From positions 1 through 64,000 of the forward strand of contig JAIQFO010000018.1 of NCBI GenBank assembly GCA_020073215.1: a stretch of DNA of 64,000 nucleotides. The letters run 5' to 3'. Made by a program: the position numbers and the translations under genes. The DNA comes from Terriglobia bacterium (GTDB taxonomy: Bacteria; Acidobacteriota; Terriglobia; Terriglobales; Acidobacteriaceae). Under the pieces are notes generated by a model. It made no database searches. It saw nothing but the letters and a program-made list of their open reading frames with translations, and had not been told where the DNA came from. Each line of letters opens with the position of its first letter. The stretch's first letter is position 1. Positions 1 to 64,000 of this stretch are shown in pieces.

Positions 1-295
1 AGATCGGACTTCGTCGCCTACGCCTGCGGAGATTAAAGTTTGTTCGCGAGCAGTTCTTCATGGCGGCGGCTGCGCAAAACATAAAGCGATTGGTTCGCTT
101 CCTCAGCCAAGGGCCGCAGCCACCGCTCCCTGCAACGACCTAGTCGCCCGCTGCAGAAAACTGTCCCTCGCTGCACGCTCCTTACACAGCCCCAATAGCT
201 CTTTCGAGCAACCCTTTTTCAACACCCACGCCTGATTTCGACAGTTACGACAAAGTTCCATTTACAATTCAGCGGAAACTTCTTTCGAGGCTTCG
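1..295. other. left edge, no gene called
   Basis: A plus-strand frame is open from the first base to a TAA at about 34-36 and could be the last residues of a gene cut by the window edge, but it is too short to identify. I see nothing else convincing before the start codon at 296. Confidence 0.3.
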
Positions 296-799
296 ATGAC
301 AGTCATAAAGTTCGTTTGCGCGGTGTCCTTTGTACTTGCTCTTTCTGTCACGACCGCTATCGGAGCGAGTGAATCCCTGAGAGATCTGGAACTAACGGTT
401 GTGGATGTGACGCATTCTGGCAGGATCACTGTCAGGATGGCCAATGCCTCACACCAAAAGCCGCTAAAGGTGTGGACAGAGGCAAACAGTTGGGGGGCGC
501 TCCGCTGGCGCGTTGTGATAATTCGAAAAGGACAAATTCGTACTGTGTTCGAAGATGCCGATGGCGTTGGATTCACAAGAAATATACCTGTAGCTGACAC
601 GATCAAAGTCGGCTCACACATCGACCGACATCTCGATGTGAATGGAGAATACTGGTCAACGGCAGGAGGCGAGAAAGTTCAATTTGAGTCCGGCGATCAG
701 TTGATCGTGATCTACGAAGTGCCTCCCGAGAACGAAGCGAAGCAGATGCTTGTGTGGTATGGGGTTCCGACGCTGGTTGGGGAATCCGGTCGAAGGTGA
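296..799 (+). CDS. secreted protein of unknown function
   Basis: Encodes 167 residues. The first 23 form a signal peptide (MTVIKF, hydrophobic core, cleavage near IGAS), so the product is probably exported. A GAGG five bases before ATG supports this start. The mature part is beta-rich and mixed polar, with no catalytic motif I recognise. The last residues (GESGRR) and the stop codon run into the 23-bp direct repeats that begin at 798, so the original C-terminus may have been altered by a mobile-element end. It is not part of an obvious operon; the next plus-strand segment is a dehydrogenase remnant. Confidence 0.6.
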   Translation: MTVIKFVCAVSFVLALSVTTAIGASESLRDLELTVVDVTHSGRITVRMANASHQKPLKVWTEANSWGALRWRVVIIRKGQIRTVFEDADGVGFTRNIPVADTIKVGSHIDRHLDVNGEYWSTAGGEKVQFESGDQLIVIYEVPPENEAKQMLVWYGVPTLVGESGRR

Positions 800-866
800 A
801 CGCGATTCCGCTCTGAAGCTGAACGCCATTCCGTTGTGAAGCCGAACAGCATTCCGGTCTGAAGAA
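798..866. repeat. three 23-bp direct repeats, likely IS end remnant
   Basis: Three back-to-back 23-bp units occupy 798-820, 821-843 and 844-866. Each begins GAAC, has ATTCCG in the middle and ends TGAAG plus two or three bases. A degenerate half unit (AATCCGGTCGAAG) lies just upstream. Short multiple direct repeats of this kind are known at IS21-family ends. No istA/istB is present, so this would be an orphan end. A truncated dehydrogenase begins directly after the last unit. Confidence 0.5.
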
Positions 867-867
867 C

Positions 868-1164
868 ATGCGATCTGGCACCTACGGTTCCGGGAATCCG
901 GCCCTCCCCTTTACGCCAGGTTCCGACGCCGCCGGGATCGTGGAATCCGTAGGAACCGATGTCGAGCTGACACAAGGCGATCGTGTCTATACCACGGGCA
1001 CGATCACCGGAGCCTACGCGGAGTTGGTATTGTGCAAGCGCTCCCAGGTTCACCCATTGCCTGCGCGCGTGAGCTATGACTCAAGAGCCTTAGGATATTT
1101 ACTCCGAAAGGTGCTCTCAGCTATGGCTGCGCGGCGAACAGGGTCCTGCGTCATGATCACGTAG
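868..1164 (+). pseudogene. quinone oxidoreductase / zinc-type alcohol dehydrogenase fragment
   Basis: The translation from 868 matches the N-terminal catalytic-domain core of MDR-superfamily oxidoreductases: RSGTYG, then PGSDAAGIVESVG, GDRVYT and GAYAEL, in family order. Normal family members have about 30 residues before RSGTY; these are missing exactly where the 23-bp repeats end. After about residue 70 (LPARVSY) similarity is lost and the frame stops without the Rossmann cofactor domain. It is therefore a remnant truncated at both ends, probably by the element that left the repeats. Confidence 0.7.
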
Positions 1165-1269
1165 ACATCGGAGCTGGCGACCCAACCGCCAATATCTCTG
1201 CCCCGCACAAGCGGGAATATGGCGGCCTTCCAACCTTGATCCGCAGTGATCTAAAACATACTTCTTTAC

Positions 1270-3774
1270 CTAGGGCCGCAGTTCCTTTGCAGCTTCCAAA
1301 ATCCTCCCCTGTGCGCCGAGCGCTCCCCGAATGCGGCGCTGCTTGAGAGTGTCAGCAAGTTCCTCGACGGCTTGTGCGAATCTGGCGTGCGCATCCCCGT
1401 GCGTTGGGGGGAACTTCTTGACCAATTCCTGCTGAAGAGAAAGAGCCTGCATAAGGACCTCGGCCGTCTGCTTTTCGCTGCCGCAGCCGCCTGAGACCAA
1501 CTTGGCGAAGAGTCTGCTGATCTCGTTGGCTTCTGGAATGTTGTGCCTGAACCCCAGATCGGCGAAGGCCTCGACGCTTGCTCTCCCGACCCAACTGCAG
1601 TCCGCTGGATGGACCTCCTGGAGTCGGACGGTTACGACGCCAAGATTCTTGCCCTTGGCCTCTTGTGATAGTCGGATTTCGTTCCTGAGCGCGGGCTCAG
1701 TTCTCTCGGTTCGCATGATCACGGTAACGATCCGGCTCTCGCCTGGCTTGAGCGGGATGTTCTGCAACCGCGCAGATCCTTCCTTCCCCATCTCTAGCCC
1801 CACTCTTCTGTCTGCAAGGTCGACCGCCTTCAAATTGTCCCGTTGTATCTGGGCTTTCTTCACGAGCACAGTAAGATCTTCTGGCAAAACGAGCATAACT
1901 GAGCCCCATGGCCTGCCGATCCACTCGGCAACGAGATCCACGAACTCAGCATCTCTCGTGTTGTTCTTCAGAGTGAAATCAAACGTGCCAACGCCATGCC
2001 CGGGATCCTCTACGATGGTAATGTTTTTCTGGCCGATGTTGTTGTCGAATGGCGCCACGTACGTCACACCAGCCGGAACTGCGGCAATGGGATCATCGGG
2101 AGAGTCCGCCGTTGCCACCAAGCAGAAGTGGTGTCCCAATCCGATTGACGGATTAACCGGCCATGTCCAGGTTTGGATGTGGGTATCACCCGGAGCCAGA
2201 GATCCGAATGTATCCGTGCTCCCGATCTGATGAAAGTCCCCCGGCCACGAGGTTGCAGTTGACGTGTCGGCCCAATAGACATTCAAAGAGCCGTTAGTTA
2301 TTGGCGTAGTGCCTCGGTTGTGGACCGCCACATGGACATAGTTGTCCATCCCGCTCACCACATCTCGATGCTCAGTGGCTGCAGGATCTTGCGTGACCCA
2401 AATGTCAGTCGAGTTGTAGTCGTATGAGTTGTGTCCGACATCTCCCGGTCCGTCCGAGACGAAAAGATCACGTGGGCCGGTAACGCGATAGCAGTAGTTG
2501 TACACGTTGCTGGCATTGAGCCCAGTATGGGTCATCTGCGGGACGTTCAATCCGCGTATCCGTGTAACATCGTTTTTCCACGCGTACTGCCAAGCCTCCC
2601 CAAACGAGATCTCCGAGTCGCCGTTGGTGTCGGCCGCCGACGTACTAAAGGCCTCAACGTAGCCCCAGATGGTTTCGCTTCCTGAGTCTCCCGGGTTGGG
2701 GTCGTCGCTGCCGTCAACATCCGCGTAGGAAGAGGTATCGGTGGACGCGGAGGTTAGAACAGCACGGTTGAGTTCGCCGTGCCCGGTCAGATCATCCTCG
2801 GCTGCAACGTACGTGCCATTCTTGTATTTACCGATAAAGCTGCCGCTGTGGCATGCCTCCATGACTATGCTCAGCTCCTCGGCATGAATGTTGTTTAACC
2901 AACCACTCAAAGTCGCTGCCGATATGGAATTGCCCCCGCAGGTGAGGCTGTCAATACCTCCGTGTGAGCTATAGAAGAAGAGAACCTTGTCATTTTCTGT
3001 CGCGCCCGAAGCCACTTGATTGATCGCCCATTGCACATTGGCAACGCTCAAAGGCTGGTCCACTCCGGGATGGGTGGTATGGGGGCTTACAAAGAAGATG
3101 TGATCATCCGTAACGCCCAGTCCGGTCAGCACGCTGTATATACCGTCCGTGTCCTCGTCGAATGTGTCAGGCAGGTCGTCATATCCGCAGACGATAATAG
3201 CCCAGGCGCAACATGGGCTATGCATTTTCAGCTCAGCGATACTTGTCCCGATCAGAGGCCTCAGTTCGCCTCTCTCCGACCGGCCTCGCGTCTTGTCGAA
3301 GATGATGGTGGCAGGATCGGTGCGCTCCTTCAATTTACTGAAGCGCGGTTTGCCGTCGATCAGGGGCCACCACTCTGCCTTCGTGACCTCCTCTTCCCCG
3401 GTCACGGTATCGATAAGGATATAGTGGACAGGGTGGGCAAAGTGAGCGTTTGGGTCCTCGTCCACAAAGAAAAACCAGCACGTATGCTTGCAGGTGAGAA
3501 CTGCGTGCTCTTTACCGGGAGCAGAAAATGCAGACATTACTTGACTGCCTTTGGAAAGCTTCAGCGGATGCTGTTGAGCACGCAGGCCCTTCCGCTTGTC
3601 CGCTTTGTCCCAGATTTTCTCGATCACTGTTAGTGCCTTTCGTTTCGCGCCCAACTTGTCGACTTGCTGCTGAGCAACCGCAAGCCCTGATGCTAAGACG
3701 GCAACCGACATCAGCAAGCCGAGACCAACACGTGCGATGAGACTCCCATGCCTCGAACTGTCGTTGTTTATCAT
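1270..3774 (-). CDS. exported caspase/legumain-like (C13-type) cysteine peptidase
   Basis: The start at 3774 (MINNDSSR) follows a GGAGGAG and gives a signal peptide (core GLGLLMSVAVLASGLAVA) in an 834-residue product. A longer frame to 3864 has no ribosome site. The peptidase core has a WAIIVCGYDD strand, a catalytic His in YSSHGG (about residue 270) and a catalytic Cys in EACHSGSF (about 306), the His/Cys arrangement of clan CD peptidases (legumain C13, caspase C14). An EF-hand-like DTNGDSEISF loop follows, then beta-sandwich segments of CARDB type and a helical C-terminus. It is the last gene of the minus-strand run after the MBL hydrolase and S8 protease, with about a 90-bp gap. Probable role: regulated proteolysis outside the cytoplasm; the substrate is unknown. 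Confidence 0.8.
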   Translation of the reverse strand: MINNDSSRHGSLIARVGLGLLMSVAVLASGLAVAQQQVDKLGAKRKALTVIEKIWDKADKRKGLRAQQHPLKLSKGSQVMSAFSAPGKEHAVLTCKHTCWFFFVDEDPNAHFAHPVHYILIDTVTGEEEVTKAEWWPLIDGKPRFSKLKERTDPATIIFDKTRGRSERGELRPLIGTSIAELKMHSPCCAWAIIVCGYDDLPDTFDEDTDGIYSVLTGLGVTDDHIFFVSPHTTHPGVDQPLSVANVQWAINQVASGATENDKVLFFYSSHGGIDSLTCGGNSISAATLSGWLNNIHAEELSIVMEACHSGSFIGKYKNGTYVAAEDDLTGHGELNRAVLTSASTDTSSYADVDGSDDPNPGDSGSETIWGYVEAFSTSAADTNGDSEISFGEAWQYAWKNDVTRIRGLNVPQMTHTGLNASNVYNYCYRVTGPRDLFVSDGPGDVGHNSYDYNSTDIWVTQDPAATEHRDVVSGMDNYVHVAVHNRGTTPITNGSLNVYWADTSTATSWPGDFHQIGSTDTFGSLAPGDTHIQTWTWPVNPSIGLGHHFCLVATADSPDDPIAAVPAGVTYVAPFDNNIGQKNITIVEDPGHGVGTFDFTLKNNTRDAEFVDLVAEWIGRPWGSVMLVLPEDLTVLVKKAQIQRDNLKAVDLADRRVGLEMGKEGSARLQNIPLKPGESRIVTVIMRTERTEPALRNEIRLSQEAKGKNLGVVTVRLQEVHPADCSWVGRASVEAFADLGFRHNIPEANEISRLFAKLVSGGCGSEKQTAEVLMQALSLQQELVKKFPPTHGDAHARFAQAVEELADTLKQRRIRGALGAQGRILEAAKELRP

Positions 3775-3867
3775 TACTCCTCCCTTCCGTCGACCAAGTT
3801 CCACAGACTCGTTCACGATCATTGATCTCATGGATTCAAGGGCTCTCAGCTCTGCGGTGAACACCGA

Positions 3868-5121
3868 CTACAGCGCACGCTCCACAAAAAGAGCTCCGGT
3901 CGGCGCCTTGTCGGCACGCAGGATCGGGCTCACGCAACGTTTTCGCAGCTCTTTGAATAGACGTGGATTCGGCATTTCCCAATCCTTGGACCGCTTTGCC
4001 CAATCCTCGTTGGTTGGTATGGCGGCGTGGAGTTGCGCGGAAGTCATTCCGAGCAGACCGCCTTCGACAAGTGTGGCATTGTGGCTGCCGTGGTGTCCCA
4101 CCTTATAAAAGACCGTTCGCGAGAGAAGGTCGGCCGCAGGCACCTTCTCGCCGCCCTTGCCGTCCGGTTCGAACTCCAGCGACTGCCAGGAAAGCCAATT
4201 GCCGATCTGGGCATCGCCGACGAATAGCAGTACCCGCTGTGACTGCTTGAGCTCAAACGCCAGCACCAGACTGGTGTTATTCGTATAGCTGTCTAACTGG
4301 AGAGCCAATCGGGCTGCACTAACAAGCCAGTCGGTATCAATGCGGCGCCACTCTTCATCGGGTGCGCTGTATGACTTCTCCAGAGCAGCCTGTAGCTTTT
4401 CCCGCGCATACTTGCCGTCAAACGGTGAGAGTGATCCCGGCTCCATTTCGTCCATTGCGGCGGCAGCGAATCCGAATTGCTCCGCTGCCAGCTCATACAT
4501 CTCCACGTTTTTCTTACCCGTCGTCTTCCGCAATGCAGAGAGATCTTTGGGCGGGCCGAGCACGTAGACTCGAACGCCAGGCAGCCAGCTGGGCTCGAAC
4601 ACTTCGCCGGGATTCCAGAACTTGCGTGAGCCCGCCGGGAACCAACTCTTCACGGTCTCGAATGACTGGTCCGTGCCTTTCGAGAAGCCGAGCATGCCCT
4701 CAATCGCGGCTGCCATCTCGTCGCCCTCTGATTCGCCGCTAATAGCCAGCCCGGCGGCGGCCGCTTCCAGTCCTGCGATGCTCCGCTTCTCTTGCACAAT
4801 CTTCTGCCCGGGCTTCTCGGTCCAGGCCATCCAGAGTTCCGACAGGGTCATCTTCTGGAATCTCTCTGCCGCATCCATGAATCCCTGGAGGTGATCCTGG
4901 TGCTCGTGAGTAACCACCACAGCGTCAAGCCTATTGTCGGTGCTTCTGCCGATGTCCTCGGCAATTTGCTCCATGGTGACGCCGCTAAATGGTGAACCGG
5001 GAAAGTACCCACAATCGATGAGGATGTTTCGTTGCTTCCCGTTTGTTGGGGTAAACATCAGCAGGTGGCAATCTCCTAGCCCGGTGCGGTACATGCGGAT
5101 ACGGACTTTTGGATCAGTCAT
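3868..5121 (-). CDS. MBL-fold hydrolase, ComEC/Rec2 C-terminal type
   Basis: 417 residues with no signal peptide. Metallo-beta-lactamase motifs are present: GLGDCHLL near the N-terminus, ILIDCG, then THEHQDH at residues 71-77 (the HxHxDH metal motif), a VGDAQ aspartate near 300 and KVGHHGSHN near 340. The HHGSHN form is typical of the ComEC/Rec2-like branch, whose members hydrolyse phosphodiesters or are fused to competence proteins. Start: AGGAGG eight bases before ATG. The first 8 bp overlap the end of the S8/gluzincin gene, so the two are translationally coupled. MBL-plus-protease pairs are known in several bacterial conflict systems, for example AVAST type I. A similar role here is inference only. 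Confidence 0.85.
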   Translation of the reverse strand: MTDPKVRIRMYRTGLGDCHLLMFTPTNGKQRNILIDCGYFPGSPFSGVTMEQIAEDIGRSTDNRLDAVVVTHEHQDHLQGFMDAAERFQKMTLSELWMAWTEKPGQKIVQEKRSIAGLEAAAAGLAISGESEGDEMAAAIEGMLGFSKGTDQSFETVKSWFPAGSRKFWNPGEVFEPSWLPGVRVYVLGPPKDLSALRKTTGKKNVEMYELAAEQFGFAAAAMDEMEPGSLSPFDGKYAREKLQAALEKSYSAPDEEWRRIDTDWLVSAARLALQLDSYTNNTSLVLAFELKQSQRVLLFVGDAQIGNWLSWQSLEFEPDGKGGEKVPAADLLSRTVFYKVGHHGSHNATLVEGGLLGMTSAQLHAAIPTNEDWAKRSKDWEMPNPRLFKELRKRCVSPILRADKAPTGALFVERAL

Positions 5122-8100
5122 AGAGCATTCCTCCTGTGCCGTGGATCAACGCGAATCGCTGGTCTGGCGAGACCCGGAAGTACGGATTCCCGGCGGCGAG
5201 CTGACTGAGGGCAAAACTCCGGCACTGGTCGAGACGGTGCCGGCTATTGGCGCTCTTCCGTATGACGTAACGGACCTTGCGGTCGCCGCGGCTGAGCAGC
5301 ACCGTCGCGCCGCTCCATAGGTCTATCTCATCGCTCTTGCGCCGCTGGACGAGAGTCACGACAAACTGATGAATCACCCGCCCATCGGGCCCCTGCCGCT
5401 CGGCGATGGCCACTGTATGCACCTCAAAGCTTGGCTCTGCATCCTCCAGATCGAGGCCGAGGGTCTGGGCTAAGTTGGCCCGCTCATTCGGTTGCAGGGC
5501 CTTAATGTGCTTACAAAGCGAAGTGTGCACAGCTCTGCGGGTATCGCGAGCGGCGTTGAAGAGCCGTTCGCGCGCACCGTCCACCGGAATGGCACGTTGT
5601 CCGGGTCCGGTGTCGATCCCAGGTATTTGGTTTGCCAACTGGTCGAGGTCGTTTCCAGCCGCGTGAAGGAACTTCTCCACGTCGTCAGACTCCGGAGACC
5701 GCCAGAGCAGTGTCTCTTCGCCGAAAGTGCCGAGGTTTACGGGAAAAACGGCTCGCTTGCGGAAACTCTCCGCAATGGCAACCCGATAGCCCAATGGATC
5801 GTTTGGGACCAGGTCGTGATCGGCAGTGATTAGCGCCCGCAGATAGTCGCCGAAATTGAGGTCCACCGGAGGGCAGTAGTCCAAAGCCCGGATACACACC
5901 AACAGAAATTGTGAGGCTAGTTTCGACGCTTCGGCGGCGAAGCGCCGGACCAGGTCCGGGTGGATATCGCCCTTCGGCAGAACTCCCGTGCCGCCGGTAG
6001 CAATCCGCGCAAGGTCCACCGTTCTTGCGCGGTAGATAGTCAGAAAGGCGTCAAAGATGGCAGCCACGAGAATAGCGCCCCGAGCGTGGATCTCCGTGGT
6101 CTGTGCCAGGGCGTAGTAATCAGGCCGTCCAGTCTTCGGGTCGGTGCCACCGCCAATCGCAGTGCGAAGTGGCGCGTGCATCCCAGTGGCCTTTCCGAAT
6201 TCTCGCGCCATTTCCAGCAAAGCGTTGTCCAACGCGAGGTCTCCACGCGTCCTGCGGATTTGGGATTCCACGACGCTGGTGACTGTGAAATGTTGCAGCA
6301 GTGCGACAATATCGGCGAACGCTTCATGGAAGGCCAACTGGTCGGGATTCGTCGGAATGTTGAAGTCGCGATAGATGCCATCGAGAATGGCGTGCGTGGC
6401 CTCGTGTGCGACGATGTCGTGTGACAGGCAGGCAAAGGTGGTTCCCCCGGAGTACATCTCGGCTGGATCTGCGGGCTGCGCTGGGAAATACCCGAACAGT
6501 AGCGCCTTCTTTCCCGGATGATAGAAAGCATTCCGCTCACGCAACGCATGCGGGTGGATACGAAGCCGACGAACAAACTTGCTGTCATCCCGAGTGCCCT
6601 CTCGCATGTCCGGTGACCATTGGACACGCCGACCAAGCGCGAGTTCGAAGTTGCGGATGGTCCGCATCGTAATCGCGTAAACCATCTGTTGGTGAAACTG
6701 CGGGCTTCCAGGTGAAGGTGCCAAGCCGTCGATGGCGAGTAGGTGCTTGTGATCTAGCTCCACGGCCGGGTAGTAGCATCCGCTCGCCGGATCGTGGTCG
6801 ATGACCTCGACATACTCTCCCGTAGGGCCAGGTGCAAGATTTTCCCAAGGCAGTTCCAAAGTGATCTGGTTGAACTGGAATGTCTCGAAACTGCCGGAAA
6901 GGCTCGGGTCGAATGCATACGCACGCAGGCGACGATTCACCGGCTCAGGTGGTTCAGGTTCTATGGCCGGAGGAGGAGGATCGATAGGATGGCGAGGTAG
7001 GACACGCCTGGACCGCTGGTATGTGCGGTCGAATACATGTTTCAGGGTCTCCGAGGCATACGGACTGTCGATGATTGCCGCGGTGAGCCTTCGCCTTTCC
7101 TCATCGCTCATCACGCCGCTGTCGGGATCGGCCACGGCAGCCTCGACGTTGGGATCGCGGTGAATCAGTTGTACGGTTTCAAGCCAGAGCATTTTCCGGG
7201 CGTTTTCTTCGGTCTTGCCTGCGGCGAGTCCAAACGAGAAACTTTCGAACATCAGTTGGAAAGCTGGCAGAAGGACCGAGTCCCTTGGCTCGGGGGCGTC
7301 CGGAGGCTCGGGTGTGATCTGGAGCGCATCGAATGCGCGAAGGACTCCGGCACCCAAGTAGGGCTGACTGTCGGGAAGCTTCTTCGCACTTCCAAATAGG
7401 GCACGCCGTACCGACTCGACAACCTGCCACGGCTGCCAGCCTGTCGTCCTGTGCTTGTGCTTTCGGAGGTACAGCGCAGCAGCGCCCGCGACCTGCGGCG
7501 TCGCCGATGAGGTTCCCTGACCGTCCAGATCTACTATCATCGGGCTCCCTAATTCTGCCCACGGGGTGTTCGGCGTGAAGGCGGCAAGAGAAGTACGCAT
7601 CTTGCTCGACGGCCCAGAGTTGCCGCGCATTTTCAGCTCTTTCACGTCCAGAGTGGCATAGGGTTCAAAAGCCGCGGTGACTCCCGTCGCTGAAATCACC
7701 CGATTAAATCGCGCAGGGAAGACCGTGCTCTTTGGCGAACGCAGGGGGCCTAGCAAGGGAATATTGTTGCCCGCAGCGGTTACAACCAGAATGCCCTTCT
7801 CATACGCACGATTCACCACGTCAGCCCAGGCGGCACTTCCGGCGCCACCCATGCTCATCGAGACTACGTCGGTGTGGATGCCCGCATCGTGGAGTGCAAT
7901 CAGATGTTCAATGGCTTGAACAAAAGTCGATGTATCCAGCAGCACGACGCTGGTCGCGATGCGTAAGGGAATAACCTCAGCTTGCGGCACTGCTCCGAGA
8001 AAACGATCCGCTGGAACCGGCTCCGCAGTGAGAATTCCGTCCGGCAATTCACCTGCAGCAAGGAGTGCAATAGTTCCAGTTCCGTGGCCTGCGTTCTGCA

Positions 8101-8656
8101 GCAAACCCTGAATCTTCCGATCACGGACGTTGTTCGGAGCCGCGTCCGGCAGGAAGTTCCGCGCCAAATCCATGCGAGCCCGTTCTTTGGGAAAGGTCGT
8201 GTGGTCGAGGTCAAACCCGACATCGCAGATTGCCACCCGCACGACGCTCGGTGTCCCCGTGTCGGCATCAGTCCTCGCCTGCGCAAGCTGTGTATACGAC
8301 TCCGTACGGTGCCAGCCAAAGCCTGGACCGCGGATCCTGTCCCCGACCTCCCCAACCTGGTCGTTGGGAATACCGACATCCCCGTTGCCAGTCGCGCCGA
8401 GCCCTGCCAAGGGCCCCTCTGCCACATGGAAACCGCTGGGATAGTCCGGTTCGAAGAATTGATCCGGCGTTTCTCGTACCGCTTCGTAGGCAACCTCCCA
8501 TGCATCCCCTGCCCGGCCAATCGGCACACGAAGTTCCGCCACGCTCCAATCCCCGCCCAGATCGCGATGATCACTCACCGCGGTCCCGGCCAACTGGCAG
8601 GGTTCTGACGGCAACGTCCCCGAGGCCTTGTTAATCAGTAGCTTTGCGATGGGCAT
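5114..8656 (-). CDS. subtilisin-like (S8) protease fused to gluzincin metallopeptidase domain
   Basis: 1180 residues. The N-terminal half is a subtilase with all three catalytic segments: VRVAICDVG (Asp about 145), NAGHGTG (His about 191) and GTSSATPQVAG (Ser about 373), plus the oxyanion-type TAAGNN loop near 295. After a proline-rich linker (about 555-572) the second half contains DIVAHEATH (HExxH at 751-755) and a downstream HEAFAD with a likely third ligand Glu about 778, the gluzincin (thermolysin-clan) pattern. Both active sites look intact, which is an unusual combination in one chain. No signal peptide is evident, while neighbouring genes encode exported proteins. Start chosen at ATG 8656 behind GAGGA. 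It overlaps the MBL gene by 8 bp. Confidence 0.85.
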   Translation of the reverse strand: MPIAKLLINKASGTLPSEPCQLAGTAVSDHRDLGGDWSVAELRVPIGRAGDAWEVAYEAVRETPDQFFEPDYPSGFHVAEGPLAGLGATGNGDVGIPNDQVGEVGDRIRGPGFGWHRTESYTQLAQARTDADTGTPSVVRVAICDVGFDLDHTTFPKERARMDLARNFLPDAAPNNVRDRKIQGLLQNAGHGTGTIALLAAGELPDGILTAEPVPADRFLGAVPQAEVIPLRIATSVVLLDTSTFVQAIEHLIALHDAGIHTDVVSMSMGGAGSAAWADVVNRAYEKGILVVTAAGNNIPLLGPLRSPKSTVFPARFNRVISATGVTAAFEPYATLDVKELKMRGNSGPSSKMRTSLAAFTPNTPWAELGSPMIVDLDGQGTSSATPQVAGAAALYLRKHKHRTTGWQPWQVVESVRRALFGSAKKLPDSQPYLGAGVLRAFDALQITPEPPDAPEPRDSVLLPAFQLMFESFSFGLAAGKTEENARKMLWLETVQLIHRDPNVEAAVADPDSGVMSDEERRRLTAAIIDSPYASETLKHVFDRTYQRSRRVLPRHPIDPPPPAIEPEPPEPVNRRLRAYAFDPSLSGSFETFQFNQITLELPWENLAPGPTGEYVEVIDHDPASGCYYPAVELDHKHLLAIDGLAPSPGSPQFHQQMVYAITMRTIRNFELALGRRVQWSPDMREGTRDDSKFVRRLRIHPHALRERNAFYHPGKKALLFGYFPAQPADPAEMYSGGTTFACLSHDIVAHEATHAILDGIYRDFNIPTNPDQLAFHEAFADIVALLQHFTVTSVVESQIRRTRGDLALDNALLEMAREFGKATGMHAPLRTAIGGGTDPKTGRPDYYALAQTTEIHARGAILVAAIFDAFLTIYRARTVDLARIATGGTGVLPKGDIHPDLVRRFAAEASKLASQFLLVCIRALDYCPPVDLNFGDYLRALITADHDLVPNDPLGYRVAIAESFRKRAVFPVNLGTFGEETLLWRSPESDDVEKFLHAAGNDLDQLANQIPGIDTGPGQRAIPVDGARERLFNAARDTRRAVHTSLCKHIKALQPNERANLAQTLGLDLEDAEPSFEVHTVAIAERQGPDGRVIHQFVVTLVQRRKSDEIDLWSGATVLLSRGDRKVRYVIRKSANSRHRLDQCRSFALSQLAAGNPYFRVSPDQRFALIHGTGGMLYD

Positions 8657-9152
8657 GGCTCTGTCCTCTGCGGCCCGCTCGACTAACCGGGTCTAATGAC
8701 GTAGTTGACAAGCACCTTGACTCGCTCGCGCATATCTTCTTCCGATGCGTATCGCCGAGGTCGCCAACCGTGGCAACGAAGCTGCTTGCGTTCTGAACCT
8801 GGGTCTTCTATCACTCAATGGCACGGGCTGAGAACCGTGTGTCCGCGCCCGGACATCTTCCGCGAACATCAAATATCTCGCTATTGGTAGGCCCCACAAG
8901 AAAGGGACCGCAGCCCGACTGCTACTAACCAGGTTGACCCTCAATCCACTCGGCGACAATGCTCAATTCTCGCGTGGGAATGATCTTCGCTCTGGCGCAG
9001 TCCCCATATGTCCCCTCCCTTCACGACAAACTCATGCTACGGCCTTCCAGATGCTCCGGGACGACCACGCTTAGTCACGACCAACGACTTATGAAGTAAG
9101 GTGAAATGCCGCAATCCTCTCTCTGCTGAGTAGCACGCACTCAATGGTTTAG
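8657..9152. other. intergenic, probable promoter region of the S8 operon
   Basis: No open frame here has convincing codon usage or a family match. It separates the two minus-strand transcription units of the protease cluster, so the promoter of the S8 gene should lie inside it. I could not identify a definite -35/-10 pair or repeat. Confidence 0.3.
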
Positions 9153-9812
9153 TTACGACGGCAGCCCTGAATGCTCTTTCGCGGCTGGGAGTATCCGCTT
9201 GAACACTTCGTCAGCCGGGAGACTCTGCTCCACCTTGAAATTGAACCGCGAGTCGTCAAAAAGCGGAGTCAACATCAGCTTTTCGGCGGCGCGATACGCA
9301 ATGAAGGAGAGGTTGAGTGCAGGTATCTGCACTAGAAACCGAGATGTGACTGCCGCCCCCTGTGGCAGGGCACGATCGCGCACGGTTGTGATTACCTTTG
9401 TGGAGTCCGACTTCCCAAACGACACCGCCTTCCAGGTTCCGGCGACGTCGGCAACCAAAACAGATGAGCGTACCTGGTTTTCAAAAAGCACCGGGTACAG
9501 AAACTCGTCGCCGCCGTGGATCAATTTGTCGGGATTGGTATCCGTTGTGTACTTCTGCAACTCGTCCAGCCGCACTTTGAAAACCTGGAGCGGTGACCCA
9601 AGGCTCGACGATTGCACTTCTTGCATGCTTTTGAAGCCCATCCGCTCGTAGTTCTGCTCCGTGATGAGTTGGCGGAACTGCGCTAATGACTTACTGGCGA
9701 CTGGTTGCGCTTTGGCTAGGAGCTGACCTGGGTCCTTTGTTTCCTGACCCTGCACTCGAAGAACCATCATCAACAGAAGGCATGCTGAGGCAAATAGCTT
9801 TTGTGCATTCAT
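9153..9812 (-). CDS. secreted protein of unknown function, coupled to papain-like protease
   Basis: 219 residues with a clear signal peptide (MNAQKLFASACLLLMMVLRVQGQ). The rest is mixed alpha/beta with a leucine-rich N-terminal segment (LAQFRQLI) and strands such as FLVQIPAL and FNFKVEQSL; I recognise no family. Its ATG lies 1 bp beyond the stop of the upstream papain-like gene, and its AGGAGGT ribosome site sits inside that gene's last codons, so the pair is translationally coupled. That arrangement suggests a partner, such as an inhibitor, chaperone or substrate-presenting protein for the protease. This is inference from context only. Confidence 0.75.
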   Translation of the reverse strand: MNAQKLFASACLLLMMVLRVQGQETKDPGQLLAKAQPVASKSLAQFRQLITEQNYERMGFKSMQEVQSSSLGSPLQVFKVRLDELQKYTTDTNPDKLIHGGDEFLYPVLFENQVRSSVLVADVAGTWKAVSFGKSDSTKVITTVRDRALPQGAAVTSRFLVQIPALNLSFIAYRAAEKLMLTPLFDDSRFNFKVEQSLPADEVFKRILPAAKEHSGLPS

Positions 9813-9813
9813 A

Positions 9814-10704
9814 TTACGGACCTCCTACGTAGGCTACATCGTAAAAGTCGTCCCAGTGGGTGTGGTCGCCTGCGCGTTGAACGTACTCGTCGTAAGTAAT
9901 AGTTTGGATTTCCCCGAAACAGGGGGCCCAAGGATTGTTCACTTCAACCCAGTTAACCCCGTCTACTGTGTGGATTCCAGTGATGACCATGACGTGTCCA
10001 CCACCGCCGATCCAGGCCCAAGTGAACGCCACCGGCTTCTTAAGGTCAGCGAGTTGATGTACCAACTCATCCCAGGTTAGCGCCGTTGAGGAGGTCCTGT
10101 GGAATGTGAATCCATACTTGTCAAATTCCGGCCAGCCGCCCCAAACACATTGGGGTTTGGGACAGCCTGTAACTGGAGTGGGAGTTGTCTGCGACACATT
10201 GCAGCAATAGTTGGTACCGAAGCGGTTGTTTGCCTCAACACATTGGGCCACATCATGGCCAAGAAAGTGCATCACCATTTGCCCGCTCGCCGCCCAACAC
10301 CACATCCCTGTCTCCTGGGGATGCATTGTCACGGCCAACGAGACATGATTCTCGACCGCGCCGATCGTGAAGTTATCGGCGCTGGTTCCGGTATTGGAGA
10401 ATTTCCCTAGTCGAGTGACTGAGATCGGACCGGTGGCGGCACCAATTGGCACTTTTGCCGTAATCTCAGTTTTCGAGGCGGACAGGACCTCCGAAGGCGG
10501 CACAGTCACACCACTGAACTTGACTGTGTTCTGTGCTGCAGTGGCTCCAAAATTCCGGCCTTCGATAACAACTGTGGTTCCCACCGCTCCTTGGGGCGGA
10601 TTGAACTTGATGACCTTGACACATGAGTTCACGAGCAGCAGGGACAGGACAACCAGCGTTCCAAGAACGCCCTTCCTGAGCCAGATGTGATTTGTCTCGC
10701 GCAT
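9814..10704 (-). CDS. lipoprotein with IPT/TIG domain and papain-like cysteine protease domain
   Basis: 296 residues. The N-terminus has a charged start, a hydrophobic stretch and a lipobox (LLVNSC), so the protein is probably lipid-anchored. Residues about 33-115 form an IPT/TIG immunoglobulin-like domain (INFNPPQGAVGTTV-type start, GRNFG, then a conserved LG...NTG loop). The C-terminal domain has ETGMWCWAAS with the catalytic Cys, GGGHVMVITG with the His and VNNPWAP with the Asn/Asp, the triad order of C39/C70 papain-like peptidases. Several further cysteines (QC, NYCC, CPKPQC) may make disulphides. AAGGAGGT seven bases before ATG fixes the start. First gene of a two-gene unit. Confidence 0.8.
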   Translation of the reverse strand: MRETNHIWLRKGVLGTLVVLSLLLVNSCVKVIKFNPPQGAVGTTVVIEGRNFGATAAQNTVKFSGVTVPPSEVLSASKTEITAKVPIGAATGPISVTRLGKFSNTGTSADNFTIGAVENHVSLAVTMHPQETGMWCWAASGQMVMHFLGHDVAQCVEANNRFGTNYCCNVSQTTPTPVTGCPKPQCVWGGWPEFDKYGFTFHRTSSTALTWDELVHQLADLKKPVAFTWAWIGGGGHVMVITGIHTVDGVNWVEVNNPWAPCFGEIQTITYDEYVQRAGDHTHWDDFYDVAYVGGP

Positions 10705-11178
10705 TTGGAGAACCTCCTTAGTCTGATCGATTCTCGGATGGGTCCCGTCCGGGTAGATGGCCCATGGGCCGGGACCCGAGGAAATGTTTCCGCCGCTGGA
10801 CCGAGCGATTGCCTGCTCGGGTCAAATCCAAACCACGCTGTCAAGAAATAGCGAGAGAGTGCGTAGGTCATGCTTCCTCCAGGCAGGAAGATCACCGTCA
10901 GCGGGGAAGAATGAATCGGGTCCGAGGTACGACTTGGAACCCTGGGGAAGTGCGGATACTTTGTCGTGCCTGGCTAAACTAGAACGAAGTCTCGCAATAA
11001 ATGCAGTGATCCAGATCACAGGAGTGAGTGACTGCAAGCAGGCCCAGACGGTCTCTAGTAATGAGATAAACTTACGCAGGGGTACCCACACGTTCCCACG
11101 GGACTCGCAGTATGAGGCGCGCGTGGTGGGAGTGGAGTCTGCTTCGAGAATTACCCCCGAGTCAACGAGGAGCCCGAC
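10705..11178. other. divergent intergenic region
   Basis: This gap separates the minus-strand papain-like gene from the plus-strand TM/pYEATS pair and should hold promoters for both. Open frames on either strand lack ribosome sites and family similarity. No clear operator repeat was found. Confidence 0.3.
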
Positions 11179-11808
11179 ATGCCAAAGCATCCGGCCAGAC
11201 GGACCCTTGAGCGAGATGTCCTGCCTTACTTGGTCTCGGCCCGCCGACTCCGACGTCAGTGGTTTTTTCGCCTGCATGCGCTATTCGGATACACTACTGA
11301 CCTCGTGGTGGCTCTCACAGCGATCGGCGTAACCACGCCCCTTCTGGCGCTGCTCGGTGTCGCCGGCGGCAGAGAAAAAGAGGCGACGCAGGCCCCGGCC
11401 TTGACCGCCGTTCTGGCTTCCGTGCCAAACTGGCTCTATTTCCCGACAGGAGTGCTTGTAATCGCGTGGATTGTCCTCCGTGTCGCCTTCAACCGGGAGG
11501 AGGGCCAGAAACGCGCCGTGCTCGCAAAGAGCTGCACCCAGGTGCTGCGCCAGGCGGAGGCAAACCTGGCGATGGCCCTCGGAAAGCCAGATCCCATGCC
11601 CGCCCTTAATGAACTCTTGGAGAAAAGCATTCGACCCACCGTCGACCGCAACATCCAGGAAAATTCTTGGCCCTGGACGCCATTCGCGCCGGGGATTGAG
11701 GAGGAGGTCAGCAAGGAGGTCTCCAGACTGTGCGCGAGTTATGAGGCCGACTGGACTCCGGTGAACCAGCTCGGCCTGCGAGAGGCGCCTCTAGGGGGCC
11801 CCGCATGA
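11179..11808 (+). CDS. two-TM membrane protein paired with pYEATS protein
   Basis: 209 residues. A basic N-terminal segment (RRLRRQWFFRLH) is followed by two hydrophobic helices (about residues 40-63 and 80-100) separated by a short loop, then a cytoplasmic alpha-helical tail of about 105 residues. No enzyme motif is visible. GAGGAG precedes ATG. The next gene starts inside its stop codon (ATGA), so the two are made together. Short two-TM proteins of this layout often act as membrane-perturbing effectors or anchors in conflict operons with a soluble sensor partner. That role is inference here. Confidence 0.75.
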   Translation: MPKHPARRTLERDVLPYLVSARRLRRQWFFRLHALFGYTTDLVVALTAIGVTTPLLALLGVAGGREKEATQAPALTAVLASVPNWLYFPTGVLVIAWIVLRVAFNREEGQKRAVLAKSCTQVLRQAEANLAMALGKPDPMPALNELLEKSIRPTVDRNIQENSWPWTPFAPGIEEEVSKEVSRLCASYEADWTPVNQLGLREAPLGGPA

Positions 11809-12176
11809 AGCCCGCGCCAGTGATCAAGGCCGTGTTTGAACTGGATGAGAAGGGTCAACCAGCCTTCGTCGAGGGGACGGATCATAGGCACTACCGCATT
11901 CGGCTCCACGTGGAGAATGTCCCTGAGGACACCTACGCCGTTACTTATTTGTTGCACGAGACCTACTACAATCCGGTGCGTGAATCGCGCGACCGCACGG
12001 TTGGGTTCACAGAGGATTTGACCTCTTACGGCGACTACACGGTGCAGGCCAAGATCCGGTCTCGGGAAGGCATTATTGCTGTCGCCACACAACTGTCTGC
12101 TGCCCTAGCAGCAGGTCATGCAGGGTATGTATCGCCAGAGATCGAGTCGGCTCTAAAGGAGATTCGTGCCCACTGA
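11805..12176 (+). CDS. pYEATS-like domain protein
   Basis: 123 residues, a single soluble beta-rich domain. It follows the prokaryotic YEATS pattern: YRIRLHVENVPED, then VTYLLHETYYNP (the conserved Y-LH-TF/Y-P strand), RESRDRTVGFTEDL, and a G-Y/F-x-V-x-A segment (GDYTVQAKI). YEATS domains bind acylated lysines in eukaryotes. Prokaryotic versions have been described computationally beside effector genes and are thought to sense modified proteins or ligands. It overlaps the preceding TM gene by 4 bp. Assignment rests on motif reading; an alternative is another small immunoglobulin-like fold. Confidence 0.6.
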   Translation: MKPAPVIKAVFELDEKGQPAFVEGTDHRHYRIRLHVENVPEDTYAVTYLLHETYYNPVRESRDRTVGFTEDLTSYGDYTVQAKIRSREGIIAVATQLSAALAAGHAGYVSPEIESALKEIRAH

Positions 12177-12243
12177 ATGGCAGGTCCGATAGACGCGCGC
12201 AGAAATATCGGATCTGCCCTCGCTCCCTTGCTGATGTGCAAGC

Positions 12244-12675
12244 ATGAGTCGGCCGGCGAACCCCTATGGCAACGCCAGTTGCGAAAGTTTTATGAAGACG
12301 CTCAAACGGGAGGAGATTTATGCGAATGACTACCGAGACTTAGAACACTTGCTCGGTAACATCGAGGCCTTCATCGAACAGTACTACAATCGGTGCCGTT
12401 TACATTCGGCGCTGGGCTATCGGTCACCGGAAGAGTTTGAACGGGAGGCGAATACCGCAGTGAATTCTGCTGGAGCAACCATGAGCTTTTTCAGGCATGG
12501 GGAGATCTATCAGTCCGATGTAGGAAACCGTAGCGGGGAGCGACCCAAGAGCCGCCCCCCGACTCATCGTTCTGATGAGTCTCCAGCTGGTTATTCCTCG
12601 GCGAGTTGCTCTCCAGCAGAGCTCGCCTCCGCTTCACCAGCCGAGCGTCATCCTGAAAGAGAAGAGGAAGTTTGA
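12244..12675 (+). pseudogene. IS3-family transposase C-terminal fragment
   Basis: The first 65-70 codons encode the last part of an IS3-type integrase core: MSRPANPYGNASCESF with the catalytic Glu, then KTLKREEIY, YYNRCRLHSALGYRSP and EEFE. Everything upstream of MSR, including both catalytic aspartates, is missing. The remaining frame to 12675 is low-complexity Ser/Pro/Glu translation commonly seen as spurious ORFs behind this IS type. The fragment starts only 67 bp after the pYEATS gene and marks the right border of the protease/pYEATS region. Confidence 0.8.
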
Positions 12676-13012
12676 GAAGGAAAAACCATGGAACGGCAAG
12701 TGTGCCAATTCCAAACTGTCTCAACGAAGGGGTTCACCCCATGAGCCTGTGCCCAATTTGTGCCCAACTGAACGATGCAGGACGCAACCGAAAGTCACCG
12801 AACGTAACGCCAGTTTTTCGCAAGTCTTTCCAAACGCGGGTAAATGCGGGGTTTAGGAATGGCCGTGGAAGGTCTCAAAATCCGCCGGGCTTCGGTCGAT
12901 AAGCCTTTGTAAGAACAGAGAAATGTGGGGTGTTCCGGTAGCGATAAGGCCTTTGTCTGTATCGCACTAGCATCGGCGACAAGGTTTTTTCTCGATCAGA
13001 CTCGGGGCTAAC
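12676..13012. other. non-coding relic region
   Basis: No family match in any frame and several stops in each. The segment lies between an IS fragment and a relaxase fragment, so it is probably mobile-element debris. Confidence 0.35.
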
Positions 13013-13080
13013 GACAGTTCAGAAGACGTTGCTTTTTCCGCGCGCGATTCTGGAATGGACAGTGCCGCGTCTTCGGCAGC

Positions 13081-13290
13081 ATTCTGAGAACACCTCTCAT
13101 CGTCTCACCGGACAATGCGTCCCGCCGCGAGCTGAACGCCGCTGTTCGCCAGGAGTTGAAGGCCATCGGAGCCGTTACCTTGGAAGATCATACTTTCCGT
13201 ATCCTAGTTCAGCGTCAGGACATGACCGGAGCCGAACGATCCTGGGCCAGGCACTATGAAATCCACCCAGCAGTTCGCGGGGCGACGATA
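13081..13290 (+). pseudogene. MobF (TrwC/TraI-type) relaxase-helicase fragment
   Basis: The plus frame through 13081 reads ILRTPLIVSPDNASRREL, AAVRQELKAIG, LEDHTFRILVQRQDMTGAER and RSWARHYE. These are consecutive conserved segments from the helicase half of MobF conjugative relaxases. No start codon or relaxase domain is present and similarity fades after about 13290. Only about 70 of roughly 900 residues remain. It shows that a conjugative plasmid or ICE once occupied this locus. Confidence 0.65.
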
Positions 13291-13329
13291 AATGCGTATA
13301 CGCCGTGTCGATTTGGAATTCGCTGCTTG

Positions 13330-13636
13330 GATGAGGCTCTAAAGCAGCTTCCGCTAAATTGTTACCCTCCTGAAAGGAATTGGCGCCCCTGCGGAAAAGT
13401 TCGAGCATTTTGTCGCGCACCCTATCGTGGAAATCTCGCTTCGAAAGTAGGCGGTAGTATCCTTCGGCTAGGGTGCATTGAATGACGCCACGCACGCTTG
13501 CAGAGTCGGTGCTGGTGAGCACACTCAGTGCGAATTCACAGTGCTGCTCAGCGTGTTCGATGTGCCGCCCCTTCACCCGGCGGTCATATCGCAAGAGATA
13601 ACAACAAGCAAGCTCAAAGTGCGTTTCTGCGAACAC
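13330..13636 (-). pseudogene. TPR-like protein fragment
   Basis: A minus-strand frame opens with a GTG near 13636 and reads VFAETHFELACCYLLRY, then AEQHCEFALSVL and QCTLAEGYYRLL, spaced like tetratricopeptide helices, followed by a helical DKMLELFRRG segment. After about GANSFQEGNN the translation becomes unlike a protein and overlaps the relaxase fragment. The upstream part is lost about 50-80 bp before the IS boundary at 13714. Probably a remnant of a longer TPR protein. Confidence 0.4.
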
Positions 13637-13734
13637 AAGGGCTGCGACTCTTTGGAAAGCGAACGGAGTCGTCTTTCAGCTGAGACTTTGTGTGCTTCGA
13701 TTAACTGAGGATCTGACCTGCCCCCTGCTCTCGT

Positions 13735-14628
13735 TCACGTAAGAATACGACAACTTTCTTCTGTTCCATCTCGGGGTTGAGCCGGGATGGGGGTGCGCGA
13801 GGGGCAAGGGACGGCGTTTGAGTCCCTGGCCCCTCGCGCAGCGCTGTAGAAGCCGACGGCCTGGGCAGCAAACTCTTTCGGTGTCCGGTATCCCAGGCTG
13901 CTGTGCGGACGCTCCTCGTTGTACTCCTTGCGCCACACCGCGATCTTCCGCCGCGCATCGAACAGGTTCTGAAACCAACTTACTGCCAAACACTCTTCCC
14001 GCAGCCGTCCATGGAAGCTCTCGACGTGCGCGTTCTGTGTCGGCTTTCCCGGCTGAATGTGTACTAACTCGATCTGTCGTTCTACGCACCACGCCAGAAA
14101 ATGCCGACTCGTCAGCCCCGGCCCGTTGTCGCAGCGGATCGCTTGCGGTTGTCCCCGCTCGGCCACGATCGCATCCAACACGCGCGTCACTCTTCGGCTG
14201 GCAAAGCTCGTATCCACTTCCAGGGCCAAACACTCCCTGGTGTACGCATCCACCACACTCAGCACCCGGATCGCCCGTCCGCACTCCACCGCATCGTGCA
14301 GGAAGTCCAGCGCCCACTCCTGATTCGCCGAAGTCCGCGCCAGCAGCGGCTTGCCCTCGCGCACGCAGTGTTTCCGCTTCTTCCGCCGCAGCATCAACCC
14401 GGCTTCCCGATACACCCGATGCACTCGCTTGTGGTTCACATGCTCTCCCGAGCGGCCCAGCAAAACATGCAGCCGTCGATACCCGAAGCGCGGCTTCTCC
14501 CGCGCCAACTCCACCAGCCGCGTTCGCAGCGGCTCATCGCAGCGCCTGCTCTGGTAGCGATAGCTCGATACCGCCATCGTCATCACACCGCACGCCCGCC
14601 GCTGGCTGAAGGCATACTCCCCGCGCAC
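13735..14628 (-). CDS. IS3-family transposase OrfB (DDE integrase core)
   Basis: 297 residues from the first ATG; the frame extends upstream to join OrfA by frameshifting. N-terminal HTH_21 region (RFGYRRLHVLL), then the rve core with Asp108 in ALDFLHD, Asp167 in RCDNGP and Glu203 in HVESFHGRLREE. The last two are separated by 35 residues, as DD(35)E requires. The C-terminus ends with the HSSLGYRTPKEF signature followed by a short tail. All catalytic residues are intact, so the element may still be active. Confidence 0.9.
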   Translation of the reverse strand: MRGEYAFSQRRACGVMTMAVSSYRYQSRRCDEPLRTRLVELAREKPRFGYRRLHVLLGRSGEHVNHKRVHRVYREAGLMLRRKKRKHCVREGKPLLARTSANQEWALDFLHDAVECGRAIRVLSVVDAYTRECLALEVDTSFASRRVTRVLDAIVAERGQPQAIRCDNGPGLTSRHFLAWCVERQIELVHIQPGKPTQNAHVESFHGRLREECLAVSWFQNLFDARRKIAVWRKEYNEERPHSSLGYRTPKEFAAQAVGFYSAARGARDSNAVPCPSRTPIPAQPRDGTEESCRILT

Positions 14629-14651
14629 CTGCTCGACAGCCGCCTTCAGGG

Positions 14652-14927
14652 CTACGAACTCCAGCCGTTTTTTCGGATTACCGACTGCAGCGCTTCTTTG
14701 TCCAGACTCAGATCCGCCACCAGCTTCCGCAGCTTCGTGTTCTCGTCACGCAACTGCTTCGCTTCCTGCGCCTGGCTCACATCCATACCGCCGTACTTCG
14801 CTTTCCAGGCATAGATCGTGTGCTTCGATACGCCCACTTCCCGCGCCACGTCTTCCGCCTTGCGCCCCGCCTCCAGCTGTTTCAGCGCCCCGATCATCTG
14901 CGCTTCCGTGTGCCTGCTCCTCGACAT
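14652..14927 (-). CDS. IS3-family transposase OrfA
   Basis: 91 residues. Helix-turn-helix of HTH_Tnp_1 type (AEDVAREVGVSKHTIYAWKAKYGG), then a leucine-zipper coiled coil (AKQLRDENTKLRKLVADLSL) that in this family mediates multimerisation and ends in the frameshift region. Binds the terminal inverted repeats as part of the OrfAB fusion transposase. Stop codon TAG lies 24 bp before the first ATG of OrfB. Confidence 0.9.
   Translation of the reverse strand: MSRSRHTEAQMIGALKQLEAGRKAEDVAREVGVSKHTIYAWKAKYGGMDVSQAQEAKQLRDENTKLRKLVADLSLDKEALQSVIRKNGWSS
14667..14673 (-). promoter_or_regulatory. programmed -1 ribosomal frameshift site (A AAA AAC)
   Basis: Near the end of OrfA the codons read CGA AAA AAC GGC, giving the heptamer A AAA AAC in the correct phase. 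This is the standard slippery site by which IS3 elements make the OrfAB fusion. OrfB is in the -1 frame relative to OrfA and is open across this point. Confidence 0.75.
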
Positions 14928-14992
14928 ACCTCTTCCCCTTTCCTTCGTCCGAAATCATACTCAGCTTCGTTCCGAAAGAGGGGAGCAGGTCA

Positions 14993-15772
14993 CACCACAC
15001 GAAGTTAAAGCGACTGTCGCAAGAGGGGGTTGTAGACATACCCGAACTGCCGAACGACCTTAAGCTCAACCCGACTCAACAACGGGCCGTTGGCGCGATG
15101 CTTTCAGGCAAAGCGATCGTGGAGCCTGGGCTCAGTGCGGCGCTCCAGAACATCGAATGGCCATGCCATTACCTGGATTTCGAAACCGTCGCGACAGTTC
15201 TTCCCCTTTACCCAACATTTGGTTGTCACCGGCAGGTTGTTACGCAGTTCAGCATTCACCATCGCGGAAGCATCGATGCCGAACCGAGCCACAGCGAATA
15301 CCTCGCGGGCGATCCGAAAACAAATTGCGAGAGAGAACTCACTGAAGCACTGATTGAGAAGCTTGGTGAACATGGTTCGATCATCGTATACACAAAATTC
15401 GAGGAGAAGCGGATCGAAGCATTACGCGATGCGTTTCCTGATTTAGCAGCTCCCCTGCAATCGATATTGGGCAGGCTCTTAGATTTGGAGAAAATGATTG
15501 AGGGGAACGTCTACCATCCCGAGTTCCGGGGAAGTTTCTCTATCAAGAAAGTACTACCGGCTCTCGTTCCCGATTTGTCCTACGCAGAGCTAAACATTAG
15601 GGACGGCGATACTGCGATTGCACGATTCGCTCGCATGGCCAAAGGCGAAGTCTCTGGTGATGAAGCAGAGACTACTCGGCGCCAACTCCTTAAATACTGC
15701 GAAATGGATACGTACGCAATGCTTAAGTTGCACGAAGTGCTGTTGCGCTTAAGCAGCGGAGCTATCGAATGA
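14993..15772 (+). pseudogene. DUF2779-type protein, 5' end removed by the IS
   Basis: The reading frame is open from the IS boundary and encodes about 259 residues: IPELPNDLKLNPTQQRAVGA, then HYLDFETVATVLPLYP with the D-E pair expected of a DEDD nuclease-like core, IIVYTKFEEKRI, SIKKVLPALVPDLSYAEL and a C-terminal YCEMDTYAM. This is the C-terminal domain of DUF2779 proteins, which usually start several hundred residues earlier. The N-terminal half is absent at the IS end. An internal ATG at 15098 could express only the nuclease-like domain. Confidence 0.7.
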
Positions 15773-15875
15773 TAGTTGCAGCAAACGAACAGGGACCAGT
15801 AGTGTAGCCCAGTGGCGATGGTTTATCCGGCGATAATAACGGAAAAGGGGGACCTCTAGTATGTGGGAGGGACAA

Positions 15876-17020
15876 TTACTTCTTGGGCTCTGCAAATTCT
15901 TGGAGCTTGAAATCTACGCGGTACAGATATACTTCCGCGTCTTTCACTTTCTTAAGCGCGTAGTGGAGCCGGTTGTCATATCGGGCGGCAATGATTATGC
16001 CCTTCGTGGGCTCGCCGTTCGTCTTGTGTTCTTCGAGCCAACCCATATAGCGGGCTAGTTGGCCCACCGTATCATCGCTTGTCTGATTCTTTTTCAGTTC
16101 AATCACAACAAGCTGCTTTGAATTTTTGACCTGCGCCAGAATGTCTATAATGCCGATCTCCGTCTTGTATTGCTGACTGATGAGTTCACCTTTCTCCTCG
16201 ATCAGGTCGTACCTCTTGCCCAGTTCCGTTTTATCCCAATTTTCAATAAGGAAGTCTTCCAGCTGGCTTTCCATGTAGAAGAGCGCCGGGTCGGTTGGTT
16301 CTTCGGGCGTGCTAGGCGGAACTATCGGCGGGGTCGGCACATCGTCCTCCTGCCCGGGTTTCCAGAAGTGCTTTATCTCCGGTGAGTAGAGGAATTTTGA
16401 AATCGTCCTCAGATTGCCACGGATGCCGCACTTTTCGAAGCCGTTGACGACAGCAGCATCGGAGAGAGCAATCTTCCGCCCGATCATGTCCTTTTCGAAG
16501 TCCGGGCCGCCGCTAAACTCGAAGTAATCTATTACCTTTTTCCTATCGTTCAACGAAACGATGCTGGAGTTCTTAAACGGGTCCCACGCTGCGAGCATCG
16601 CGTTAACAGCATTGCCGCTCTGACCCGTCAAATTATTTCGATGTCCCTGGTTGAGCGCGTAAACTTTATTGATTGCCGCCACTCTTGTTCAACATCACTT
16701 TCGCCTAAGACTTCGTTCAGCGCCTTCGCCAGCGGCTTCCTTGCTTTAATTTCATTGAACATCCTCCTCCACGCCCCTTGGGCGATCATGGCCCGCGCTA
16801 CGGCTTCACTATCTTTGGTGTTGCCCTTCCCGTTACGGTCTAGGATACGCACGATGTCATCAATTTCTGGATCATCGAGCTCTCCTTCCGGTCCCCGCAT
16901 GATTCTGTCGTTCCAGAACGTGCGAAACTTCTGGCTCTGCGCCGTCCAGATTGTGTTTGCCTTTTCTACGTCGTAGCCGTGCAGGAATTCTTGGAAGAGT
17001 TTGGCGAAATCTGGCTTCAT
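15876..17020 (-). pseudogene. NucS-like PD-(D/E)XK nuclease, split by a frameshift
   Basis: Two overlapping minus frames belong together. The upstream frame (17020-16628) gives 117 plausible residues, from MKPDFAKLFQEF to EQEWRQSI. The downstream frame (16682-15876) continues sensibly with NKVYALNQGHRNN and ends in a nuclease domain. The shift lies around 16650-16680. The C-terminal domain shows EIGIIDILAQ (Asp), VVIELKK (ExK) and VGQLARYMGW (Q..Y), the DUF91/endonuclease NucS C-terminal pattern. A proline linker (about PPIVPPSTPEEP) separates the two parts. It could be a true mutation or an assembly error; a contiguous product would be about 380 residues. Confidence 0.7.
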
Positions 17021-17250
17021 AGGCTCAAAACCACGAAAAATGCTACGGATCTTTGAGATCGATTTTACCTCGTCGGAGTAGTGTCAGCGATCTCTTCGGT
17101 CGCCTTGAATCACTGTAGTAAAACTGTAGTAGTTCTATGGTCAAAACGGTGCAGATCGCTTCATAACGATTCAACGTGGCCGATTTGTAAGCTGCTGAGA
17201 AATGGATTAGAGTAAAGAATTTTCCAAATGGAGCAGAACCCTTCTGTGTA

Positions 17251-17308
17251 CTTGAAAACCGGCATAACTGAAAGGGTATCGGGGGTTCGAATCCCTCCCT
17301 CTCCGCCA
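17251..17308 (+). pseudogene. 3' half of tRNA-Ser(UGA)
   Basis: From the anticodon loop (CTTGAAAACC, anticodon TGA) the sequence continues through a long class II variable arm, a T arm (GGGGGTTCGAATCCC) and acceptor strand to CTCTCCG-CCA. No matching 5' acceptor strand (CGGAGAG) or D arm is found upstream, so only the 3' half is here. Such halves are the attachment sequences carried by tRNA-targeting integrative elements. An intact tRNA-Ser(UGA) should lie elsewhere, probably left of the window. Confidence 0.75.
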
Positions 17309-17310
17309 GT
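17289..17310. other. attachment site, left end of integrative island
   Basis: 22 bp from GAATCCCTCC to CTCCGCCAGT, the end of the tRNA-Ser fragment, recur exactly at 56661-56682. The tyrosine integrase starts 98 bp further in. The orientation (tRNA 3' end facing int) is the usual one for tRNA-integrated islands. Confidence 0.7.
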
Positions 17311-17321
17311 CTTTCAAACCA

Positions 17322-17370
17322 AAGGACTTGCGGCATAGCTACAAGGCTTGACCCGATTTTCCAGGACTTT
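17322..17370. promoter_or_regulatory. integrase arm-type sites, left
   Basis: Two short motifs, AAGGACTTGCGGC (17322-17334) and CCGATTTTCCAGGACTTT (17353-17370), reappear in reverse complement just inside the right att site (56612-56640). AGCTACAAGG (17337-17346) is shared with the right side in direct orientation. Paired sites flanking both att cores are expected for integrase/excisionase binding. Confidence 0.6.
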
Positions 17371-17407
17371 TCCCGAAACGCAGTACTAGGGAAAAGAGGG
17401 AAGATCA

Positions 17408-18640
17408 ATGCGCAAGCCGAAAGCCAGCCTATACCTTAGATTCCGCATGCCGGACGGGAAGCAGTCCCCGTACTATCCGGCTCTATTCGACAACAAGTCC
17501 CGCATCCGTCCGTTCTGGTGCCTGGTCAAAGGCACGCCGGAACACCATCCAGAGGCTACCTATTACAAGCGCGTGAAGCGCGAAGGCAAGTGGGGATGGG
17601 AATCGGTCGGCAGCGACGCCAACACCGCTTGGACGAAAGCGCAAGCAGGAAGCATCTGTCCGGCAGTCTCAACCACGGCACCGGAGCACAAAGAGCCGGA
17701 CGCGCCGACCGCCAAGGACGGCTACCGCTTGGACGAAGAAATCGCGGTCTACCTGTCAAACGTCGCGAAGCTCTCGCCGAAGACCTACAAGGCGTACAAG
17801 CGAAGCCTCGAAGTGTTCCGGCAGTCCTGCAAGAAGGTTTATGTCCACCAGATCACCAAGCAAGACCTGCAAGCGTTCGACACGTCCCTCATGGAGGACG
17901 GCAACGAAGACCGCACGCGGCACAACCGCGTGCAGCACGTGGTCACGTTCCTACGCAACGAAGAAGGTCGCCGCCTCGGTCCGGCGATCAAGGACGTGAG
18001 CATCACTGTCAAGTACGTCGAGGCACCACCGGAAGCGTACACGCGGCAGGAACTCGAAGACCTGTTCCGCGTGTCCGACGAGGACGAGAGGTCCCTGTGG
18101 CGGTTCTTCCTTGGCACCGGATTTCGCGAGGCGGAAGTCTCGGTCGCTGAGGTCACGGACGTGAACCACGACACCAAGACTATCCGCGTCGATGAGAAGA
18201 CCTACTTCGGATTCAAGCCGAAGGACTGCGAGAAGCGCAACGTTCCGATCCCGGACGCCTTGATCGCCGAGATTGATGCACGCGCCAAGTCGGGTTCGTG
18301 CTCGCTTTTGTTCGGGAATAACGGACGACCGGACGGTCACCTTCTGCGTGTGCTCAAGCACGTTGCCTTCGACGGCGGTCTCAACTGCGGCAAGTGCAAG
18401 GGAACCGTGGACGGCAAGGAAGTCTCGTGCGCGGAGGCCCCGGTCTGCGAAAAGTGGATCTTGCACCGCTTCCGCAAGAACTTCGCGACCGACCGCCACA
18501 ACGGCGGCGCAAGCGCGAGGAAGATACAGAAGTGGTTAGGCCATTCCAGCCTTGAGACCACGCTTCGGTATCTTGCGGTCGGCGACGACACCAGCGACGA
18601 GGTGCGCAGCATAGTCAATGGCGTCCACGTCGGTCTATGA
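17408..18640 (+). CDS. tyrosine recombinase (site-specific integrase)
   Basis: 410 residues. The N-terminal part has a SAM-like core-binding domain (KTYKAYKRSLEVFRQ, residues about 120-200). The catalytic domain has Arg in GTGFREAEVS (about 240), a HRFR box in WILHRFRKNFATD (about 354), His in WLGHSSLETT (about 379) and the nucleophile Tyr in TLRYLAV (about 388). A CGKC...C...C pair of cysteine clusters (about 325-350) may bind zinc. It lies directly beside the tRNA-Ser attachment fragment and mirrored arm sites, so it is the likely integrase of the island ending at 56.68 kb. Confidence 0.9.
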   Translation: MRKPKASLYLRFRMPDGKQSPYYPALFDNKSRIRPFWCLVKGTPEHHPEATYYKRVKREGKWGWESVGSDANTAWTKAQAGSICPAVSTTAPEHKEPDAPTAKDGYRLDEEIAVYLSNVAKLSPKTYKAYKRSLEVFRQSCKKVYVHQITKQDLQAFDTSLMEDGNEDRTRHNRVQHVVTFLRNEEGRRLGPAIKDVSITVKYVEAPPEAYTRQELEDLFRVSDEDERSLWRFFLGTGFREAEVSVAEVTDVNHDTKTIRVDEKTYFGFKPKDCEKRNVPIPDALIAEIDARAKSGSCSLLFGNNGRPDGHLLRVLKHVAFDGGLNCGKCKGTVDGKEVSCAEAPVCEKWILHRFRKNFATDRHNGGASARKIQKWLGHSSLETTLRYLAVGDDTSDEVRSIVNGVHVGL

Positions 18641-18960
18641 GTCAATCAGCTCTCCCCTGTAACGCCGGAAGACGGCTGTCCTGGACGCCGCCACTTTTTT
18701 GCAGGCCCTCGCAGCGGCGACGGGTGGACTCTACTTCCTCCTGGATTGTGGCGCTGCGAGCCTGTTAAGTGCCGTGCTGGAGGACCTGCATACGGGTTAC
18801 ATGCGACCTACCAGTTGCCCAGCCACGCGGCGCCAAAGAGTTGGGGTCGAAAAAGCATAGCCTACTTTCCGGTGCGAAATAGCAGCGGCAACCCAGCCTT
18901 ACGGATGTATCCTAGGCTCCAAGAAACTTGCTTCTGGTACGTCGGAGGAATCCGGGATAG
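18641..18960. other. intergenic between integrase and trehalose operon
   Basis: No gene recognised. The promoter of treX should lie here. GGAGG at about 18947 is rather far from the ATG at 18961. No palindromic TGNNCA operator was seen in it. Confidence 0.3.
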
Positions 18961-21129
18961 ATGTCCAATGAAACTCAGCCCATCGTTTGGCCTGGCCAAC
19001 CTTATCCCTTGGGATCGACCTGGGACGGCGAGGGCGTCAACTTCGCGCTCTACTCAGAGCACGCGGAGAAAGTGGAACTTTGCCTCTTCGACAGTTCGGG
19101 GAAACGTGAGACGCTTCGTGTCCAGATCCGCGAACAAACTGACATGGTCTGGCACGGCTATCTGCCGGAATTACGTCCGGGCCAATTGTACGGATACCGG
19201 GTGTATGGCCCCTACGCCCCGGAGCAAGGCCATCGTTTTAATCATCACAAGCTCCTGCTCGACCCCTATGGCAAGCAAGTTCAGGGAGCTCTCCGGTGGA
19301 GCGACGCCCACTTCGGATATAGGGTCGGACACAAGCAGGAGGACCTGTCTTTTGACCGGCGCGACGATGCCATTGGAATGCCCAAGAACCGAGTGATCGA
19401 CTCCGCTTTCACCTGGGAATCGGATACACCACCCAATATTCCTTGGCACGATACCTTGATCTATGAGCTCCACGTCAAAGGATTCACCATGTGCCACCCT
19501 GACGTTCCGGCGCACTTACGAGGGACGTACCAGGGTCTGGCCACCGCTCCGGTTCTCGAACACCTCACACGCCTGGGAGTGACCGCGATCGAGCTCATGC
19601 CCGTGCACAGCTTCATGGACGACCGCCGACTCACCGAACGCGGCCTCCGCAACTACTGGGGTTATAACTCCATCGGATTTTTTGCGCTCGAACCTCGATA
19701 CCTGGCAACCAACTCAATCTACGAATTCAAGACCATGGTTAAGACCCTGCACTCCGCGGGACTGGAAGTGATTCTCGATGTCGTCTACAACCACACGGTG
19801 GAGGGCAATCATCTTGGCCCCACGCTCTCGCTCAAGGGCATCGACAACAGCAGCTATTACCGCCTTGTGGCTGATAATTCCCGCTATTACAAGGACTACA
19901 CGGGCACGGGAAACACGCTGAACATGCAGCACCCGCGGGTGCTGCAGCTGATCATGGACAGTCTGCGCTACTGGGTTCTCGAGATGCACGTGGATGGCTT
20001 CCGCTTTGACCTGGCTGCCACCCTCGCCCGCGAACTGCATGAGGTTGATCGCCTGGGCGCGTTCCTCGACATCATCCATCAGGATCCCGTGCTCTCGCAG
20101 GTAAAGCTGATCGCCGAACCCTGGGACCTGGGCGAAGGAGGGTATCAGGTCGGAAACTTCCCGGTGGGATGGACGGAATGGAACGATCGCTACCGGGATA
20201 CGGTGCGTGCTTATTGGAAGGGTGACGGAGGACTGCTGGGAGACCTGGCTTATCGCATCACCGGTTCGAGCGACCTTTACGCACACAGCGGCCGGCGTCC
20301 TTATGCCAGCATCAATTTCATCACCTCGCATGACGGCTTCACCTTGCAGGATCTGGTCAGTTACAACGAAAAACACAATGAAGCCAACGGCGAAGAGAAT
20401 CAGGACGGCAACAACAATAATCTCAGCTGGAACTGCGGGGCCGAGGGTCCCACGGACGATTCCAACATCCAGGCCCTGCGCGCCAAGCAAAAGCGGAATA
20501 TGCTGGCCATGCTGCTGCTGTCCCAGGGCGTACCGATGCTGTATGCGGGTGATGCCATCGGCCATACTCAACTGGGAAACAACAACGCCTACTGCCAAGA
20601 CAATGCGACCAGCTGGCTGAACTGGAATTTGCAGCCTCAAGATCGCGACTTGCTGGCGTTCGTGCAGCGAGTGATCAGCCTGCGCAAGAGGCATCCCGTA
20701 TTTCACCGTCGGCGTTTTTTCCAGGGCCGCCCAATCAAAGGGGCGAGCGTAAAAGATGTGTTGTGGCTCAATCCTGGCGGCAATGAGGTAAGCGAGGACG
20801 AGTGGCGCGATCCTTCGCTACACTGCCTGGGAATGTTTCTCTCCGGGGAGGGAGTGGATGAGACCGATGAACGCGGCCGGAAACTCCGCGACGACAACTT
20901 CCTCGTGCTTCTCAATGCTCACCACGAAGATGTTGGATTCACTTTGCCGGCATTCCGAGCCGGTGCTCGCTGGAGCGCATGGATGGACACCTCACGAGAA
21001 GGTGGTTTGCGCTCCCTCGAAACGTACGACGCCGGCACCCCCTATCCTCTGCAGGCGCGGTCCATGGTCGTGTTGCTGGAACGACGCGGAATCGGCAAAA
21101 AGGAAGAGCCGAATGAAGCGCCGCTATAA
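18961..21129 (+). CDS. treX: glycogen debranching enzyme (GH13 isoamylase type)
   Basis: 722 residues, full length for GlgX/TreX. Hydrolyses alpha-1,6 branches of glycogen and delivers linear maltodextrins. N-terminal CBM48 ([20 protein letters not shown]), then the GH13 barrel: [10 protein letters not shown] (region I), DGFRFDLA with nucleophile Asp about 349, LIAEPWD with acid/base Glu about 385 and FITSHDGF with Asp about 456. First gene of a three-gene run with no spacing: treZ overlaps its end and treY overlaps treZ. That context makes trehalose synthesis, not glycogen turnover alone, its likely job. Confidence 0.92.
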
Positions 21130-22948
21130 CATGCCATTCGGCGCCGAGCGCCGCGACGACGGAAGCGTGCGCTTTCGTTTGTGGGCCCCGGCCGCACGTC
21201 AGGTTGAGCTCTCCCTTGCCGGTGCGAACAGGTCGATGCGGCTTCCTCTGGACCCGTGCGATCAGGGTTGGTTTGAGTTAACCACCGATGCGGCCAGGCC
21301 TGGGACTCAATACCATTTCCGGATCGATGGTGGGCAGGAAGTCCCCGACCCGGCCTCCCGGTTTCAACCTCGGGACGTGCGTGGACCCAGCGAAGTGATC
21401 GACCCCGGTGCCTTCGACTGGCAGGATCGCGACTGGCATGGTCGTCGGTGGGAAGAGGCGGTTCTATATGAATTGCACGTCGGAGCCTTCACCCCGTTCG
21501 GGACGTTCTCCGCCGTGGGCGAGCGGCTCGACTATCTCGCGGATCTGGGAATCACCGCCGTGGAGTTGATGCCAGTTGCCGACTTTCCCGGCCAGCGCAA
21601 CTGGGGTTACGACGGCGTCTTCCCCTTCGCTCCCGATAGCACTTACGGCCGACCCGAAGATCTCAAAGAGCTAGTTCAAAGTGCCCATGACCGCGGGCTC
21701 ATGGTTTTGCTGGATGTTGTCTACAACCACTTTGGCCCGGAAGGAAATTATCTCAGGTCTTACGCGCCACAATTCTTTACTGATCGGCACTCTACTCCCT
21801 GGGGAGACGGCATCAACTTCGATGGCCTCGACAGGCGAATCGTGCGGGACTTCTTCATCCACAACGCGCTTTACTGGCTGACCGAATACCATTTCGACGG
21901 ACTGCGCCTGGACGCGGTTCATGCGATCATCGACGACTCCACACCCCACATCCTCACGGAATTGGCCGATGCCGTCCGCAGCTCCGTCGAGGCGGATCGC
22001 CACGTCCACCTCATCCTCGAAAACGACCACAACCAGGCGCGTTACCTTCAACGTACCGAGCGCTGCCAGCCGCAGGCGTACGACGCCCAATGGAACGACG
22101 ACGTCCACCACGCGTTGCACGTGCTCATCACGAGTGAGCGGGACGGCTATTATGCGGACTATTCGCAACGTCCAATCGATCAATTGGGACGTTGCCTTAC
22201 CGACGGATTCGCGTACCAGGGCGAGGTTTCCCTCTACAGGAATGGCGAAACCCGCGGTGAACCCACCGAGGGCCTGCCGCCTACTGCATTTGTCTCCTTC
22301 CTTCAGAATCACGACCAGGTCGGAAACCGTGCATTCGGCGAGCGGATCATTCAGATTGCGGATCGCCGTGCGGTACGCGCGGCGGCGGCGATCCTCTTGC
22401 TCGCGCCTTCCCCAACAATGCTCTTCATGGGTGAAGAGTTCGGGGCTGAAACTCCGTTTCTCTTTTTCTGTGATTTCGAGAAGGATCTGGCTGCCGCGGT
22501 TACCGCGGGCCGGCGAAATGAGTTCGCTCATTTTGCCAGATTCAATAACCCCGCTGAACGCGAGCGGATTCCCGACCCCAGCGATGCCAGAACCTTTAAG
22601 GCCTCCCAGCTCGACTGGAGCGTCATTGCGGAACCGAGCCATCAAGACTGGCTGCGCTTCTATAGCAAATTGCTGGGACTGCGGTGTGAGCACATTGTCT
22701 CCCGTCTTGCAACGGGATGCACCGTCAACGCGGATTACGAGATCCACGGGGATCGGGGCCTCACCGCGCACTGGAAATTCTCCGACCAGTCGGAACTCAT
22801 TCTGATGGCGAATCTTGGAACCGATTCCCTCTCTGGCCTGATTCCCCCTGCTTCGCAGGTTATCTATGCCAGCGAGCAAGTGAACGCCGATACTCTGAAG
22901 CGAAAGACGCTGCCGGCTTGGTCCGTGGTGTGGTTCCTGGAATCATGA
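21113..22948 (+). CDS. treZ: malto-oligosyltrehalose trehalohydrolase
   Basis: 611 residues. Releases trehalose from maltooligosyl-trehalose made by TreY. N-terminal CBM48-like domain ([17 protein letters not shown]), then a GH13 barrel: [41 protein letters not shown] with nucleophile Asp about 266, HLILENDHN with Glu about 302 and [10 protein letters not shown] with Asp about 400. EENDHN-type acid loops are TreZ-typical. I chose ATG 21113 (behind AGGAAGA, overlapping treX by 17 bp); ATG 21131 is possible. A much longer upstream frame inside treX is spurious. Confidence 0.92.
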
Positions 22949-25857
22949 AGCCACGCTCGCCCATCCCGCTCGCCACCTATCGCCTGCAGCTCAATCGCGA
23001 CTTTACTTTCGCCCAAGCTACGGCGATCGTTCCCTACCTTTCCGCACTTGGCATCAGTCATTGCTATGTTTCTCCGTGCTTAAAGGCTCGCGCCGGCAGC
23101 ATGCACGGGTACGACATCGTGGACCACGACTCGTTGAACCCCGAAATCGGGAGCCCCGAAGACCTCGACGGCTTTGTGACTACTCTCCACGAACACGGCA
23201 TGGGATTGATACTCGACATCGTGCCCAACCACATGGGAGTGATGGGCAGTGACAATTCCTGGTGGCTGGATGTTCTCGAGAATGGCGAATCGTCCGTCTA
23301 CGCTGGCTTTTTCGATATTGACTGGCATCCGCTAAAAGACGAACTCCACGGTAAAGTGCTAATTCCAGTGCTCCACGATCATTACGGCGCGGTCCTGGAG
23401 AGCGGGGAGCTGAAGCTTGTCTTTCACCATGAGCGCGGCGAGTTCGATGTGTCCTACCGCAATCATCGCTTTCCCGTGGATCCCAGGGAGTACCCCCGCA
23501 TCCTGCAGCACTGTACGGACGCACTCGCAGCGAAACTCGGCGCGCAGAATCCGGACCTACTCGAGTTTCAGAGCCTGATCACCGCTTTTGGCCACCTGCC
23601 GGGAAGGCAGGAGGCGAGCAGCGATCGCATCGCCGAGCGCAATCGTGACAAGGAAATCCATAAGCGCCGCTTGGCCGAGTTGTGTACGCGTTCCCAGGAG
23701 ATCGCCACTTGCATTCTTGGAGCCGTCGAGCTGATCAACGGCACGCCGGCCGATCCCGCAAGCTTCGAAGAACTGCACGAACTTATCAAAGCGCAAACCT
23801 TCCGCCTGGCCAACTGGAGGGTCGCCTCCGATGACATCAACTACCGCCGATTTTTCGATACCAACGATCTCGCCAGTATTTGCGTGGAAAGCGAAACCGT
23901 CTTTCAGGCAACCCACCGTCTGGTTCTGAGTCTGGTGGCCGACGGCAAAGTGGATGGCTTCCGCATTGACCATCCCGACGGACTGTATGATCCCGCTCAA
24001 TATTTCGAACGTCTGCAACGCAGCATCGCACTCGCCGCAAAAAGGTCCGAGAGCAACGGGAACGGGTCACACTATGTGGTCATCGAGAAAATCCTTTCGG
24101 GCTCAGAACGGCTGCCCGCCGAGTGGCCTGTCTGCGGCACCACGGGCTACGACTTCGCGAATCTCGTTAACGGAGTGTTTGTAGACCCCGCCGCCGTCAT
24201 GCGATTGGAGCGCATTTACCGAAACTTTGTAGGTGATGACGTCGATCCTGACGACCTTTTCTACCGCTGCCGAAAACTCATCATCCGGGTTGCCCTGGCC
24301 AGTGAACTGAACGTACTTGCCAATCAAATCGCCAAGATCGCTCTCGCCAAACGGCACACCTGCGACTTCACCCTCAACAGCCTGCGCGATGCGCTGATGG
24401 AGGTGGTCGCCACCTTTCCCGTGTACCGCACCTACGTCACCTCCTCCGGTGTTTCGGATAAGGACGTAGGCTACATCCGCAGCGCCATCGCCTCGGCCAA
24501 ATGGAGAAGTCCGGCCGCTGATACCAGCATCTTCGATTTCGTCGGCGAGGTGCTTCTGACTCGCATCGCCGGAGGACAAGATCGCGCTTACCGGAACGCC
24601 GTTACAACCGTCGCCATGAAGTTCCAGCAGGTCACCAGCCCGGTGATGGCCAAAGGCCTGGAAGACACCGCCTTTTATCGTTATAACCGCCTGGTCTCGT
24701 TGAACGACGTCGGAAGCGATCTTCACCGGTTCGGAACCACAACGCCGGAGTTTCACCTCGCCAATCAGGAGCGCCTCCGCGGTTGGCCTCACACCATGCT
24801 GGCGACCAGCACGCACGACTCCAAGCGCTCCGAGGATGTGCGCGCCCGGATCAATGTGCTCTCGGAGATATCGGGGCTATGGAGGCTTCGGGTGCGGGAC
24901 TGGAGACGCTTCAATCGCGGCCATAAGTGCCTGGTCAACGACAGGCCCGCCCCCTCGCCGAATGACGAATACTTGCTCTATCAGACGTTGGTGGGTGCCT
25001 GGCCATCAGAGCCTCTGAACGATGCAGACGGCTGGAAGACTTTCTGTGAGCGGATAGAAAACTACATGTTGAAGGCTATCCGTGAAGCCAAGCAGACCAC
25101 CAGTTGGATCAATCGAAATACTGAATACGAAACCGCGGTTTCATCGTTCGTCAGGACATTGCTGAATCCGGGCACCACGAACCGGTTCCTCGACGACTTT
25201 GTGCCGTTCCAATGCCGTGTCGCCCGCATTGGCCTATGGAATAGCCTGTCGCAGACGCTTCTCAAACTGACGTGCCCGGGCGTTCCCGACATCTACCAAG
25301 GCAATGAGTTGTGGGATTTCAGTCTGGTCGACCCAGATAACCGGCGTCCAGTCGACTATATCCGCCGCCAGCAAATGTTCGAGAGTATCCGTGTGTGGGG
25401 CGACGACCCTGATACGTTATCCACCGGCCGCTTGCTGGAAACTCCTGAGGACGGTCGACTCAAGATGTATTTGATCTGGAGAACTCTGTGCTTGCGTCAA
25501 CAGCAACCAGATCTCTTTCAGCAAGGCGAATACCTGCCGTTGGCGGTGGAAGGCACGAAGGCCAATCACGTGGTTGCATTCGCCAGAAAGTCAGGAACCA
25601 CGAGGGCGCTCGTGGTTGTTCCGCGCCTGGTCGCAGGCTTGCTCAATGGCAATGACATTGACATCGATCTCCCACCAATCGGACCCCGAGTCTGGGACGA
25701 TACTCACGTTCTGCTCCCACTTCGCAGCGGTTCTGAAAAGTGTCGGAACGCATTTACAGGAGAAGTCCTGGACCTGCAGAAGACCGATGAACACGCAAAA
25801 ATTGGTGTTTCCAAGGCATTGGCGGAGTTCCCAGTAGCACTTTGCTTATTGGGCTAG
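22945..25857 (+). CDS. treY: malto-oligosyltrehalose synthase
   Basis: 970 residues. Converts the reducing-end alpha-1,4 bond of maltodextrins into the alpha,alpha-1,1 bond of maltooligosyl-trehalose. N-terminus PLATYRLQLNRDFTFAQA is the family hallmark, followed by HGYDIVDH, LDIVPNHMG, DGFRIDHPDGL (nucleophile Asp about 341), VVIEKIL (Glu about 380) and STHDSKRSEDVRAR near 625. Ends with CPGVPDIYQGNE and DPDNRRPVDY blocks. ATG overlaps the treZ stop (ATGA). Together treX-treZ-treY make trehalose from glycogen, a desiccation and osmotic-stress protectant. Confidence 0.93.
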   Translation: MKPRSPIPLATYRLQLNRDFTFAQATAIVPYLSALGISHCYVSPCLKARAGSMHGYDIVDHDSLNPEIGSPEDLDGFVTTLHEHGMGLILDIVPNHMGVMGSDNSWWLDVLENGESSVYAGFFDIDWHPLKDELHGKVLIPVLHDHYGAVLESGELKLVFHHERGEFDVSYRNHRFPVDPREYPRILQHCTDALAAKLGAQNPDLLEFQSLITAFGHLPGRQEASSDRIAERNRDKEIHKRRLAELCTRSQEIATCILGAVELINGTPADPASFEELHELIKAQTFRLANWRVASDDINYRRFFDTNDLASICVESETVFQATHRLVLSLVADGKVDGFRIDHPDGLYDPAQYFERLQRSIALAAKRSESNGNGSHYVVIEKILSGSERLPAEWPVCGTTGYDFANLVNGVFVDPAAVMRLERIYRNFVGDDVDPDDLFYRCRKLIIRVALASELNVLANQIAKIALAKRHTCDFTLNSLRDALMEVVATFPVYRTYVTSSGVSDKDVGYIRSAIASAKWRSPAADTSIFDFVGEVLLTRIAGGQDRAYRNAVTTVAMKFQQVTSPVMAKGLEDTAFYRYNRLVSLNDVGSDLHRFGTTTPEFHLANQERLRGWPHTMLATSTHDSKRSEDVRARINVLSEISGLWRLRVRDWRRFNRGHKCLVNDRPAPSPNDEYLLYQTLVGAWPSEPLNDADGWKTFCERIENYMLKAIREAKQTTSWINRNTEYETAVSSFVRTLLNPGTTNRFLDDFVPFQCRVARIGLWNSLSQTLLKLTCPGVPDIYQGNELWDFSLVDPDNRRPVDYIRRQQMFESIRVWGDDPDTLSTGRLLETPEDGRLKMYLIWRTLCLRQQQPDLFQQGEYLPLAVEGTKANHVVAFARKSGTTRALVVVPRLVAGLLNGNDIDIDLPPIGPRVWDDTHVLLPLRSGSEKCRNAFTGEVLDLQKTDEHAKIGVSKALAEFPVALCLLG

Positions 25858-25956
25858 CCTCACGGCACAGTACTGAGGCGGCCCTGCCGTTCTATTCTGA
25901 GATCCGGCTGAACTTCTCCTAATGATGTTTCATGGCAAGACTCGCGTCGTGCCATT

Positions 25957-26810
25957 CTAGCTGCCCAACATTCGGTCCAGATTGAATGCGGCGCTGATCA
26001 GCGCGAGATGTGTAAAGGCCTGCGGGACATTGCCCAGAGCCTCGCCTTGCGGCCCTGTTTGTTCTGAGTAGAGCCCGAGATGATTGGCATACCCCAGCAC
26101 CCGTTCAAACAGCAACCTGGCCTGATCCAACTTTTCGGGAAATGCCAGACCCGCGCGCGTCAGTGCCTCAACGAGCCAAAAAGAACACATGTTGAAAGTG
26201 CCTTCCTCTCCCTGGAGGCCGTCAATGCGGGGCTGCGGCGGATAGCGATATACAAGGCTGTCGCTGACGAGACCCCCATGGCGGGGATCTTCGAGGATGG
26301 CGCTGATGGTGCTGAGCATCCGCGGATCGTTCGGAGCCATGAAGAAGACCAGCGGCATGATCAGAAGCGACGCGTCCAGGTCTTCACTGCCGTAATACTG
26401 GGTAAACGCGCGGCGTTTTTCGTTCCACCCCCGGGTCATCACTTCCTCGTAGATGCGGTCGCGCTCGCGCATCCACTTTGCGCGGTCGGCTGGAAGCGCA
26501 CGCTTGTCCGCCAGCCGCAGGCCGCGATCCAGAGCAACCCAGTTCATGTTTTCGAGTAGACGAAATGTTCCTGGCGATTGCGCATCTCCCAAATGCCGGC
26601 GTCAGGGCGCTGCCAGTTCTCGCAGATCCACTCAAGACGATAGCGGATTTTTACCCAAACGTCGTATGAGGTGGGGCTCACGTACTTGTTGGACAGGTAA
26701 AACGCGTCCATGAGTTCGCCATAGATGTCTCCCTGGTACTGCGAAACCGCTGCATTACCGATGCGCATCGCATGAATCGCACAAGGGAACCGTGCCCCGT
26801 CTTCCGTGTG
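25957..26810 (-). pseudogene. GH15 glucoamylase-like gene, truncated and frameshifted
   Basis: Two adjoining minus frames encode consecutive GH15 segments. The upstream one (to 26813) reads RIGNAAVSQYQGDIYGELMD, then [17 protein letters not shown]. The other continues [15 protein letters not shown] to GLYSEQ and [17 protein letters not shown], the normal GH15 C-terminus. They are joined by a frameshift near 26550. The N-terminal half (about 350 residues) is missing beyond 26810. It follows treY convergently and may be the decayed end of a glycogen/trehalose cluster. Confidence 0.8.
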
Positions 26811-26956
26811 CATATCTCGGGCTCAATCGGCTTGCGTCGCTGGCTCGCGCCGAATTGTGGAGGAGTGCGACACGCCGCAGCTCAGTTCCTGTCGAAGCAG
26901 GTTTGTACACACTTGCGCGTCGTAGCGTCCACGCGAAACGTGCCTTTCTTCAAACT

Positions 26957-27106
26957 TCAAACCGCACTTCGTCGTCCGCTCAGTAGGTTAATGACCAGAA
27001 CCACCAATCCCACTACCAGCAGCAAGTGGATCAGACCTCCGCCGAAATGCAGGCTGAAACCCAGAAGCCACAGAATCAGAAGAACAACAAGAAGTGTCCA
27101 AAGCAT
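26957..27106 (-). CDS. DUF5670/lmo0937-type small membrane protein
   Basis: 49 residues: MLWTLLVVLLILWLLGFS, a short polar turn, HLLLVVGLVVLVINLL and a basic end (GRRSAV). Two hydrophobic helices in a hairpin, matching the lmo0937 family. Function unknown; homologues appear in stress-related loci. GGGAGGT five bases before ATG fixes this short start; a longer frame to 27277 has no ribosome site. Confidence 0.75.
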   Translation of the reverse strand: MLWTLLVVLLILWLLGFSLHFGGGLIHLLLVVGLVVLVINLLSGRRSAV

Positions 27107-27169
27107 GTCAAACCTCCCGTGCTCATTCGCGAGTACTCTGTTTCGCACGAACGGATAAGAGACAGCGAT

Positions 27170-27199
27170 GGGCTGTGCTCCGACTTGAACGCACAGCCC
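27170..27199. other. perfect 9-bp hairpin downstream of SYLF gene
   Basis: GGGCTGTGC (27170-27178) and GCACAGCCC (27191-27199) pair perfectly around a 12-base loop, between the SYLF and DUF5670 genes. No T-run follows on either strand, so it may be a factor-dependent terminator or an mRNA stabiliser. Confidence 0.45.
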
Positions 27200-27239
27200 T
27201 CGACTAAATGACAAACACCAGTAGATCAAGCTTGAGGCC

Positions 27240-27971
27240 CTAATTCTTGTCTTTCTCTTTGGCCTCAGACTTGGCATCAGATTTCTCTTCGGCTACAGCT
27301 TGCGCTTTTGCGCCACGAATTTCCGCAAGGAACGGCTGGGCTACGGCAGGAGCCGACACTTTGCCCAACAGCAATGCCCGAGTGGTGACCTTGCGTCCAT
27401 ACATTGCGTGCCGGGAGTCATTGTCTTGGCGGATCGATGCACCTTCCAACGTGAGCCCCGCGAACACACCCTTGGCCCGGGAGTAGGTCAGGATCTCCGT
27501 ATCCATCTTCCAGTTCGTTCCGGCCTCGGCGTGCCGTCCAACTGGACCGGCTGCGGCCGAAGCGTCCGCTCCGACGTGGAAATTACTCTCCAGCAGTTTT
27601 TGCATCCCTTTTTCATTCTGAATGATCATGACCAGGTCCACGGCTTCTACACCGATCTGCAGTCCCCAGTTTCCGCCCGAAATGGTAATGAACGCGGGCG
27701 CACTCCAACCATTCGCCGTGCGGCAGGTGGCTACGCCTTTACCTCCCTTACCTCCGAAGATAAAGCCGCCTTTTACCATATGCGGTACAACGGCAACACA
27801 CTTTGCGTGCTCCAACACTTCTTCCGGGATTCCCTTGTCAGGCATCCCCATAATTTCGTGTAACACTGTAGTGGCGTTCTCCAGTCGTTCCGTGGCATCT
27901 TCCCGCGCCGACCCTGCCCAGCACAGCGTGCCAAGACTCAACATCGCAAAGAACAACATTAACTTTTTCAT
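27240..27971 (-). CDS. SYLF (YSC84-type) lipid-binding domain protein, exported
   Basis: 243 residues with a signal peptide (MKKLMLFFAMLSLGTLCWAG). The SYLF core is complete: GIPEEVLEHAKCVAVVPHMVK, GFIFGGKGGKGVATCR, PAFITISGGNWGLQIG, DLVMIIQNEKGM, and GPVGRHAEAGT. SYLF domains bind membranes and phosphoinositide-like lipids in eukaryotes; bacterial members are secreted with unclear roles. The C-terminus is Ala/Lys/Glu-rich. Start at 27971 follows TGAGG; an ATG 12 bp earlier is possible. A perfect TGNNCA palindrome lies about 136 bp upstream. Confidence 0.85.
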   Translation of the reverse strand: MKKLMLFFAMLSLGTLCWAGSAREDATERLENATTVLHEIMGMPDKGIPEEVLEHAKCVAVVPHMVKGGFIFGGKGGKGVATCRTANGWSAPAFITISGGNWGLQIGVEAVDLVMIIQNEKGMQKLLESNFHVGADASAAAGPVGRHAEAGTNWKMDTEILTYSRAKGVFAGLTLEGASIRQDNDSRHAMYGRKVTTRALLLGKVSAPAVAQPFLAEIRGAKAQAVAEEKSDAKSEAKEKDKN

Positions 27972-28106
27972 GGAAAGCCTCATTTCTGTTACCTCTGCGC
28001 CGCCTCTCAGGCTTCGTGCTGTGTACAGTAGTCGCACACAATTCCGGGTGGACATGCCAGCGCATCGGGTCAATTCCGACCGTAACAAATCAGGATTCAA
28101 GAGGTC

Positions 28107-28122
28107 TGAGCAATAGTGCACA
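28107..28122. promoter_or_regulatory. palindromic operator TGAGCAATAGTGCACA
   Basis: Perfect TGNNCA-N4-TGNNCA palindrome upstream of the SYLF gene. The same pattern recurs upstream of other regulator and stress genes between 28 and 45.1 kb, so it is proposed as a Crp/FNR-type binding site. Confidence 0.6.
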
Positions 28123-28185
28123 CTTCAAATTGCCAAGTGGAAAGCACAGCTGGCAGAGTTAAAAACTGGAGAGGTCACCCGCCGC

Positions 28186-28944
28186 TTACCGCTTCGGGAT
28201 CTGATTGTGGGTGATGCGCTCTTCGATCCTAGACGCGAACTTCGGGGTGAGACCCTTCACCATTTGCCGGATCCCAGGCCTAAACTCGTGGAAGACGTTG
28301 ATCCCCGCGTCGCCGCCAATCGTTGAACCAAAATTGTTGAATGTCTCCGAAGCGGATCGCGCCCGATCGGGACGGTACGCGGTGTGGAGAGCGACTGAAG
28401 CCAGCACTCCGAGGAAATACGAGGTGTTCAGCCTCCCCTTTCCGGAGTCGTCACGCGTGACAAAAATGCGCGAAACTGCGTAGGAGGCCCGGCCCATGAA
28501 GCTGTCGCTGGTCGAAGGGTAATACCGTGTGTTCGGCTTGAGCAGGGGCGGATACAGGTACTTACCAAGAAAAGCGCCGGACTCTTTTTGAATAAACGCT
28601 ACTTGATAAAGAGCTGCTAAGTTGCGCTGCGGTCCGGGAGTGAAGTGTCCCAGTTTTGTTTCGCGCATTACGCCAACGCCAAGCGCGCCAGGTATCGAAG
28701 GCGACCTTGCTGCATTGACGAACGTGAAAAAAGTCTCTACGTGTGTTGGAGGCTGTACCGTCGACGGAGCATCTGGAAGCGATCCCGCCTCACGCATCTC
28801 CTGGCGCTGGACTTCGGGTGGGTTTGAGCCGTCAAACTGCACTCCCTGAAGCCAGTCGGCTGAAGGAGGTTTCTGGCACAACGCCCCGCAAGCGGCCAAT
28901 AGAACAAAAGAAATGACGCGGATTGGTGCCGTTCGCTTCACCAC
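28186..28944 (-). CDS. exported protein of unknown function, acidobacterial type
   Basis: 252 residues from a GTG pair behind GGGAGG, with a signal peptide (APIRVISFVLLAACGALC). Contains SLPDAPS and a C-terminal helical/glycine-rich part (SFMGRASYAVSRIF, NTSYFLGVLASVALHTAY, NFGSTIGGDAGINVFHEF). It shares layout with the gene at 37244-37969, which has similar YPIVGAG, FGIAAMTTTTRYGLSQAF and GGNIALEF segments, so the two may be distant paralogues. Possibly a periplasmic or outer-membrane-associated protein; no enzyme motif. Confidence 0.65.
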   Translation of the reverse strand: MVKRTAPIRVISFVLLAACGALCQKPPSADWLQGVQFDGSNPPEVQRQEMREAGSLPDAPSTVQPPTHVETFFTFVNAARSPSIPGALGVGVMRETKLGHFTPGPQRNLAALYQVAFIQKESGAFLGKYLYPPLLKPNTRYYPSTSDSFMGRASYAVSRIFVTRDDSGKGRLNTSYFLGVLASVALHTAYRPDRARSASETFNNFGSTIGGDAGINVFHEFRPGIRQMVKGLTPKFASRIEERITHNQIPKR

Positions 28945-29235
28945 AGCTCCCTCCCGCAAACCGGCAAGCGACTTTCCGACTCCTCGGCGATTCGGCTGGA
29001 AGCACATCTTGACGCTAGCACTCCGCAGGGCATTCGTCTGAGCAAGAGTGCTCACCCCAGGAGGCAGGGGGTCTTGAACTCAGACAACAGTCTTTGCTCC
29101 GATCCGGGCCTTTCTTGAGTTGAAGCGATCCCAAAAAACGAGCGGCAGGCCGTGGTTTTCGGATTTACGTTATCCAATGAAAGCGGCTAAAATAACCGTA
29201 GAAAAGTCGTTGTTCAGGCAGATAACGAGGTATCT

Positions 29236-30000
29236 ATGTCTCCTGTTCGCCAGCCCAACGGTTCTCCGAGCACAAGAAAAGTCGCTCGCCAACCCCGACT
29301 CGGTTCGACGCCCCAAACACAGCGCAACGCCATGGGTCCACGGCTAGTGGAAAAGAGGCGCGCTTTCGATCCCCATGCATTCCTCGCAACCATCGGCGAA
29401 GGTCGGAAATCTGTGCCTTTCCAGAGAAAACAAGAAATCTTTGCGCAAGGGGACACCGCGGATGCGGTGTTTTATATCCAGACGGGCAAAGTAAAACTTA
29501 CCGTGGTCTCGAAGAATGGCAAGGAAGCAACCATCGGCATATTAGGGGAAGGAGACTTTTTCGGCGAAGGTTCGCTTGCGGGCCAGACACTCCGCATGGA
29601 GTCCGCAACCGCCATGACCGATTGCTCGGTTCTGCGCATCGACAAGAAAGCCATGATGGAAACGCTTCATCGGGAACACGAATTTTCCGACCTGTTCGTG
29701 GCCTATCTGTTGACGCGGAACATCCAATACGAGGAAGATCTGGTCGATCAGCTTTTCAATTCGAGCGAAAAGAGGCTGGCCAGGATCCTTCTGTTGCTCG
29801 CTCATTTCGGTAAGGAGGGCATTCCCGAAACCGTGGTCCCTAAGATCAGTCAGGAGATGCTGGCGGAAATGATCGGCACCACCCGCTCGCGGGTCAGCTT
29901 CTTCATGAACCGGTTCAGAAAATTGGGCTTCGTCGACTATGACGGCGGGAGTGGGTTGCGAGTTCATAGTTCACTTCTAAATATCGTCCTTCACGACTAG
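29236..30000 (+). CDS. Crp/FNR-family transcription regulator, copy 1
   Basis: 254 residues. After a variable, basic N-terminal 40 residues comes a cyclic-nucleotide-binding beta-roll (QKQEIFAQGDTADAVFYIQTGKV-type, EGDFFGEGSLAGQ, TAMTDCSVLRID), the dimer helix (FSDLFVAYLLTRN) and a winged HTH (ISQEMLAEMIGTTRSRVSFFMNRFR). The phosphate-binding cassette GEGSLAGQ resembles but does not match the CRP cAMP signature, so the ligand is uncertain. GAGG before ATG. Closely similar over its length to the regulator at 39824-40498. It may bind the palindromes around it. Confidence 0.85.
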   Translation: MSPVRQPNGSPSTRKVARQPRLGSTPQTQRNAMGPRLVEKRRAFDPHAFLATIGEGRKSVPFQRKQEIFAQGDTADAVFYIQTGKVKLTVVSKNGKEATIGILGEGDFFGEGSLAGQTLRMESATAMTDCSVLRIDKKAMMETLHREHEFSDLFVAYLLTRNIQYEEDLVDQLFNSSEKRLARILLLLAHFGKEGIPETVVPKISQEMLAEMIGTTRSRVSFFMNRFRKLGFVDYDGGSGLRVHSSLLNIVLHD

Positions 30001-30057
30001 ATTCCGCTCCCGCGAATCCTAGAGTGCGCTCCGAGACCCGCCAGCGGCGGCAAATCA

Positions 30058-30258
30058 TTAGTTTGCTGGATCGAATCCTGTGAGTGGCAACATCTTCGTC
30101 GCTACCAGCACTTCCAACAGAGTGGCGGTATTGCGAACGCTTCCCGAGATGATGAGGAGTGCTTCTGAAACGAGGGAATGTTGCCCCGCCAGTGAGTCAA
30201 GGCGGTCACTCACGCCGTAGAGTCGTTGCACTTCTTGCAGGATTGCGGTCGAAGGCAT
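30058..30258 (-). CDS. small helical protein, unknown
   Basis: 66 residues (MPSTAILQEVQRLYGVSD...) with amphipathic helices and good codon use; AGGAAAG lies upstream. No family recognised. It sits between the Crp/FNR gene and the tandem sRNA-like units. Confidence 0.4.
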   Translation of the reverse strand: MPSTAILQEVQRLYGVSDRLDSLAGQHSLVSEALLIISGSVRNTATLLEVLVATKMLPLTGFDPAN

Positions 30259-30479
30259 TTGGCTACCGACTTTCCTGAGAGCCTAAGGAGGGGAGAACTG
30301 CAGATGGACTGACTTAGTTCAGAGAACCTGAAAGAGGAGAAAGTCGTGACCGCCTCAACAAGAAGTATAGCAGGTCCATCCCGCGCAGTCGCTGGCGCAC
30401 AATCCCCTCAGCAAACTGACCAGGTGCACCAGAAGGGCTAGAATTCATCGCTCGACGTGATCCCCATACATTTCAGAAC

Positions 30480-30495
30480 TGAGCAATTCTGAACA
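30480..30495. promoter_or_regulatory. palindromic operator TGAGCAATTCTGAACA
   Basis: Perfect TGNNCA-N4-TGNNCA match at the start of sRNA-like unit A. Confidence 0.6.
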
Positions 30496-30598
30496 GATTT
30501 CGGAATTGGCGCTGGTGTATCTTCCTCCTCATCGAACATGAAGAGATGTCGTAGGAGCTACGCGGCCACCGCTAACCCCGGTCGTTTTTGCTCCCCTG

Positions 30599-30637
30599 GT
30601 GGCGCAGCGGCAGAAAAGTCTGCGCCACTTCTTTTTT
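30599..30637 (+). terminator. intrinsic terminator of unit A
   Basis: Stem GTGGCGCA / TGCGCCAC (30599-30606 with 30621-30628) around a 14-base loop, followed by TTCTTTTTT. Confidence 0.8.
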
Positions 30638-30678
30638 GGAAGTAGCAATCAACGCACAATGCCCCTTGATTTTAGGAC

Positions 30679-30694
30679 TGTGCAATTTTGATCA
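30679..30694. promoter_or_regulatory. palindromic operator TGTGCAATTTTGATCA
   Basis: Perfect TGNNCA-N4-TGNNCA match at the start of sRNA-like unit B; only the two central N positions of the half-sites break full symmetry. Confidence 0.6.
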
Positions 30695-30775
30695 GATTTC
30701 CGAATTGGCGCTGTTGTAAGTTTCTTTCTGACGAGCTATGCGGCCCGAGAGGTCGCCGGGGTCGTCTGCTCGAAT

Positions 30776-30808
30776 AATGGCGCAGCTGTTGAGGCTGCGC
30801 CATTTTTT
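30776..30808 (+). terminator. intrinsic terminator of unit B
   Basis: Eleven-base stem AATGGCGCAGC / GCTGCGCCATT with a seven-base loop, followed by a T-run. Confidence 0.85.
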
Positions 30809-30921
30809 CTTAAGACGCTGTTGCACAGGACGACCGACGCGCCATGCACTCCTCTCGGTGGATCGCATCCGATGAGTCACTTCCGGCTGACACGTGTGGA
30901 ATCCACGACACGTGCATAGTT

Positions 30922-30937
30922 TGAGCAATTTTGAACA
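30922..30937. promoter_or_regulatory. palindromic operator TGAGCAATTTTGAACA
   Basis: Third tandem palindrome, 45 bp before the start of receiver gene 1. Flanking bases (AGTTT after it) also resemble the leaders of units A and B, so the receiver gene shares their promoter type. Confidence 0.6.
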
Positions 30938-30982
30938 GTTTCCCGAGCCCAAGTATTGAAAATTGATTCTTGAAGGTGAACT

Positions 30983-31393
30983 ATGCCCCTATCGACTTAT
31001 CCCGAACTCTCCAACGGAGTAGTTCTGTGCATCGACGATAACCAGGATGTACTGGAATGCGAAAAGGCATTCCTCGAAACCTTTGGGTATACCGTCCTGA
31101 CCGCGCCCAGCGGCAGCAAGGGACTGGAACTGGCTTCCGCCCATTCGGTTGACGTTGTAATCGTCGACTATTTCATGCCCGGGATGAGCGGACCAGAGGT
31201 CGCCATCGAAATGAGACGGCTTAGGCCGCAAGCGCCAATCATCATGCTTTCCGGGGCAGTGGATGTTCCTGAGCAAGCCTTGAAATTGGTGGACGCTTTC
31301 GTCACTAAGGATCGTTTGGCCAGCCAGTTGTTGTCTGCGATCGCACAGTTGCACGGATGCGGATCAATCCCTCCGCCTTCATTTGACGCATAA
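30983..31393 (+). CDS. orphan response regulator, receiver domain only (1)
   Basis: 136 residues, one CheY-like domain: VLCIDDN acidic pair, phosphoacceptor Asp in VIVDYFMPGMSG, Ser in IIMLSGAVD and Lys in FVTKD. No output domain. An AAGG lies upstream of ATG. No histidine kinase is nearby. The receiver on the opposite strand at 33912 is a paralogue (same PIIMLS and LKVVDAF-type ends), and both have the same palindrome upstream. Confidence 0.88.
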   Translation: MPLSTYPELSNGVVLCIDDNQDVLECEKAFLETFGYTVLTAPSGSKGLELASAHSVDVVIVDYFMPGMSGPEVAIEMRRLRPQAPIIMLSGAVDVPEQALKLVDAFVTKDRLASQLLSAIAQLHGCGSIPPPSFDA

Positions 31394-31540
31394 CGGCGAG
31401 AAGCCGTTTCTGAATATCTTGCTGTTTGCAGGTCTGCTCCAGGTTGTGTGCTCGGCATCGCATCCCTGGTTGTGCCGATTCCCCATCGCGAAGACGCAGA
31501 GTGTTAAGACCGGGGACATAAGCATCGGCGTGCAAACCAG

Positions 31541-32233
31541 TCACAGTGAACGCGTGTTGCAAATCATTAGTGCGGTGCCGATCGCAGGCGGGATCGCGCG
31601 GTTCCGTGAAGATTGCACAGGCGGAGTATGAGCATTTGAGTGGAGACGAGGAGTTGGCTCAAAGGAAGGCCGTTCGTACCGCGTCCTGCCTTCGACTAAG
31701 GTGTGGTTCTTGTCGATGGTGATCTTCCGGGCCTGCCCGAGATCGGAAATCTGTATGTTGTTCAGTTGGATGTCGAGGCCCTCGGTGATGGCCGTGCCCC
31801 CAGTGAGGCGGGCAATGTCCTGCAACATACTCTTGCGCTGATCCCCGAGGCCAGGAGTCCGGACGGCAGCCACTTGCAGTGAGCCACGCAGTTTGTTCAC
31901 CACGAGAGTAGCCAGCGCCTCGCCCTCAACGTCCTCTGCGATGATGAGCAGCGGCCTGCCACTCTTTGTGATCTGCTCAAGCAGCGGGAGCAGGTCCATC
32001 TTAAAACTGATTTTCTTTTCCTGAATAAAAACGTAGACGTTCTCAAGGACAACCTGCATGAGTTCGGGGTCAGTGATGAAGTAGGGTGAGAGGTATCCGC
32101 AGTCGAATTGCATGCCACCCGCCTGCGGTTTGTCGCAGGAGCCGCGGGCCATGATGCTCACGGCGCGGACGGCGGCAGTTTCTTCCATACGACCCAGAAT
32201 GCGCTCGTCTACGGTAGCAAGTTTCGCAGCCAT
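31541..32233 (-). CDS. GroEL apical-domain-only ORF
   Basis: 230 residues. Residues about 40-182 match the GroEL apical domain in order: [78 protein letters not shown] and [13 protein letters not shown]. Equatorial and intermediate domains are absent, so no ATPase or ring assembly. The first 39 residues are unrelated, and the last 48 look like chance translation. GGAGGTG seven bases before ATG is a good ribosome site. Isolated apical domains of E. coli GroEL (minichaperones) bind unfolded protein in vitro; whether this ORF is a natural equivalent or a relic is unclear. Confidence 0.5.
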
Positions 32234-32353
32234 GATTGCAACACCTCCATCGTCCGTGCTTCTGGGGCTGGGGGAGTAAAAAAGGGCACCCTGTGAAAAC
32301 TCAGGATGCCCAGAGAATTACATCCCAGTTTGATCCGAGCCGAAACCTTGCCG

Positions 32354-33583
32354 TTACTGCGGCGGCTTCTCGTCTCGCTTTGGCTTTTCGTCCGGTTGCT
32401 TCTTCTCCTGCGGCTTCTGCGCTGCGGGCTCCGGACGCTGTTGTTGCTGCGGTGCAGGCCGCGCTTCTGCAGGAGGAGAGGTGCGCTGGGGCTGCGACCG
32501 CTCGCTCGGCGGAGGAGTCTGTGGCCGCTGAGCAGGCTCGTTCCGGGTTTCCGGCCGAGGAGCCGGCTGGGCCGTGGGCGGACGGTTCGACTCCGCCCGG
32601 TTGTTCGGCTGTGCGGTCGGCGGCCGGGACGTTTCCGGCGCAGTGTTTGGCTGCGCCGTCGGCGGACGATTCGCTTCTGGCCGATTTGGTTCCGGACGGC
32701 TGGGCTCCGGTCGATTGTTCGGCTGGGCCTTCGGCGGACGATTCTCTTCTGGCTGTTTGTTCGGCTGCGTGGGGCTAGTGGCGTTGTTCTCGGGATGCAT
32801 GGCTGGCGTATTGGCCGCCGGCTGAACGGGGGCATGCTTGGCCGGAGGGTTATAAGGCGCCCCTGCCGCTTTGGCCGGTACCACTGCGCGATCGCTAAAT
32901 GCTCCAGGCTTCGGAGTAGCAGCGACTGCTGGTTTGCCATGATTCACGGAAGCCCGCTGCTCCGGGTTCGTGCGGGCCGCCTGTGCATGTTGAGTTTGAA
33001 CGGCTACAGCCGGAATATGCTTCTCACGTGCCGCCGCCTCTTCTTGAGGCCTCGGACGCGCGCTGATCCCGCCAGTGCCGCCGTTGTAGCTGACCCGGTT
33101 CACCGTGGTGCTGTTGATCACCGTGGTGTTGTAAACGTTGTGAATGACGGTGACGTTCACGTTGTTCACCGATTGGTTGTAGAAAAAGCGTCCGTTATCC
33201 CAACGTCCACCTTCATAGCCTTCGCCGAAGTAACCGTAGCCGTAACTAATCCCGCCGTAGAAACCGACGTGCGGACCCCAGTAGCCGTCATAGAAGACAT
33301 ACCCGTTGCCGCCCCAGCCCCAATAAGCTGGAGTCCACAGGAAACCAACTTCTGGAGCCATTACCCATGTCCCCGGCACCCAGTAATAATCGTCGAAGTC
33401 GCTGTCGTAAGCCCAGTACCCAGGTGTCCAGAGATAACCGTCGCCGGGACAAAGAGGCTGCTCGTAGACGGGCAGTGGTGGCGGGGCGAAGCTGATCGAT
33501 ATGCCGATTTGTGCAAACGATGCCGCCGACAGGGACAGCATCACGAGCGCGAACAATAGCGTACGAATGAAACGAATATGCAT
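32354..33583 (-). CDS. YXWGXW-repeat exported protein with long Pro/Asn-rich tail
   Basis: 409 residues from the ATG behind AGAGGA. Signal peptide (IRTLLFALVMLSLSAASFA), then aromatic YXWGXW-like repeats (YLWTPGYWAY, YYWVPGTW, FLWTPAYWGWGG) and Gly/Tyr-rich segments, then a polythreonine/asparagine linker (VYNTTVINSTTVNRV). The last half is low complexity with reiterated RPPTAQPN and NRPE blocks and a Lys/Glu/Pro end. Such proteins are common, function unknown, probably cell-envelope surface. A near-perfect palindrome lies about 165 bp upstream. Confidence 0.8.
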   Translation of the reverse strand: MHIRFIRTLLFALVMLSLSAASFAQIGISISFAPPPLPVYEQPLCPGDGYLWTPGYWAYDSDFDDYYWVPGTWVMAPEVGFLWTPAYWGWGGNGYVFYDGYWGPHVGFYGGISYGYGYFGEGYEGGRWDNGRFFYNQSVNNVNVTVIHNVYNTTVINSTTVNRVSYNGGTGGISARPRPQEEAAAREKHIPAVAVQTQHAQAARTNPEQRASVNHGKPAVAATPKPGAFSDRAVVPAKAAGAPYNPPAKHAPVQPAANTPAMHPENNATSPTQPNKQPEENRPPKAQPNNRPEPSRPEPNRPEANRPPTAQPNTAPETSRPPTAQPNNRAESNRPPTAQPAPRPETRNEPAQRPQTPPPSERSQPQRTSPPAEARPAPQQQQRPEPAAQKPQEKKQPDEKPKRDEKPPQ

Positions 33584-33747
33584 TGTGGTTCCTCTTGGCC
33601 GATGATCCTTCGCTTGCCCGGTCTCGCTCTGCGGCTGCGGGTTGCGTGGATGGAAAGGCCGATTTCCGCGACGAAACGTACTGAAGCCTCTGTCTCGCGC
33701 GCAAATAGTTGTCGCCGAAACCTTCTCATTTCGGAGATTATGAAGTC

Positions 33748-33763
33748 TGTGCAAAAAAGCTCA
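33748..33763. promoter_or_regulatory. palindromic operator, one mismatch (TGTGCAAAAAAGCTCA)
   Basis: Matches TGNNCA-N4-TGNNCA except A for T in the second half-site; upstream of the YXWGXW gene. Confidence 0.45.
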
Positions 33764-33911
33764 CTTCGAGCCTGCGTCCCACAGGAAATGAGCCCCGCCC
33801 GGCTTGGCCATGATTGCGTCATCCTTTTCTTCAGTTGCTCAGAAGATCGCGGGAAGCAACGGCCAGGCGCAATCCGTACTCTTCAAGCCACGGGCCAGCC
33901 CTATCTATATC

Positions 33912-34316
33912 TCAGGCCGTCAGCCTAGTTTCTTGGGAAGCCGGAGGATTTTCACCGCAGATGCTGGTAAGCACCGGCAACAAGCGGCTGGATGCTTCGT
34001 TCTTGGAAACGAATGCATCAACCACCTTCAATGCGTGTTCTGCAATCCCTTCGTCGCTAGAAAGCATGATGATTGGAGTATGTGGCCGGAGGCGCTTTAT
34101 CTCGGTGGCAACCTCATGCCCATTCATCTCGGGCATGTGGTAATCGACGATCACCGCAGCCAGCACGCAAGCTGCCGCAATTTGTATGCCTTGTCGAGCG
34201 GAGGCCGCAGTAAGCACGGAAAATCCCCGTCTCTCCAGCAGGGCGCGCTGGTAACCCAATATGCTGTCATCGTCGTCGATGCACAGAATCGTTTTGCGCC
34301 CTGGGTAATTGGACAT
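33912..34316 (-). CDS. orphan response regulator, receiver domain only (2)
   Basis: 134 residues, one receiver domain: ILCIDDDD, Asp in VIVDYHMPEMNG, IIMLSSDEG and Lys in FVSKNE. No output domain. Clearly paralogous to the receiver at 30983. A perfect palindrome sits 50 bp upstream, matching the leader of sRNA-like unit B. Probably passes a phosphorylation signal by protein contact; its kinase is not in the window. Confidence 0.88.
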   Translation of the reverse strand: MSNYPGRKTILCIDDDDSILGYQRALLERRGFSVLTAASARQGIQIAAACVLAAVIVDYHMPEMNGHEVATEIKRLRPHTPIIMLSSDEGIAEHALKVVDAFVSKNEASSRLLPVLTSICGENPPASQETRLTA

Positions 34317-34365
34317 AACTTGGTCTTCTCACCCATGATGATCGACGATATACCTAGGCCAAAGC

Positions 34366-34381
34366 TGATCAAATTTGCACA
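34366..34381. promoter_or_regulatory. palindromic operator TGATCAAATTTGCACA
   Basis: Perfect TGNNCA-N4-TGNNCA site 50 bp upstream of receiver gene 2 (minus strand). Confidence 0.6.
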
Positions 34382-34474
34382 CTAGAACAAGTCTCAGAAA
34401 GTTTCATCAACTGCACCGTCGCCTGCACGTTGGGTGGGTGACACCTAACCGCCCCGGCCTTGGCTTGGCCCCGC

Positions 34475-35170
34475 TCACGAGATTGTTCCGAACAGCGACC
34501 CGGCGCCGGCAGTCACCGCCATGGCGAGCGCACCCCAGAATGTGACGCGTATTGCGCCCATCATCACTCCTGCGCCACCAGCACGTGCGGCCAACCCACC
34601 TAGCAGAGCGAGGAATACCAGTGAAGTTCCAGAGACCAAAGGAATCAAACCCCTCGCCGGGGCCAGGGCGGCGACCAAGAGAGGCATGGCCGCGCCCACG
34701 GCGAAACTGCCAGCCGATGCCAATGCGGCCTGAATCGGACGCGCACGGAAAGTTTCGGAAATGCCAAGTTCGTCGCGGGCATGTGCGCCCAGCGCATCAT
34801 GGTCCATCAACTGTTCGGCGACCTGTTTCGCGAGCGCTGGTTTGAGCCCGCGAGCGACGTAGATGGCCATCAGTTCCTTGTGTTCGCCCTTGTCGTCTGC
34901 TTTGAGTTCCGCGCGCTCCAGCGCCAGGTCAGCCTGTTCGGTGTCGGCTTGGGAGTGCACGGAAACGTACTCCCCGGCAGCCATCGACATAGAACCAGCC
35001 ACCAGGCCGGCGATCCCCGCAACCAATACGTTGCTGTGAGTCGCATGCGCGGCTGCGACGCCAAGCACCAGGCTCGCGGTTGAAAGGAGACCGTCGTTCG
35101 CGCCCAACACCGACGCGCGTAGCCAGCCGGTGCGTCCTGCGCGATGTCGTTCCCTGTGGCGTACAAACAT
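34475..35170 (-). CDS. VIT1/CCC1-family iron/manganese transporter
   Basis: 231 residues. Starts MFVRHRERHRAG followed by WLRASVLGANDGLLSTASLVLG, the N-terminal signature of VIT1/CCC1 proteins, with five hydrophobic helices and a conserved acidic cytoplasmic loop (EYVSVHSQADTEQADLALERAEL) carrying metal-binding glutamates. Exports or sequesters Fe2+/Mn2+. A longer frame from GTG 35236 would overlap the 47-residue gene upstream, but family N-termini fit ATG 35170 better. Ribosome site is weak, so coupling to the upstream gene is likely. Confidence 0.85.
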   Translation of the reverse strand: MFVRHRERHRAGRTGWLRASVLGANDGLLSTASLVLGVAAAHATHSNVLVAGIAGLVAGSMSMAAGEYVSVHSQADTEQADLALERAELKADDKGEHKELMAIYVARGLKPALAKQVAEQLMDHDALGAHARDELGISETFRARPIQAALASAGSFAVGAAMPLLVAALAPARGLIPLVSGTSLVFLALLGGLAARAGGAGVMMGAIRVTFWGALAMAVTAGAGSLFGTIS

Positions 35171-35223
35171 GGTTTCGAAGCTGAGTTTTGACAATGCTAA
35201 TGAATGACGGACTGCCCGGAGCG

Positions 35224-35367
35224 TCAACTCGCACACTTGTCGGGTTGTTTCCGCAGGATGCTCTCGCGTAATAGGTACCCGACGCGCTCCTTAATATGTT
35301 GCGGTAGGGTCCGATATGCCTCCCGCAATTCCTCCAGAAGCTTCCCAGTGGATTGAACGTCGTTCAT
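35224..35367 (-). CDS. small helical protein upstream of VIT1 gene
   Basis: 47 residues starting MNDVQSTGKLLEELREAYRT and ending KQPDKCAS, with GGAGGT four bases before ATG. A single amphipathic helix with no known family. It ends just before the VIT1-family gene, and its stop region overlaps a possible GTG start of that gene, so the two are probably co-translated. Confidence 0.6.
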   Translation of the reverse strand: MNDVQSTGKLLEELREAYRTLPQHIKERVGYLLRESILRKQPDKCAS

Positions 35368-35527
35368 GGCAACCTCCATTTGTTCCGGACCGGCCAACAC
35401 TCGCGGTCCGTCCTCAATATGTTCCGTAGCGTGACCACAAGCTCTGGGGCGAATAGCGCGCGCTCGTCACGCCGGACGAATGTACAGGCGACGCTTGCCT
35501 ATTATCAAAGTGCAGGATGGCAAAAAC

Positions 35528-35543
35528 TGGTCAAAAGCGAACA
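35528..35543. promoter_or_regulatory. palindromic operator, one mismatch (TGGTCAAAAGCGAACA)
   Basis: Differs from TGNNCA-N4-TGNNCA at one base (CG for TG in the second half). It lies 160 bp upstream of the small gene/VIT1 unit. Confidence 0.4.
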
Positions 35544-35690
35544 GTGAGGGTCGACTGATCCGAGTAAGCCGTTAGTGCGGGAGCGACGTGCTGGCAGTAT
35601 TCTTCCTCTGCGTTGGTGGGATGGCTTTGGCCACCATCCAGCGATGGCTGTGCATCTGGGTCCGATATTAGTGGTGCGGTGCGGTTTGAA

Positions 35691-35897
35691 TTATTCAGAG
35701 TTTGTGTTCTTGGCTCTTGGGTGATCGGCGCAAACATGCAATGCAAACTCTTTGTCGCGCTGCAACTCGAAGTCGCGCATCATTTCATCGAAAGATGTGC
35801 CGGTAGGCGCTCCGCTAGGTTTGAAGCGCCAGGTACATTCCGAGCAACCAAAACCCCGAAACCGCTTTTGCTCAATCCAGCCCAGCTTCCGGCTCAT
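35691..35897 (-). CDS. small cysteine-containing protein, unknown
   Basis: 68 residues: RGFGCSECTWRF near the N-terminus and FALHVCADH near the C-terminus, a CxxC...HxC arrangement that could bind one zinc. AGGAGG directly precedes ATG. No named family that I can give with certainty. Nothing convincing lies between it and the regulator gene at 36373. Confidence 0.6.
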   Translation of the reverse strand: MSRKLGWIEQKRFRGFGCSECTWRFKPSGAPTGTSFDEMMRDFELQRDKEFALHVCADHPRAKNTNSE

Positions 35898-36309
35898 GGC
35901 CTCCTATCTCGTTGCGCCCCAACGTTGTCTGACTGCATGCCTAAGTACCCGCTTGGCGCAAAGGAACGAAGCGTTCTCCTCTCGCAGCGGCATACGGCCT
36001 CATTGCAGCAGAAAACCGTGACCCGGTCCGGGGTGACGGAAAATGCGTAAAGGGACAGGCGAAGTTTAAATGCGCCAGTTTTGGACGGTCTGTAGGGCAT
36101 CCTACATACGTGGCAGAGTTTTTTCGTGCGCTCACCCGATTTTCCGAGTCTCGGTAAAGTGGCGGAATCGGTCTAGGTGTCGGTCAGGTTTCGTTGGCCT
36201 TGAATCGGTCAGTATTGCTCAGTATCGGGTTCGTATCCGGGGTAGTGTTGATAGGTCTCCGAGAGGGGTTCATCATGCCCTCCGAGAATCCTACCCCGTT
36301 TCGCACGGC
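35898..36309. other. intergenic upstream of third Crp/FNR gene
   Basis: No gene recognised. A long open frame from 36070 joins the regulator but lacks protein-like composition. Contains one imperfect palindrome at 36206. Confidence 0.35.
36206..36221. promoter_or_regulatory. palindromic operator, one mismatch (CGGTCAGTATTGCTCA)
   Basis: One mismatch (C for T at position 1) to TGNNCA-N4-TGNNCA, upstream of the third Crp/FNR gene. Confidence 0.4.
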
Positions 36310-36372
36310 ATGGCAGGCGAGTTCATCCCCGCATCTGCGAGGGTTTTCGGTCCTGATCCTAGTCTGGTAAGG

Positions 36373-37128
36373 ATGGTTGTGGAAAACAAAGGCCTCCAAG
36401 TCGTGCAGTCTGGCGAGCGGACGAATACCGAAGGGAAACCAGTCAGCAACCTAATACTTCTATCGATCTCCGATAGCGACTACAGCTCACTTCGTCCTCA
36501 TCTCGAATACGTCAGCTTGCCAAACCATCTAGTCCTTCACGAGGGGGGTGGAAAACTGGAATTTGCGTATTTTCCGAATCGAGGTTTGATTTCTCTTGTA
36601 GTCGTGATGAAAGACGGAAAGACTGCCGAAGCCGGCATCGTCGGCAATGAGGGCTTTACAGGAACACCAGCGTCGGTTGGCCTGAGCAGGAGCCCGCTTC
36701 AAGCGGTGGTACAAATCACGGGGGATGGGTTTCGGGTAGAGGTCGCAGCTTTGCAAAACACTTTGGAATCCACTCCACACCTGCAATTGATGTTGAGCCG
36801 CTATGCAGTAGTTCAGGGAATGCAGGTTGCACAAACAGCCGCGTGCAATCGGCTGCACGGCATTGAGCAGCGCCTTGTGCGGTGGTTGCTAATGACTCAG
36901 GACAGAGTGGATTCAGAGTCGCTGCCCATCACCCATGATTTTCTCGCAACGATGCTAGGAACAGACAGGCCTAGCGTGAGCTTGGCAGCGGCTGTTCTAC
37001 AAAAGAAGAAGCTCATCGAGTACGCCCGTGGTGCGGTGAAGATCGTGAACCGCAAGAAACTTGAAGACTCCGCCTGTGAGTGCTACGGGATTACCCAACA
37101 GTACAATGGCGAACTCGGCTTGAAATAA
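36373..37128 (+). CDS. Crp/FNR-family transcription regulator, divergent type
   Basis: About 251 residues. Beta-roll sensor of the type seen in many soil bacteria: NLILLSISDSDYSSLRPHLEYVSL, FAYFPNRGLISLVVVMKDGKTAEAGIVGNEGF, then a helix (NRLHGIEQRLVRWLLM) and a winged HTH (PITHDFLATMLGTDRPSVSLAA). It is unrelated in detail to the paralogue pair at 29236 and 39824. Start uncertain: ATG 36373, GTG 36379 or ATG 36310 are all in frame. The upstream palindrome suggests it belongs to the same regulon. Confidence 0.8.
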   Translation: MVVENKGLQVVQSGERTNTEGKPVSNLILLSISDSDYSSLRPHLEYVSLPNHLVLHEGGGKLEFAYFPNRGLISLVVVMKDGKTAEAGIVGNEGFTGTPASVGLSRSPLQAVVQITGDGFRVEVAALQNTLESTPHLQLMLSRYAVVQGMQVAQTAACNRLHGIEQRLVRWLLMTQDRVDSESLPITHDFLATMLGTDRPSVSLAAAVLQKKKLIEYARGAVKIVNRKKLEDSACECYGITQQYNGELGLK

Positions 37129-37243
37129 GCCTGCAAGTGAAGACCCGGGCTGTTGGCGGAACTCACAGTGGAAGACCTGGGCAGGTGCGCGGCACCCGGA
37201 AGGGAAGGGTCTAGGCTTAACGTTGCCCTGAATTCCCGACCGA

Positions 37244-37969
37244 TCACCGATTGGAACCCGGATTGGGCGCTCCGTGCGAATTGTTCAGGTGCATGCGGGA
37301 AAGCCATGAGTGGGGCCCGCTATAGAGGAATTCCAAAGCGATGTTTCCACCCACGTACCCCAGCAAACTGTAGTTGCCCATTCGGAATCCATCCTTGTAG
37401 TTGTAGCGGCCGGGATACCAGCCATAGACGGCCGTCATGGTGCCGGCATACGGAGCAACCAGATCAGGAAAAGAAAAGACGCGATGGCCATCTTCGCCGC
37501 GGCGTGCGGTAAAGGTCGAAATCGCGGCGTGGCTCAGCCGCCGAAACACGCCTTTACACTCACAGCGGTAATACAGTGTGTCTTCGTGGAAGGCTTGCGA
37601 GAGCCCATAGCGCGTCGTCGTAGTCATCGCCGCGATGCCGAAGTCAGACCTGAATCGCTTGCTATAACCCCTCGCGCCTTGACCCCATTCCGGAGGTGTC
37701 TTGTCCGCCTGGTTAATGCCCGCAGCAAGTCCTGCGCCGACGATGGGATACGGCCCGAACGCATCAAAGAAGTAGTTGCGGAGCTTCGTTGCCTGCGGCG
37801 GACGCATGTAAGTCAAATCCGGTTGCGGGCTCGCCGTACTTACTGACAAGTCAACCGTGCTGCCGGAGGAGTCTCCCGAATTGACCAGTGACTGCGCCTT
37901 CGCCAGCACGGGTACGGCCGCGAGGGCCGTGATTACCAACAGCAAGAGCATAATTCGGCGCATCTTCAT
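37244..37969 (-). CDS. exported protein of unknown function
   Basis: 241 residues; AAGGAGA before ATG and a signal peptide (MKMRRIMLLLLVITALAAVPVLAKA, written here as the general region). The mature part has SGSTVDLSVS, FGPYPIVGAGLAAGINQ, FRSDFGIAAMTTTTRYG and YVGGNIALEFLY, beta-rich with glycine-aromatic alternation. It resembles the gene at 28186-28944 in layout and may be a distant paralogue. No enzymatic motif. Probably periplasmic or outer-membrane associated. Confidence 0.65.
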   Translation of the reverse strand: MKMRRIMLLLLVITALAAVPVLAKAQSLVNSGDSSGSTVDLSVSTASPQPDLTYMRPPQATKLRNYFFDAFGPYPIVGAGLAAGINQADKTPPEWGQGARGYSKRFRSDFGIAAMTTTTRYGLSQAFHEDTLYYRCECKGVFRRLSHAAISTFTARRGEDGHRVFSFPDLVAPYAGTMTAVYGWYPGRYNYKDGFRMGNYSLLGYVGGNIALEFLYSGPHSWLSRMHLNNSHGAPNPGSNR

Positions 37970-38108
37970 GAGATTCTCCTTGGTCAATCCTTCGGCAATC
38001 TGAGACCAGCCTATATACACCAAAGGGTTACTTCATGCGGTAAGCGGACAAGGTCCATGGTCGCACTGGCACGCAATCTCGACCTCTTTGGATCCCCGCT
38101 TCCCTGGC

Positions 38109-38378
38109 CTACCTTCGTTTCAGCATCCAGCCAAACAATGTTCCTGCGGCGACCCCGACCGCAAACGTGGTCGCAACCGTTAGCACTGGGTGTCGCTGGA
38201 TACGCTGAGTTGTGTCATCCAAGAATTCTTCGGCAGCATCGCCGCCCTGCTTTGCGGCCCGCCTCACTACTCCCACTCCATCGTCTATCGCATCGGCTAG
38301 CGCACTGGTTGCGCACGAAGCCTGGCGAACTGACTCACCAATGTGTTCAGCCGTTTTTTCCGCTACGGTTTGTGACAT
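38109..38378 (-). CDS. YqjD/ElaB (DUF883)-like membrane-anchored protein
   Basis: 89 residues from ATG behind AGGAGGGG. Long soluble helix (TAEHIGESVRQASCATSALAD) followed by a C-terminal tail anchor (HPVLTVATTFAVGVAAGTLF) and GWMLKRR. Same plan as ElaB/YqjD proteins, which bind inactive ribosomes at the membrane in E. coli stationary phase. Third gene of a small stress operon after CsbD. Confidence 0.75.
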   Translation of the reverse strand: MSQTVAEKTAEHIGESVRQASCATSALADAIDDGVGVVRRAAKQGGDAAEEFLDDTTQRIQRHPVLTVATTFAVGVAAGTLFGWMLKRR

Positions 38379-38421
38379 GGACCCCTCCTGTGTATCTTTT
38401 GGAACCAGCGTTGATACATCT

Positions 38422-38736
38422 TTATTCTCCGACAGCTTTTTCAGCACGGCCGATCCAGTTTTGAACTTTGCCGACGTTCTTTTCCGCTTCCCCTGAGACT
38501 TCCAAATCGGATGCGTTCATCGCCTTTCCGACCTCCTCCTTAACTTTCCCTTTCACTTCGTGGAGTTTGCCCTCGGTCCGGTCTTGCGTGCTTGGCTTTA
38601 TCACTTTGTCCTTTCTTCTCGTCGTAGCCGGATAGCTCTTCACTAGTGTCGGCTCCACCGGCGGTTTTGGCAGGATGCCATAAGTCGCCAGATCGGCCTC
38701 CGTAAGCACCCCGTCTTTTGTTTTGTGTTTAGCCAT
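38422..38736 (-). CDS. CsbD-like stress-response protein
   Basis: 104 residues. The C-terminal half is a CsbD domain: GKLHEVKGKVKEEVGKAM, DLEVSGEAEKNVGKVQNW. The N-terminal half (MAKHKTKDGVLTEADLATYG) is an extra basic segment. CsbD proteins are small, abundant and induced by general stress. Its ATG shares one base with the stop of the preceding gene (TAATG), so the two are translationally coupled. Confidence 0.85.
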   Translation of the reverse strand: MAKHKTKDGVLTEADLATYGILPKPPVEPTLVKSYPATTRRKDKVIKPSTQDRTEGKLHEVKGKVKEEVGKAMNASDLEVSGEAEKNVGKVQNWIGRAEKAVGE

Positions 38737-39314
38737 TACGCCACTTCTGTTCTTTCAACACTGGCCGACACCTGCACCAGTTCCTCAAATAAAGAGCGGT
38801 AGTGAATCATCGCCGTTCTCAGGTCTTCCGTTGTTGCCGCGTCTTTCCCGACCCGCAGCGCAATCTCATGTGCAGACCGGTAGTTTTCCACCACGTGGGG
38901 ATGGTCGACAGAAATGTCCGCCGCACGTTGATCGAAATCGGACATGGGATAGCCGCGAGCTTTCATTACCGAGGACACCAGGTCATCGGCTTCCGTGACC
39001 GCGCCCTTTGGTGAATCGACAAAACGAGACTGTACAGCTTCCCACCGTTTCGAAAAACGCTCGTGTTCCATCGGATCAAGATCGCGAATGTTGAGCTTTT
39101 CCACCCGCTTCTCGCGATCCTCTAATTTCGATTCCGCTTTTCGTCCTGCCCCATGTACAAGCACCGCGCGATCGTACTCGGGCCCAAATTTCTTTTGCAG
39201 GTTTGCGGTTGTACTCCTGCGATTTCGCACGTACATCCAAGCCAGCACTGCGATGATCAGAATCGCCACCGCGGCGAGCACAATCAGGTTTGTATCCATC
39301 AGATGCAGATTCAT
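38736..39314 (-). CDS. single-TM protein with soluble helical domain
   Basis: 192 residues from ATG behind GGGAGGT. An N-terminal TM helix (NLIVLAAVAILIIAVLAW) is followed by a cytoplasmic domain with a helical repeat-like pattern (FGPEYDRAVLVHGAGRKAES, FSKRWEAVQSRFVD, DFDQRAADISVDHPHVVENY). Common in Acidobacteria and other soil bacteria, function unknown. First gene of a three-gene unit with CsbD and a YqjD-like protein; a near-perfect palindrome lies 110 bp upstream. Confidence 0.75.
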   Translation of the reverse strand: MNLHLMDTNLIVLAAVAILIIAVLAWMYVRNRRSTTANLQKKFGPEYDRAVLVHGAGRKAESKLEDREKRVEKLNIRDLDPMEHERFSKRWEAVQSRFVDSPKGAVTEADDLVSSVMKARGYPMSDFDQRAADISVDHPHVVENYRSAHEIALRVGKDAATTEDLRTAMIHYRSLFEELVQVSASVERTEVA

Positions 39315-39424
39315 CGAAACCTCCCTGTCTCCAAGAATGTCCACAAAGCCAATGCCGTTCGCGGAGTTCCCTCCGGCGGCGGAACCTGTGAGTGGTTAGT
39401 ATCGGACTTTAGCCTTCTGAAGAC

Positions 39425-39440
39425 TGGTCAGAATTGATCG
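39425..39440. promoter_or_regulatory. palindromic operator, one mismatch (TGGTCAGAATTGATCG)
   Basis: Last base G instead of A; upstream of the TM-CsbD-YqjD operon (minus strand). Confidence 0.45.
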
Positions 39441-39516
39441 TTTTGTAAATCAGCGCTCCCGCGTCCCGCAGATGAACGCCGGTTGATGCGTGCATGAAAT
39501 CGCCGAGACCGGCGGC

Positions 39517-39693
39517 CTAGACAACAAACATGGCGACGCCCGCGGCGAACATGGCCAGCGTGGTGACCGCCACGACGGTCCACGCCAAGCGTGAACTCGG
39601 TTGGCCCTGCATCAGTTTCTTGTCCGAAGCGACGACTAGGATTGCGGCAAGAAGGAACGGCGCTAACAATCCATTAACCCCGTGAAGGTACTC
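39517..39693 (-). pseudogene. NRAMP-type metal transporter, 3' fragment
   Basis: The minus frame gives EYLHGVNGLLAPFLLAAILV, then ASDKKLMQGQPSSRLA and a final hydrophobic helix ending VAMFVV. This is the C-terminal end of NRAMP-type divalent-metal transporters (about 55 of 420 residues). Nothing upstream continues it. Confidence 0.6.
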
Positions 39694-39823
39694 TACTGGA
39701 CAGCGGTTATCAATGGAGCAATCGCATCCATCGGACTGGGGCGAATGCCGGCGCGACAGAGTCGGAGCGGACGGTATTGTTCATCGCTGTCTGGCAGCTT
39801 GGTTTGTGGGATTGGGGCTCAGA

Positions 39824-40498
39824 CTAGTCGTGGAGAACGATGTTTAGCAGTGAACTATGAACTTGCAGCCCATCCCCGCCATAGTCAACGAAGCCTAGCT
39901 CTCTAAACCTGTTCATGAAGAAACTGACGCGGGACCGGGTTGTACCGATCATCTCTGCGAGAGTCTCCTGACTGATCTTGGGGATCACAGTGTCGGGCCT
40001 GCCTTCCTTGCCGAAATGTGCAAGCAAGAGCAGAATCCGAGCGAGTCTTTTTTCACTGGAATTAAAAAGTTGGTCAACCAAATCCTCTTCGTAGCGGATG
40101 TTCCGTGCCAGTAGATACGCTACGAACAGATCGGAGAACTTGTGTTCCCGGTGAAGCGCAAGCATCATTGCCTTCTTGTCAATGCGCAGAAGTTCGCAGT
40201 CCGTCATTGCGGTTGCAGACCCCATGCGCAAAGGCTGCCCAGCCAGGCCACCCTCCCCAAAAAAATCTCCCTCGCTCAATATGCCCAGGGATGCTTCCTT
40301 GCCGATCTTGGAAACGACCGACAGGCGAACCTTGCCTTGCTGGACGTAGAAGACTGAATCGGCTGCGTCACCCTGCGAGAAGATTGTTTGTTTCTTGGGA
40401 AAGGTCACGACTTTCCTGCCAGCGCCGATCGTGGCAAGGAATTCTTGCGGGTCGAAGTCGCGCTTTTTCATGACCAAATTGGTTGCCGATGCCGTCAA
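39824..40498 (-). CDS. Crp/FNR-family transcription regulator, copy 2
   Basis: 224 residues from TTG 40498 (GGGGAG upstream), or 215 from ATG 40471. Nearly the same as the regulator at 29236 over the sensor (PKKQTIFSQGDAADSVFYVQ, EGDFFGEGGLAGQ), dimer helix and HTH (AEMIGTTRSRVSFFMNRFRELGFVDYGG). The identical recognition helix suggests both bind the same site. Two perfect palindromes lie 63 and 143 bp upstream, consistent with autoregulation or cross-regulation. Confidence 0.88.
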   Translation of the reverse strand: MTASATNLVMKKRDFDPQEFLATIGAGRKVVTFPKKQTIFSQGDAADSVFYVQQGKVRLSVVSKIGKEASLGILSEGDFFGEGGLAGQPLRMGSATAMTDCELLRIDKKAMMLALHREHKFSDLFVAYLLARNIRYEEDLVDQLFNSSEKRLARILLLLAHFGKEGRPDTVIPKISQETLAEMIGTTRSRVSFFMNRFRELGFVDYGGDGLQVHSSLLNIVLHD

Positions 40499-40560
40499 TA
40501 GCTTCTCCCCGGAGTGGCGCTACACTCCCGTCGATCTTGGCAGAATGCAATCACTGAGGA

Positions 40561-40576
40561 TGTTCACTTTTGCTCA
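40561..40576. promoter_or_regulatory. palindromic operator TGTTCACTTTTGCTCA
   Basis: Perfect TGNNCA-N4-TGNNCA site 63 bp upstream of Crp/FNR copy 2. Confidence 0.6.
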
Positions 40577-40640
40577 TAATTGGAAAGATCCCCTGTCCCC
40601 ACTCAAAAGGCACCAAGCGCTTGGTTAATTGTATTGAAAA

Positions 40641-40656
40641 TGAGCAATATTGAGCA
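40641..40656. promoter_or_regulatory. palindromic operator TGAGCAATATTGAGCA
   Basis: Perfect site with an AATATT centre, 35 bp before the plus-strand zinc-finger gene and 143 bp before the minus-strand Crp/FNR gene, so it could serve both. Confidence 0.6.
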
Positions 40657-40690
40657 TCCTCCCCGCAGTGGAACGTTGCATGATGCGGTT

Positions 40691-40864
40691 ATGAAGACCA
40701 AAGAACTCACTCCGAAACAGATATTATCCGTGCCCTGTAATACCTGTGGTGCAGCGATCGGAGAGGCTTGTGAATTGCACACAGGTGCCCCGCGCACCGA
40801 GCCCCACCGAGATCGAAAACTTTCCGCGACCGAGGCCGCGGAAACGAGGTCCCGCAAGCAATGA
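40691..40864 (+). CDS. small zinc-finger-like protein
   Basis: 57 residues: ILSVPCNTCGAAIGEACELHTGAPRTEPHRDR. The CxxC-x6-C-x-L pattern with HTG and PHRDR is typical of short zinc-binding proteins found in phages and soil bacteria. It might bind nucleic acid. The longer upstream frame (from 40580) is not needed because a palindrome and plausible promoter lie at 40641. Confidence 0.6.
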   Translation: MKTKELTPKQILSVPCNTCGAAIGEACELHTGAPRTEPHRDRKLSATEAAETRSRKQ

Positions 40865-41092
40865 CGGGGCGGTGAGGCCACGGGACTTTTTTGCGCAGAC
40901 AGATTGTCCTGTGGTCATTCGTTTCCGCAACCTTGAGCACGTCCGACCACCGCGGAATGCCAGGCTCGGGTTCGAGCGAGACATTGCAGTCAAGTCCCGA
41001 TCCTGCGACCGACGGCGCGTTGGCCTCTAGCCGGGCCGCATAAACGATTAACATTGCGTCTTGCCGAAAGCAATTCAGATCCTATAACGAAG

Positions 41093-41758
41093 ATGCGCCT
41101 GCTTGCGATCGTCCTGCTCGTGTCGAAAAAGAGCGCCCTGCGATGGCTGATTCATCTCGGCGGCCCCGGCCTGATTTTGCTGGGCCTCGCCGACAACTCG
41201 CTCATTCCTCTACCGGGTAGCACGGACGTCGTCACCATCCTGCTGGCCGCCCACCATCGCAACCTGTGGGTCTATTACGCGATGATGGCGACCGCGGGAG
41301 CCATTCTCGGCGGCTACCTTACCTACCGCATGGCTCGCAAAGGTGGCAAAGAGACTCTGGAGAAAAGGTTCTCGAAGAAGAAGACGGACAAGGTCTACGC
41401 CATTTTTTCACGCTGGGGCTTTGCGGCGGTCGCGATCCCCGCCCTGCTTCCGCCGCCGTTTCCCATCGTGCCCATGCTCTTGGCCGCCGGCGCCATGCAG
41501 TATTCCACCAGGAAGTTTCTGACTGCTCTGGCTGTGGGGCGCGGCATTCGGTACACCATCCTGGCTTATCTCGGCGTCCGCTACGGCCGTCACATCGTGA
41601 GATTCTTCGCGCTCTACTACTGGGATGTGCTCTTCGTTCTGATCGCGTTCTCAGTGCTCGGTGCACTGTTCGGCCTGTTCGAATACAAGCGGGGGCGGAA
41701 CGGAAACGCCGCCGAAGCTGCCCGCCCGAGATTGCAACCTCGTCGCCGGAGGGCCTAA
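41093..41758 (+). CDS. DedA/VTT-domain membrane protein
   Basis: 221 residues. Signatures: DNSLIPLPGSTDVVTILLA near the start, GAILGGYLTYRMARKGG and ALLPPPFPIVPMLLAAGAM, with four to five TM helices and a basic C-terminus (RLQPRRRRA). DedA/VTT proteins act in lipid flipping (undecaprenyl phosphate and phosphatidylethanolamine) and membrane homeostasis. ATG 41093 fits the family; the frame opens 39 bp earlier at a TTG. Ribosome site weak. Confidence 0.8.
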   Translation: MRLLAIVLLVSKKSALRWLIHLGGPGLILLGLADNSLIPLPGSTDVVTILLAAHHRNLWVYYAMMATAGAILGGYLTYRMARKGGKETLEKRFSKKKTDKVYAIFSRWGFAAVAIPALLPPPFPIVPMLLAAGAMQYSTRKFLTALAVGRGIRYTILAYLGVRYGRHIVRFFALYYWDVLFVLIAFSVLGALFGLFEYKRGRNGNAAEAARPRLQPRRRRA

Positions 41759-41776
41759 TCGCTCTAGGTCTTTCTA

Positions 41777-42553
41777 TCAACGCGTTACAGCTACGGTCCC
41801 TCTTGTCGGGGGCAGGTTTGACCGTATCAGAGACTCTGCTTGTTTCCACACACCTGGATCACATTCAATTTGGGTGTGGGACTTCCCGAAAATGCGGTCG
41901 TACCAGGGATACTGGTCGCATTTATACGGGCTCGCCCTGTAGTCGAATCGAAAATTCCCGATGATATTCGTGCGTTCTGGATCGGCAGCGCGAATCTTGG
42001 ACTGGCCGTGGAAAAGGCCATCCGATTGGTAGAAATTGGCGGCCTGGGCTACGTTCGCCGGGATGACCGCATCATTTTGGTGAATCTTAGAGATACTATC
42101 CACTTGAATGGTGAGAAGCACCTTGACGCCATCCTTCTCCAGTTTACGTGCCAGATTGATGGCTTCCGAGCCGCCCCAGCTATGCCCGTAGATGATGACG
42201 CGACCATTCTGTTTCTCGTCGGGGGTTAGAGTCCCGTCATGGTTCGTGTCCAGCAGGCTCAGGACTTTCTTTCTAGCTTCTTTCCCGTGGTAACTCTCAA
42301 AGGTCTCCACGTCGACGCCCATGGGGTAAGCCTTGCGCAGACGTGCCGCGAGCTGCACCTCGCTGTGGACGAGATTATCGTGCTTGATGAACCCGCCGAC
42401 GAAACCGATGACGATTACGGGCGGCATCGTGCGGGTCACGTTGGGAACAGATTGTGCAAGGCCTGTCTGGGTAAGCGCCAGGACGGCACCGAGGGAGAAC
42501 ATCGAAGTGCGAATCAAGATACCCAATCGACAAAGGGCGGTTGTGCAGATCAT
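41777..42553 (-). CDS. secreted alpha/beta-hydrolase-like protein
   Basis: 258 residues. N-terminal signal-like stretch (MFSLGAVLALTQTGLAQS, with an upstream extension), then VIVIGFVGGF, an EF-hand-like loop (DTNHDGTLTPDE) and the nucleophile elbow IYGHSWGGSEA (Ser in GHSWGG), followed by LLTIQVDSISK with a likely Asp. Acid and His positions near the C-terminus are uncertain. Possibly a lipase or esterase. Start not certain (ATG 42553 or 42502). Confidence 0.65.
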   Translation of the reverse strand: MICTTALCRLGILIRTSMFSLGAVLALTQTGLAQSVPNVTRTMPPVIVIGFVGGFIKHDNLVHSEVQLAARLRKAYPMGVDVETFESYHGKEARKKVLSLLDTNHDGTLTPDEKQNGRVIIYGHSWGGSEAINLARKLEKDGVKVLLTIQVDSISKIHQNDAVIPANVAQAANFYQSDGLFHGQSKIRAADPERTNIIGNFRFDYRASPYKCDQYPWYDRIFGKSHTQIECDPGVWKQAESLIRSNLPPTRGTVAVTR

Positions 42554-42675
42554 GTGGGAAGAGCCCTTCTGGATCGCATTATTGTTGGTCCGGCATTGCA
42601 GTCGGTCGCCGGAATCGTATTAGCCAACGACGGGTTCGTCGTGGTGGCAACCCTCGTCTTGGCCACGGATCGGGA

Positions 42676-44007
42676 TCACTGTGCAAGGCTGCCCTCCACC
42701 GTCGACGCCGGCGGCATCGGCGCCACCGACTTCAACTGGTCCAGCTCGGTCAATACGCTTTTCCAATCATTCTGGTCCTTTTTCGTTGCGATCGGTTCCG
42801 AGAGGTCGGAATAAAAGCCGAGAATATTGGCGCGCAGCTCCGGCGAGGTCCGATCGAACTTCCGCTCTGACAGCTGGCCCAGCAACTTTGCGTACGTGTC
42901 GTCGGTCAGCGAGTATTCCGCCGGCGTGGTCGCCTTGCCGCTATCAAGATCACAATTAGGAAGCACGAGGGCGTCCGCGCGCACTTCTTCGAGAAACACC
43001 CGGTATTGATCGACGGTCGTATTGATGCTCTTGATATACAGGTCCTCGGTTTGCGGAGTCGGGTTAGTAAACGCCAACCCTTTGAAGGGACCGACTTTCG
43101 GCATGTATCGCAGGAGGGTGGACAAAATCCGCGTGCCCACACCCGGCTTCACGTAGTCCTTTCCCCACTCCTTTTCATAGCTGGAGCGCGAAAGACGATA
43201 CAGGAACCTCCGTTTCGCGAAGTTCGGCGTTTCGCGCATCAGGTCCTTCTTATGGGTTTGCAGCGCGACTCGGGTCATCCTCGGGATCAGCTCGCTGACC
43301 GCGAAGCGATACGAACCCACCGCCAGATCCTCATGGGTAAGCACGTCTTTGAGTTCCACTCCGTAGACGACGGGGAAGACCCGCTCCAGCAAGGGCTTGG
43401 ACACCTGGAATCCGATGAAATCGTGGTACTGTTCCGACGCATAGCGATTCTTCGCGACCTGTACCGTGTCGAACCCGAATTCGGTTTTCAGATGCGCCGT
43501 CTTGTCTTGCGCATAGCGGACGGACTGGCCAAACTTCGCTCGCAATTTTGGATACGCGATGGCCACCGACTGGTTGACTGCCGGGTGACCCGCGATATCC
43601 GACGCATAGTGCGACAGCGCGCCCAGCGCGAAGGCGTACTCGTTGGCATCCTGGCTTTCGAGCAACAGCTCGCGAACGAAATCTCCGCTGCGAACGTAGT
43701 GCACCAAGTTGCTGAATTCCGTGCTGCCGAACGGATAATAGCCCAGATCCTGAATGACGGCGCCTCCATAGGCGTAGGCATGGGCTTCCTTGATCTGATC
43801 TTCCGAGAGCCCCGGGTAGCGCTTGAGCAGGAAGGGCCGGATCTCATCGGACCAGAGCAGGTCCACGATTTCCTCGTGGGTCAGCACGGAGTACGCCGAC
43901 AAACAGCCGCAGCACATGAGCACGACGAGAAGAAGTGTCCCCGCACGGACAGAAAGCAGGCGCCAACCTTTGGCTCTGGCGCCTGGCGAGATTGCCAACT
44001 GGCGCAT
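42676..44007 (-). CDS. zinc-dependent phospholipase C / S1-P1-type hydrolase
   Basis: 443 residues with an N-terminal signal (RAGTLLLVVLMCCGCLSAYS; a lipobox-like GCLS is also possible). The mature start YSVLTHEEIVDLLW and later YAYGGAVIQDLGYYPFGSTEF, ALGALSHYASDIAGHPAVNQ and YRFAVSELIPRMT contain the His/Asp pattern (H..D..H) of the PLC/nuclease P1 fold that binds three zinc ions. Probably hydrolyses phospholipids or nucleic acids outside the membrane. Starts 3 bp after the DUF3309 stop, so probably one transcript with it. Confidence 0.8.
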   Translation of the reverse strand: MRQLAISPGARAKGWRLLSVRAGTLLLVVLMCCGCLSAYSVLTHEEIVDLLWSDEIRPFLLKRYPGLSEDQIKEAHAYAYGGAVIQDLGYYPFGSTEFSNLVHYVRSGDFVRELLLESQDANEYAFALGALSHYASDIAGHPAVNQSVAIAYPKLRAKFGQSVRYAQDKTAHLKTEFGFDTVQVAKNRYASEQYHDFIGFQVSKPLLERVFPVVYGVELKDVLTHEDLAVGSYRFAVSELIPRMTRVALQTHKKDLMRETPNFAKRRFLYRLSRSSYEKEWGKDYVKPGVGTRILSTLLRYMPKVGPFKGLAFTNPTPQTEDLYIKSINTTVDQYRVFLEEVRADALVLPNCDLDSGKATTPAEYSLTDDTYAKLLGQLSERKFDRTSPELRANILGFYSDLSEPIATKKDQNDWKSVLTELDQLKSVAPMPPASTVEGSLAQ

Positions 44008-44010
44008 GAT

Positions 44011-44166
44011 TCAAATCCGTCCGAGAACCAGCAGAATGACAACGATGAAAAGGGCCAGTCCCACTCCGCTAGTCGGGCCATAACCCCAACTCCGGCTGTG
44101 CGACCACCGTGGCAGGACGCCCAAAAGTGCCAAAATCAAGATCACGATCAATATAGTTCCAAGCAT
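44011..44166 (-). CDS. DUF3309 small membrane protein
   Basis: 51 residues: a first helix MLGTILIVILILALLGVLP, then RWSHSRSWGYGPT, and a second helix (VGLALFIVVILLVLG). This is the DUF3309 pattern of tiny two-TM proteins often made under stress. AAGGAG upstream of ATG. Not visible as a longer frame. It precedes the phospholipase-like gene by 3 bp. Confidence 0.75.
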   Translation of the reverse strand: MLGTILIVILILALLGVLPRWSHSRSWGYGPTSGVGLALFIVVILLVLGRI

Positions 44167-44232
44167 GTTGTGCTCCTTGTCATGGATTCATGAGGGGTAC
44201 AGCCTCTCCCGAAGCTGCACCGCGTACCACGG

Positions 44233-44976
44233 CTACATCGAGATGCTGATCGCAATTCCAACATTGGGATACCTGCGGTTGAACAGGTAGTAGCCGTTGT
44301 CGACGTAGGTGACGTAAACGTCGTCGTTGTCATACCAGTCATTCCCCCAGTATTCCGGCCACGGGTCAACGAGACTGATCCAATAGCCCTGATACTGGAA
44401 GCGCGGGTACCCACCCACAACCAGAAAGGGCAGTCCGTAGATGCGGAATCCATGGTCCGGCCCAAAGTAGCCACGGAAACGGTCCTCAGGAATGCGGTAT
44501 CCGTGGTAGCCACCACGTTGCTGCCAGCTGCGATGGTCGGAATCCCAGTGTTGTGACCGATGCTGCTGCCATGCGCTCTGGTGGACACGCTGCTGTTCCT
44601 GCGTGCGCTGGGGGCGTTGATCGCCCTGCTGCTGTCGCTGAGCACGCTGCTGAGACTGCTTGTTTTCGTTCTTTTGCTGTTGCTGAGCACGCTGCTGGGA
44701 CTGCTTGTTCTCGTTCTTCTGCTGTTGCTGTGCACGCTGCCGTGTCTGCTTGTTTTGCTGTTGTTGCTGAGCCCGTTGTGGCTGTTGTTGCTTTTGCTCT
44801 GTCTGTTGCTGCTGTCGAGCATGCTGCTGTTCAGGCTTGGCTTGCTCGTGCTTGCCCTGTTGCTGTGCGGGATGGTCTTGCTTTTCGCCCTGCTGCTCAT
44901 GCTGTCCGTAAACAGGAGCAGCGAGTCCGAGAAGCAAAGACAGAAGGGCTGTGCTGGTGATTCCAATTATCTTCAC
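44233..44976 (-). CDS. exported glutamine-rich protein with conserved C-terminal domain
   Basis: 247 residues from GTG 44976, seven bases behind GGAGGT. Signal peptide (TSTALLSLLLGLAAPVYG). Residues about 25-140 are Gln/Lys/Glu/Arg low complexity with an imperfect tandem unit KQSQQRAQQQQKNEN. The C-terminal about 85 residues are ordered: YRIPEDRFRGYFGPDHGFR, FLVVGGYPRFQYQGYWISLVD, YVDNGYYLFNRRYPNVGI. A degraded copy of this domain lies at 45235-45459. A perfect palindrome is 116 bp upstream. Probably a periplasmic or envelope protein; function unknown. Confidence 0.75.
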   Translation of the reverse strand: MKIIGITSTALLSLLLGLAAPVYGQHEQQGEKQDHPAQQQGKHEQAKPEQQHARQQQQTEQKQQQPQRAQQQQQNKQTRQRAQQQQKNENKQSQQRAQQQQKNENKQSQQRAQRQQQGDQRPQRTQEQQRVHQSAWQQHRSQHWDSDHRSWQQRGGYHGYRIPEDRFRGYFGPDHGFRIYGLPFLVVGGYPRFQYQGYWISLVDPWPEYWGNDWYDNDDVYVTYVDNGYYLFNRRYPNVGIAISISM

Positions 44977-45091
44977 AAGTGCTACCTCCATTTAGTAGCT
45001 GCGACGGTTTCGCAATCCTCAAGCCCTGCGTCCAAACTCGGCGCCGAAGGCGGCGTCAGCTTTATTTATAGGCGTCCCGCCAGTTCCTTGA

Positions 45092-45107
45092 TGGTCAAAA
45101 CTGCTCA
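45092..45107. promoter_or_regulatory. palindromic operator TGGTCAAAACTGCTCA
   Basis: Perfect TGNNCA-N4-TGNNCA match, 116 bp upstream of the Gln-rich gene (minus strand). Confidence 0.6.
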
Positions 45108-45234
45108 GTGCAGTAAGGAAGTGATCGAAGCGAGGAAATCCGTCAAAGCCAGAAAGAAAGGGCGCGGGCCCAATCGGTGGACCCGCTCCGATAGTAGTTA
45201 AGTTGGGTGCGCTTCCCGACCACACCCAATGCCG

Positions 45235-45459
45235 CTAAAGTGTGAAGCTGAGTGCAATGTTGACGCCGGGATACGTCGGGTTGCACAGGTAATACACGCC
45301 GTTGATCTCGACAACAAAGACATCTTGCGTGTAGAGCCAGTTGGTCGGCCACGGGTCAACGAATCCGAACCAATAGCAACCGTAATGGAAGCGGTTATCC
45401 CTGCTGTAATTCTTTACTCTGCTCGACAAATGGGACCCGGACGAGCGAGACAAGTTCAA
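45235..45459 (-). pseudogene. truncated paralogue of the Gln-rich protein C-terminal domain
   Basis: The translation RFHYGCYWFGFVDPWPTNW ... VEINGVYYLCNPTYPGVNIALSF aligns throughout with the C-terminal domain of the neighbour at 44233 (RFQYQGYWISLVDPWPEYW ... VDNGYYLFNRRYPNVGIAIS). The signal peptide and Gln-rich region are absent, and the first 20 residues are unrelated. An incomplete palindrome half (TGGTCAATTAAG) at 45497 resembles the operator. Likely a decayed duplicate. Confidence 0.6.
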
Positions 45460-45686
45460 GACTCAAAGACCAGAAGAAAAAACTTGGGTTAAATTTTGGT
45501 CAATTAAGCGCCGAACACATAAAACCGTGGTCTGTGACGCAGAGACCAAGCTAAGCGAATCAATGAGATAGCACTTCCGTGGTTGTTTCGGGACCGGGGG
45601 GCGGAGGTTCGGAGCCTTAGCCCATCGAAGTCCGATGCACCTCACTACGTGGCGCGTTGAAGAAGCTAGGAATGCGACTCAAACGT

Positions 45687-47424
45687 TCATTCACTGACGC
45701 GAAATGAAGGGTCCAGAACTACTGCTGCCAAAGAGATTCGAAGCGCGGTGTAATGCTGAGCAATTCCCTCCAAGGAATTGGTGAGCATTACATCGCCATT
45801 CCCTTGGAACAGGCTGACGTCCCCGGTTACCTCGAAGACAGAACCGTCCGGTGTTTGCTTCGGTGTGAGGACGAGCTTGGTGATGCGCTTCCGTAGTTGC
45901 TCGCGGGCTATCGCGGGGTCGCCCGCCAGAATCTTCACGAACTCTTGGGACTTGCGTTCGAAGAACTCGCGTATCTCTTCAATCGTGAACACGGGCACCT
46001 TCGGCGCCGAGCCAGCATTCCGAAGACGCTCGATTTGGACGATGCGAGCTTCCACGGAAGCAAGCCTCGCGGACAGAGCAGGCGAAAAGCCATGCTTCGC
46101 GATTGCGTCAACGAGATTGTGCTGCTCTTTCTTGAGAGTGGCGTGTTCATCTTTCAAGTGGGAGTCTTGCGATGCCGCTTCGCGGGCGCGCCTCGTGTCC
46201 GTATCCAGAGTCGCCTTGAGTTGGGTGCGGAAGGATTGGACGCGCTCTTCCTCCAGCCGCGGGTCAAGTAGGTTCGCGGAGAGGGCAGCTAGAAGTTGCT
46301 GCTCCAGTTTTCGTTGCGGGATGGTCACACTGTTCTTGCAGACGCCACGGCGGCGGTGATTGGGGCATCCGTAGCGCGCGTTCGGAGCCTGGCCGGAGAC
46401 GATTACTATATTCGCGCTGCACAGCCCGCATTCGAGCAAACTGCTGAACAAGTAAAGGCGGCTCGTCTTCGTCCGGTTCATTCCGCCAAGCCGCTTCGGA
46501 CCGTACTTCTCTCGCACACGACGGTTCTGCTCCCGGGCTGCCTGCCAGAGTTCGTGGGACACGATGCGCAACTCCGGCACCTCGACACGCACCCACTCGG
46601 ACTCCAGTCGGGGACGTTGTTCCGTCTTGCCGGTCTCGCGATTCCGGACCGTCTGCGTGCGATTCCATACCACAACGCCGCGGTACTTCTCGTTGAGCAG
46701 CATCTCGCGAATTGCCGAGGGGCACCACGCACGTATCTTCCCCTTGTGAGGTGCTTGCGGAGAGAGGATGCCCTCTGCGTTTAGAGTCTTGGCAATGTCG
46801 GCATAACTCGCTCCCGCGGCGTACATTTCAAAGATGCGAACGATAACCGCCTTCTCTTCGGGGATAATCTGCTGCAAAACTCCTATAACAGCGGGACGAC
46901 CATACTCGCCGCGGCGGTTTGGGTCTTCCACAGGAACGTTTCTATATCCGTAGCACTTGCCGCCGGGTACATAACCATTAAGAACGCGCCCGCGCTGACC
47001 GCGATGAACCTTATCGCGCAGTCCGAATACGTACTGTTCATTCATCATCCCGTGGAGGGTGAAGATCTGCCGGAATCCGGGTTGACGCGAATCCAGCCCT
47101 TGCGCGGCAAAGTAGAGGGAGACACCGTAGTTATCAAGAACGTCAGTCACCTTCAGTACGTCGGGCAAATATCGACCTAGGCGGGAACTGTCATCAATCA
47201 AAATGATGTCGAACGGTCGTGGGGCGGTCTTCGCCAGTCGGATAAGGTCATTGAGACCGTCCCTTCCGACCATGCTCTGTCCGGTGATCCCGGAATCTGC
47301 CCGGATGAAATCGTCGAGCACCGTCCAGCCCTTCTGTCCAGCGACAGCGCGACATTGACGAATCTGGTCGTCATTGGACGTCGGACGCTGCAGGTCGGAC
47401 GAGTAGCGCGCGTAGACGGCGCAT
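45687..47424 (-). CDS. large serine recombinase, frameshifted at its start
   Basis: From the stop at 45687 the frame encodes an N-terminal resolvase domain, recombinase domain and zinc beta-ribbon (LLECGLCSANIVIV ... YGCPNHRRRGVCKN), about 578 residues. Although a GTG at 47321 could start it, the same frame continues upstream to AVYARYSSDLQRPTSNDDQI with the catalytic Ser, so the functional start is near 47424. There an ATG (ATGCGC) is one frame away from AVYARYSS, and the in-frame region has no start codon. One extra base would give MR-AVYARYSS. It is therefore a frameshift mutation, a sequencing error or an unusual start. Mediates integration or excision between att sites. Confidence 0.8.
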
Positions 47425-47479
47425 CGCCCTTGCGGCTGCCCAGACGGTTGGCTCGGATTGGAAGACTTGTGTGGCGTAA

Positions 47480-47785
47480 CTATCGTTCGCGGCGGGAAGC
47501 TGCACCGCGACCTCCTCTAATAAGTGGTTTTGGTATTGGGTTTTCGTAGTTCACTGACATTGGCGGCTGCTTCAGTTCGATCCCGCGCTCTCGTAGGAAT
47601 TCCTGGACCAGGCGTGGAACCAGCCATTCGTGAGTAACCGAACGCAATGCTGCAAGGTCCGGCGGTCCGGCGGGGATCTCAAGCCTGCTATCGGTTGCGC
47701 GCTTCCCTGCCGCACCGGCGGCGTCACCGCGAGCCGGGACCCGCTTCGCCTTGATCAAATCGGTAGCTGTTCTTTCCTCTTTCAT
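47480..47785 (-). CDS. small basic protein upstream of serine recombinase
   Basis: 101 residues behind AAGGAGA. Lys/Arg/Ala-rich N-terminus, then a helical segment VTHEWLVPRLVQEFLRERG. The C-terminus (IPKPLIRGGRGAASRRER) overlaps the expected 5' region of the recombinase gene, where an AGGAGGT is located. Possibly a recombination directionality or accessory factor; no family known to me. Confidence 0.55.
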   Translation of the reverse strand: MKEERTATDLIKAKRVPARGDAAGAAGKRATDSRLEIPAGPPDLAALRSVTHEWLVPRLVQEFLRERGIELKQPPMSVNYENPIPKPLIRGGRGAASRRER

Positions 47786-47993
47786 TCTTATTTCTCCTTC
47801 AAGCTTTCCATCTGCCTCTCACAACCCATCGCGTGCGCGCACAACTCCAGTTCTTAACCCGGAGGGTGGGCATGAATATCACGGGGCCCTGGGAAGACAG
47901 CTGTAATTCAGGTACGCAACTCGATAGCGAATGGGACCCGCCGGTGCGAATATATCCTTAGGTTCACGATGACCTTTGCCTCCCCAGTCGTGG

Positions 47994-48494
47994 CTAGGCA
48001 TGTTCCCCTCCTTCGTCTATGAGACCCTCAAAAAGCTGGCAAGCCAGCTCTTCATCCACACTGAGCTTTAGTTGCGAGGAGTCGAACTTCTCCGGTGCGC
48101 CGTCAGATTCAGCGAAGATTCGCTTGTCTCGCTCAATGGCTTCAATAAAGGTGCGAAGGTTTACCGCGGCAGCCAGCAGCTGGCGATAGAGCTTCTCGTT
48201 TACCGCTTTGATCGGCTTGAAGCAGCACTCGCCGATAAGCAACTTGCTGACGTCTGGGGAATACGGCAGAGAAGGATCTTGGACCACCTTCAGCAGGTAG
48301 CAGAGCCGGATGCGCTTGCGACACAATTCGCATGTAGTCTCAGACTCATGCCCTGCGTCGTAGCATTGCCCCTTGTACAGGAACCGAGCTGCATCCACCG
48401 ACTGCCACGTGTCTTCGCCCTGGGGTCGACTGGAGCTCCGCACTCTCTTGTTGGATCGCGGCCGGACTTTCTTGAGATTGATTTGATCAGTCAT
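47994..48494 (-). CDS. small protein with putative zinc-binding cysteines
   Basis: 166 residues. Basic N-terminus (KKVRPRSNKRVRSSSRPQG), then CELCRKRIRLCYLL and LLIGECCFKPI, a four- to six-cysteine set that may bind zinc, then a helical C-terminus. No family recognised. Probably part of the island's DNA-processing cargo because of neighbours. Confidence 0.55.
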   Translation of the reverse strand: MTDQINLKKVRPRSNKRVRSSSRPQGEDTWQSVDAARFLYKGQCYDAGHESETTCELCRKRIRLCYLLKVVQDPSLPYSPDVSKLLIGECCFKPIKAVNEKLYRQLLAAAVNLRTFIEAIERDKRIFAESDGAPEKFDSSQLKLSVDEELACQLFEGLIDEGGEHA

Positions 48495-48557
48495 AATGTC
48501 CTCGCTCCTTTTCCTCTTCTTTATAGGCGCAACCGTTGGCGGTGGTGATCGAAGGGA

Positions 48558-48575
48558 GGCGCCCTTGCGGGCGCC
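48558..48575. other. 7-bp GC-rich hairpin after DUF2130 gene
   Basis: GGCGCCC ttgc GGGCGCC forms a perfect stem just beyond the stop of the DUF2130 gene (minus strand), without a T-run. Possibly a weak terminator. Confidence 0.35.
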
Positions 48576-48593
48576 ATCCCGCCAATCACACGT

Positions 48594-49895
48594 TTAGTCA
48601 CCGTCTACCTCCGATCCATCGGACGGCTCCAAGTCCATGCCTTCACCGAGCTGCGGGATCTGCAGTCCGTGGAGCTCCGGCATGGAACGGCCGGCGAGTC
48701 CCTGGAGATCGCCGTACATTCCCGCGGTCCCATTCATCAGCATTTCCAGGCGCCGCGCGCGTTTCGCCCAATGCTTCGTCAAGGCACGCTTCTCAGCTTC
48801 GAGGTCGTCTTGCATAGAGACGCAGGCTTCGACGATCGCAGAGACGCGATTGCGGAAAAGTGGACCGATGAGGTACTCATACAGGCGTTCCATCTTTCCG
48901 TCTTTACCTTGCGTGACAACTTTCGCCATCGCTGCCTCAACGAGTGCGTGACGCAGCGCTTTGGCTAAGGGCAACGTGCAACGCATCGCCGCCACCCACA
49001 CGCCCTCCAGGCGATCGAAGGTATCGACGCCTTTAGGCATGGTGGTGGTGACAATTGCACCGACATGAGCGCCCACGAGTCGTTGGTCTTCACGGTTCTT
49101 GATGAGCCACTCGTTGCTCCAGCTGCGCGTGCGCTTGCTTTCCCACAGAATCGTGCCGCACTGCAGCCCATTGGGACCGACGACTTTGTGCACAACGTCG
49201 CCGCCGTTGCGCCCCTTGGGGACCGGCTCGATCTGGTCAGCCGGGAAGGCGGCCCGCAACATGGCTTCGAGTTCCAGTTCCAGGACCTCCCCTTGGAGCT
49301 GCGAGTTCTGCTCGCCTTTGCGGCGCAGTTCCTCGACCTGCGTCTTCATGTCGGAGATCAGCTTGTCCTTTTCTGCCAGCTTCAGCAGATAGGTTTGCTC
49401 TTCTTCTTTCTGAGTAGCCTCGCGGATGCGCAGGCGCTCGGCTTGGAGACGGCGTTCGATCTCCAATTCCAGGCGCTGTTTTTCCTCTTCGAGGGTGCGG
49501 CGTTCTTTGCGCAAGGCGAGTTCAGCGTTTTCTGCCTTAGCGAGCTTGGCTTGCTTGTCAGCCAGCTCCTGCTCGACAGCGAGCAGCCGGTCGGCGTAAG
49601 CGTCCGCGGCTTTCTTCTCGGCAGCTTTTGCCAGAACGTCGCGTTCCGCGCGGAGCTTCTGTTCAACCGCGGCGTCGATTTCGCCATAGCGAACATCTAA
49701 CTCGCGCTTCAGGTCCTCCAGCGCCTTGCGGCGCTGGGAAAGATCCTGTTCATGCTTATTCAGCGCGCTGGCACGTTCCTGTGTCTCGCGCTGAATCTTG
49801 GCACGTTCGGCGGCAATAAGTGGTTGGGCAAGAGTTTCCGTGAGAGGAAACTCGACATTACAGCTTGGGCAAGTAATAGTGGTCTCGTGCAACAT
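48594..49895 (-). CDS. DUF2130 family protein, coiled coil plus nuclease-like domain
   Basis: 433 residues. N-terminal zinc-ribbon-like CPSC, a long coiled coil (about residues 30-200, Glu/Lys/Arg/Ala-rich), then a domain with LEAMLRAAFPADQIEPVPKG, GGDVVHKV and GTILWESKRTRSWSNEWL (ExK), followed by VGAHVGAIVTTTMPKGVD. This is the DUF2130 pattern, distantly RmuC-like, with PD-(D/E)XK features. Probably acts on DNA, role unproven. Codon use and context fit a mobile island. Confidence 0.8.
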   Translation of the reverse strand: MLHETTITCPSCNVEFPLTETLAQPLIAAERAKIQRETQERASALNKHEQDLSQRRKALEDLKRELDVRYGEIDAAVEQKLRAERDVLAKAAEKKAADAYADRLLAVEQELADKQAKLAKAENAELALRKERRTLEEEKQRLELEIERRLQAERLRIREATQKEEEQTYLLKLAEKDKLISDMKTQVEELRRKGEQNSQLQGEVLELELEAMLRAAFPADQIEPVPKGRNGGDVVHKVVGPNGLQCGTILWESKRTRSWSNEWLIKNREDQRLVGAHVGAIVTTTMPKGVDTFDRLEGVWVAAMRCTLPLAKALRHALVEAAMAKVVTQGKDGKMERLYEYLIGPLFRNRVSAIVEACVSMQDDLEAEKRALTKHWAKRARRLEMLMNGTAGMYGDLQGLAGRSMPELHGLQIPQLGEGMDLEPSDGSEVDGD

Positions 49896-50004
49896 AGCAG
49901 CCTCCTTTGGCTTTGGTTGGGGCTGCCTATTGCACCGGACCGCCGATTGGCGGACAATAACGTAGAGCTGTATTCCGGGCTCTAGACAGCCTGGTTTATG
50001 GTTA

Positions 50005-50026
50005 GCCCCGCGTTAGCGCGCGGGGC
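50005..50026. other. 8-bp hairpin between exonuclease and DUF2130 genes
   Basis: GCCCCGCG (50005-50012) and CGCGGGGC (50019-50026) pair perfectly. The plus side is followed by CTTTATTT. Both flanking genes are minus strand, so it could end the upstream exonuclease transcript. Confidence 0.5.
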
Positions 50027-50041
50027 GCTTTATTTCAGAGC

Positions 50042-50728
50042 TTATGTAAGACTCACCTCCGCGACTGGGTTTACAATCGGTTCCATTACGGAAGTTGTGA
50101 ACAGCTGCTCTTCATCAAGAGCAAGCTGTCTCGGCTCCTGGTACGTCAACCGGCAAAACACGCGATAAGTGAGTTGCACGTCTTCACGGCAATACTTCTT
50201 TATGCTGTCGATGTCGCGTTCTGCCCACCAACGGGCGACGTTCGTGCCCTCGCCGGTTTTTCTGCCACAACCAAGAGCTGAGCCTAGCGCATCGAGCGTG
50301 ACGCCTTTCTTGTTGCCGCTCCAGTTGGTCCACAGCTGCAACGTGTCGATTACATCCGCCGTGTAGTACCGGCGCGTGTCCAATGTGCGGCTAGGCTGAA
50401 TGCCCAAAATCCAGCTGCGCTGCTGCAGGAAGCGAATGTCAAAATCCAGAACGTTGTGACCGACAACTACGTCGCCTGGTCTCAAGGCGTCCCAAAAGCC
50501 GGTGATGATGCAAGCCTCGTCTTCACCAGCGAACGTGATCTCCTTCGCCGCCTTGCCGTCATCTTCCAGCATTCCGACGCAGACCACGCGACCGGTCATC
50601 GCATCCAGCGCACCCTTCTCATCACTCGGGTCCAGCGCCACCGTCTCGATGTCGAGGACCACGGTGCGGCGGTCCTCCGAAGCTTGGGTGCCGCCAACTT
50701 GCTGGTTTGATTTTCGCTTGTAGTCCAT
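50042..50728 (-). CDS. 3'-5' exonuclease, PolB-like DEDD family
   Basis: 228 residues. Exonuclease motifs: VVLDIETVAL (Exo I), VVGHNVLDFD (Exo II) and IKKYCREDVQLTYR (Exo III, Tyr type), the ribonuclease-H-fold DEDD pattern of predicted PolB-like exonucleases. ATG 50728 is chosen because a TATACT sequence at 50751-50756 could be a -10 element, placing transcription start near ATG 50749. The plus-strand gene at 50901 diverges from it. Likely a DNA repair or phage-defence accessory gene. Confidence 0.75.
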   Translation of the reverse strand: MDYKRKSNQQVGGTQASEDRRTVVLDIETVALDPSDEKGALDAMTGRVVCVGMLEDDGKAAKEITFAGEDEACIITGFWDALRPGDVVVGHNVLDFDIRFLQQRSWILGIQPSRTLDTRRYYTADVIDTLQLWTNWSGNKKGVTLDALGSALGCGRKTGEGTNVARWWAERDIDSIKKYCREDVQLTYRVFCRLTYQEPRQLALDEEQLFTTSVMEPIVNPVAEVSLT

Positions 50729-50900
50729 AACGTTTTCCCCTTCGGCCATAGTATACAGCGGTGAATTGAAAATCGTCTAGAAATTGGCTAGTTTTCCAAT
50801 AAATCTTTGGTAACAATAGGCAAGTGATTGATAATAAATAGGTTATGTTGTCTTGTATAATACCTACAGATACTCTATAGTATGCACAGGAGTATGCAAT

Positions 50901-51989
50901 ATGCGTTTACGCAAGACCATCCGACTCAACGGCACCGACTACCAGATCGACTCTGAGAAAATCGTCCGGCTCGCCTCTCGTCTCGAACCGAAGGGCATCG
51001 ACAAATATTGGACCAAGATCCAGGGCCGCCGATTTCCTCCTAAACAAATCGTGTCTGAGTTGCTTGGTGTTCCGCTCGTGGACTTCACGACCATGGACGC
51101 GAGCCGCATCCTGAGCGCGGTTGGACTCCAGGTGCAATCGGCGAACGACAAACCTGAGCCGGCCAGAACTCAATCCGAAACGTTGCTGCCAGAATACTTC
51201 CGGGCCCACGGGTTGACCGACATTGAAGTTGAGCCAGCTATCGAGAACAGCAACAATCGGCCCGATTACCGGTTGCGTGCGGATGGTACCGAGGTGCTGC
51301 TGGAAGTTGAGGATTTCAGTGCGAAACCTGAAGACCTTCGCGTCCGCGGTGGTACCTATAACCCGTATGGTCCAGTCCGAGAAACAATCAGTGCCGCACG
51401 AAGGAAATTCAAGGATATGGAGGAGCACTGCTGTTGCCTAGTTCTGCAGAACCAGGAGAAGCTGCGGATCGGCCTCAACTGGCAGATCGTCATCGGAGCG
51501 ATGCTCAGCGACCTCGGGCCCCCCCTCTCCGCGAGCACTATCACTGGAAAGGGTGAAATCTCGAAGACAGAGCACTTTGCTCAGGGAGACGGAGGGACTA
51601 CCGAGCATATGGCGATTGCACCGGAGAACACGATCGTCAGCGCAATAATCGTGGTCGAACGATACGCGATTGGCGAAAAACGATTTCGCCTTTTCGTGCA
51701 CGAACGGGAGCAGGAGTTGGGACGAGAACTTAGTGTTGGAGAATGTCTGCAGTCAGTAGAACAGTCGGCGGGCACCGAGCGTGAGCTCTCATTGAACCAA
51801 ATACGAGTTCGAGTTCACGAGAATCCGTACGCGAGAGTTCCCCTCGATCGTCGCTTGTTCCGTGGACCGTTCGATGAGCGGTATGGTGTGGTTGAGGACC
51901 CGAATCGATGGGGCCAAATTTATGCGGGCCGAGGTGTCGCCGAGTTTGAGAGACAATCGGCGGCAGCCAAGCTCCTCAGCAGATCATAA
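50901..51989 (+). CDS. protein with SCNV-type N-terminus and PD-(D/E)XK-like core, unknown
   Basis: 362 residues from ATG behind AGGAG. N-terminal segment (LNGTDYQIDSEKIVRLA, WTKIQGRRFPPKQIVSELLGVP) resembles a specificity or sensing domain found in restriction-like proteins. The middle has RPDYRLRADGTEVLLEVEDF, a D...ExE arrangement close to, but not the same as, a D...ExK nuclease site. Further parts (IAPENTIVSAIIVVERYAI, RVHENPYARVPL) look like an MrcB/DUF-type fold. Function uncertain. A TATAAT lies about 50 bp upstream of the start. Confidence 0.5.
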   Translation: MRLRKTIRLNGTDYQIDSEKIVRLASRLEPKGIDKYWTKIQGRRFPPKQIVSELLGVPLVDFTTMDASRILSAVGLQVQSANDKPEPARTQSETLLPEYFRAHGLTDIEVEPAIENSNNRPDYRLRADGTEVLLEVEDFSAKPEDLRVRGGTYNPYGPVRETISAARRKFKDMEEHCCCLVLQNQEKLRIGLNWQIVIGAMLSDLGPPLSASTITGKGEISKTEHFAQGDGGTTEHMAIAPENTIVSAIIVVERYAIGEKRFRLFVHEREQELGRELSVGECLQSVEQSAGTERELSLNQIRVRVHENPYARVPLDRRLFRGPFDERYGVVEDPNRWGQIYAGRGVAEFERQSAAAKLLSRS

Positions 51990-52030
51990 TTGTCGCTACG
52001 GAAATTGAGCTGGGTCAGTATTCATTCACT

Positions 52031-53443
52031 TTACCGATCGATGCTGGCGTCGCAGAATTTTATTCCGGCCGAATCCTGCGCAGTGTAGTTGCGACTTGTT
52101 TCCGCGAATCTCCTGTCCAGGCCCGTTAGCGCGACTTTGATATCCGTGTAGGATGGCCCGTCATGCAAGAGCCTTATCGCCTCGGCCAGAACAACAGTAG
52201 CTGCAGTCGCTCCGACGAACGGAACTGCGACGGACTTGCCTGCCAGCTCCGCCCGTCCGCACTCGTCATTGGCCAGCTGCGCGTAAGCAGGGTTTTCCCT
52301 CGCAAGACGTTCCCGCTTTTCGCGCCGCCTAGTTTCTTCCGCCGGCGTGAGATCGGGCCACAACTCCTCTGCCGTGCGAGGATTCGGGAGCGTATGGAAA
52401 CTGATCGTCTCAAAGTTGTCTTTGTCGCCGCCGAGGCCGCTTTCCATCACGCGTGCAAACCCCGCCGTAGCAAGATCGCGGCGGGCGGGATTTGAATCGA
52501 AACCGCAGAGCGCCAGCCGCGGCTCGGTCTGCGGCGGCGCGGTACGGCAGCGGAAATTGGAATCAAAAGGCCGTTCGACCAGCCTGGTCCTGAAGCCGCG
52601 TTCCTCCATCCATTTGCTGCATATCCGCGTCTTGAGCTGGCCTTCATCCTTCGGGGTGAAAATCATCCCCGTTTCGACGTTTTCCGGCTCAACCTTGTCA
52701 AAATCGTTGAGATAGATTTCACTTGCGTTCCACTGCGCGTAAGGAAGCGCCGCTAGCCCCCATAGATAGGAGTTGCCGAGGTGACCGAGACCGAGGACCC
52801 AAAGGTCACGCGGCAGAACCTCCACCGGCACGCCAAGTGCAGCGGGATCGCTGATGGGAAGATCGGGCCGCCAGAGGGAAAGCCCGACTGCGCGTCGTCC
52901 AGCCTCGATGCTGAGTTCCGCGAAGACGAGGAACATTTCGGAAATCGCTAGCGCGCCGGCGAGGACGCCCGAAAGAGCGCAATATTGCCTCTGCGGGAGC
53001 GGATCGACACTCGCCGCCGGTCCGACCTTCACGATCCACCCGTCAAAGGTGACGCGAAGCGCACCTCGAACAGCGGCCGCATTCCCGAATAGCAGTGCAG
53101 GGCCCTCAATTTCAGATTTGGCCGCGGCGCACAGGCTGTTCGGGCCAACGATGTCTGCGAGGGCCGAACCGAGTGTGCATGCGAGCGAAGGCCACACCAG
53201 AAGGCGCGCATCGGCAACATCGCGCTCCAGCACGACCCTGACCGCGCCTGGAAAGCAGCGCGCCGCGATATTGGTGGCCGTGAGCACAGCCAGTTGCAAT
53301 GTTCGGGATTGTTCAACATCCGTCCCGCATCGGAGAGTGATCCCGAAGCGCTCTCGCCGCGCGAGCGCCTCCTGTGTGGACAATGCGCTGCTGTCGACGA
53401 GCAGCTTCGAGATGCGGGAGAGCGTGATGCTGGAAACGTCCAT
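52031..53443 (-). CDS. E1-like (ThiF-type) ubiquitin-activating enzyme
   Basis: 470 residues. An N-terminal region of about 210 residues precedes the Rossmann adenylation domain: LWVLGLGHLGNSYLWGL (GxGxxG at 218-223), EIYLNDFDKVEPENVETGMI (acidic loop), LALCGFDSNPARRDL and DECGRAELAGKSVAVPFVGA, with Cys395 as the candidate thioester cysteine. C-terminal helix AEAIRLLHDG. Starts 3 bp past the JAMM gene stop (TGAATATG), so coupled. Predicted to adenylate the C-terminus of the Ubl from 54431 and load it on E1. A 621-residue frame that starts inside the JAMM gene is spurious. Confidence 0.85.
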   Translation of the reverse strand: MDVSSITLSRISKLLVDSSALSTQEALARRERFGITLRCGTDVEQSRTLQLAVLTATNIAARCFPGAVRVVLERDVADARLLVWPSLACTLGSALADIVGPNSLCAAAKSEIEGPALLFGNAAAVRGALRVTFDGWIVKVGPAASVDPLPQRQYCALSGVLAGALAISEMFLVFAELSIEAGRRAVGLSLWRPDLPISDPAALGVPVEVLPRDLWVLGLGHLGNSYLWGLAALPYAQWNASEIYLNDFDKVEPENVETGMIFTPKDEGQLKTRICSKWMEERGFRTRLVERPFDSNFRCRTAPPQTEPRLALCGFDSNPARRDLATAGFARVMESGLGGDKDNFETISFHTLPNPRTAEELWPDLTPAEETRRREKRERLARENPAYAQLANDECGRAELAGKSVAVPFVGATAATVVLAEAIRLLHDGPSYTDIKVALTGLDRRFAETSRNYTAQDSAGIKFCDASIDR

Positions 53444-53445
53444 AT

Positions 53446-53943
53446 TCACCAGAGCGTCAAACTTACGCGGTGTTTCCCGCGAGATAAGGGATGGCTGCGC
53501 CATTCGAAATTGCCGAGATACTCGTGTATGCCGGCCCCGTCGAGCGACCACCACGAGGTATTCCCGAAATTGGGAACGATAATTGCGGTATGGTCCTGCA
53601 CCGGGATCATCGGGTTTCGCTTGTCGATGGGGCTCTGTCCGACATTCCGCCCCGGATGAGTGTGCACGTCGGCAACAACACGCAGCTTGTTCTTCCTGCA
53701 ATGCCCCCATAGCGCCGCGTGGCCGACCGCGTGAAAAGCGATGGCGCCTCCCTGATAAGCATTCGGATCGAGATCGTCGTAGCAGATGAACGCGGTGACA
53801 TGATCGGAAGGGCCGTCCTGCGGTGCCAACAGAAAGGCGCCGCTCTCCCTTTCTCCCATTCCACGCAGCCGCAGCTGAATGACTATTCGGCGCCAAAGCC
53901 AGATCGGAATGCGGATCGAGTTCCGAGCAGGATCAGAGGCCAA
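53446..53943 (-). CDS. JAMM/MPN metalloprotease (deubiquitinase-like)
   Basis: 165 residues from TTG. MPN+ motif: Glu33 in ERESGAFLL, then ADVHTHPGRNVGQSPID with H94, H96, S104 and D107, complete for zinc-dependent isopeptidase activity. Predicted to process or remove the Ubl made by this operon. The TTG start overlaps the end of the E2-like gene by 11 bp. Another start is not evident. Third gene of the Ubl-E2-JAB-E1 unit. Confidence 0.85.
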   Translation of the reverse strand: MASDPARNSIRIPIWLWRRIVIQLRLRGMGERESGAFLLAPQDGPSDHVTAFICYDDLDPNAYQGGAIAFHAVGHAALWGHCRKNKLRVVADVHTHPGRNVGQSPIDKRNPMIPVQDHTAIIVPNFGNTSWWSLDGAGIHEYLGNFEWRSHPLSRGKHRVSLTLW

Positions 53944-54427
53944 GATAGTCTCCGCAGTTCAGGAGTGAATGGAACTCTTCCAGATAGTCGACGATCGTGT
54001 GGTTGCTGTCCCAAACAAGACTGGGCTGATCCTTGGCCCAGTCGGGGTGGCCTTGGGCCGCCACGCGGTCGTAGGGGTGATAGAAAGCTCTGCCGCCTTC
54101 CCAGTCGGTGCGGAACACTTTGGCGAAACGGCTGTCCGGCCTTCCCTTGGGGCGCTTGGCAAATTCGAGAGTGGCCTTGGTGCTCGGATCCCAAAACGTG
54201 CTGGTGGGAGGGACCGTCCGGTAGTTCGAAAGGTCGAGCTGAACATAGAAGCGATCCGGAGCGTTCGGCCGCGAAGCCGCCGCCATCCATAGAATGCGCG
54301 CCGACCAGGCCAGTTGGTCCGGCAGAACATCCGCGCCGGCCAAGCCCCAATATCCCTTCAGGGCGCCCACACGGAATTCGGCCGATGCGACGTCAGCCTC
54401 GAACAAACGCTGGTCGGGTTTATCCAT
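53933..54427 (-). CDS. E2-like (UBC/RWD-fold) protein, lacks cysteine at the usual place
   Basis: 164 residues. RFYVQLDLSNYRTVPPTSTF resembles the beta-sheet and PP-turn of UBC/E2 folds, followed by GRAFYHPYDR, HPDWAKD and VDYLEEFHSLL. In active E2s the catalytic Cys sits in the segment represented by GRAFYHPYDR, but no Cys is found here. The only cysteine is C158 in NCGDYLGL at the very C-terminus. It could use that Cys, be a non-catalytic scaffold, or belong to an alternate E2 subclass. Starts 3 bp after the Ubl stop and overlaps the JAMM gene. Confidence 0.7.
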   Translation of the reverse strand: MDKPDQRLFEADVASAEFRVGALKGYWGLAGADVLPDQLAWSARILWMAAASRPNAPDRFYVQLDLSNYRTVPPTSTFWDPSTKATLEFAKRPKGRPDSRFAKVFRTDWEGGRAFYHPYDRVAAQGHPDWAKDQPSLVWDSNHTIVDYLEEFHSLLNCGDYLGL

Positions 54428-54430
54428 CCG

Positions 54431-54970
54431 TCACCCCTGCGGGGTGATCTCCTTCACCAGGTCGAAGCAGATCGCGCACGTCGGCAGAGCGACCAGTTCG
54501 CCGAGATGCTCGCCGAGACGCGGTTGTTTGTCCGTGTTGCAGAGGCGCAAGACGTATTCCGCTCCAGCAGCGCCGTCCAGTTTGAATTTCTTTTTCGCCC
54601 ACCGGATGACGGCGCCAATCGTCGTCGCAGGGGAGAAGCGGTGGCGCTTGGTCTGGCCGTTGAAGTTGACCTCGACGGCGACCCGCTTGCATTTATGGAC
54701 GTGCACGTGCCTGTGCCGGTGGAGTTCCAGGACCTCAACCGTCAGCAAAACATCGACCGGGTTATGCTTGTCTTCGCCGTCTTCGATTTCGTCGGCCTCG
54801 CTGAGTGCTTCCTCCCACTCGCCGACGAAAATCAGCACGTCGTCCTGGCCCTGCTTGATAATTCCTTCCCGCACGAGAACATCCCTGAGGACCTCGTGCG
54901 GACGCGCCACAGCGATTTTGGGTTTTGCACCCTGGCTGTGGATATACAGCTCAAGTTCTTCACCGGCCAT
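54431..54970 (-). CDS. double ubiquitin-like (beta-grasp) protein
   Basis: 179 residues from ATG behind AAAGGAGA. Two tandem beta-grasp repeats: about 6-80 (ELELYIHSQGAKPKIAVA, LIFVGEWEEA) and about 96-174 (RVAVEVNFNGQTKRHRFS, TTIGAVIRWAKKKFKL, YVLRLCNTDKQP), with acidic and basic linkers. The protein ends PQG, a single C-terminal glycine, not GG. No trailing residues need to be removed before activation, so the JAMM protein would serve as an isopeptidase. First gene of the Ubl-E2-JAB-E1 operon. Confidence 0.8.
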   Translation of the reverse strand: MAGEELELYIHSQGAKPKIAVARPHEVLRDVLVREGIIKQGQDDVLIFVGEWEEALSEADEIEDGEDKHNPVDVLLTVEVLELHRHRHVHVHKCKRVAVEVNFNGQTKRHRFSPATTIGAVIRWAKKKFKLDGAAGAEYVLRLCNTDKQPRLGEHLGELVALPTCAICFDLVKEITPQG

Positions 54971-55111
54971 TTGCCGTCTCCTTTGGGCGCTCCTCGCCGG
55001 GGACTTGCATCCGCCGGCGCAAGGTGCGATAGTTGGTGTCCACCTGGGCAACATTACTGGCTAACGCCTCGGTCGAAGCTTTCGCAGTAAGACGAGACTT
55101 CGACTTAGTGT

Positions 55112-55131
55112 TGTTGTCCAGTCAGACAACA
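55112..55131. promoter_or_regulatory. inverted repeat between Ubl operon and XRE gene
   Basis: TGTTGTC CAGTCA GACAACA is a perfect 7-bp inverted repeat with a 6-bp spacer. It lies 40 bp before the XRE start and 142 bp before the Ubl start, in the divergent promoter region. Likely the operator of the XRE regulator and probably controls both units. Confidence 0.65.
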
Positions 55132-55170
55132 GTTTGCCAGAGTGCATATTCTTGTCAAGGGGGAGGTGTA

Positions 55171-55563
55171 ATGGCTCAACCTGCATTCGGGGTCCTGCTT
55201 CAACGACTACGGGAGCAAAGGGGACTGTCGTTGCGCGAACTGGCGCAACTTGCCGGGATTGATCATGCTTATATCTACCGTCTGGAAACTGGCGACAAGG
55301 AATCTCCGTCGGAAGAGGTGCTGACAAAATTAGTCCGCGCCCTGAAGGCCGGCAAGCGCGAAGCCGAAATGCTCCGCTATCTCGCGGCGCACCCCCACAT
55401 CGATCCGGGATTGGTGGCGTACGCGCTCGCTGATACGACGGTGACCATCGAGGAGTTCTCTTCGGTGGCGGGCGTAGCCTTTCGTGGAACGAGCAGGCCG
55501 GATTACCCTAAACTGATCGAACGCGTGCGAAGAATCTTGCTGGAAGAAAATGGCAATCGATGA
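55171..55563 (+). CDS. XRE-family HTH regulator
   Basis: 130 residues from ATG behind GGGGGAGG. Helix-turn-helix in FGVLLQRLREQRGLSLREL, AQLAGIDHAYIYRLETGDK, SPSEEVLTKLVRALK. The C-terminal part may contact its partner. It overlaps the ImmA gene by 14 bp, a common pairing in which ImmA cleaves the XRE repressor to switch on the controlled genes. Predicted repressor of the Ubl operon through the inverted repeat. Confidence 0.85.
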   Translation: MAQPAFGVLLQRLREQRGLSLRELAQLAGIDHAYIYRLETGDKESPSEEVLTKLVRALKAGKREAEMLRYLAAHPHIDPGLVAYALADTTVTIEEFSSVAGVAFRGTSRPDYPKLIERVRRILLEENGNR

Positions 55564-56440
55564 ATTCCGGGCAGTCCTCAAGGCGCGGGAATTTGTTCGG
55601 AAGGTGAACCCCGCTACCATCCCAGTTCCCATCGAAATGTATGCTCGGGAACTGGGAGCGGTTATCCGTCCGCAGACCGATCTCGGACCGGATGAAGCTG
55701 GATATTGTTTCAAGAACAATGGCAAGCATTTCATCTGCACCAATGCCAATGACAAACCGGAGCGTCAGAGGTTCACGGTCTGTCATGAGATCGCCCACAT
55801 CGTGCTCGGACTGCCCTCGCAGCATGGCGCATCGCCCTGGTGGAGTTACGCGAAAAAGCCTCTCGCCGAAATACTCTGTGATGTTTTTGCGGCGGAACTA
55901 CTCCTTCCATATGACCTCTTCCAGCCACAAGCAGAGAAGTCGAGCATCAGTCTCGCTGCCATCGACGATCTCGCGGAGCGCTTTCAGGCATCCGCGACCG
56001 CAACGGGTTCCCGATATGCGGCCGTGGTGAGCACACCGCTGGCGTTCGTGCTTTCGGAGCAAGGCAAGGTGCGGTATGCGTCGAGGTCGAACCAGTTGAA
56101 GGACGCCTATGCCTGGATTCCGCCCCGTCTCGATTTGCCCGACGGCTGCTTTTCCAAAAAGGTGCGCTCCGGCGCAGCCTGCGACAGTCCCGAGGAGGTC
56201 GATGCGGGCATCTGGTTCAGTGATTGGGAACGCGGCGGCATCTTGCTGGAGGAGGCCCGCCACCTCGCGCCATGGGATCAGACCCTTACGCTGCTGTGGT
56301 TCGAGGACGGAGAGGTTCCGCCGCAGAAGTTCCGAGATGATCGAGGCGAGATCCACGAAAAAGAAGACGATGACAACGACGGGCTTCTGCAGGAACTGGA
56401 CGGAAAACTCCGTTGGCCTGGGAAGCGTCGCCGGAGATAA
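55550..56440 (+). CDS. ImmA/IrrE-family metallopeptidase
   Basis: 296 residues. HEIAH at 79-83 in RFTVCHEIAHIVLG and the third ligand Glu in AEILCDVFAAELLLP (about 107). N-terminal VNPATIPVPIEMYARELGAVI matches the family. C-terminal domain about 190-296 is an extra region with a charged end (KEDDDNDG, KRRRR). Overlaps the XRE gene by 14 bp. In relatives the peptidase cleaves the XRE repressor after DNA damage or phage infection. Confidence 0.88.
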   Translation: MAIDEFRAVLKAREFVRKVNPATIPVPIEMYARELGAVIRPQTDLGPDEAGYCFKNNGKHFICTNANDKPERQRFTVCHEIAHIVLGLPSQHGASPWWSYAKKPLAEILCDVFAAELLLPYDLFQPQAEKSSISLAAIDDLAERFQASATATGSRYAAVVSTPLAFVLSEQGKVRYASRSNQLKDAYAWIPPRLDLPDGCFSKKVRSGAACDSPEEVDAGIWFSDWERGGILLEEARHLAPWDQTLTLLWFEDGEVPPQKFRDDRGEIHEKEDDDNDGLLQELDGKLRWPGKRRRR

Positions 56441-56525
56441 CTCCGAAAATAAGGCGCATCTCGTACATCAAAGGCTGGCGGGTGGCGGGAGTGGATTGGC
56501 GTCTCGATGGCGCGCGATAGGCGGC

Positions 56526-56555
56526 AAGCTACAAAAAGCTACAAGGAAGCTACAA
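56526..56555. repeat. three AAGCTACAA repeats inside right att
   Basis: AAGCTACAA occurs at 56526, 56536 and 56547, period 10-11, one helical turn. AGCTACAAGG also occurs at the left end (17337-17346). Resembles binding sites of integrase or excisionase. Confidence 0.5.
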
Positions 56556-56611
56556 AATCGTGCTATAAGGAAATTGCAGTTTTGATGGACAAATCACTAG
56601 TACTAGTTCAG

Positions 56612-56640
56612 AAGTCCTTGAAAAATCGGCGCAAGTCCTT
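56612..56640. promoter_or_regulatory. integrase arm-type sites, right
   Basis: AAGTCCTTGAAAAATCGG (56612-56629) and GCGCAAGTCCTT (56629-56640) are reverse complements of the motifs beside the left att (17322-17370), with few mismatches. Confidence 0.55.
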
Positions 56641-56660
56641 GAGGGATTTAGGCGTGAATT

Positions 56661-56682
56661 GAATCCCTCCCTCTCCGCCAGT
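56661..56682. other. attachment site, right end of integrative island
   Basis: Exact 22-bp copy of the tRNA-Ser 3' end at 17289-17310 (GAATCCCTCC to CTCCGCCAGT). The rest of the tRNA is not present here. Marks the right border of a 39.4-kb segment that starts at the integrase. Confidence 0.65.
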
Positions 56683-56748
56683 TCTTACTGTCAGTCCAAT
56701 GTGCCGAGCCGGTGATCCTGCGCTGATACCAGAGTCAGGAAAGAAGTA

Positions 56749-56991
56749 GTGAATACACGTTTGCGACGCCTAACCCGCAGCAAGACCTGCCAACAGTGCG
56801 GGACTGCGCTCCAACCTGCCTGGCAACAAAAATATGACCCTTTCTGGGTCATGGTGTTGATATTTGTGGGCGCGACGCTGACGTTCTTCCTGATTGGAAT
56901 CGCAGTCATGTTCCTCGGACTGCGGATGCTCTCCCGCAAGGAACGCAGCTGGGTTTGTCCCGCTTGCGCCGACGCGCGCGCCGGCTCCTAA
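56749..56991 (+). CDS. small membrane protein with two CxxC pairs
   Basis: 80 residues from GTG behind AGGAAAG. CQQCGTALQ near the N-terminus, one TM region (WVMVLIFVGATLTFFLIGIAV), and a second CPAC at the end (WVCPACADA). The two pairs may form one zinc ribbon around the membrane segment. Convergent with the gene at 56988; the ends overlap by 4 bp. Confidence 0.6.
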   Translation: MNTRLRRLTRSKTCQQCGTALQPAWQQKYDPFWVMVLIFVGATLTFFLIGIAVMFLGLRMLSRKERSWVCPACADARAGS

Positions 56992-57323
56992 TTCCCCGCC
57001 CTTACCGGCCCCTCCGTATTCCCCGCCGATGTCGATGCCAGCTCGCCTTCGAGAGCGTCGCGAACCTCCTCCAGAGTTTTGCCGATCCACCCCAATCCCA
57101 TCAGCATAGACCCGGAGATCAAGCCTCCGGCAATCACCGCCGCGCCCACCAGGCGCGCCACTTGCCACTTCACCACATCCATCACCGTCATGGGATTGCC
57201 TTCGCCACCACCGGCTTGGATGTGAGTTTGGTATTCCCGGTAACTGGACGACAACTCGATGGATCCCACGACCACACAGAAAACGACAATTACTATTCCC
57301 AGCAACATCAAGTAACGGCTCAC
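56988..57323 (-). CDS. two-TM protein coupled to lnt
   Basis: 111 residues starting with GTG at 57323 inside the lnt stop region (GTGA). N-terminal TM helix (LMLLGIVIVVFCVVVGSI) and a second (LVGAAVIAGGLISGSMLMGLG), separated by a short polar loop, then a soluble C-terminus. No family recognised. Tight coupling suggests it is made with Lnt. Confidence 0.6.
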   Translation of the reverse strand: MSRYLMLLGIVIVVFCVVVGSIELSSSYREYQTHIQAGGGEGNPMTVMDVVKWQVARLVGAAVIAGGLISGSMLMGLGWIGKTLEEVRDALEGELASTSAGNTEGPVRAGN

Positions 57324-58939
57324 CTCGTCCCCCCTGTCCGCATTTTCTTCCTGAGCGCCAGCAGAAAAAATCCTCCCAGCGCTGTATAGGATACATAAAC
57401 AATCAGATCACCGAAACGGGTATAGAAACTCAGGTTGTCGGTGATGGGCACTTTCTGGGAAACGATGGTTTCGGTGAAGATTTTGGTCTTCTGCTGCCAG
57501 CGCCCAAGCGGATCGACGAAGCCGGAGATTCCGGTATTGCCGCAGCGCACCATAGCCTCGCGGTTTTCGATGGCGCGCAACACCAGAAAGGACGCGTGCT
57601 GCGAGGGCGCGAAGGAATGGCCGAACCAGGCGTCGTTGGTGATATTCACCAGAAAGTTGCTGCCCGCCAAACGCAGCCTCCGGGAAACTTGCGGATAAAC
57701 CGATTCGTAGCAGATCATTGCCGAGAAACTGGCTCCCGGCAGGTGGAAGACCGTCAATTCCGTTCCGGCATCCATCGCCCCGTAACTGATGTCATGGATG
57801 GGAAAAAATGCGCGGGTAAATCCAAAGATACTGCGGAAAGGATATTTTTCGGCGACGGGCACGAGATACATTTTCTTGTACACAGCCAGACTCTGGCCGC
57901 GTGAATTGAACAGCTCCGCGGCGTTGAAATAGTGAACTTGCCCTTGCCTGTCCTGCGAAGAAGTGAGGAGCCCGGTAAGAACGTAAGTGTTGCCCGGAGG
58001 CAGAGTCCCCATTTGGGTGAGGCGGAACTCCTTACTTTCATCAATGTAGTAAGGAATTGCCGTTTCCGGCCAGACCACAAGATTTGTGAAATCCGTGGTC
58101 GCAGCCGCGTTCATGGTAAATATGTGATCCAATATCTGGCGTGCGTAGCGATCATCCCACTTGATTTTCTGCGGAATATTCGGCTGGATAACAGCAACTT
58201 CCTGATACCCCGCGGGCGCGATCCCGCGAAACCACCGTACGCCGTTATAGAGATTGACGAAACCGAAGATCACAACCCAGGCAATGGCGTGCCGTCGCAA
58301 CCGGACTGGATCGCGACGGGCAGCGATGGCTTCGAACAGCAGCGCATTGAGCAGGACCAGCCAGAACGATACGCCAAAAACTCCGACGATGTCGGCGAAT
58401 TGAATTAGAAACGGAAATCCGGTCAGCGCACAGCCCAGATTGCTCCAGGGAAAGGCCATGTCGCCATAGCCACGCAGCCCTTCGCAGGCCACCCAGGCAA
58501 AAGGAGCCGTGGCCCAGAACGGCAACGCAAGATATTTCTTTAACATGACGACCGGAAGGATAAAGACGAAGAAACTGAAGACATAAAGCCAAATAATGCA
58601 GATGTAGCCTGGCACCGAGAGCCAGGAGAATGCGACCATGCCCGCCAGCCAACTGAGCGTGAACCCGTAAAGGACCCACGGACAGATCAGCCCGGCGCGA
58701 ATGATTCGCCTGCGGCTGAGCGGCTTGTCGAGATAAATGAAAAGCGGAACCAGACCGACAAACGCCAAAAAAAACAAATTCGTGGGAGCAAACGCCAGCC
58801 CTAAGAGCAACCCTGACAACGCCGGCAAGAAATCTTCCTTGCTCCAGGTACTGCCCTGCGAAGGTGCAGCCTGCGTTGACCCGGTTGCAGGGATGGCAGT
58901 AGAATCCGGGTTCGTCACCAGGTAAGAAGGGTTAACCAT
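57320..58939 (-). CDS. lnt: apolipoprotein N-acyltransferase
   Basis: 539 residues. Transfers an acyl chain to the N-terminal cysteine of lipoproteins in the inner membrane, the last step of lipoprotein maturation. N-terminal multi-TM domain (FAPTNLFFLAFVGLVPLF to YGDMAFPWSNLG), then a nitrilase domain with the catalytic triad Glu in LVVWPETAIP, Lys in VYKKMYLVPVAEKYP and Cys in MICYESVYP. It starts at ATG 58939 opposite the start of the TPR lipoprotein gene (shared CATG). lgt lies 3.7 kb away, so two lipoprotein-maturation genes are close together. Confidence 0.93.
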   Translation of the reverse strand: MVNPSYLVTNPDSTAIPATGSTQAAPSQGSTWSKEDFLPALSGLLLGLAFAPTNLFFLAFVGLVPLFIYLDKPLSRRRIIRAGLICPWVLYGFTLSWLAGMVAFSWLSVPGYICIIWLYVFSFFVFILPVVMLKKYLALPFWATAPFAWVACEGLRGYGDMAFPWSNLGCALTGFPFLIQFADIVGVFGVSFWLVLLNALLFEAIAARRDPVRLRRHAIAWVVIFGFVNLYNGVRWFRGIAPAGYQEVAVIQPNIPQKIKWDDRYARQILDHIFTMNAAATTDFTNLVVWPETAIPYYIDESKEFRLTQMGTLPPGNTYVLTGLLTSSQDRQGQVHYFNAAELFNSRGQSLAVYKKMYLVPVAEKYPFRSIFGFTRAFFPIHDISYGAMDAGTELTVFHLPGASFSAMICYESVYPQVSRRLRLAGSNFLVNITNDAWFGHSFAPSQHASFLVLRAIENREAMVRCGNTGISGFVDPLGRWQQKTKIFTETIVSQKVPITDNLSFYTRFGDLIVYVSYTALGGFFLLALRKKMRTGGTR

Positions 58940-59681
58940 GAGGGCAGTTCAGTTCGTATGTGGGCACGTTTTGGTCGTGCTGATGGTGTTTTCGATCGCA
59001 TGCAGTTCCAGGCAGTCGGCGAAAGAAACGCAACCTGTATCATCCTCCTCACATCAGGACAAGGCGCCTTCTCCAAGCGCATCCCAGCCCGCAGATGGGA
59101 AAGCGCAAGATGAATCCAACATCAGTTATGCCAAAACACCGGAACGATTTGAAAAGGTGCCGCCTTACGAGCCGCCATTCAATATCACCGATCCCAAAAC
59201 CGCTCAAGAGCATTTCAACGTAGCCGTCAACCACGACCATCATAACGAGCTTGATAAAGCCATTGCGGAATATCAAAAGGCGTTGGAACTACAGCCCAAT
59301 TGGGCGGTGGCCCACGATCGCCTGGCACTCGACTACCAGAAACAAGGCCGAACCGACGACGCCATTGCTCAATGGGAGCTGGCAACGCGATACAATCCGC
59401 AATTCTATTCTGTCTACGATCTGCTGGCCGGCGCTTACGAACGCCAAGGTAAGATCAAGAAAGCCATTGAGGCCTACTCAGCGCTCCTGAAGTATCCTCC
59501 CGCTCAAATGCCCGCTCACTACCAGCTGGGTCTCTGGTATGCGCAAATCGGAGACCGGCAGCAGGCCCAGAGTCATCTTGAAAGCTATCGTGACCTTGCC
59601 CTGAAGACCAGCGAAGAACCCAAGAGTGATCGCTTCCAGAAGGCGCTCCGCGAACTGCAGAAGCTGAAGCAGCAGGGTTGA
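58938..59681 (+). CDS. TPR-repeat lipoprotein
   Basis: 247 residues. N-terminal signal with a lipobox (MVFSIAC; Cys22) and a Ser/Gln-rich spacer, then three to four TPR units (HFNVAVNHDHHNELDKAIAE, WAVAHDRLALDYQKQGRTDD, FYSVYDLLAGAYERQGKIKK, MPAHYQLGLWYAQIGDRQQA). Probably a scaffold in the periplasm. AAGG precedes the ATG. Its ATG overlaps the antisense ATG of lnt, so its promoter must lie inside lnt. Confidence 0.8.
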   Translation: MRAVQFVCGHVLVVLMVFSIACSSRQSAKETQPVSSSSHQDKAPSPSASQPADGKAQDESNISYAKTPERFEKVPPYEPPFNITDPKTAQEHFNVAVNHDHHNELDKAIAEYQKALELQPNWAVAHDRLALDYQKQGRTDDAIAQWELATRYNPQFYSVYDLLAGAYERQGKIKKAIEAYSALLKYPPAQMPAHYQLGLWYAQIGDRQQAQSHLESYRDLALKTSEEPKSDRFQKALRELQKLKQQG

Positions 59682-59696
59682 CGCTCTCCTCATAAA

Positions 59697-59740
59697 CAAA
59701 AAAGGAACCGGTAGGGAATTGCCCTTCCCTGCCCGGTCCC
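59697..59740 (-). terminator. terminator between convergent genes
   Basis: Strong stem formed by GGTAGGGAA and TTCCCTGCC-type arms with flanking GGGACC/GGTTCC pairing. On the minus strand a run TTTTTTGTTT follows, so it terminates the gene at 59757-60665. Confidence 0.6.
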
Positions 59741-59756
59741 TGGCAGATCCGCTGAG

Positions 59757-60665
59757 TTAGTGTGTAGCCGCGAAGTTCGCCATTACGAGGCTGGCGCTAT
59801 TTCCGCTCGCTACCTGGAACGTCATGCTGGCCGCCCCTCCGTTAACGCTGAGCTTAACGTTGGTAAAGCCATCCGGCTGACCCGCCCATTGCTGCGCCAG
59901 CCAGTTAGCCGCTTCGACCATGCCGGCTTGGTTCGCGTTGAGGGCAATTGCACTGCCGAATCCCAACACATTCGCGCTAACCGCATTGGTGAGCGTATGC
60001 GAAGCGCCATTCGGAAGCGAGATAGCGCTTACGCTTGTGGTCACACCGCCAGTCGAATTCGGTGTGCTGGTGGCAAGTACCTGGGCGATGTTGAAGGGAC
60101 TGTAGTTCCCATACTTCGCATTCGAGAACTTGGTTCCGCTTGCCTTTCCCTTCGTTTCCGTGAATGAGTTAGAACCAACGATCGTCTCCCACTGCCCCTT
60201 CTTGCAGTAGGCCGCGAAGCCGTTGCTCGTAGCGCTGCTGCCCGTGCCGCCAACTGCCGGGCAAAAGGCGTTGAGGATGGTGAAATCGTTGCTTATGCCG
60301 GAACCATCCCAGCCGATTGCCCCGTCCCCATCATGGTCATAGCCGACGGCCACAACCGAGCCGACGTGGGTATCGAAATGTTGCGTTCCCAGCCCGTCGG
60401 TGGTGAAGGTAGAGAACGGCGCCGTGTGGTCAATGTAAGTGCTGATTGTCTGCATTCCCGCACCGGTGTCGTCGTTATAGTTGACATAGTAGGTGAACAG
60501 CCCGTTCTCCAGCGGATTGGTGCTCGACACCGAGAGTTCTTCGTTGACCTTTGCGTCTCCGCCCGCAGTGTCCTGTCCAAACCACCCCAAGTAACCGCCG
60601 CACGCTGCGCCCATGTACAGCGGGATCAACCCCAGTATGATCCCAGTCCAAATGAGTTTTCTCAT
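59757..60665 (-). CDS. exported protein of unknown function
   Basis: 302 residues with a signal (MRKLIWTGIILGLIPLYMGAAC, lipobox-like MGAAC). Mature part is Asn/Thr/Ser/Gly-rich; a loop VGYDHDGDGAIGWDGSG resembles a calcium-binding DxDxDG motif. Two cysteine pairs (AFCP, YCKKGQWE) may form disulphides. No enzymatic family recognised. The intergenic start contains a signal-sequence gene next to a similarly secreted gene at 60842. Confidence 0.65.
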   Translation of the reverse strand: MRKLIWTGIILGLIPLYMGAACGGYLGWFGQDTAGGDAKVNEELSVSSTNPLENGLFTYYVNYNDDTGAGMQTISTYIDHTAPFSTFTTDGLGTQHFDTHVGSVVAVGYDHDGDGAIGWDGSGISNDFTILNAFCPAVGGTGSSATSNGFAAYCKKGQWETIVGSNSFTETKGKASGTKFSNAKYGNYSPFNIAQVLATSTPNSTGGVTTSVSAISLPNGASHTLTNAVSANVLGFGSAIALNANQAGMVEAANWLAQQWAGQPDGFTNVKLSVNGGAASMTFQVASGNSASLVMANFAATH

Positions 60666-60841
60666 TTCTTCTCTCCTTAATACCTGAGCCCGTGGAATCA
60701 GGCGCGCCGCAAGTGTGGGTTGCTAGTCTCGCCTCCCGGGCTCAAGCTCCGGCAGCGGCATTTCACCGGACTCGAGCACGGGCGGGGTTTCGTGAGACCA
60801 ATTCCACCTGCAACTACGTTCCGAGAACTATCCGTTTCACT

Positions 60842-62491
60842 CTACGGACAGCTCGCGAACTTGACTGTATTCAGGTTCGTGTACCACTGGAACGAGCCAT
60901 CGAACGGGTAATATTCGGTGGTGTACCAGAAGGTGCAGTGGTCCGCTCCATCAAGGGCCATGCTGCTGTAATCGCCCCAGCGATTTGCCGTGGAGATTTG
61001 CGAACCGCCGCCTTGCTTCACCAGAACCTCGGCGTCGGTCGTGCCCGCGGGTTCACCAGCCGTCTGACCGGAGACATAGATCGACGGGAAGTCACCAGCG
61101 GTAGCGCTACTACGGCTGTAGCCGAGAGCAATGTTTCCGGAGTTATCTCTGGCGATGGAACCCATCCAGCGATACTCGCTGTCATCGGGAGTCTGGCTGG
61201 ACTGAGCCAGGCTTAGAGTGGTCGAACCGGTCGGAGCCGTAAACTCATACCACCTCGCACCTGTCGCGGCCGTATCGTTCACGCTGTGCGTCACCAGGAA
61301 GTGCTGCGTAGTGCCGTCGTCGAATAGCGCCAACCGGTACATCAGTCGATCGCCCAGCGAATCAAGCAATTCGCTCCCGGCGCTCGGTTGCGGAACGCAG
61401 GCGCCGAAGCCGCCGCAAGCCAGGCTGTACGAAGGCACCGCGATCGGCATGGTTCCGTTGGTGCCACTGAGGGTTGCTTTCCCTTTCCCTTTGAAGCTGA
61501 CGTTGAGCACGTATTGGTAAACGTTGCTGCCGGGATTTACGTTGTCAATGCTTCCCACGAACACTTCTGGAGCCGGACCGGCGGTCGGCGGATCGGCGTC
61601 AGCGTCAGCGGGCAGGAAACTGTCGTCGAACAACGTGCCGTTGGAGTTATCGACCATGCAGATCTGCTTCGCCTTCTTGCTGCCCGCGCGAATGGCGTCC
61701 GCCTGATAGGCGCACACAGTCACGCCGACATAGGCGGCCCCGCTGCCAAAGTTGTTCTGCGTCTGGTAGTACGCGTGAGGGGTAAGCCCCCACTTGTGGT
61801 AGTCGGGGAAACCGGGTTGGGTAAACTGATAGCGATTGTAGGAGCCAGTCGCATCCGCGGTCGTTGAGACGGCAAGGCAAGTCGCAAAGGGTCCAAACAC
61901 GTTTTGGCTGGCCACCCAGACATGGTTGGCTTTGTCGAACTGAATAATCGGATCGCCATCGTTATCGGCCTGGCAGACGCCGCCAAAACCCGACCAGAAG
62001 TGGTTTCCAGCAAAAGGCCCGGCGATGAGTGCGCCGGTGGCTTTGTCGAACACGGAATAGCAGATGTTCACCCACTGTACAACTTGGGTGTCACCCACGG
62101 CCGCGTTGGTATCGGGAGGTGCCAGTTGCACGCCTGAGACGATGGGACAATTTACGGAGGCGGCTGAGCCGGGATCTCCCGAAATGCCTTCAAAGTTCAG
62201 GCCAACACTGGGGCCCGCATTTCCGGTACTGCCCAGTCCATGACCCGCTGCCTCGCCGACAGACCGCAACAGATGCTCCTTCGGTTTCAGAGGGGCGTGT
62301 ACACGGGATGATCCAACGATCGCTTGCGCCGGATAGGAACTCAGCGGTGCCGAAATATCCGAGTGAACGGGATAGCTCACGATCGCGTTGCTAATCGATT
62401 GCACATTTTTTTGCGCTACGGCCGGAAGTGCGCAGATCGCCAGTACAAACACCACACAAACAACGGCTGGAAAAACAGGTTTTCTCATCAT
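60842..62491 (-). CDS. large secreted protein, probable beta-propeller or adhesin-like
   Basis: 549 residues. Signal peptide (VFPAVVCVVFVLAICALPAVA). The mature part has APPDTNAAVGDTQVVQWVNI (frequent in acidobacterial secreted repeat proteins), then regularly spaced aromatic and Gly/Asp residues (DKANHVWVASQNVFG, HKWGLTPHAYYQTQNNFG, SEYRWMGSIARDNSGNIALGYS) and ends NTVKFASC. Beta-propeller-like; no catalytic site. Function unknown. Confidence 0.7.
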   Translation of the reverse strand: MMRKPVFPAVVCVVFVLAICALPAVAQKNVQSISNAIVSYPVHSDISAPLSSYPAQAIVGSSRVHAPLKPKEHLLRSVGEAAGHGLGSTGNAGPSVGLNFEGISGDPGSAASVNCPIVSGVQLAPPDTNAAVGDTQVVQWVNICYSVFDKATGALIAGPFAGNHFWSGFGGVCQADNDGDPIIQFDKANHVWVASQNVFGPFATCLAVSTTADATGSYNRYQFTQPGFPDYHKWGLTPHAYYQTQNNFGSGAAYVGVTVCAYQADAIRAGSKKAKQICMVDNSNGTLFDDSFLPADADADPPTAGPAPEVFVGSIDNVNPGSNVYQYVLNVSFKGKGKATLSGTNGTMPIAVPSYSLACGGFGACVPQPSAGSELLDSLGDRLMYRLALFDDGTTQHFLVTHSVNDTAATGARWYEFTAPTGSTTLSLAQSSQTPDDSEYRWMGSIARDNSGNIALGYSRSSATAGDFPSIYVSGQTAGEPAGTTDAEVLVKQGGGSQISTANRWGDYSSMALDGADHCTFWYTTEYYPFDGSFQWYTNLNTVKFASCP

Positions 62492-62614
62492 TGTCTCCGT
62501 TTTATCCTTCTACTCTTAACGAGTGTTTTCGCGTTGTAGTTTCCTGGGAGAAAATTGTCTATACGCTTCGAGTGTTGTCCGTTTCGCTCCTGGTTGCAGC
62601 TCTGCCCAAAAAAG

Positions 62615-63463
62615 CTATGCCGTCTTTTGTTGTCCGGCGGCTCTGGGTTCCATACCCCGAATCGCGCGAACAGACATTCGCGCGAGCCGCGGCCGTGTTC
62701 TCAACCGAAACAGCAGATAAAGCCCGAAAGGAAGTATGAGCAGACTGATGACTTGCGAGGTAGAAAGCAGATCGTAGACATAGCGTCCGCGAGGGTCGTC
62801 GCGAACGAACTCCAAAAAAAATCGCACCACTGCGTAGTAAAGCACGTACGCCAGAATAACTTCACCTTGGAACGTCTTCGTCCTTCTCAGCCACAACAAC
62901 AGTGGAATCGCCAGCAGAACTACTGCCGCTTCGTAGAGTTGTGTGGGATGGAGTTTCACGCCCAGCGGCACGCCGGTTAAATTGTGAGCAACCTGCGAAG
63001 TGAAGGTCACGCCCAGTCGGGAACTGGTCGGCGTGCCCCAGCAGCAACCCGCCAGGAAACAGCCGATCCGCCCCATCCCCTGGGCTAGAGCCAATCCCGG
63101 AGCAATGCAATCTGCAACCTGCCATCCGGGAAGCCCTACGACGCGGAAGTAGAGGGACGAGCACGCGGTGGCCATCAGGAAGCCGCCGTAAAACACGCCA
63201 CCCTTGCCCAGCATCTGGTCAAAGACGAAGTGCTCCCAGCCTCCCGAATAGAATCCGGGATAATCCAAAGCGGTGAGCAGCTTCGATCCAACTCCGGCGC
63301 TCAGCACAATCACCAGCCCCAGGCCTTCCATCTTGGCGGCGGACAGTCCTTCTTTCTGCGCCAAATGGACCGGCCAGAGAATAGCGAATAGGAATCCCAG
63401 CGCGGTCATCACGCCATAGCTGAAAACCGGCAGTTGGCCAATGTGCATGAGGGTCGGAAACAT
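62615..63463 (-). CDS. lgt: prolipoprotein diacylglyceryl transferase
   Basis: 282 residues. Transfers diacylglyceryl from phosphatidylglycerol to the lipobox cysteine of prolipoproteins. Seven TM helices with signatures: the N-terminal FSYGVMTALGF region, GKGGVFYGGFL, GRIGCFLAGCCWG (the conserved G-R-x-G-x-F...C motif) and HPTQLYEA. Ends Arg-rich. It and lnt are separated by three other genes; together they process the lipoproteins encoded here (for example at 58938 and 9814). Confidence 0.93.
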   Translation of the reverse strand: MFPTLMHIGQLPVFSYGVMTALGFLFAILWPVHLAQKEGLSAAKMEGLGLVIVLSAGVGSKLLTALDYPGFYSGGWEHFVFDQMLGKGGVFYGGFLMATACSSLYFRVVGLPGWQVADCIAPGLALAQGMGRIGCFLAGCCWGTPTSSRLGVTFTSQVAHNLTGVPLGVKLHPTQLYEAAVVLLAIPLLLWLRRTKTFQGEVILAYVLYYAVVRFFLEFVRDDPRGRYVYDLLSTSQVISLLILPFGLYLLFRLRTRPRLARMSVRAIRGMEPRAAGQQKTA

Positions 63464-63843
63464 CGAGACGCCCTAGGCAATTCCTTCTTTGTCACGAGTG
63501 AAATTTTGATTTTGGTTTTCAGACGCGAAATGGGCAGGCACTTCCCGGAAGGAATAAAGACTGTCGCACGAAACAGCCGAAACGCTGAGAACGAGCACCA
63601 TTTCTTACCTGGGAGGTGCGATTGCGCGAATCAGAGGCCCCAACAACAGTGTCAAAACTTTTAGCAGAATGTGAGCGCGCGGGTCAAGCGGCGCTGATGA
63701 ATTATTTGCAAAAATTTGTATGAGGCTAATTTGTCCTTATTGTGTAGTGCACACTTTTGCGCTTTCAGTGCAAGGGCACTTCGTGAAGCACGCGTAGCGC
63801 CGGGTTTGGGCTCTCCCTGCCTTAAACCACCATCACGCGCACT
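63464..63843. other. intergenic upstream of lgt
   Basis: No convincing gene or repeat found. The promoter of lgt should be here; I see no clear -35/-10 pair. Confidence 0.3.
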
Positions 63844-64000
63844 CTAGCGCGACATCAGAAACTCAACCTGCCGCTCAATTTCAGAGATCGCAATGGGAGC
63901 AAGCTTAGCCTCACCCAGTTGCTGGTTGAGCTGCGCCAATCGCGTTTGCTTGAATCCATTCCACTCCGCAATGCGTGCCTTTACCTGCCGGCTTGCCTCT
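63844..64000 (-). CDS. partial gene, C-terminal end only
   Basis: The minus frame runs from the right edge to a TAG at 63844 and gives 51 residues (beginning EASRQVKARIAEWNGFK, ending QVEFLMSR), a helical, possibly coiled-coil C-terminus. The start lies outside the window. Cannot be assigned to a family from this end alone. Confidence 0.4.
   Translation of the reverse strand, partial: EASRQVKARIAEWNGFKQTRLAQLNQQLGEAKLAPIAISEIERQVEFLMSR

What the first reader, a model, noticed from the sequence alone, without database searches (positions are those of the whole stretch)
52031..55131. Four-gene ubiquitin-like conjugation operon with E1, E2-like, JAMM and double-Ubl genes
Seen: tightly coupled minus-strand genes for a double beta-grasp protein, an E2-like protein, an intact JAMM protease and a ThiF-type E1, with gaps or overlaps of 3-11 bp. 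Established: this gene set defines bacterial Ubl systems (Iyer and Aravind lineage; the Bil system is the best characterised). Inference: this may be a defence or stress system carried by the tRNA-Ser island. The double Ubl with a single C-terminal Gly and the E2 variant differ from textbook forms.
Basis: partly seen in the sequence, partly recalled or inferred. Interest (0 to 1): 0.82.

Follow-up and report, generated by a model that had tools for sequence, protein, structure and literature searches.

The report
Ubiquitin-like defence operon, cysteine-less E2
A soil bacterium carries, at one end of a mobile DNA island, a four-gene ubiquitin-like tagging system of the kind that protects bacteria from phages, next to a likely DNA-damage switch; oddly, the enzyme that should carry the tag lacks the cysteine that most of its relatives keep at that site, which suggests that the tag is attached in another way.

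Summary
Four overlapping minus-strand genes at 52031-54970 match PADLOC BilA, BilB, BilC and BilD nearly end to end (152, 166, 186, 444 bits). The Ubl models as a double beta-grasp; the E2-like protein's best structural match is the E2 of a solved bacterial E1-E2-Ubl complex, at modest scores. They sit at the far end of a tRNA-Ser island bounded by a 22-bp repeat, 17289 to 56682. So this is a Bil-type system, a known kind.

New here: (1) the divergent genes at 55171-56440 match CapH and CapP, the ssDNA-triggered repressor/protease pair; a palindrome between them and bilA, with a second copy 75-78 bp away, occurs in 8 of 17 loci of its clade and 0 of 76 others. (2) BilB has Tyr where 63 of 93 rows have Cys, the only invariant Cys in 31 Cys-type BilBs. 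All 17 clade members read YHPYDR; 7 have no Cys in the BilB domain. JAMM residues, Ubl Gly and, bar one short frame, the E1 Cys stay. I propose that E1 passes the Ubl directly to targets, with BilB as pseudo-E2. Protection and conjugation are untested.

The parts
54431..54970 (-). bilA: double beta-grasp ubiquitin-like protein, 179 aa, tail ...KEITPQG, no extension after the Gly
   Evidence: PADLOC BilA 152.5 bits; AlphaFold pLDDT 91.2; Foldseek to di-Ub, ISG15, FAT10, 8u38
53933..54427 (-). bilB: E2-like protein, 164 aa, DUF7665, with Tyr119 (YHPYDR) in place of the Cys kept by Cys-type homologues
   Evidence: PADLOC BilB 165.9 bits; Pfam DUF7665 130 bits; AlphaFold pLDDT 96.2; Foldseek top hits 8tyz_C and 8tz0_C; alignments
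53446..53943 (-). bilC: JAMM protease, 165 aa (TTG start), metal-site residues E33, H94, H96, S104, D107 intact
   Evidence: PADLOC BilC 186.3 bits; these residues kept in 93 of 93 rows
52031..53449 (-). bilD: E1, 472 aa (GTG start), adenylation site GLGHLG, presumed catalytic Cys397 (DECG) intact
   Evidence: PADLOC BilD 444.1 bits; Pfam ThiF weak; alignment A1
55171..55563 (+). capH: HTH repressor, divergent from bilA (ATG chosen by me; the ORF opens at 55033)
   Evidence: PADLOC capH 51.8 bits; Pfam HTH_31 57.9 bits
55550..56440 (+). capP: IrrE/ImmA-type Zn peptidase with HEIAH
   Evidence: PADLOC capP 181.2 bits; Pfam Peptidase_M78 56.3 bits
55112..55131 (.). palindrome TGTTGTC-N6-GACAACA, candidate CapH operator 1 (-167 from the bilA domain start)
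   Evidence: 0 mismatches; 0.14 sites with up to 2 mismatches expected in the whole window; conserved
55034..55053 (.). second, imperfect copy of the palindrome, candidate operator 2, 78 bp from the first
   Evidence: 2 mismatches; pair with 75-78 bp spacing in 8 of 17 Tyr-type loci
17289..17310 (+). left att repeat (tRNA-Ser 3' end), island boundary
56661..56682 (+). right att repeat (22 bp identical), island boundary
17408..18640 (+). tyrosine integrase of the island
   Evidence: Pfam Phage_integrase 49.1 bits

Best explanation
This is a Bil-type (type I, DUF7665) ubiquitin-like conjugation system, most likely anti-phage, switched on by DNA damage or phage DNA processing through CapH/CapP, at the distal end of a tRNA-Ser integrative island. 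At rest CapH sits on two palindromes between the divergent genes and holds bilABCD down. Single-stranded DNA activates CapP, CapP cuts CapH, and the operon is expressed (inferred from homology and the conserved palindromes). BilD adenylates the C-terminal Gly of BilA and loads it on Cys397. Because BilB lacks the family's cysteine, I propose that BilB acts as a pseudo-E2: it holds the E1~BilA thioester and the target, and E1 passes BilA directly to the target, probably a phage structural protein, as reported for the Collimonas Bil. BilC removes BilA again. Shown here: gene content, folds (BilB at modest score), kept JAMM and E1 residues, no Cys at the E2 column in the whole clade, conserved paired palindromes, purifying selection. 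Inferred: repression, induction, direct transfer, phage target. Confidence per step: Bil-type system 0.95; CapHP control 0.85; phage defence 0.7; conjugation without an E2 thioester 0.5.
For: All four PADLOC Bil models match nearly end to end; both folds supported. capH/capP match PADLOC. capP-type genes flank bilA in 15 of 17 Tyr-type loci (13 by phmmer, the window, L018 and L019 being themselves queries; L035 and L039 by PADLOC). Palindrome (up to 2 mismatches) in 8 of 17 Tyr-type loci, 0 of 76 others, 0.045 of 17 by shuffling. Of 93 rows with a residue at the column, 63 Cys, 17 Tyr, 7 Trp, 3 Leu, 2 Ser, 1 Phe. In A6 (31 Cys-type BilBs) the only invariant Cys is this one; in the Tyr clade no Cys is conserved and 7 of 17 BilB domains have none. 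E1 Cys column: Cys or gap in every row; 14 of 17 Tyr-type rows show it. JAMM residues 93 of 93. pN 0.10-0.27 against pS 0.53-0.86 in 24 of 24 gene pairs. BilA tail R-[VI]-x-G becomes T-P-[QK]-G and BilD Ser becomes Glu255 in the same clade. One BilB match in this genome. E2-free conjugation of archaeal SAMPs is stated in PMC11354881 (passage).
Against: No experiment here shows conjugation or protection. The Cys at this column is called catalytic because it is the only invariant one in Cys-type BilBs; hhalign did not align this region with type II BilB, and by eye type II Cys138 could align either with it or three residues earlier, so the site is not proven. Foldseek scores for BilB are modest (no hit at E <= 0.001). 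The tree cannot tell loss of the Cys from gain. Of three Tyr-type rows without the E1 Cys, two are cut by locus ends, but in L041 the bilD frame ends before it with no such motif in the last 240 bases of the contig. 9 of 17 Tyr-type loci lack the palindrome, and no capP was found at L034 and L051. The capP model is not specific: it hits 99 of 199 genomes of the phylum and 4 of 14 controls at E <= 0.001, though only 8 places score 160 bits or more. No sigma-70-like promoter was found between bilA and capH.
Confidence: 0.55

Rival explanations
1. BilB is a real E2 whose acceptor is a different residue, such as Tyr119 (ester) or His, at the same site; the chemistry is unusual but the E1-E2-target relay is kept.
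For: YHPYDR is invariant in 17 of 17 Tyr-type loci and H127 is invariant across the 67 rows of A5, as expected of an active site rather than a decayed one.
Against: Other lineages have Trp, Leu or Phe at the column, which cannot accept a Ubl; Tyr esters as E2 intermediates are unknown to me (recalled).
Confidence: 0.12
2. The system no longer conjugates: BilA, BilB and BilD act by binding, as a sensor or inhibitor complex, and BilC is a leftover or has another task.
For: An inactive E2-like domain in bacterial polyUbl operons is stated in PMC11354881 (passage). At L041 bilD ends before its Cys.
Against: The E1 Cys is there in 14 of 14 Tyr-type rows that reach it, the five JAMM residues in 93 of 93 rows, and BilA ends in Gly in 17 of 17; purifying selection on all four genes.
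Confidence: 0.2
3. The Tyr-type system borrows a Cys-bearing E2 from elsewhere in the genome.
For: One Bradyrhizobium genome (G419) carries two Bil loci.
Against: The window's genome has one BilB match and no Prok-E2_B match, though that second search rang nowhere in its controls and other E2 families were not sought; G419's second BilB is Trp-type, not Cys-type.
Confidence: 0.1
4. The operon serves a general stress response rather than phage defence.
For: CapHP senses DNA damage; PMC13373217 (passages) says that related Bub operons have not been shown to protect against phage.
Against: The closest characterised kind, Bil of Collimonas, blocks phage by tagging the central tail fibre (PMC11364771 passage); location on an integrative island.
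Confidence: 0.2

Closest known systems
Bil (bacterial ISG15-like) system as modelled in PADLOC (the names type I and type II, and the link to Millman 2022, Hor 2024 and Chambers 2024, are recalled; those papers were not held)
   Same: Gene order A-B-C-D; all four PADLOC models match nearly end to end; double Ubl, E1 with Cys, JAMM.
   Different: Family's E2 Cys absent; BilA tail TPQG; BilD Ser to Glu255; CapHP instead of the IrrE-UvrD module seen at 47 of 63 Cys-type loci.
Type II BilABCD (DUF2604 Ubl, Metal_CEHH E2, Prok-E2_C/ThiF E1; Sinorhizobium L110; PDB 8tyz, 8tz0, 8tyx)
   Same: E2 fold, BilC homology (89 bits), four genes.
   Different: Its Ubl is a 98-aa DUF2604 protein and its E2 has C138-E144-H146-H151; BilB not aligned over the active site by hhalign.
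CapH/CapP regulators
   Same: HTH repressor plus IrrE-type peptidase, divergent from a putative immune operon.
   Different: The passages seen of PMC13373217 name BREX, Pycsar, CBASS, DISARM and Bub as partners of CapW or CapHP, and Bil with CapKS; they do not name Bil with CapHP.
[quoted passage not shown]
   Same: Ubl, E1 and JAB kept while the E2-like part is inactive.
   Different: There JAB and E1 are fused; here the four are separate and the Cys-less E2 has Cys-bearing sisters in the same family.
E1-only systems: SAMP (PMC11354881 passage) and Urm1 (recalled)
   Same: Conjugation without a working E2.
   Different: They have no E2-like protein (recalled).

Membership tests
Bil system | bilA-bilB-bilC-bilD gene set matching the family models | tested here: met
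   PADLOC 152.5/165.9/186.3/444.1 bits, near full length
Bil system | BilA with two beta-grasp domains and a C-terminal Gly | tested here: met
   tail ITPQG
Bil system | BilB with E2 fold | tested here: met
   (modest scores; ranks 1, 2 and 4 are bacterial E1-E2-Ubl chains)
Bil system | BilB with a catalytic cysteine | tested here: not met
   Tyr at the family's Cys column; no conserved Cys in the clade. Hence filed as a variant
Bil system | BilC JAMM residues | tested here: met
Bil system | BilD adenylation site and catalytic Cys | tested here: met
Bil system | Protects against phage by conjugating BilA | not testable with these tools
   needs bench work
CapH/CapP | HTH repressor gene beside IrrE-type peptidase with HExxH, next to an immune operon | tested here: met
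   the capP model alone is not specific
CapH/CapP | Operator in the controlled promoter | tested here: inconclusive
   paired palindromes conserved in 8 of 17 loci; binding not tested
CapH/CapP | ssDNA-triggered cleavage of CapH | not testable with these tools
   stated for the family in PMC13373217 (passage)
tRNA-Ser integrative island | Direct repeats of the tRNA 3' end plus integrase | tested here: met
tRNA-Ser integrative island | Empty site in a relative | not tested

The most novel reading that the evidence does not exclude
Bil systems come in two working modes: with an E2 thioester (Cys-type) and without one (Tyr-, Trp-, Leu-type), in which E1 hands the Ubl straight to targets held by a pseudo-E2; the Tyr-type, with a changed Ubl tail and E1 loop, is a coherent subtype under CapHP control. 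Beyond it, both modes are tied to an IrrE-family protease that senses ssDNA, either as CapP or fused to a UvrD helicase, often with a PD-(D/E)XK nuclease domain.
Probability: 0.35. Interest if true: 0.8.

Novelty: new variant of a known kind. Interest (0 to 1): 0.58.

Why it matters
If right, ubiquitin-like tagging can run with an E2-shaped protein that has no active-site cysteine, which bears on how the E1-E2 relay arose and on what the E2 fold is for. It gives a natural set of Cys-bearing and Cys-less sisters in one four-gene system, so the question is directly testable in E. coli. It also adds Bil to the immune operons likely controlled by ssDNA-sensing proteases, with a specific operator to test.

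Tried and rejected
Sequence search of the PDB with BilB, with a profile of Cys-type BilBs and with two remote BilBs gave no E2. hhalign of type I with type II BilB aligned only the N-terminal half, so the Cys site could not be mapped onto Cys138 by profile. A replacement Cys elsewhere in BilB was looked for and not found. A further conserved gene beside the Tyr-type operons was looked for: bilABCD and capP-type genes recur widely; a nuclease gene recurs at three loci (L018, L033, L038). Promoter and terminator scan of 54900-55300 found nothing. The phage collection has no BilB relative at E 1e-5. Rfam finds nothing in the window. Papers: the primary Bil papers and the CapHP paper are not held; searches for Bil, BilB or DUF7665 (two listed only unrelated papers), for IrrE, UvrD, ubiquitin-like and anti-phage together (0 papers) and for Cys-less bacterial E2 showed no report of a Cys-less Bil E2 in what I saw, but this library misses most subscription papers.

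The count of Tyr-type loci is biased: the genome scan was ranked by similarity to the query and kept 80 of 191. In a draw of 398 Pseudomonadota genomes 5 had a match; one of them, the centre G419, was chosen by me because it holds L033 and gave one Tyr and one Trp BilB; the other four gave three Trp BilBs and one type II-like protein, no Cys.
Full report
The finding. Four minus-strand ORFs at 52031-54970 lie 3 bp apart or overlap by 4 to 11 bp. PADLOC scores them as BilA, BilB, BilC, BilD at 152.5, 165.9, 186.3 and 444.1 bits over nearly the whole of each model. In Pfam only BilB clears a cut-off, as DUF7665 at 130 bits; ThiF and Prok-JAB fall short, and Multi_ubiq is absent. NCBIfam has no match over a cut-off for the four.

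Folds. An AlphaFold model of BilA from 38 rows (pLDDT 91.2) matches linear di-ubiquitin, FAT10, ISG15 and a bacterial multi-ubiquitin protein at E 7e-7 to 9e-6; talin FERM heads rank as high, and rmsd over both domains is 8-14 A in the rows listed. A model of BilB from 60 rows (pLDDT 96.2) ranks three chains of the bacterial E1-E2-Ubl complexes 8tyz and 8tz0 first, second and fourth of 135 (probability 0.97-0.99, TM 0.42-0.57, no E <= 0.001); most other entries of the top 31 name an E2 in their titles.

Active sites. BilC keeps E33, H94, H96, S104 and D107, as do 93 of 93 rows compared; BilD keeps GLGHLG, D249, K273 and Cys397. At the Cys397 column every row has Cys or a gap. Of the gaps, those of L006-L009, L011, L013 and L017 are proteins cut by the ends of the fetched loci; L041 is not: its bilD frame stops before the Cys, and the last 240 bases of that contig show no such motif in any frame. 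So 14 of 14 Tyr-type rows that reach the place have the Cys, and one ends early. BilA ends in Gly with nothing after it.

The E2. Among 11 BilBs of the window and plasmids, six have Cys in Y-x-[PA]-C-D-R, while the window, Mesorhizobium AR02 and Paraburkholderia read F-Y-H-P-Y-D-R. I fetched 80 more loci from named genomes with a BilD alignment (the best 80 of 191 confirmed, ranked by likeness to the query, so biased towards the window's kin). Of 110 sequences (109 loci and the window), 100 had a BilB match; five copies were dropped, two had a gap at the column, and 93 remain: 63 Cys, 17 Tyr (window included; L009/L031 and L019/L040 are near-identical pairs), 7 Trp, 3 Leu, 2 Ser, 1 Phe. Three of the non-Cys rows (L003, L013, L017) are remote. 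The Cys is the only invariant one in 31 Cys-type BilBs. The Tyr group shares YHPYDR, and a His and a Trp downstream, in 17 of 17; it has no conserved Cys, and 7 of 17 BilB domains, cut from their first matched residue, have none. Trp, Leu and Phe types show no conserved substitute.

Tree. A tree of 90 BilDs puts the 16 Tyr rows together with one Leu row (SH-aLRT 99); without L051 and L043 the 15 others are one clade (99). With four Trp-type rows added and near-copies and the remote L003 and L013 dropped (79 rows), Cys against not-Cys needs at least 4 changes, 3 of them forced by starred branches; gain and loss cannot be told apart. The Tyr clade spans Acidobacteriota, Alpha-, Beta- and Gammaproteobacteria and a Phycisphaeraceae MAG (record titles; ranks partly recalled). 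In the window's genus 3 of 24 genomes, the own one included, have a BilD match, the other two at 34% and 24% identity over part of it. In the Tyr clade the BilA tail changes from R-[VI]-x-G to T-P-[QK]-G (14 of 15 rows) and BilD changes Ser to Glu255 (15 of 15, against Ser in 60 of 60 Cys-type). These are one clade's changes, so their coupling is not a statistical result. In 24 of 24 within-clade gene pairs pN is well under pS (0.10-0.27 against 0.53-0.86; dS is often saturated).

Other samples. Of 396 genomes of the window's phylum 12, the own one included, had a BilB match at E <= 0.001, several of them remote. Of 398 Pseudomonadota genomes 5 had one. One is the centre G419, which I chose because it holds L033; it has that Tyr locus and a Trp one. 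The other four gave three Trp BilBs and one type II-like protein, no Cys. Of 396 genomes around the actinobacterial centre G420 two matched, the centre and one remote. The numbers are small, but BilBs without this Cys are not rare among them.

What the column is. Type II BilB (Sinorhizobium L110, Pfam Metal_CEHH) has C138, E144, H146, H151, as PMC11354881 describes (passages). In Cys-type BilBs an invariant His follows the Cys by 8 residues, the spacing of C138 and H146; but an alignment on the Arg would put C138 at Tyr116 instead. hhalign did not reach this region. I therefore call the residue the family's presumed catalytic Cys.

Regulation. The divergent ORFs at 55171-56440 match PADLOC capH (51.8 bits) and capP (181.2 bits). 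The capP model is loose: at E <= 0.001 it hits 99 of 199 genomes of the phylum and 4 of 14 control genomes, but only 8 places, this one among them, score 160 bits or more. PMC13373217 (passages) states that CapP is activated by ssDNA and cuts CapH; it lists five Bil operons with CapKS and 219 of 544 Bub operons with CapW or CapHP, and the passages do not name Bil with CapHP. The palindrome TGTTGTC-N6-GACAACA lies at 55112-55131, with a two-mismatch copy at 55034-55053. At up to 2 mismatches it occurs upstream of bilA in 8 of 17 Tyr-type loci (7 if L031 counts as a copy of L009) and 0 of 76 others (three of these copies), 0.045 of 17 being expected from mononucleotide shuffles; a second copy with up to 3 mismatches, for which no shuffle was run, follows 75-78 bp on in all 8. 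They include Acidobacteriota and two MAGs titled Silicimonas and Marinicaulis. A capP-type gene is found at 13 of 17 Tyr-type loci by phmmer (three of these supplied the queries) and at two more by PADLOC (L035, L039); none was found at L034, and L051 shows only a capH-like gene. A UvrD helicase was found upstream at 47 of 63 Cys-type loci and 0 of 17 Tyr-type (some loci are too short to show one). Nine of these helicases, eight from Cys-type loci and one from Leu-type L027, were scanned, and all nine have an N-terminal IrrE (Peptidase_M78) match, one below Pfam's cut-off; seven of nine also match PDDEXK_1. Of the 43 that are 1000 residues or longer, 42 have HExxH within the first 400 residues. 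So an IrrE-family protease accompanies both classes.

Island. The tRNA-Ser 3' end is repeated at 17289-17310 and 56661-56682 (22 bp identical), with a tyrosine integrase beside the left copy; an intact tRNA-Ser(TGA) is on contig C55. bil-capHP sit at the right end of this 39.4-kb stretch. An empty site was not sought.

Verdict. A Bil-type system, hence a known kind; the Cys-less E2 class with its own Ubl tail and E1 change, and the CapHP pair with its palindromes, make it a new variant. An inactive E2-like domain is on record for bacterial polyUbl operons (PMC11354881 passage), which keeps this below 'categorically new'. Phage defence rests on analogy with the Collimonas Bil (PMC11364771 passage).

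Noticed in passing
L022, L023, L025-L027, L046, L064, L082, L099 (upstream of bilA): Many Cys-type Bil operons follow a large IrrE-UvrD fusion, often with a PD-(D/E)XK domain; Pfam finds the IrrE domain in 9 of 9 scanned (one below cut-off, one of the nine from a Leu-type locus) and 42 of 43 long ones have HExxH. It looks like a ssDNA sensor fused to a helicase-nuclease; no paper held has IrrE, UvrD, ubiquitin-like and anti-phage together.
   Followed up: partly
L127, L128, L129, L131, L029: A Trp-type Bil group (YRPWDR, YRAWQR, YRGWQR) in Pseudomonadota, also without the E2 Cys.
   Followed up: partly
L133 and L015: Remote E2-like proteins with Cys at the Tyr116 column by eye (CHPCSR, CAPWNR); L133 has Cys at both columns, as if the active Cys had moved by three residues.
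   Followed up: no
window 50853-51989 (+): 378-aa ORF convergent with bilD, no Pfam match up to E 1; part of it looks by eye like a PD-(D/E)XK nuclease.
   Followed up: no
window 45687-47321 (-): Large serine recombinase inside the tRNA-Ser island (Pfam Recombinase); a relative lies next to the Bil operon of L043.
   Followed up: no
window 1270-8656 (-): Three-gene cluster: peptidase C13/caspase-like, metallo-beta-lactamase fold, subtilase, left of the island; may be another defence set.
   Followed up: no
window 57320-58939 (-): Apolipoprotein N-acyltransferase just right of the island; the genome has a second one on C17, and in the genus the best matches to the window's copy are only about 30% identical.
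   Followed up: no
L049 at 8315: The same 20-bp tRNA-Ser 3' end lies about 1 kb downstream of bilD in Mesorhizobium sp. dw_380, so another Bil operon may sit at such a site.
   Followed up: no
L113 at 1-1159: A remote Bil-like operon on a Bradyrhizobium plasmid also has an IrrE peptidase and an HTH gene upstream.
   Followed up: no
L041 at 5986-7116: In this Tyr-type locus the bilD frame ends before the E1 Cys near the contig end; real loss or an assembly fault.
   Followed up: partly
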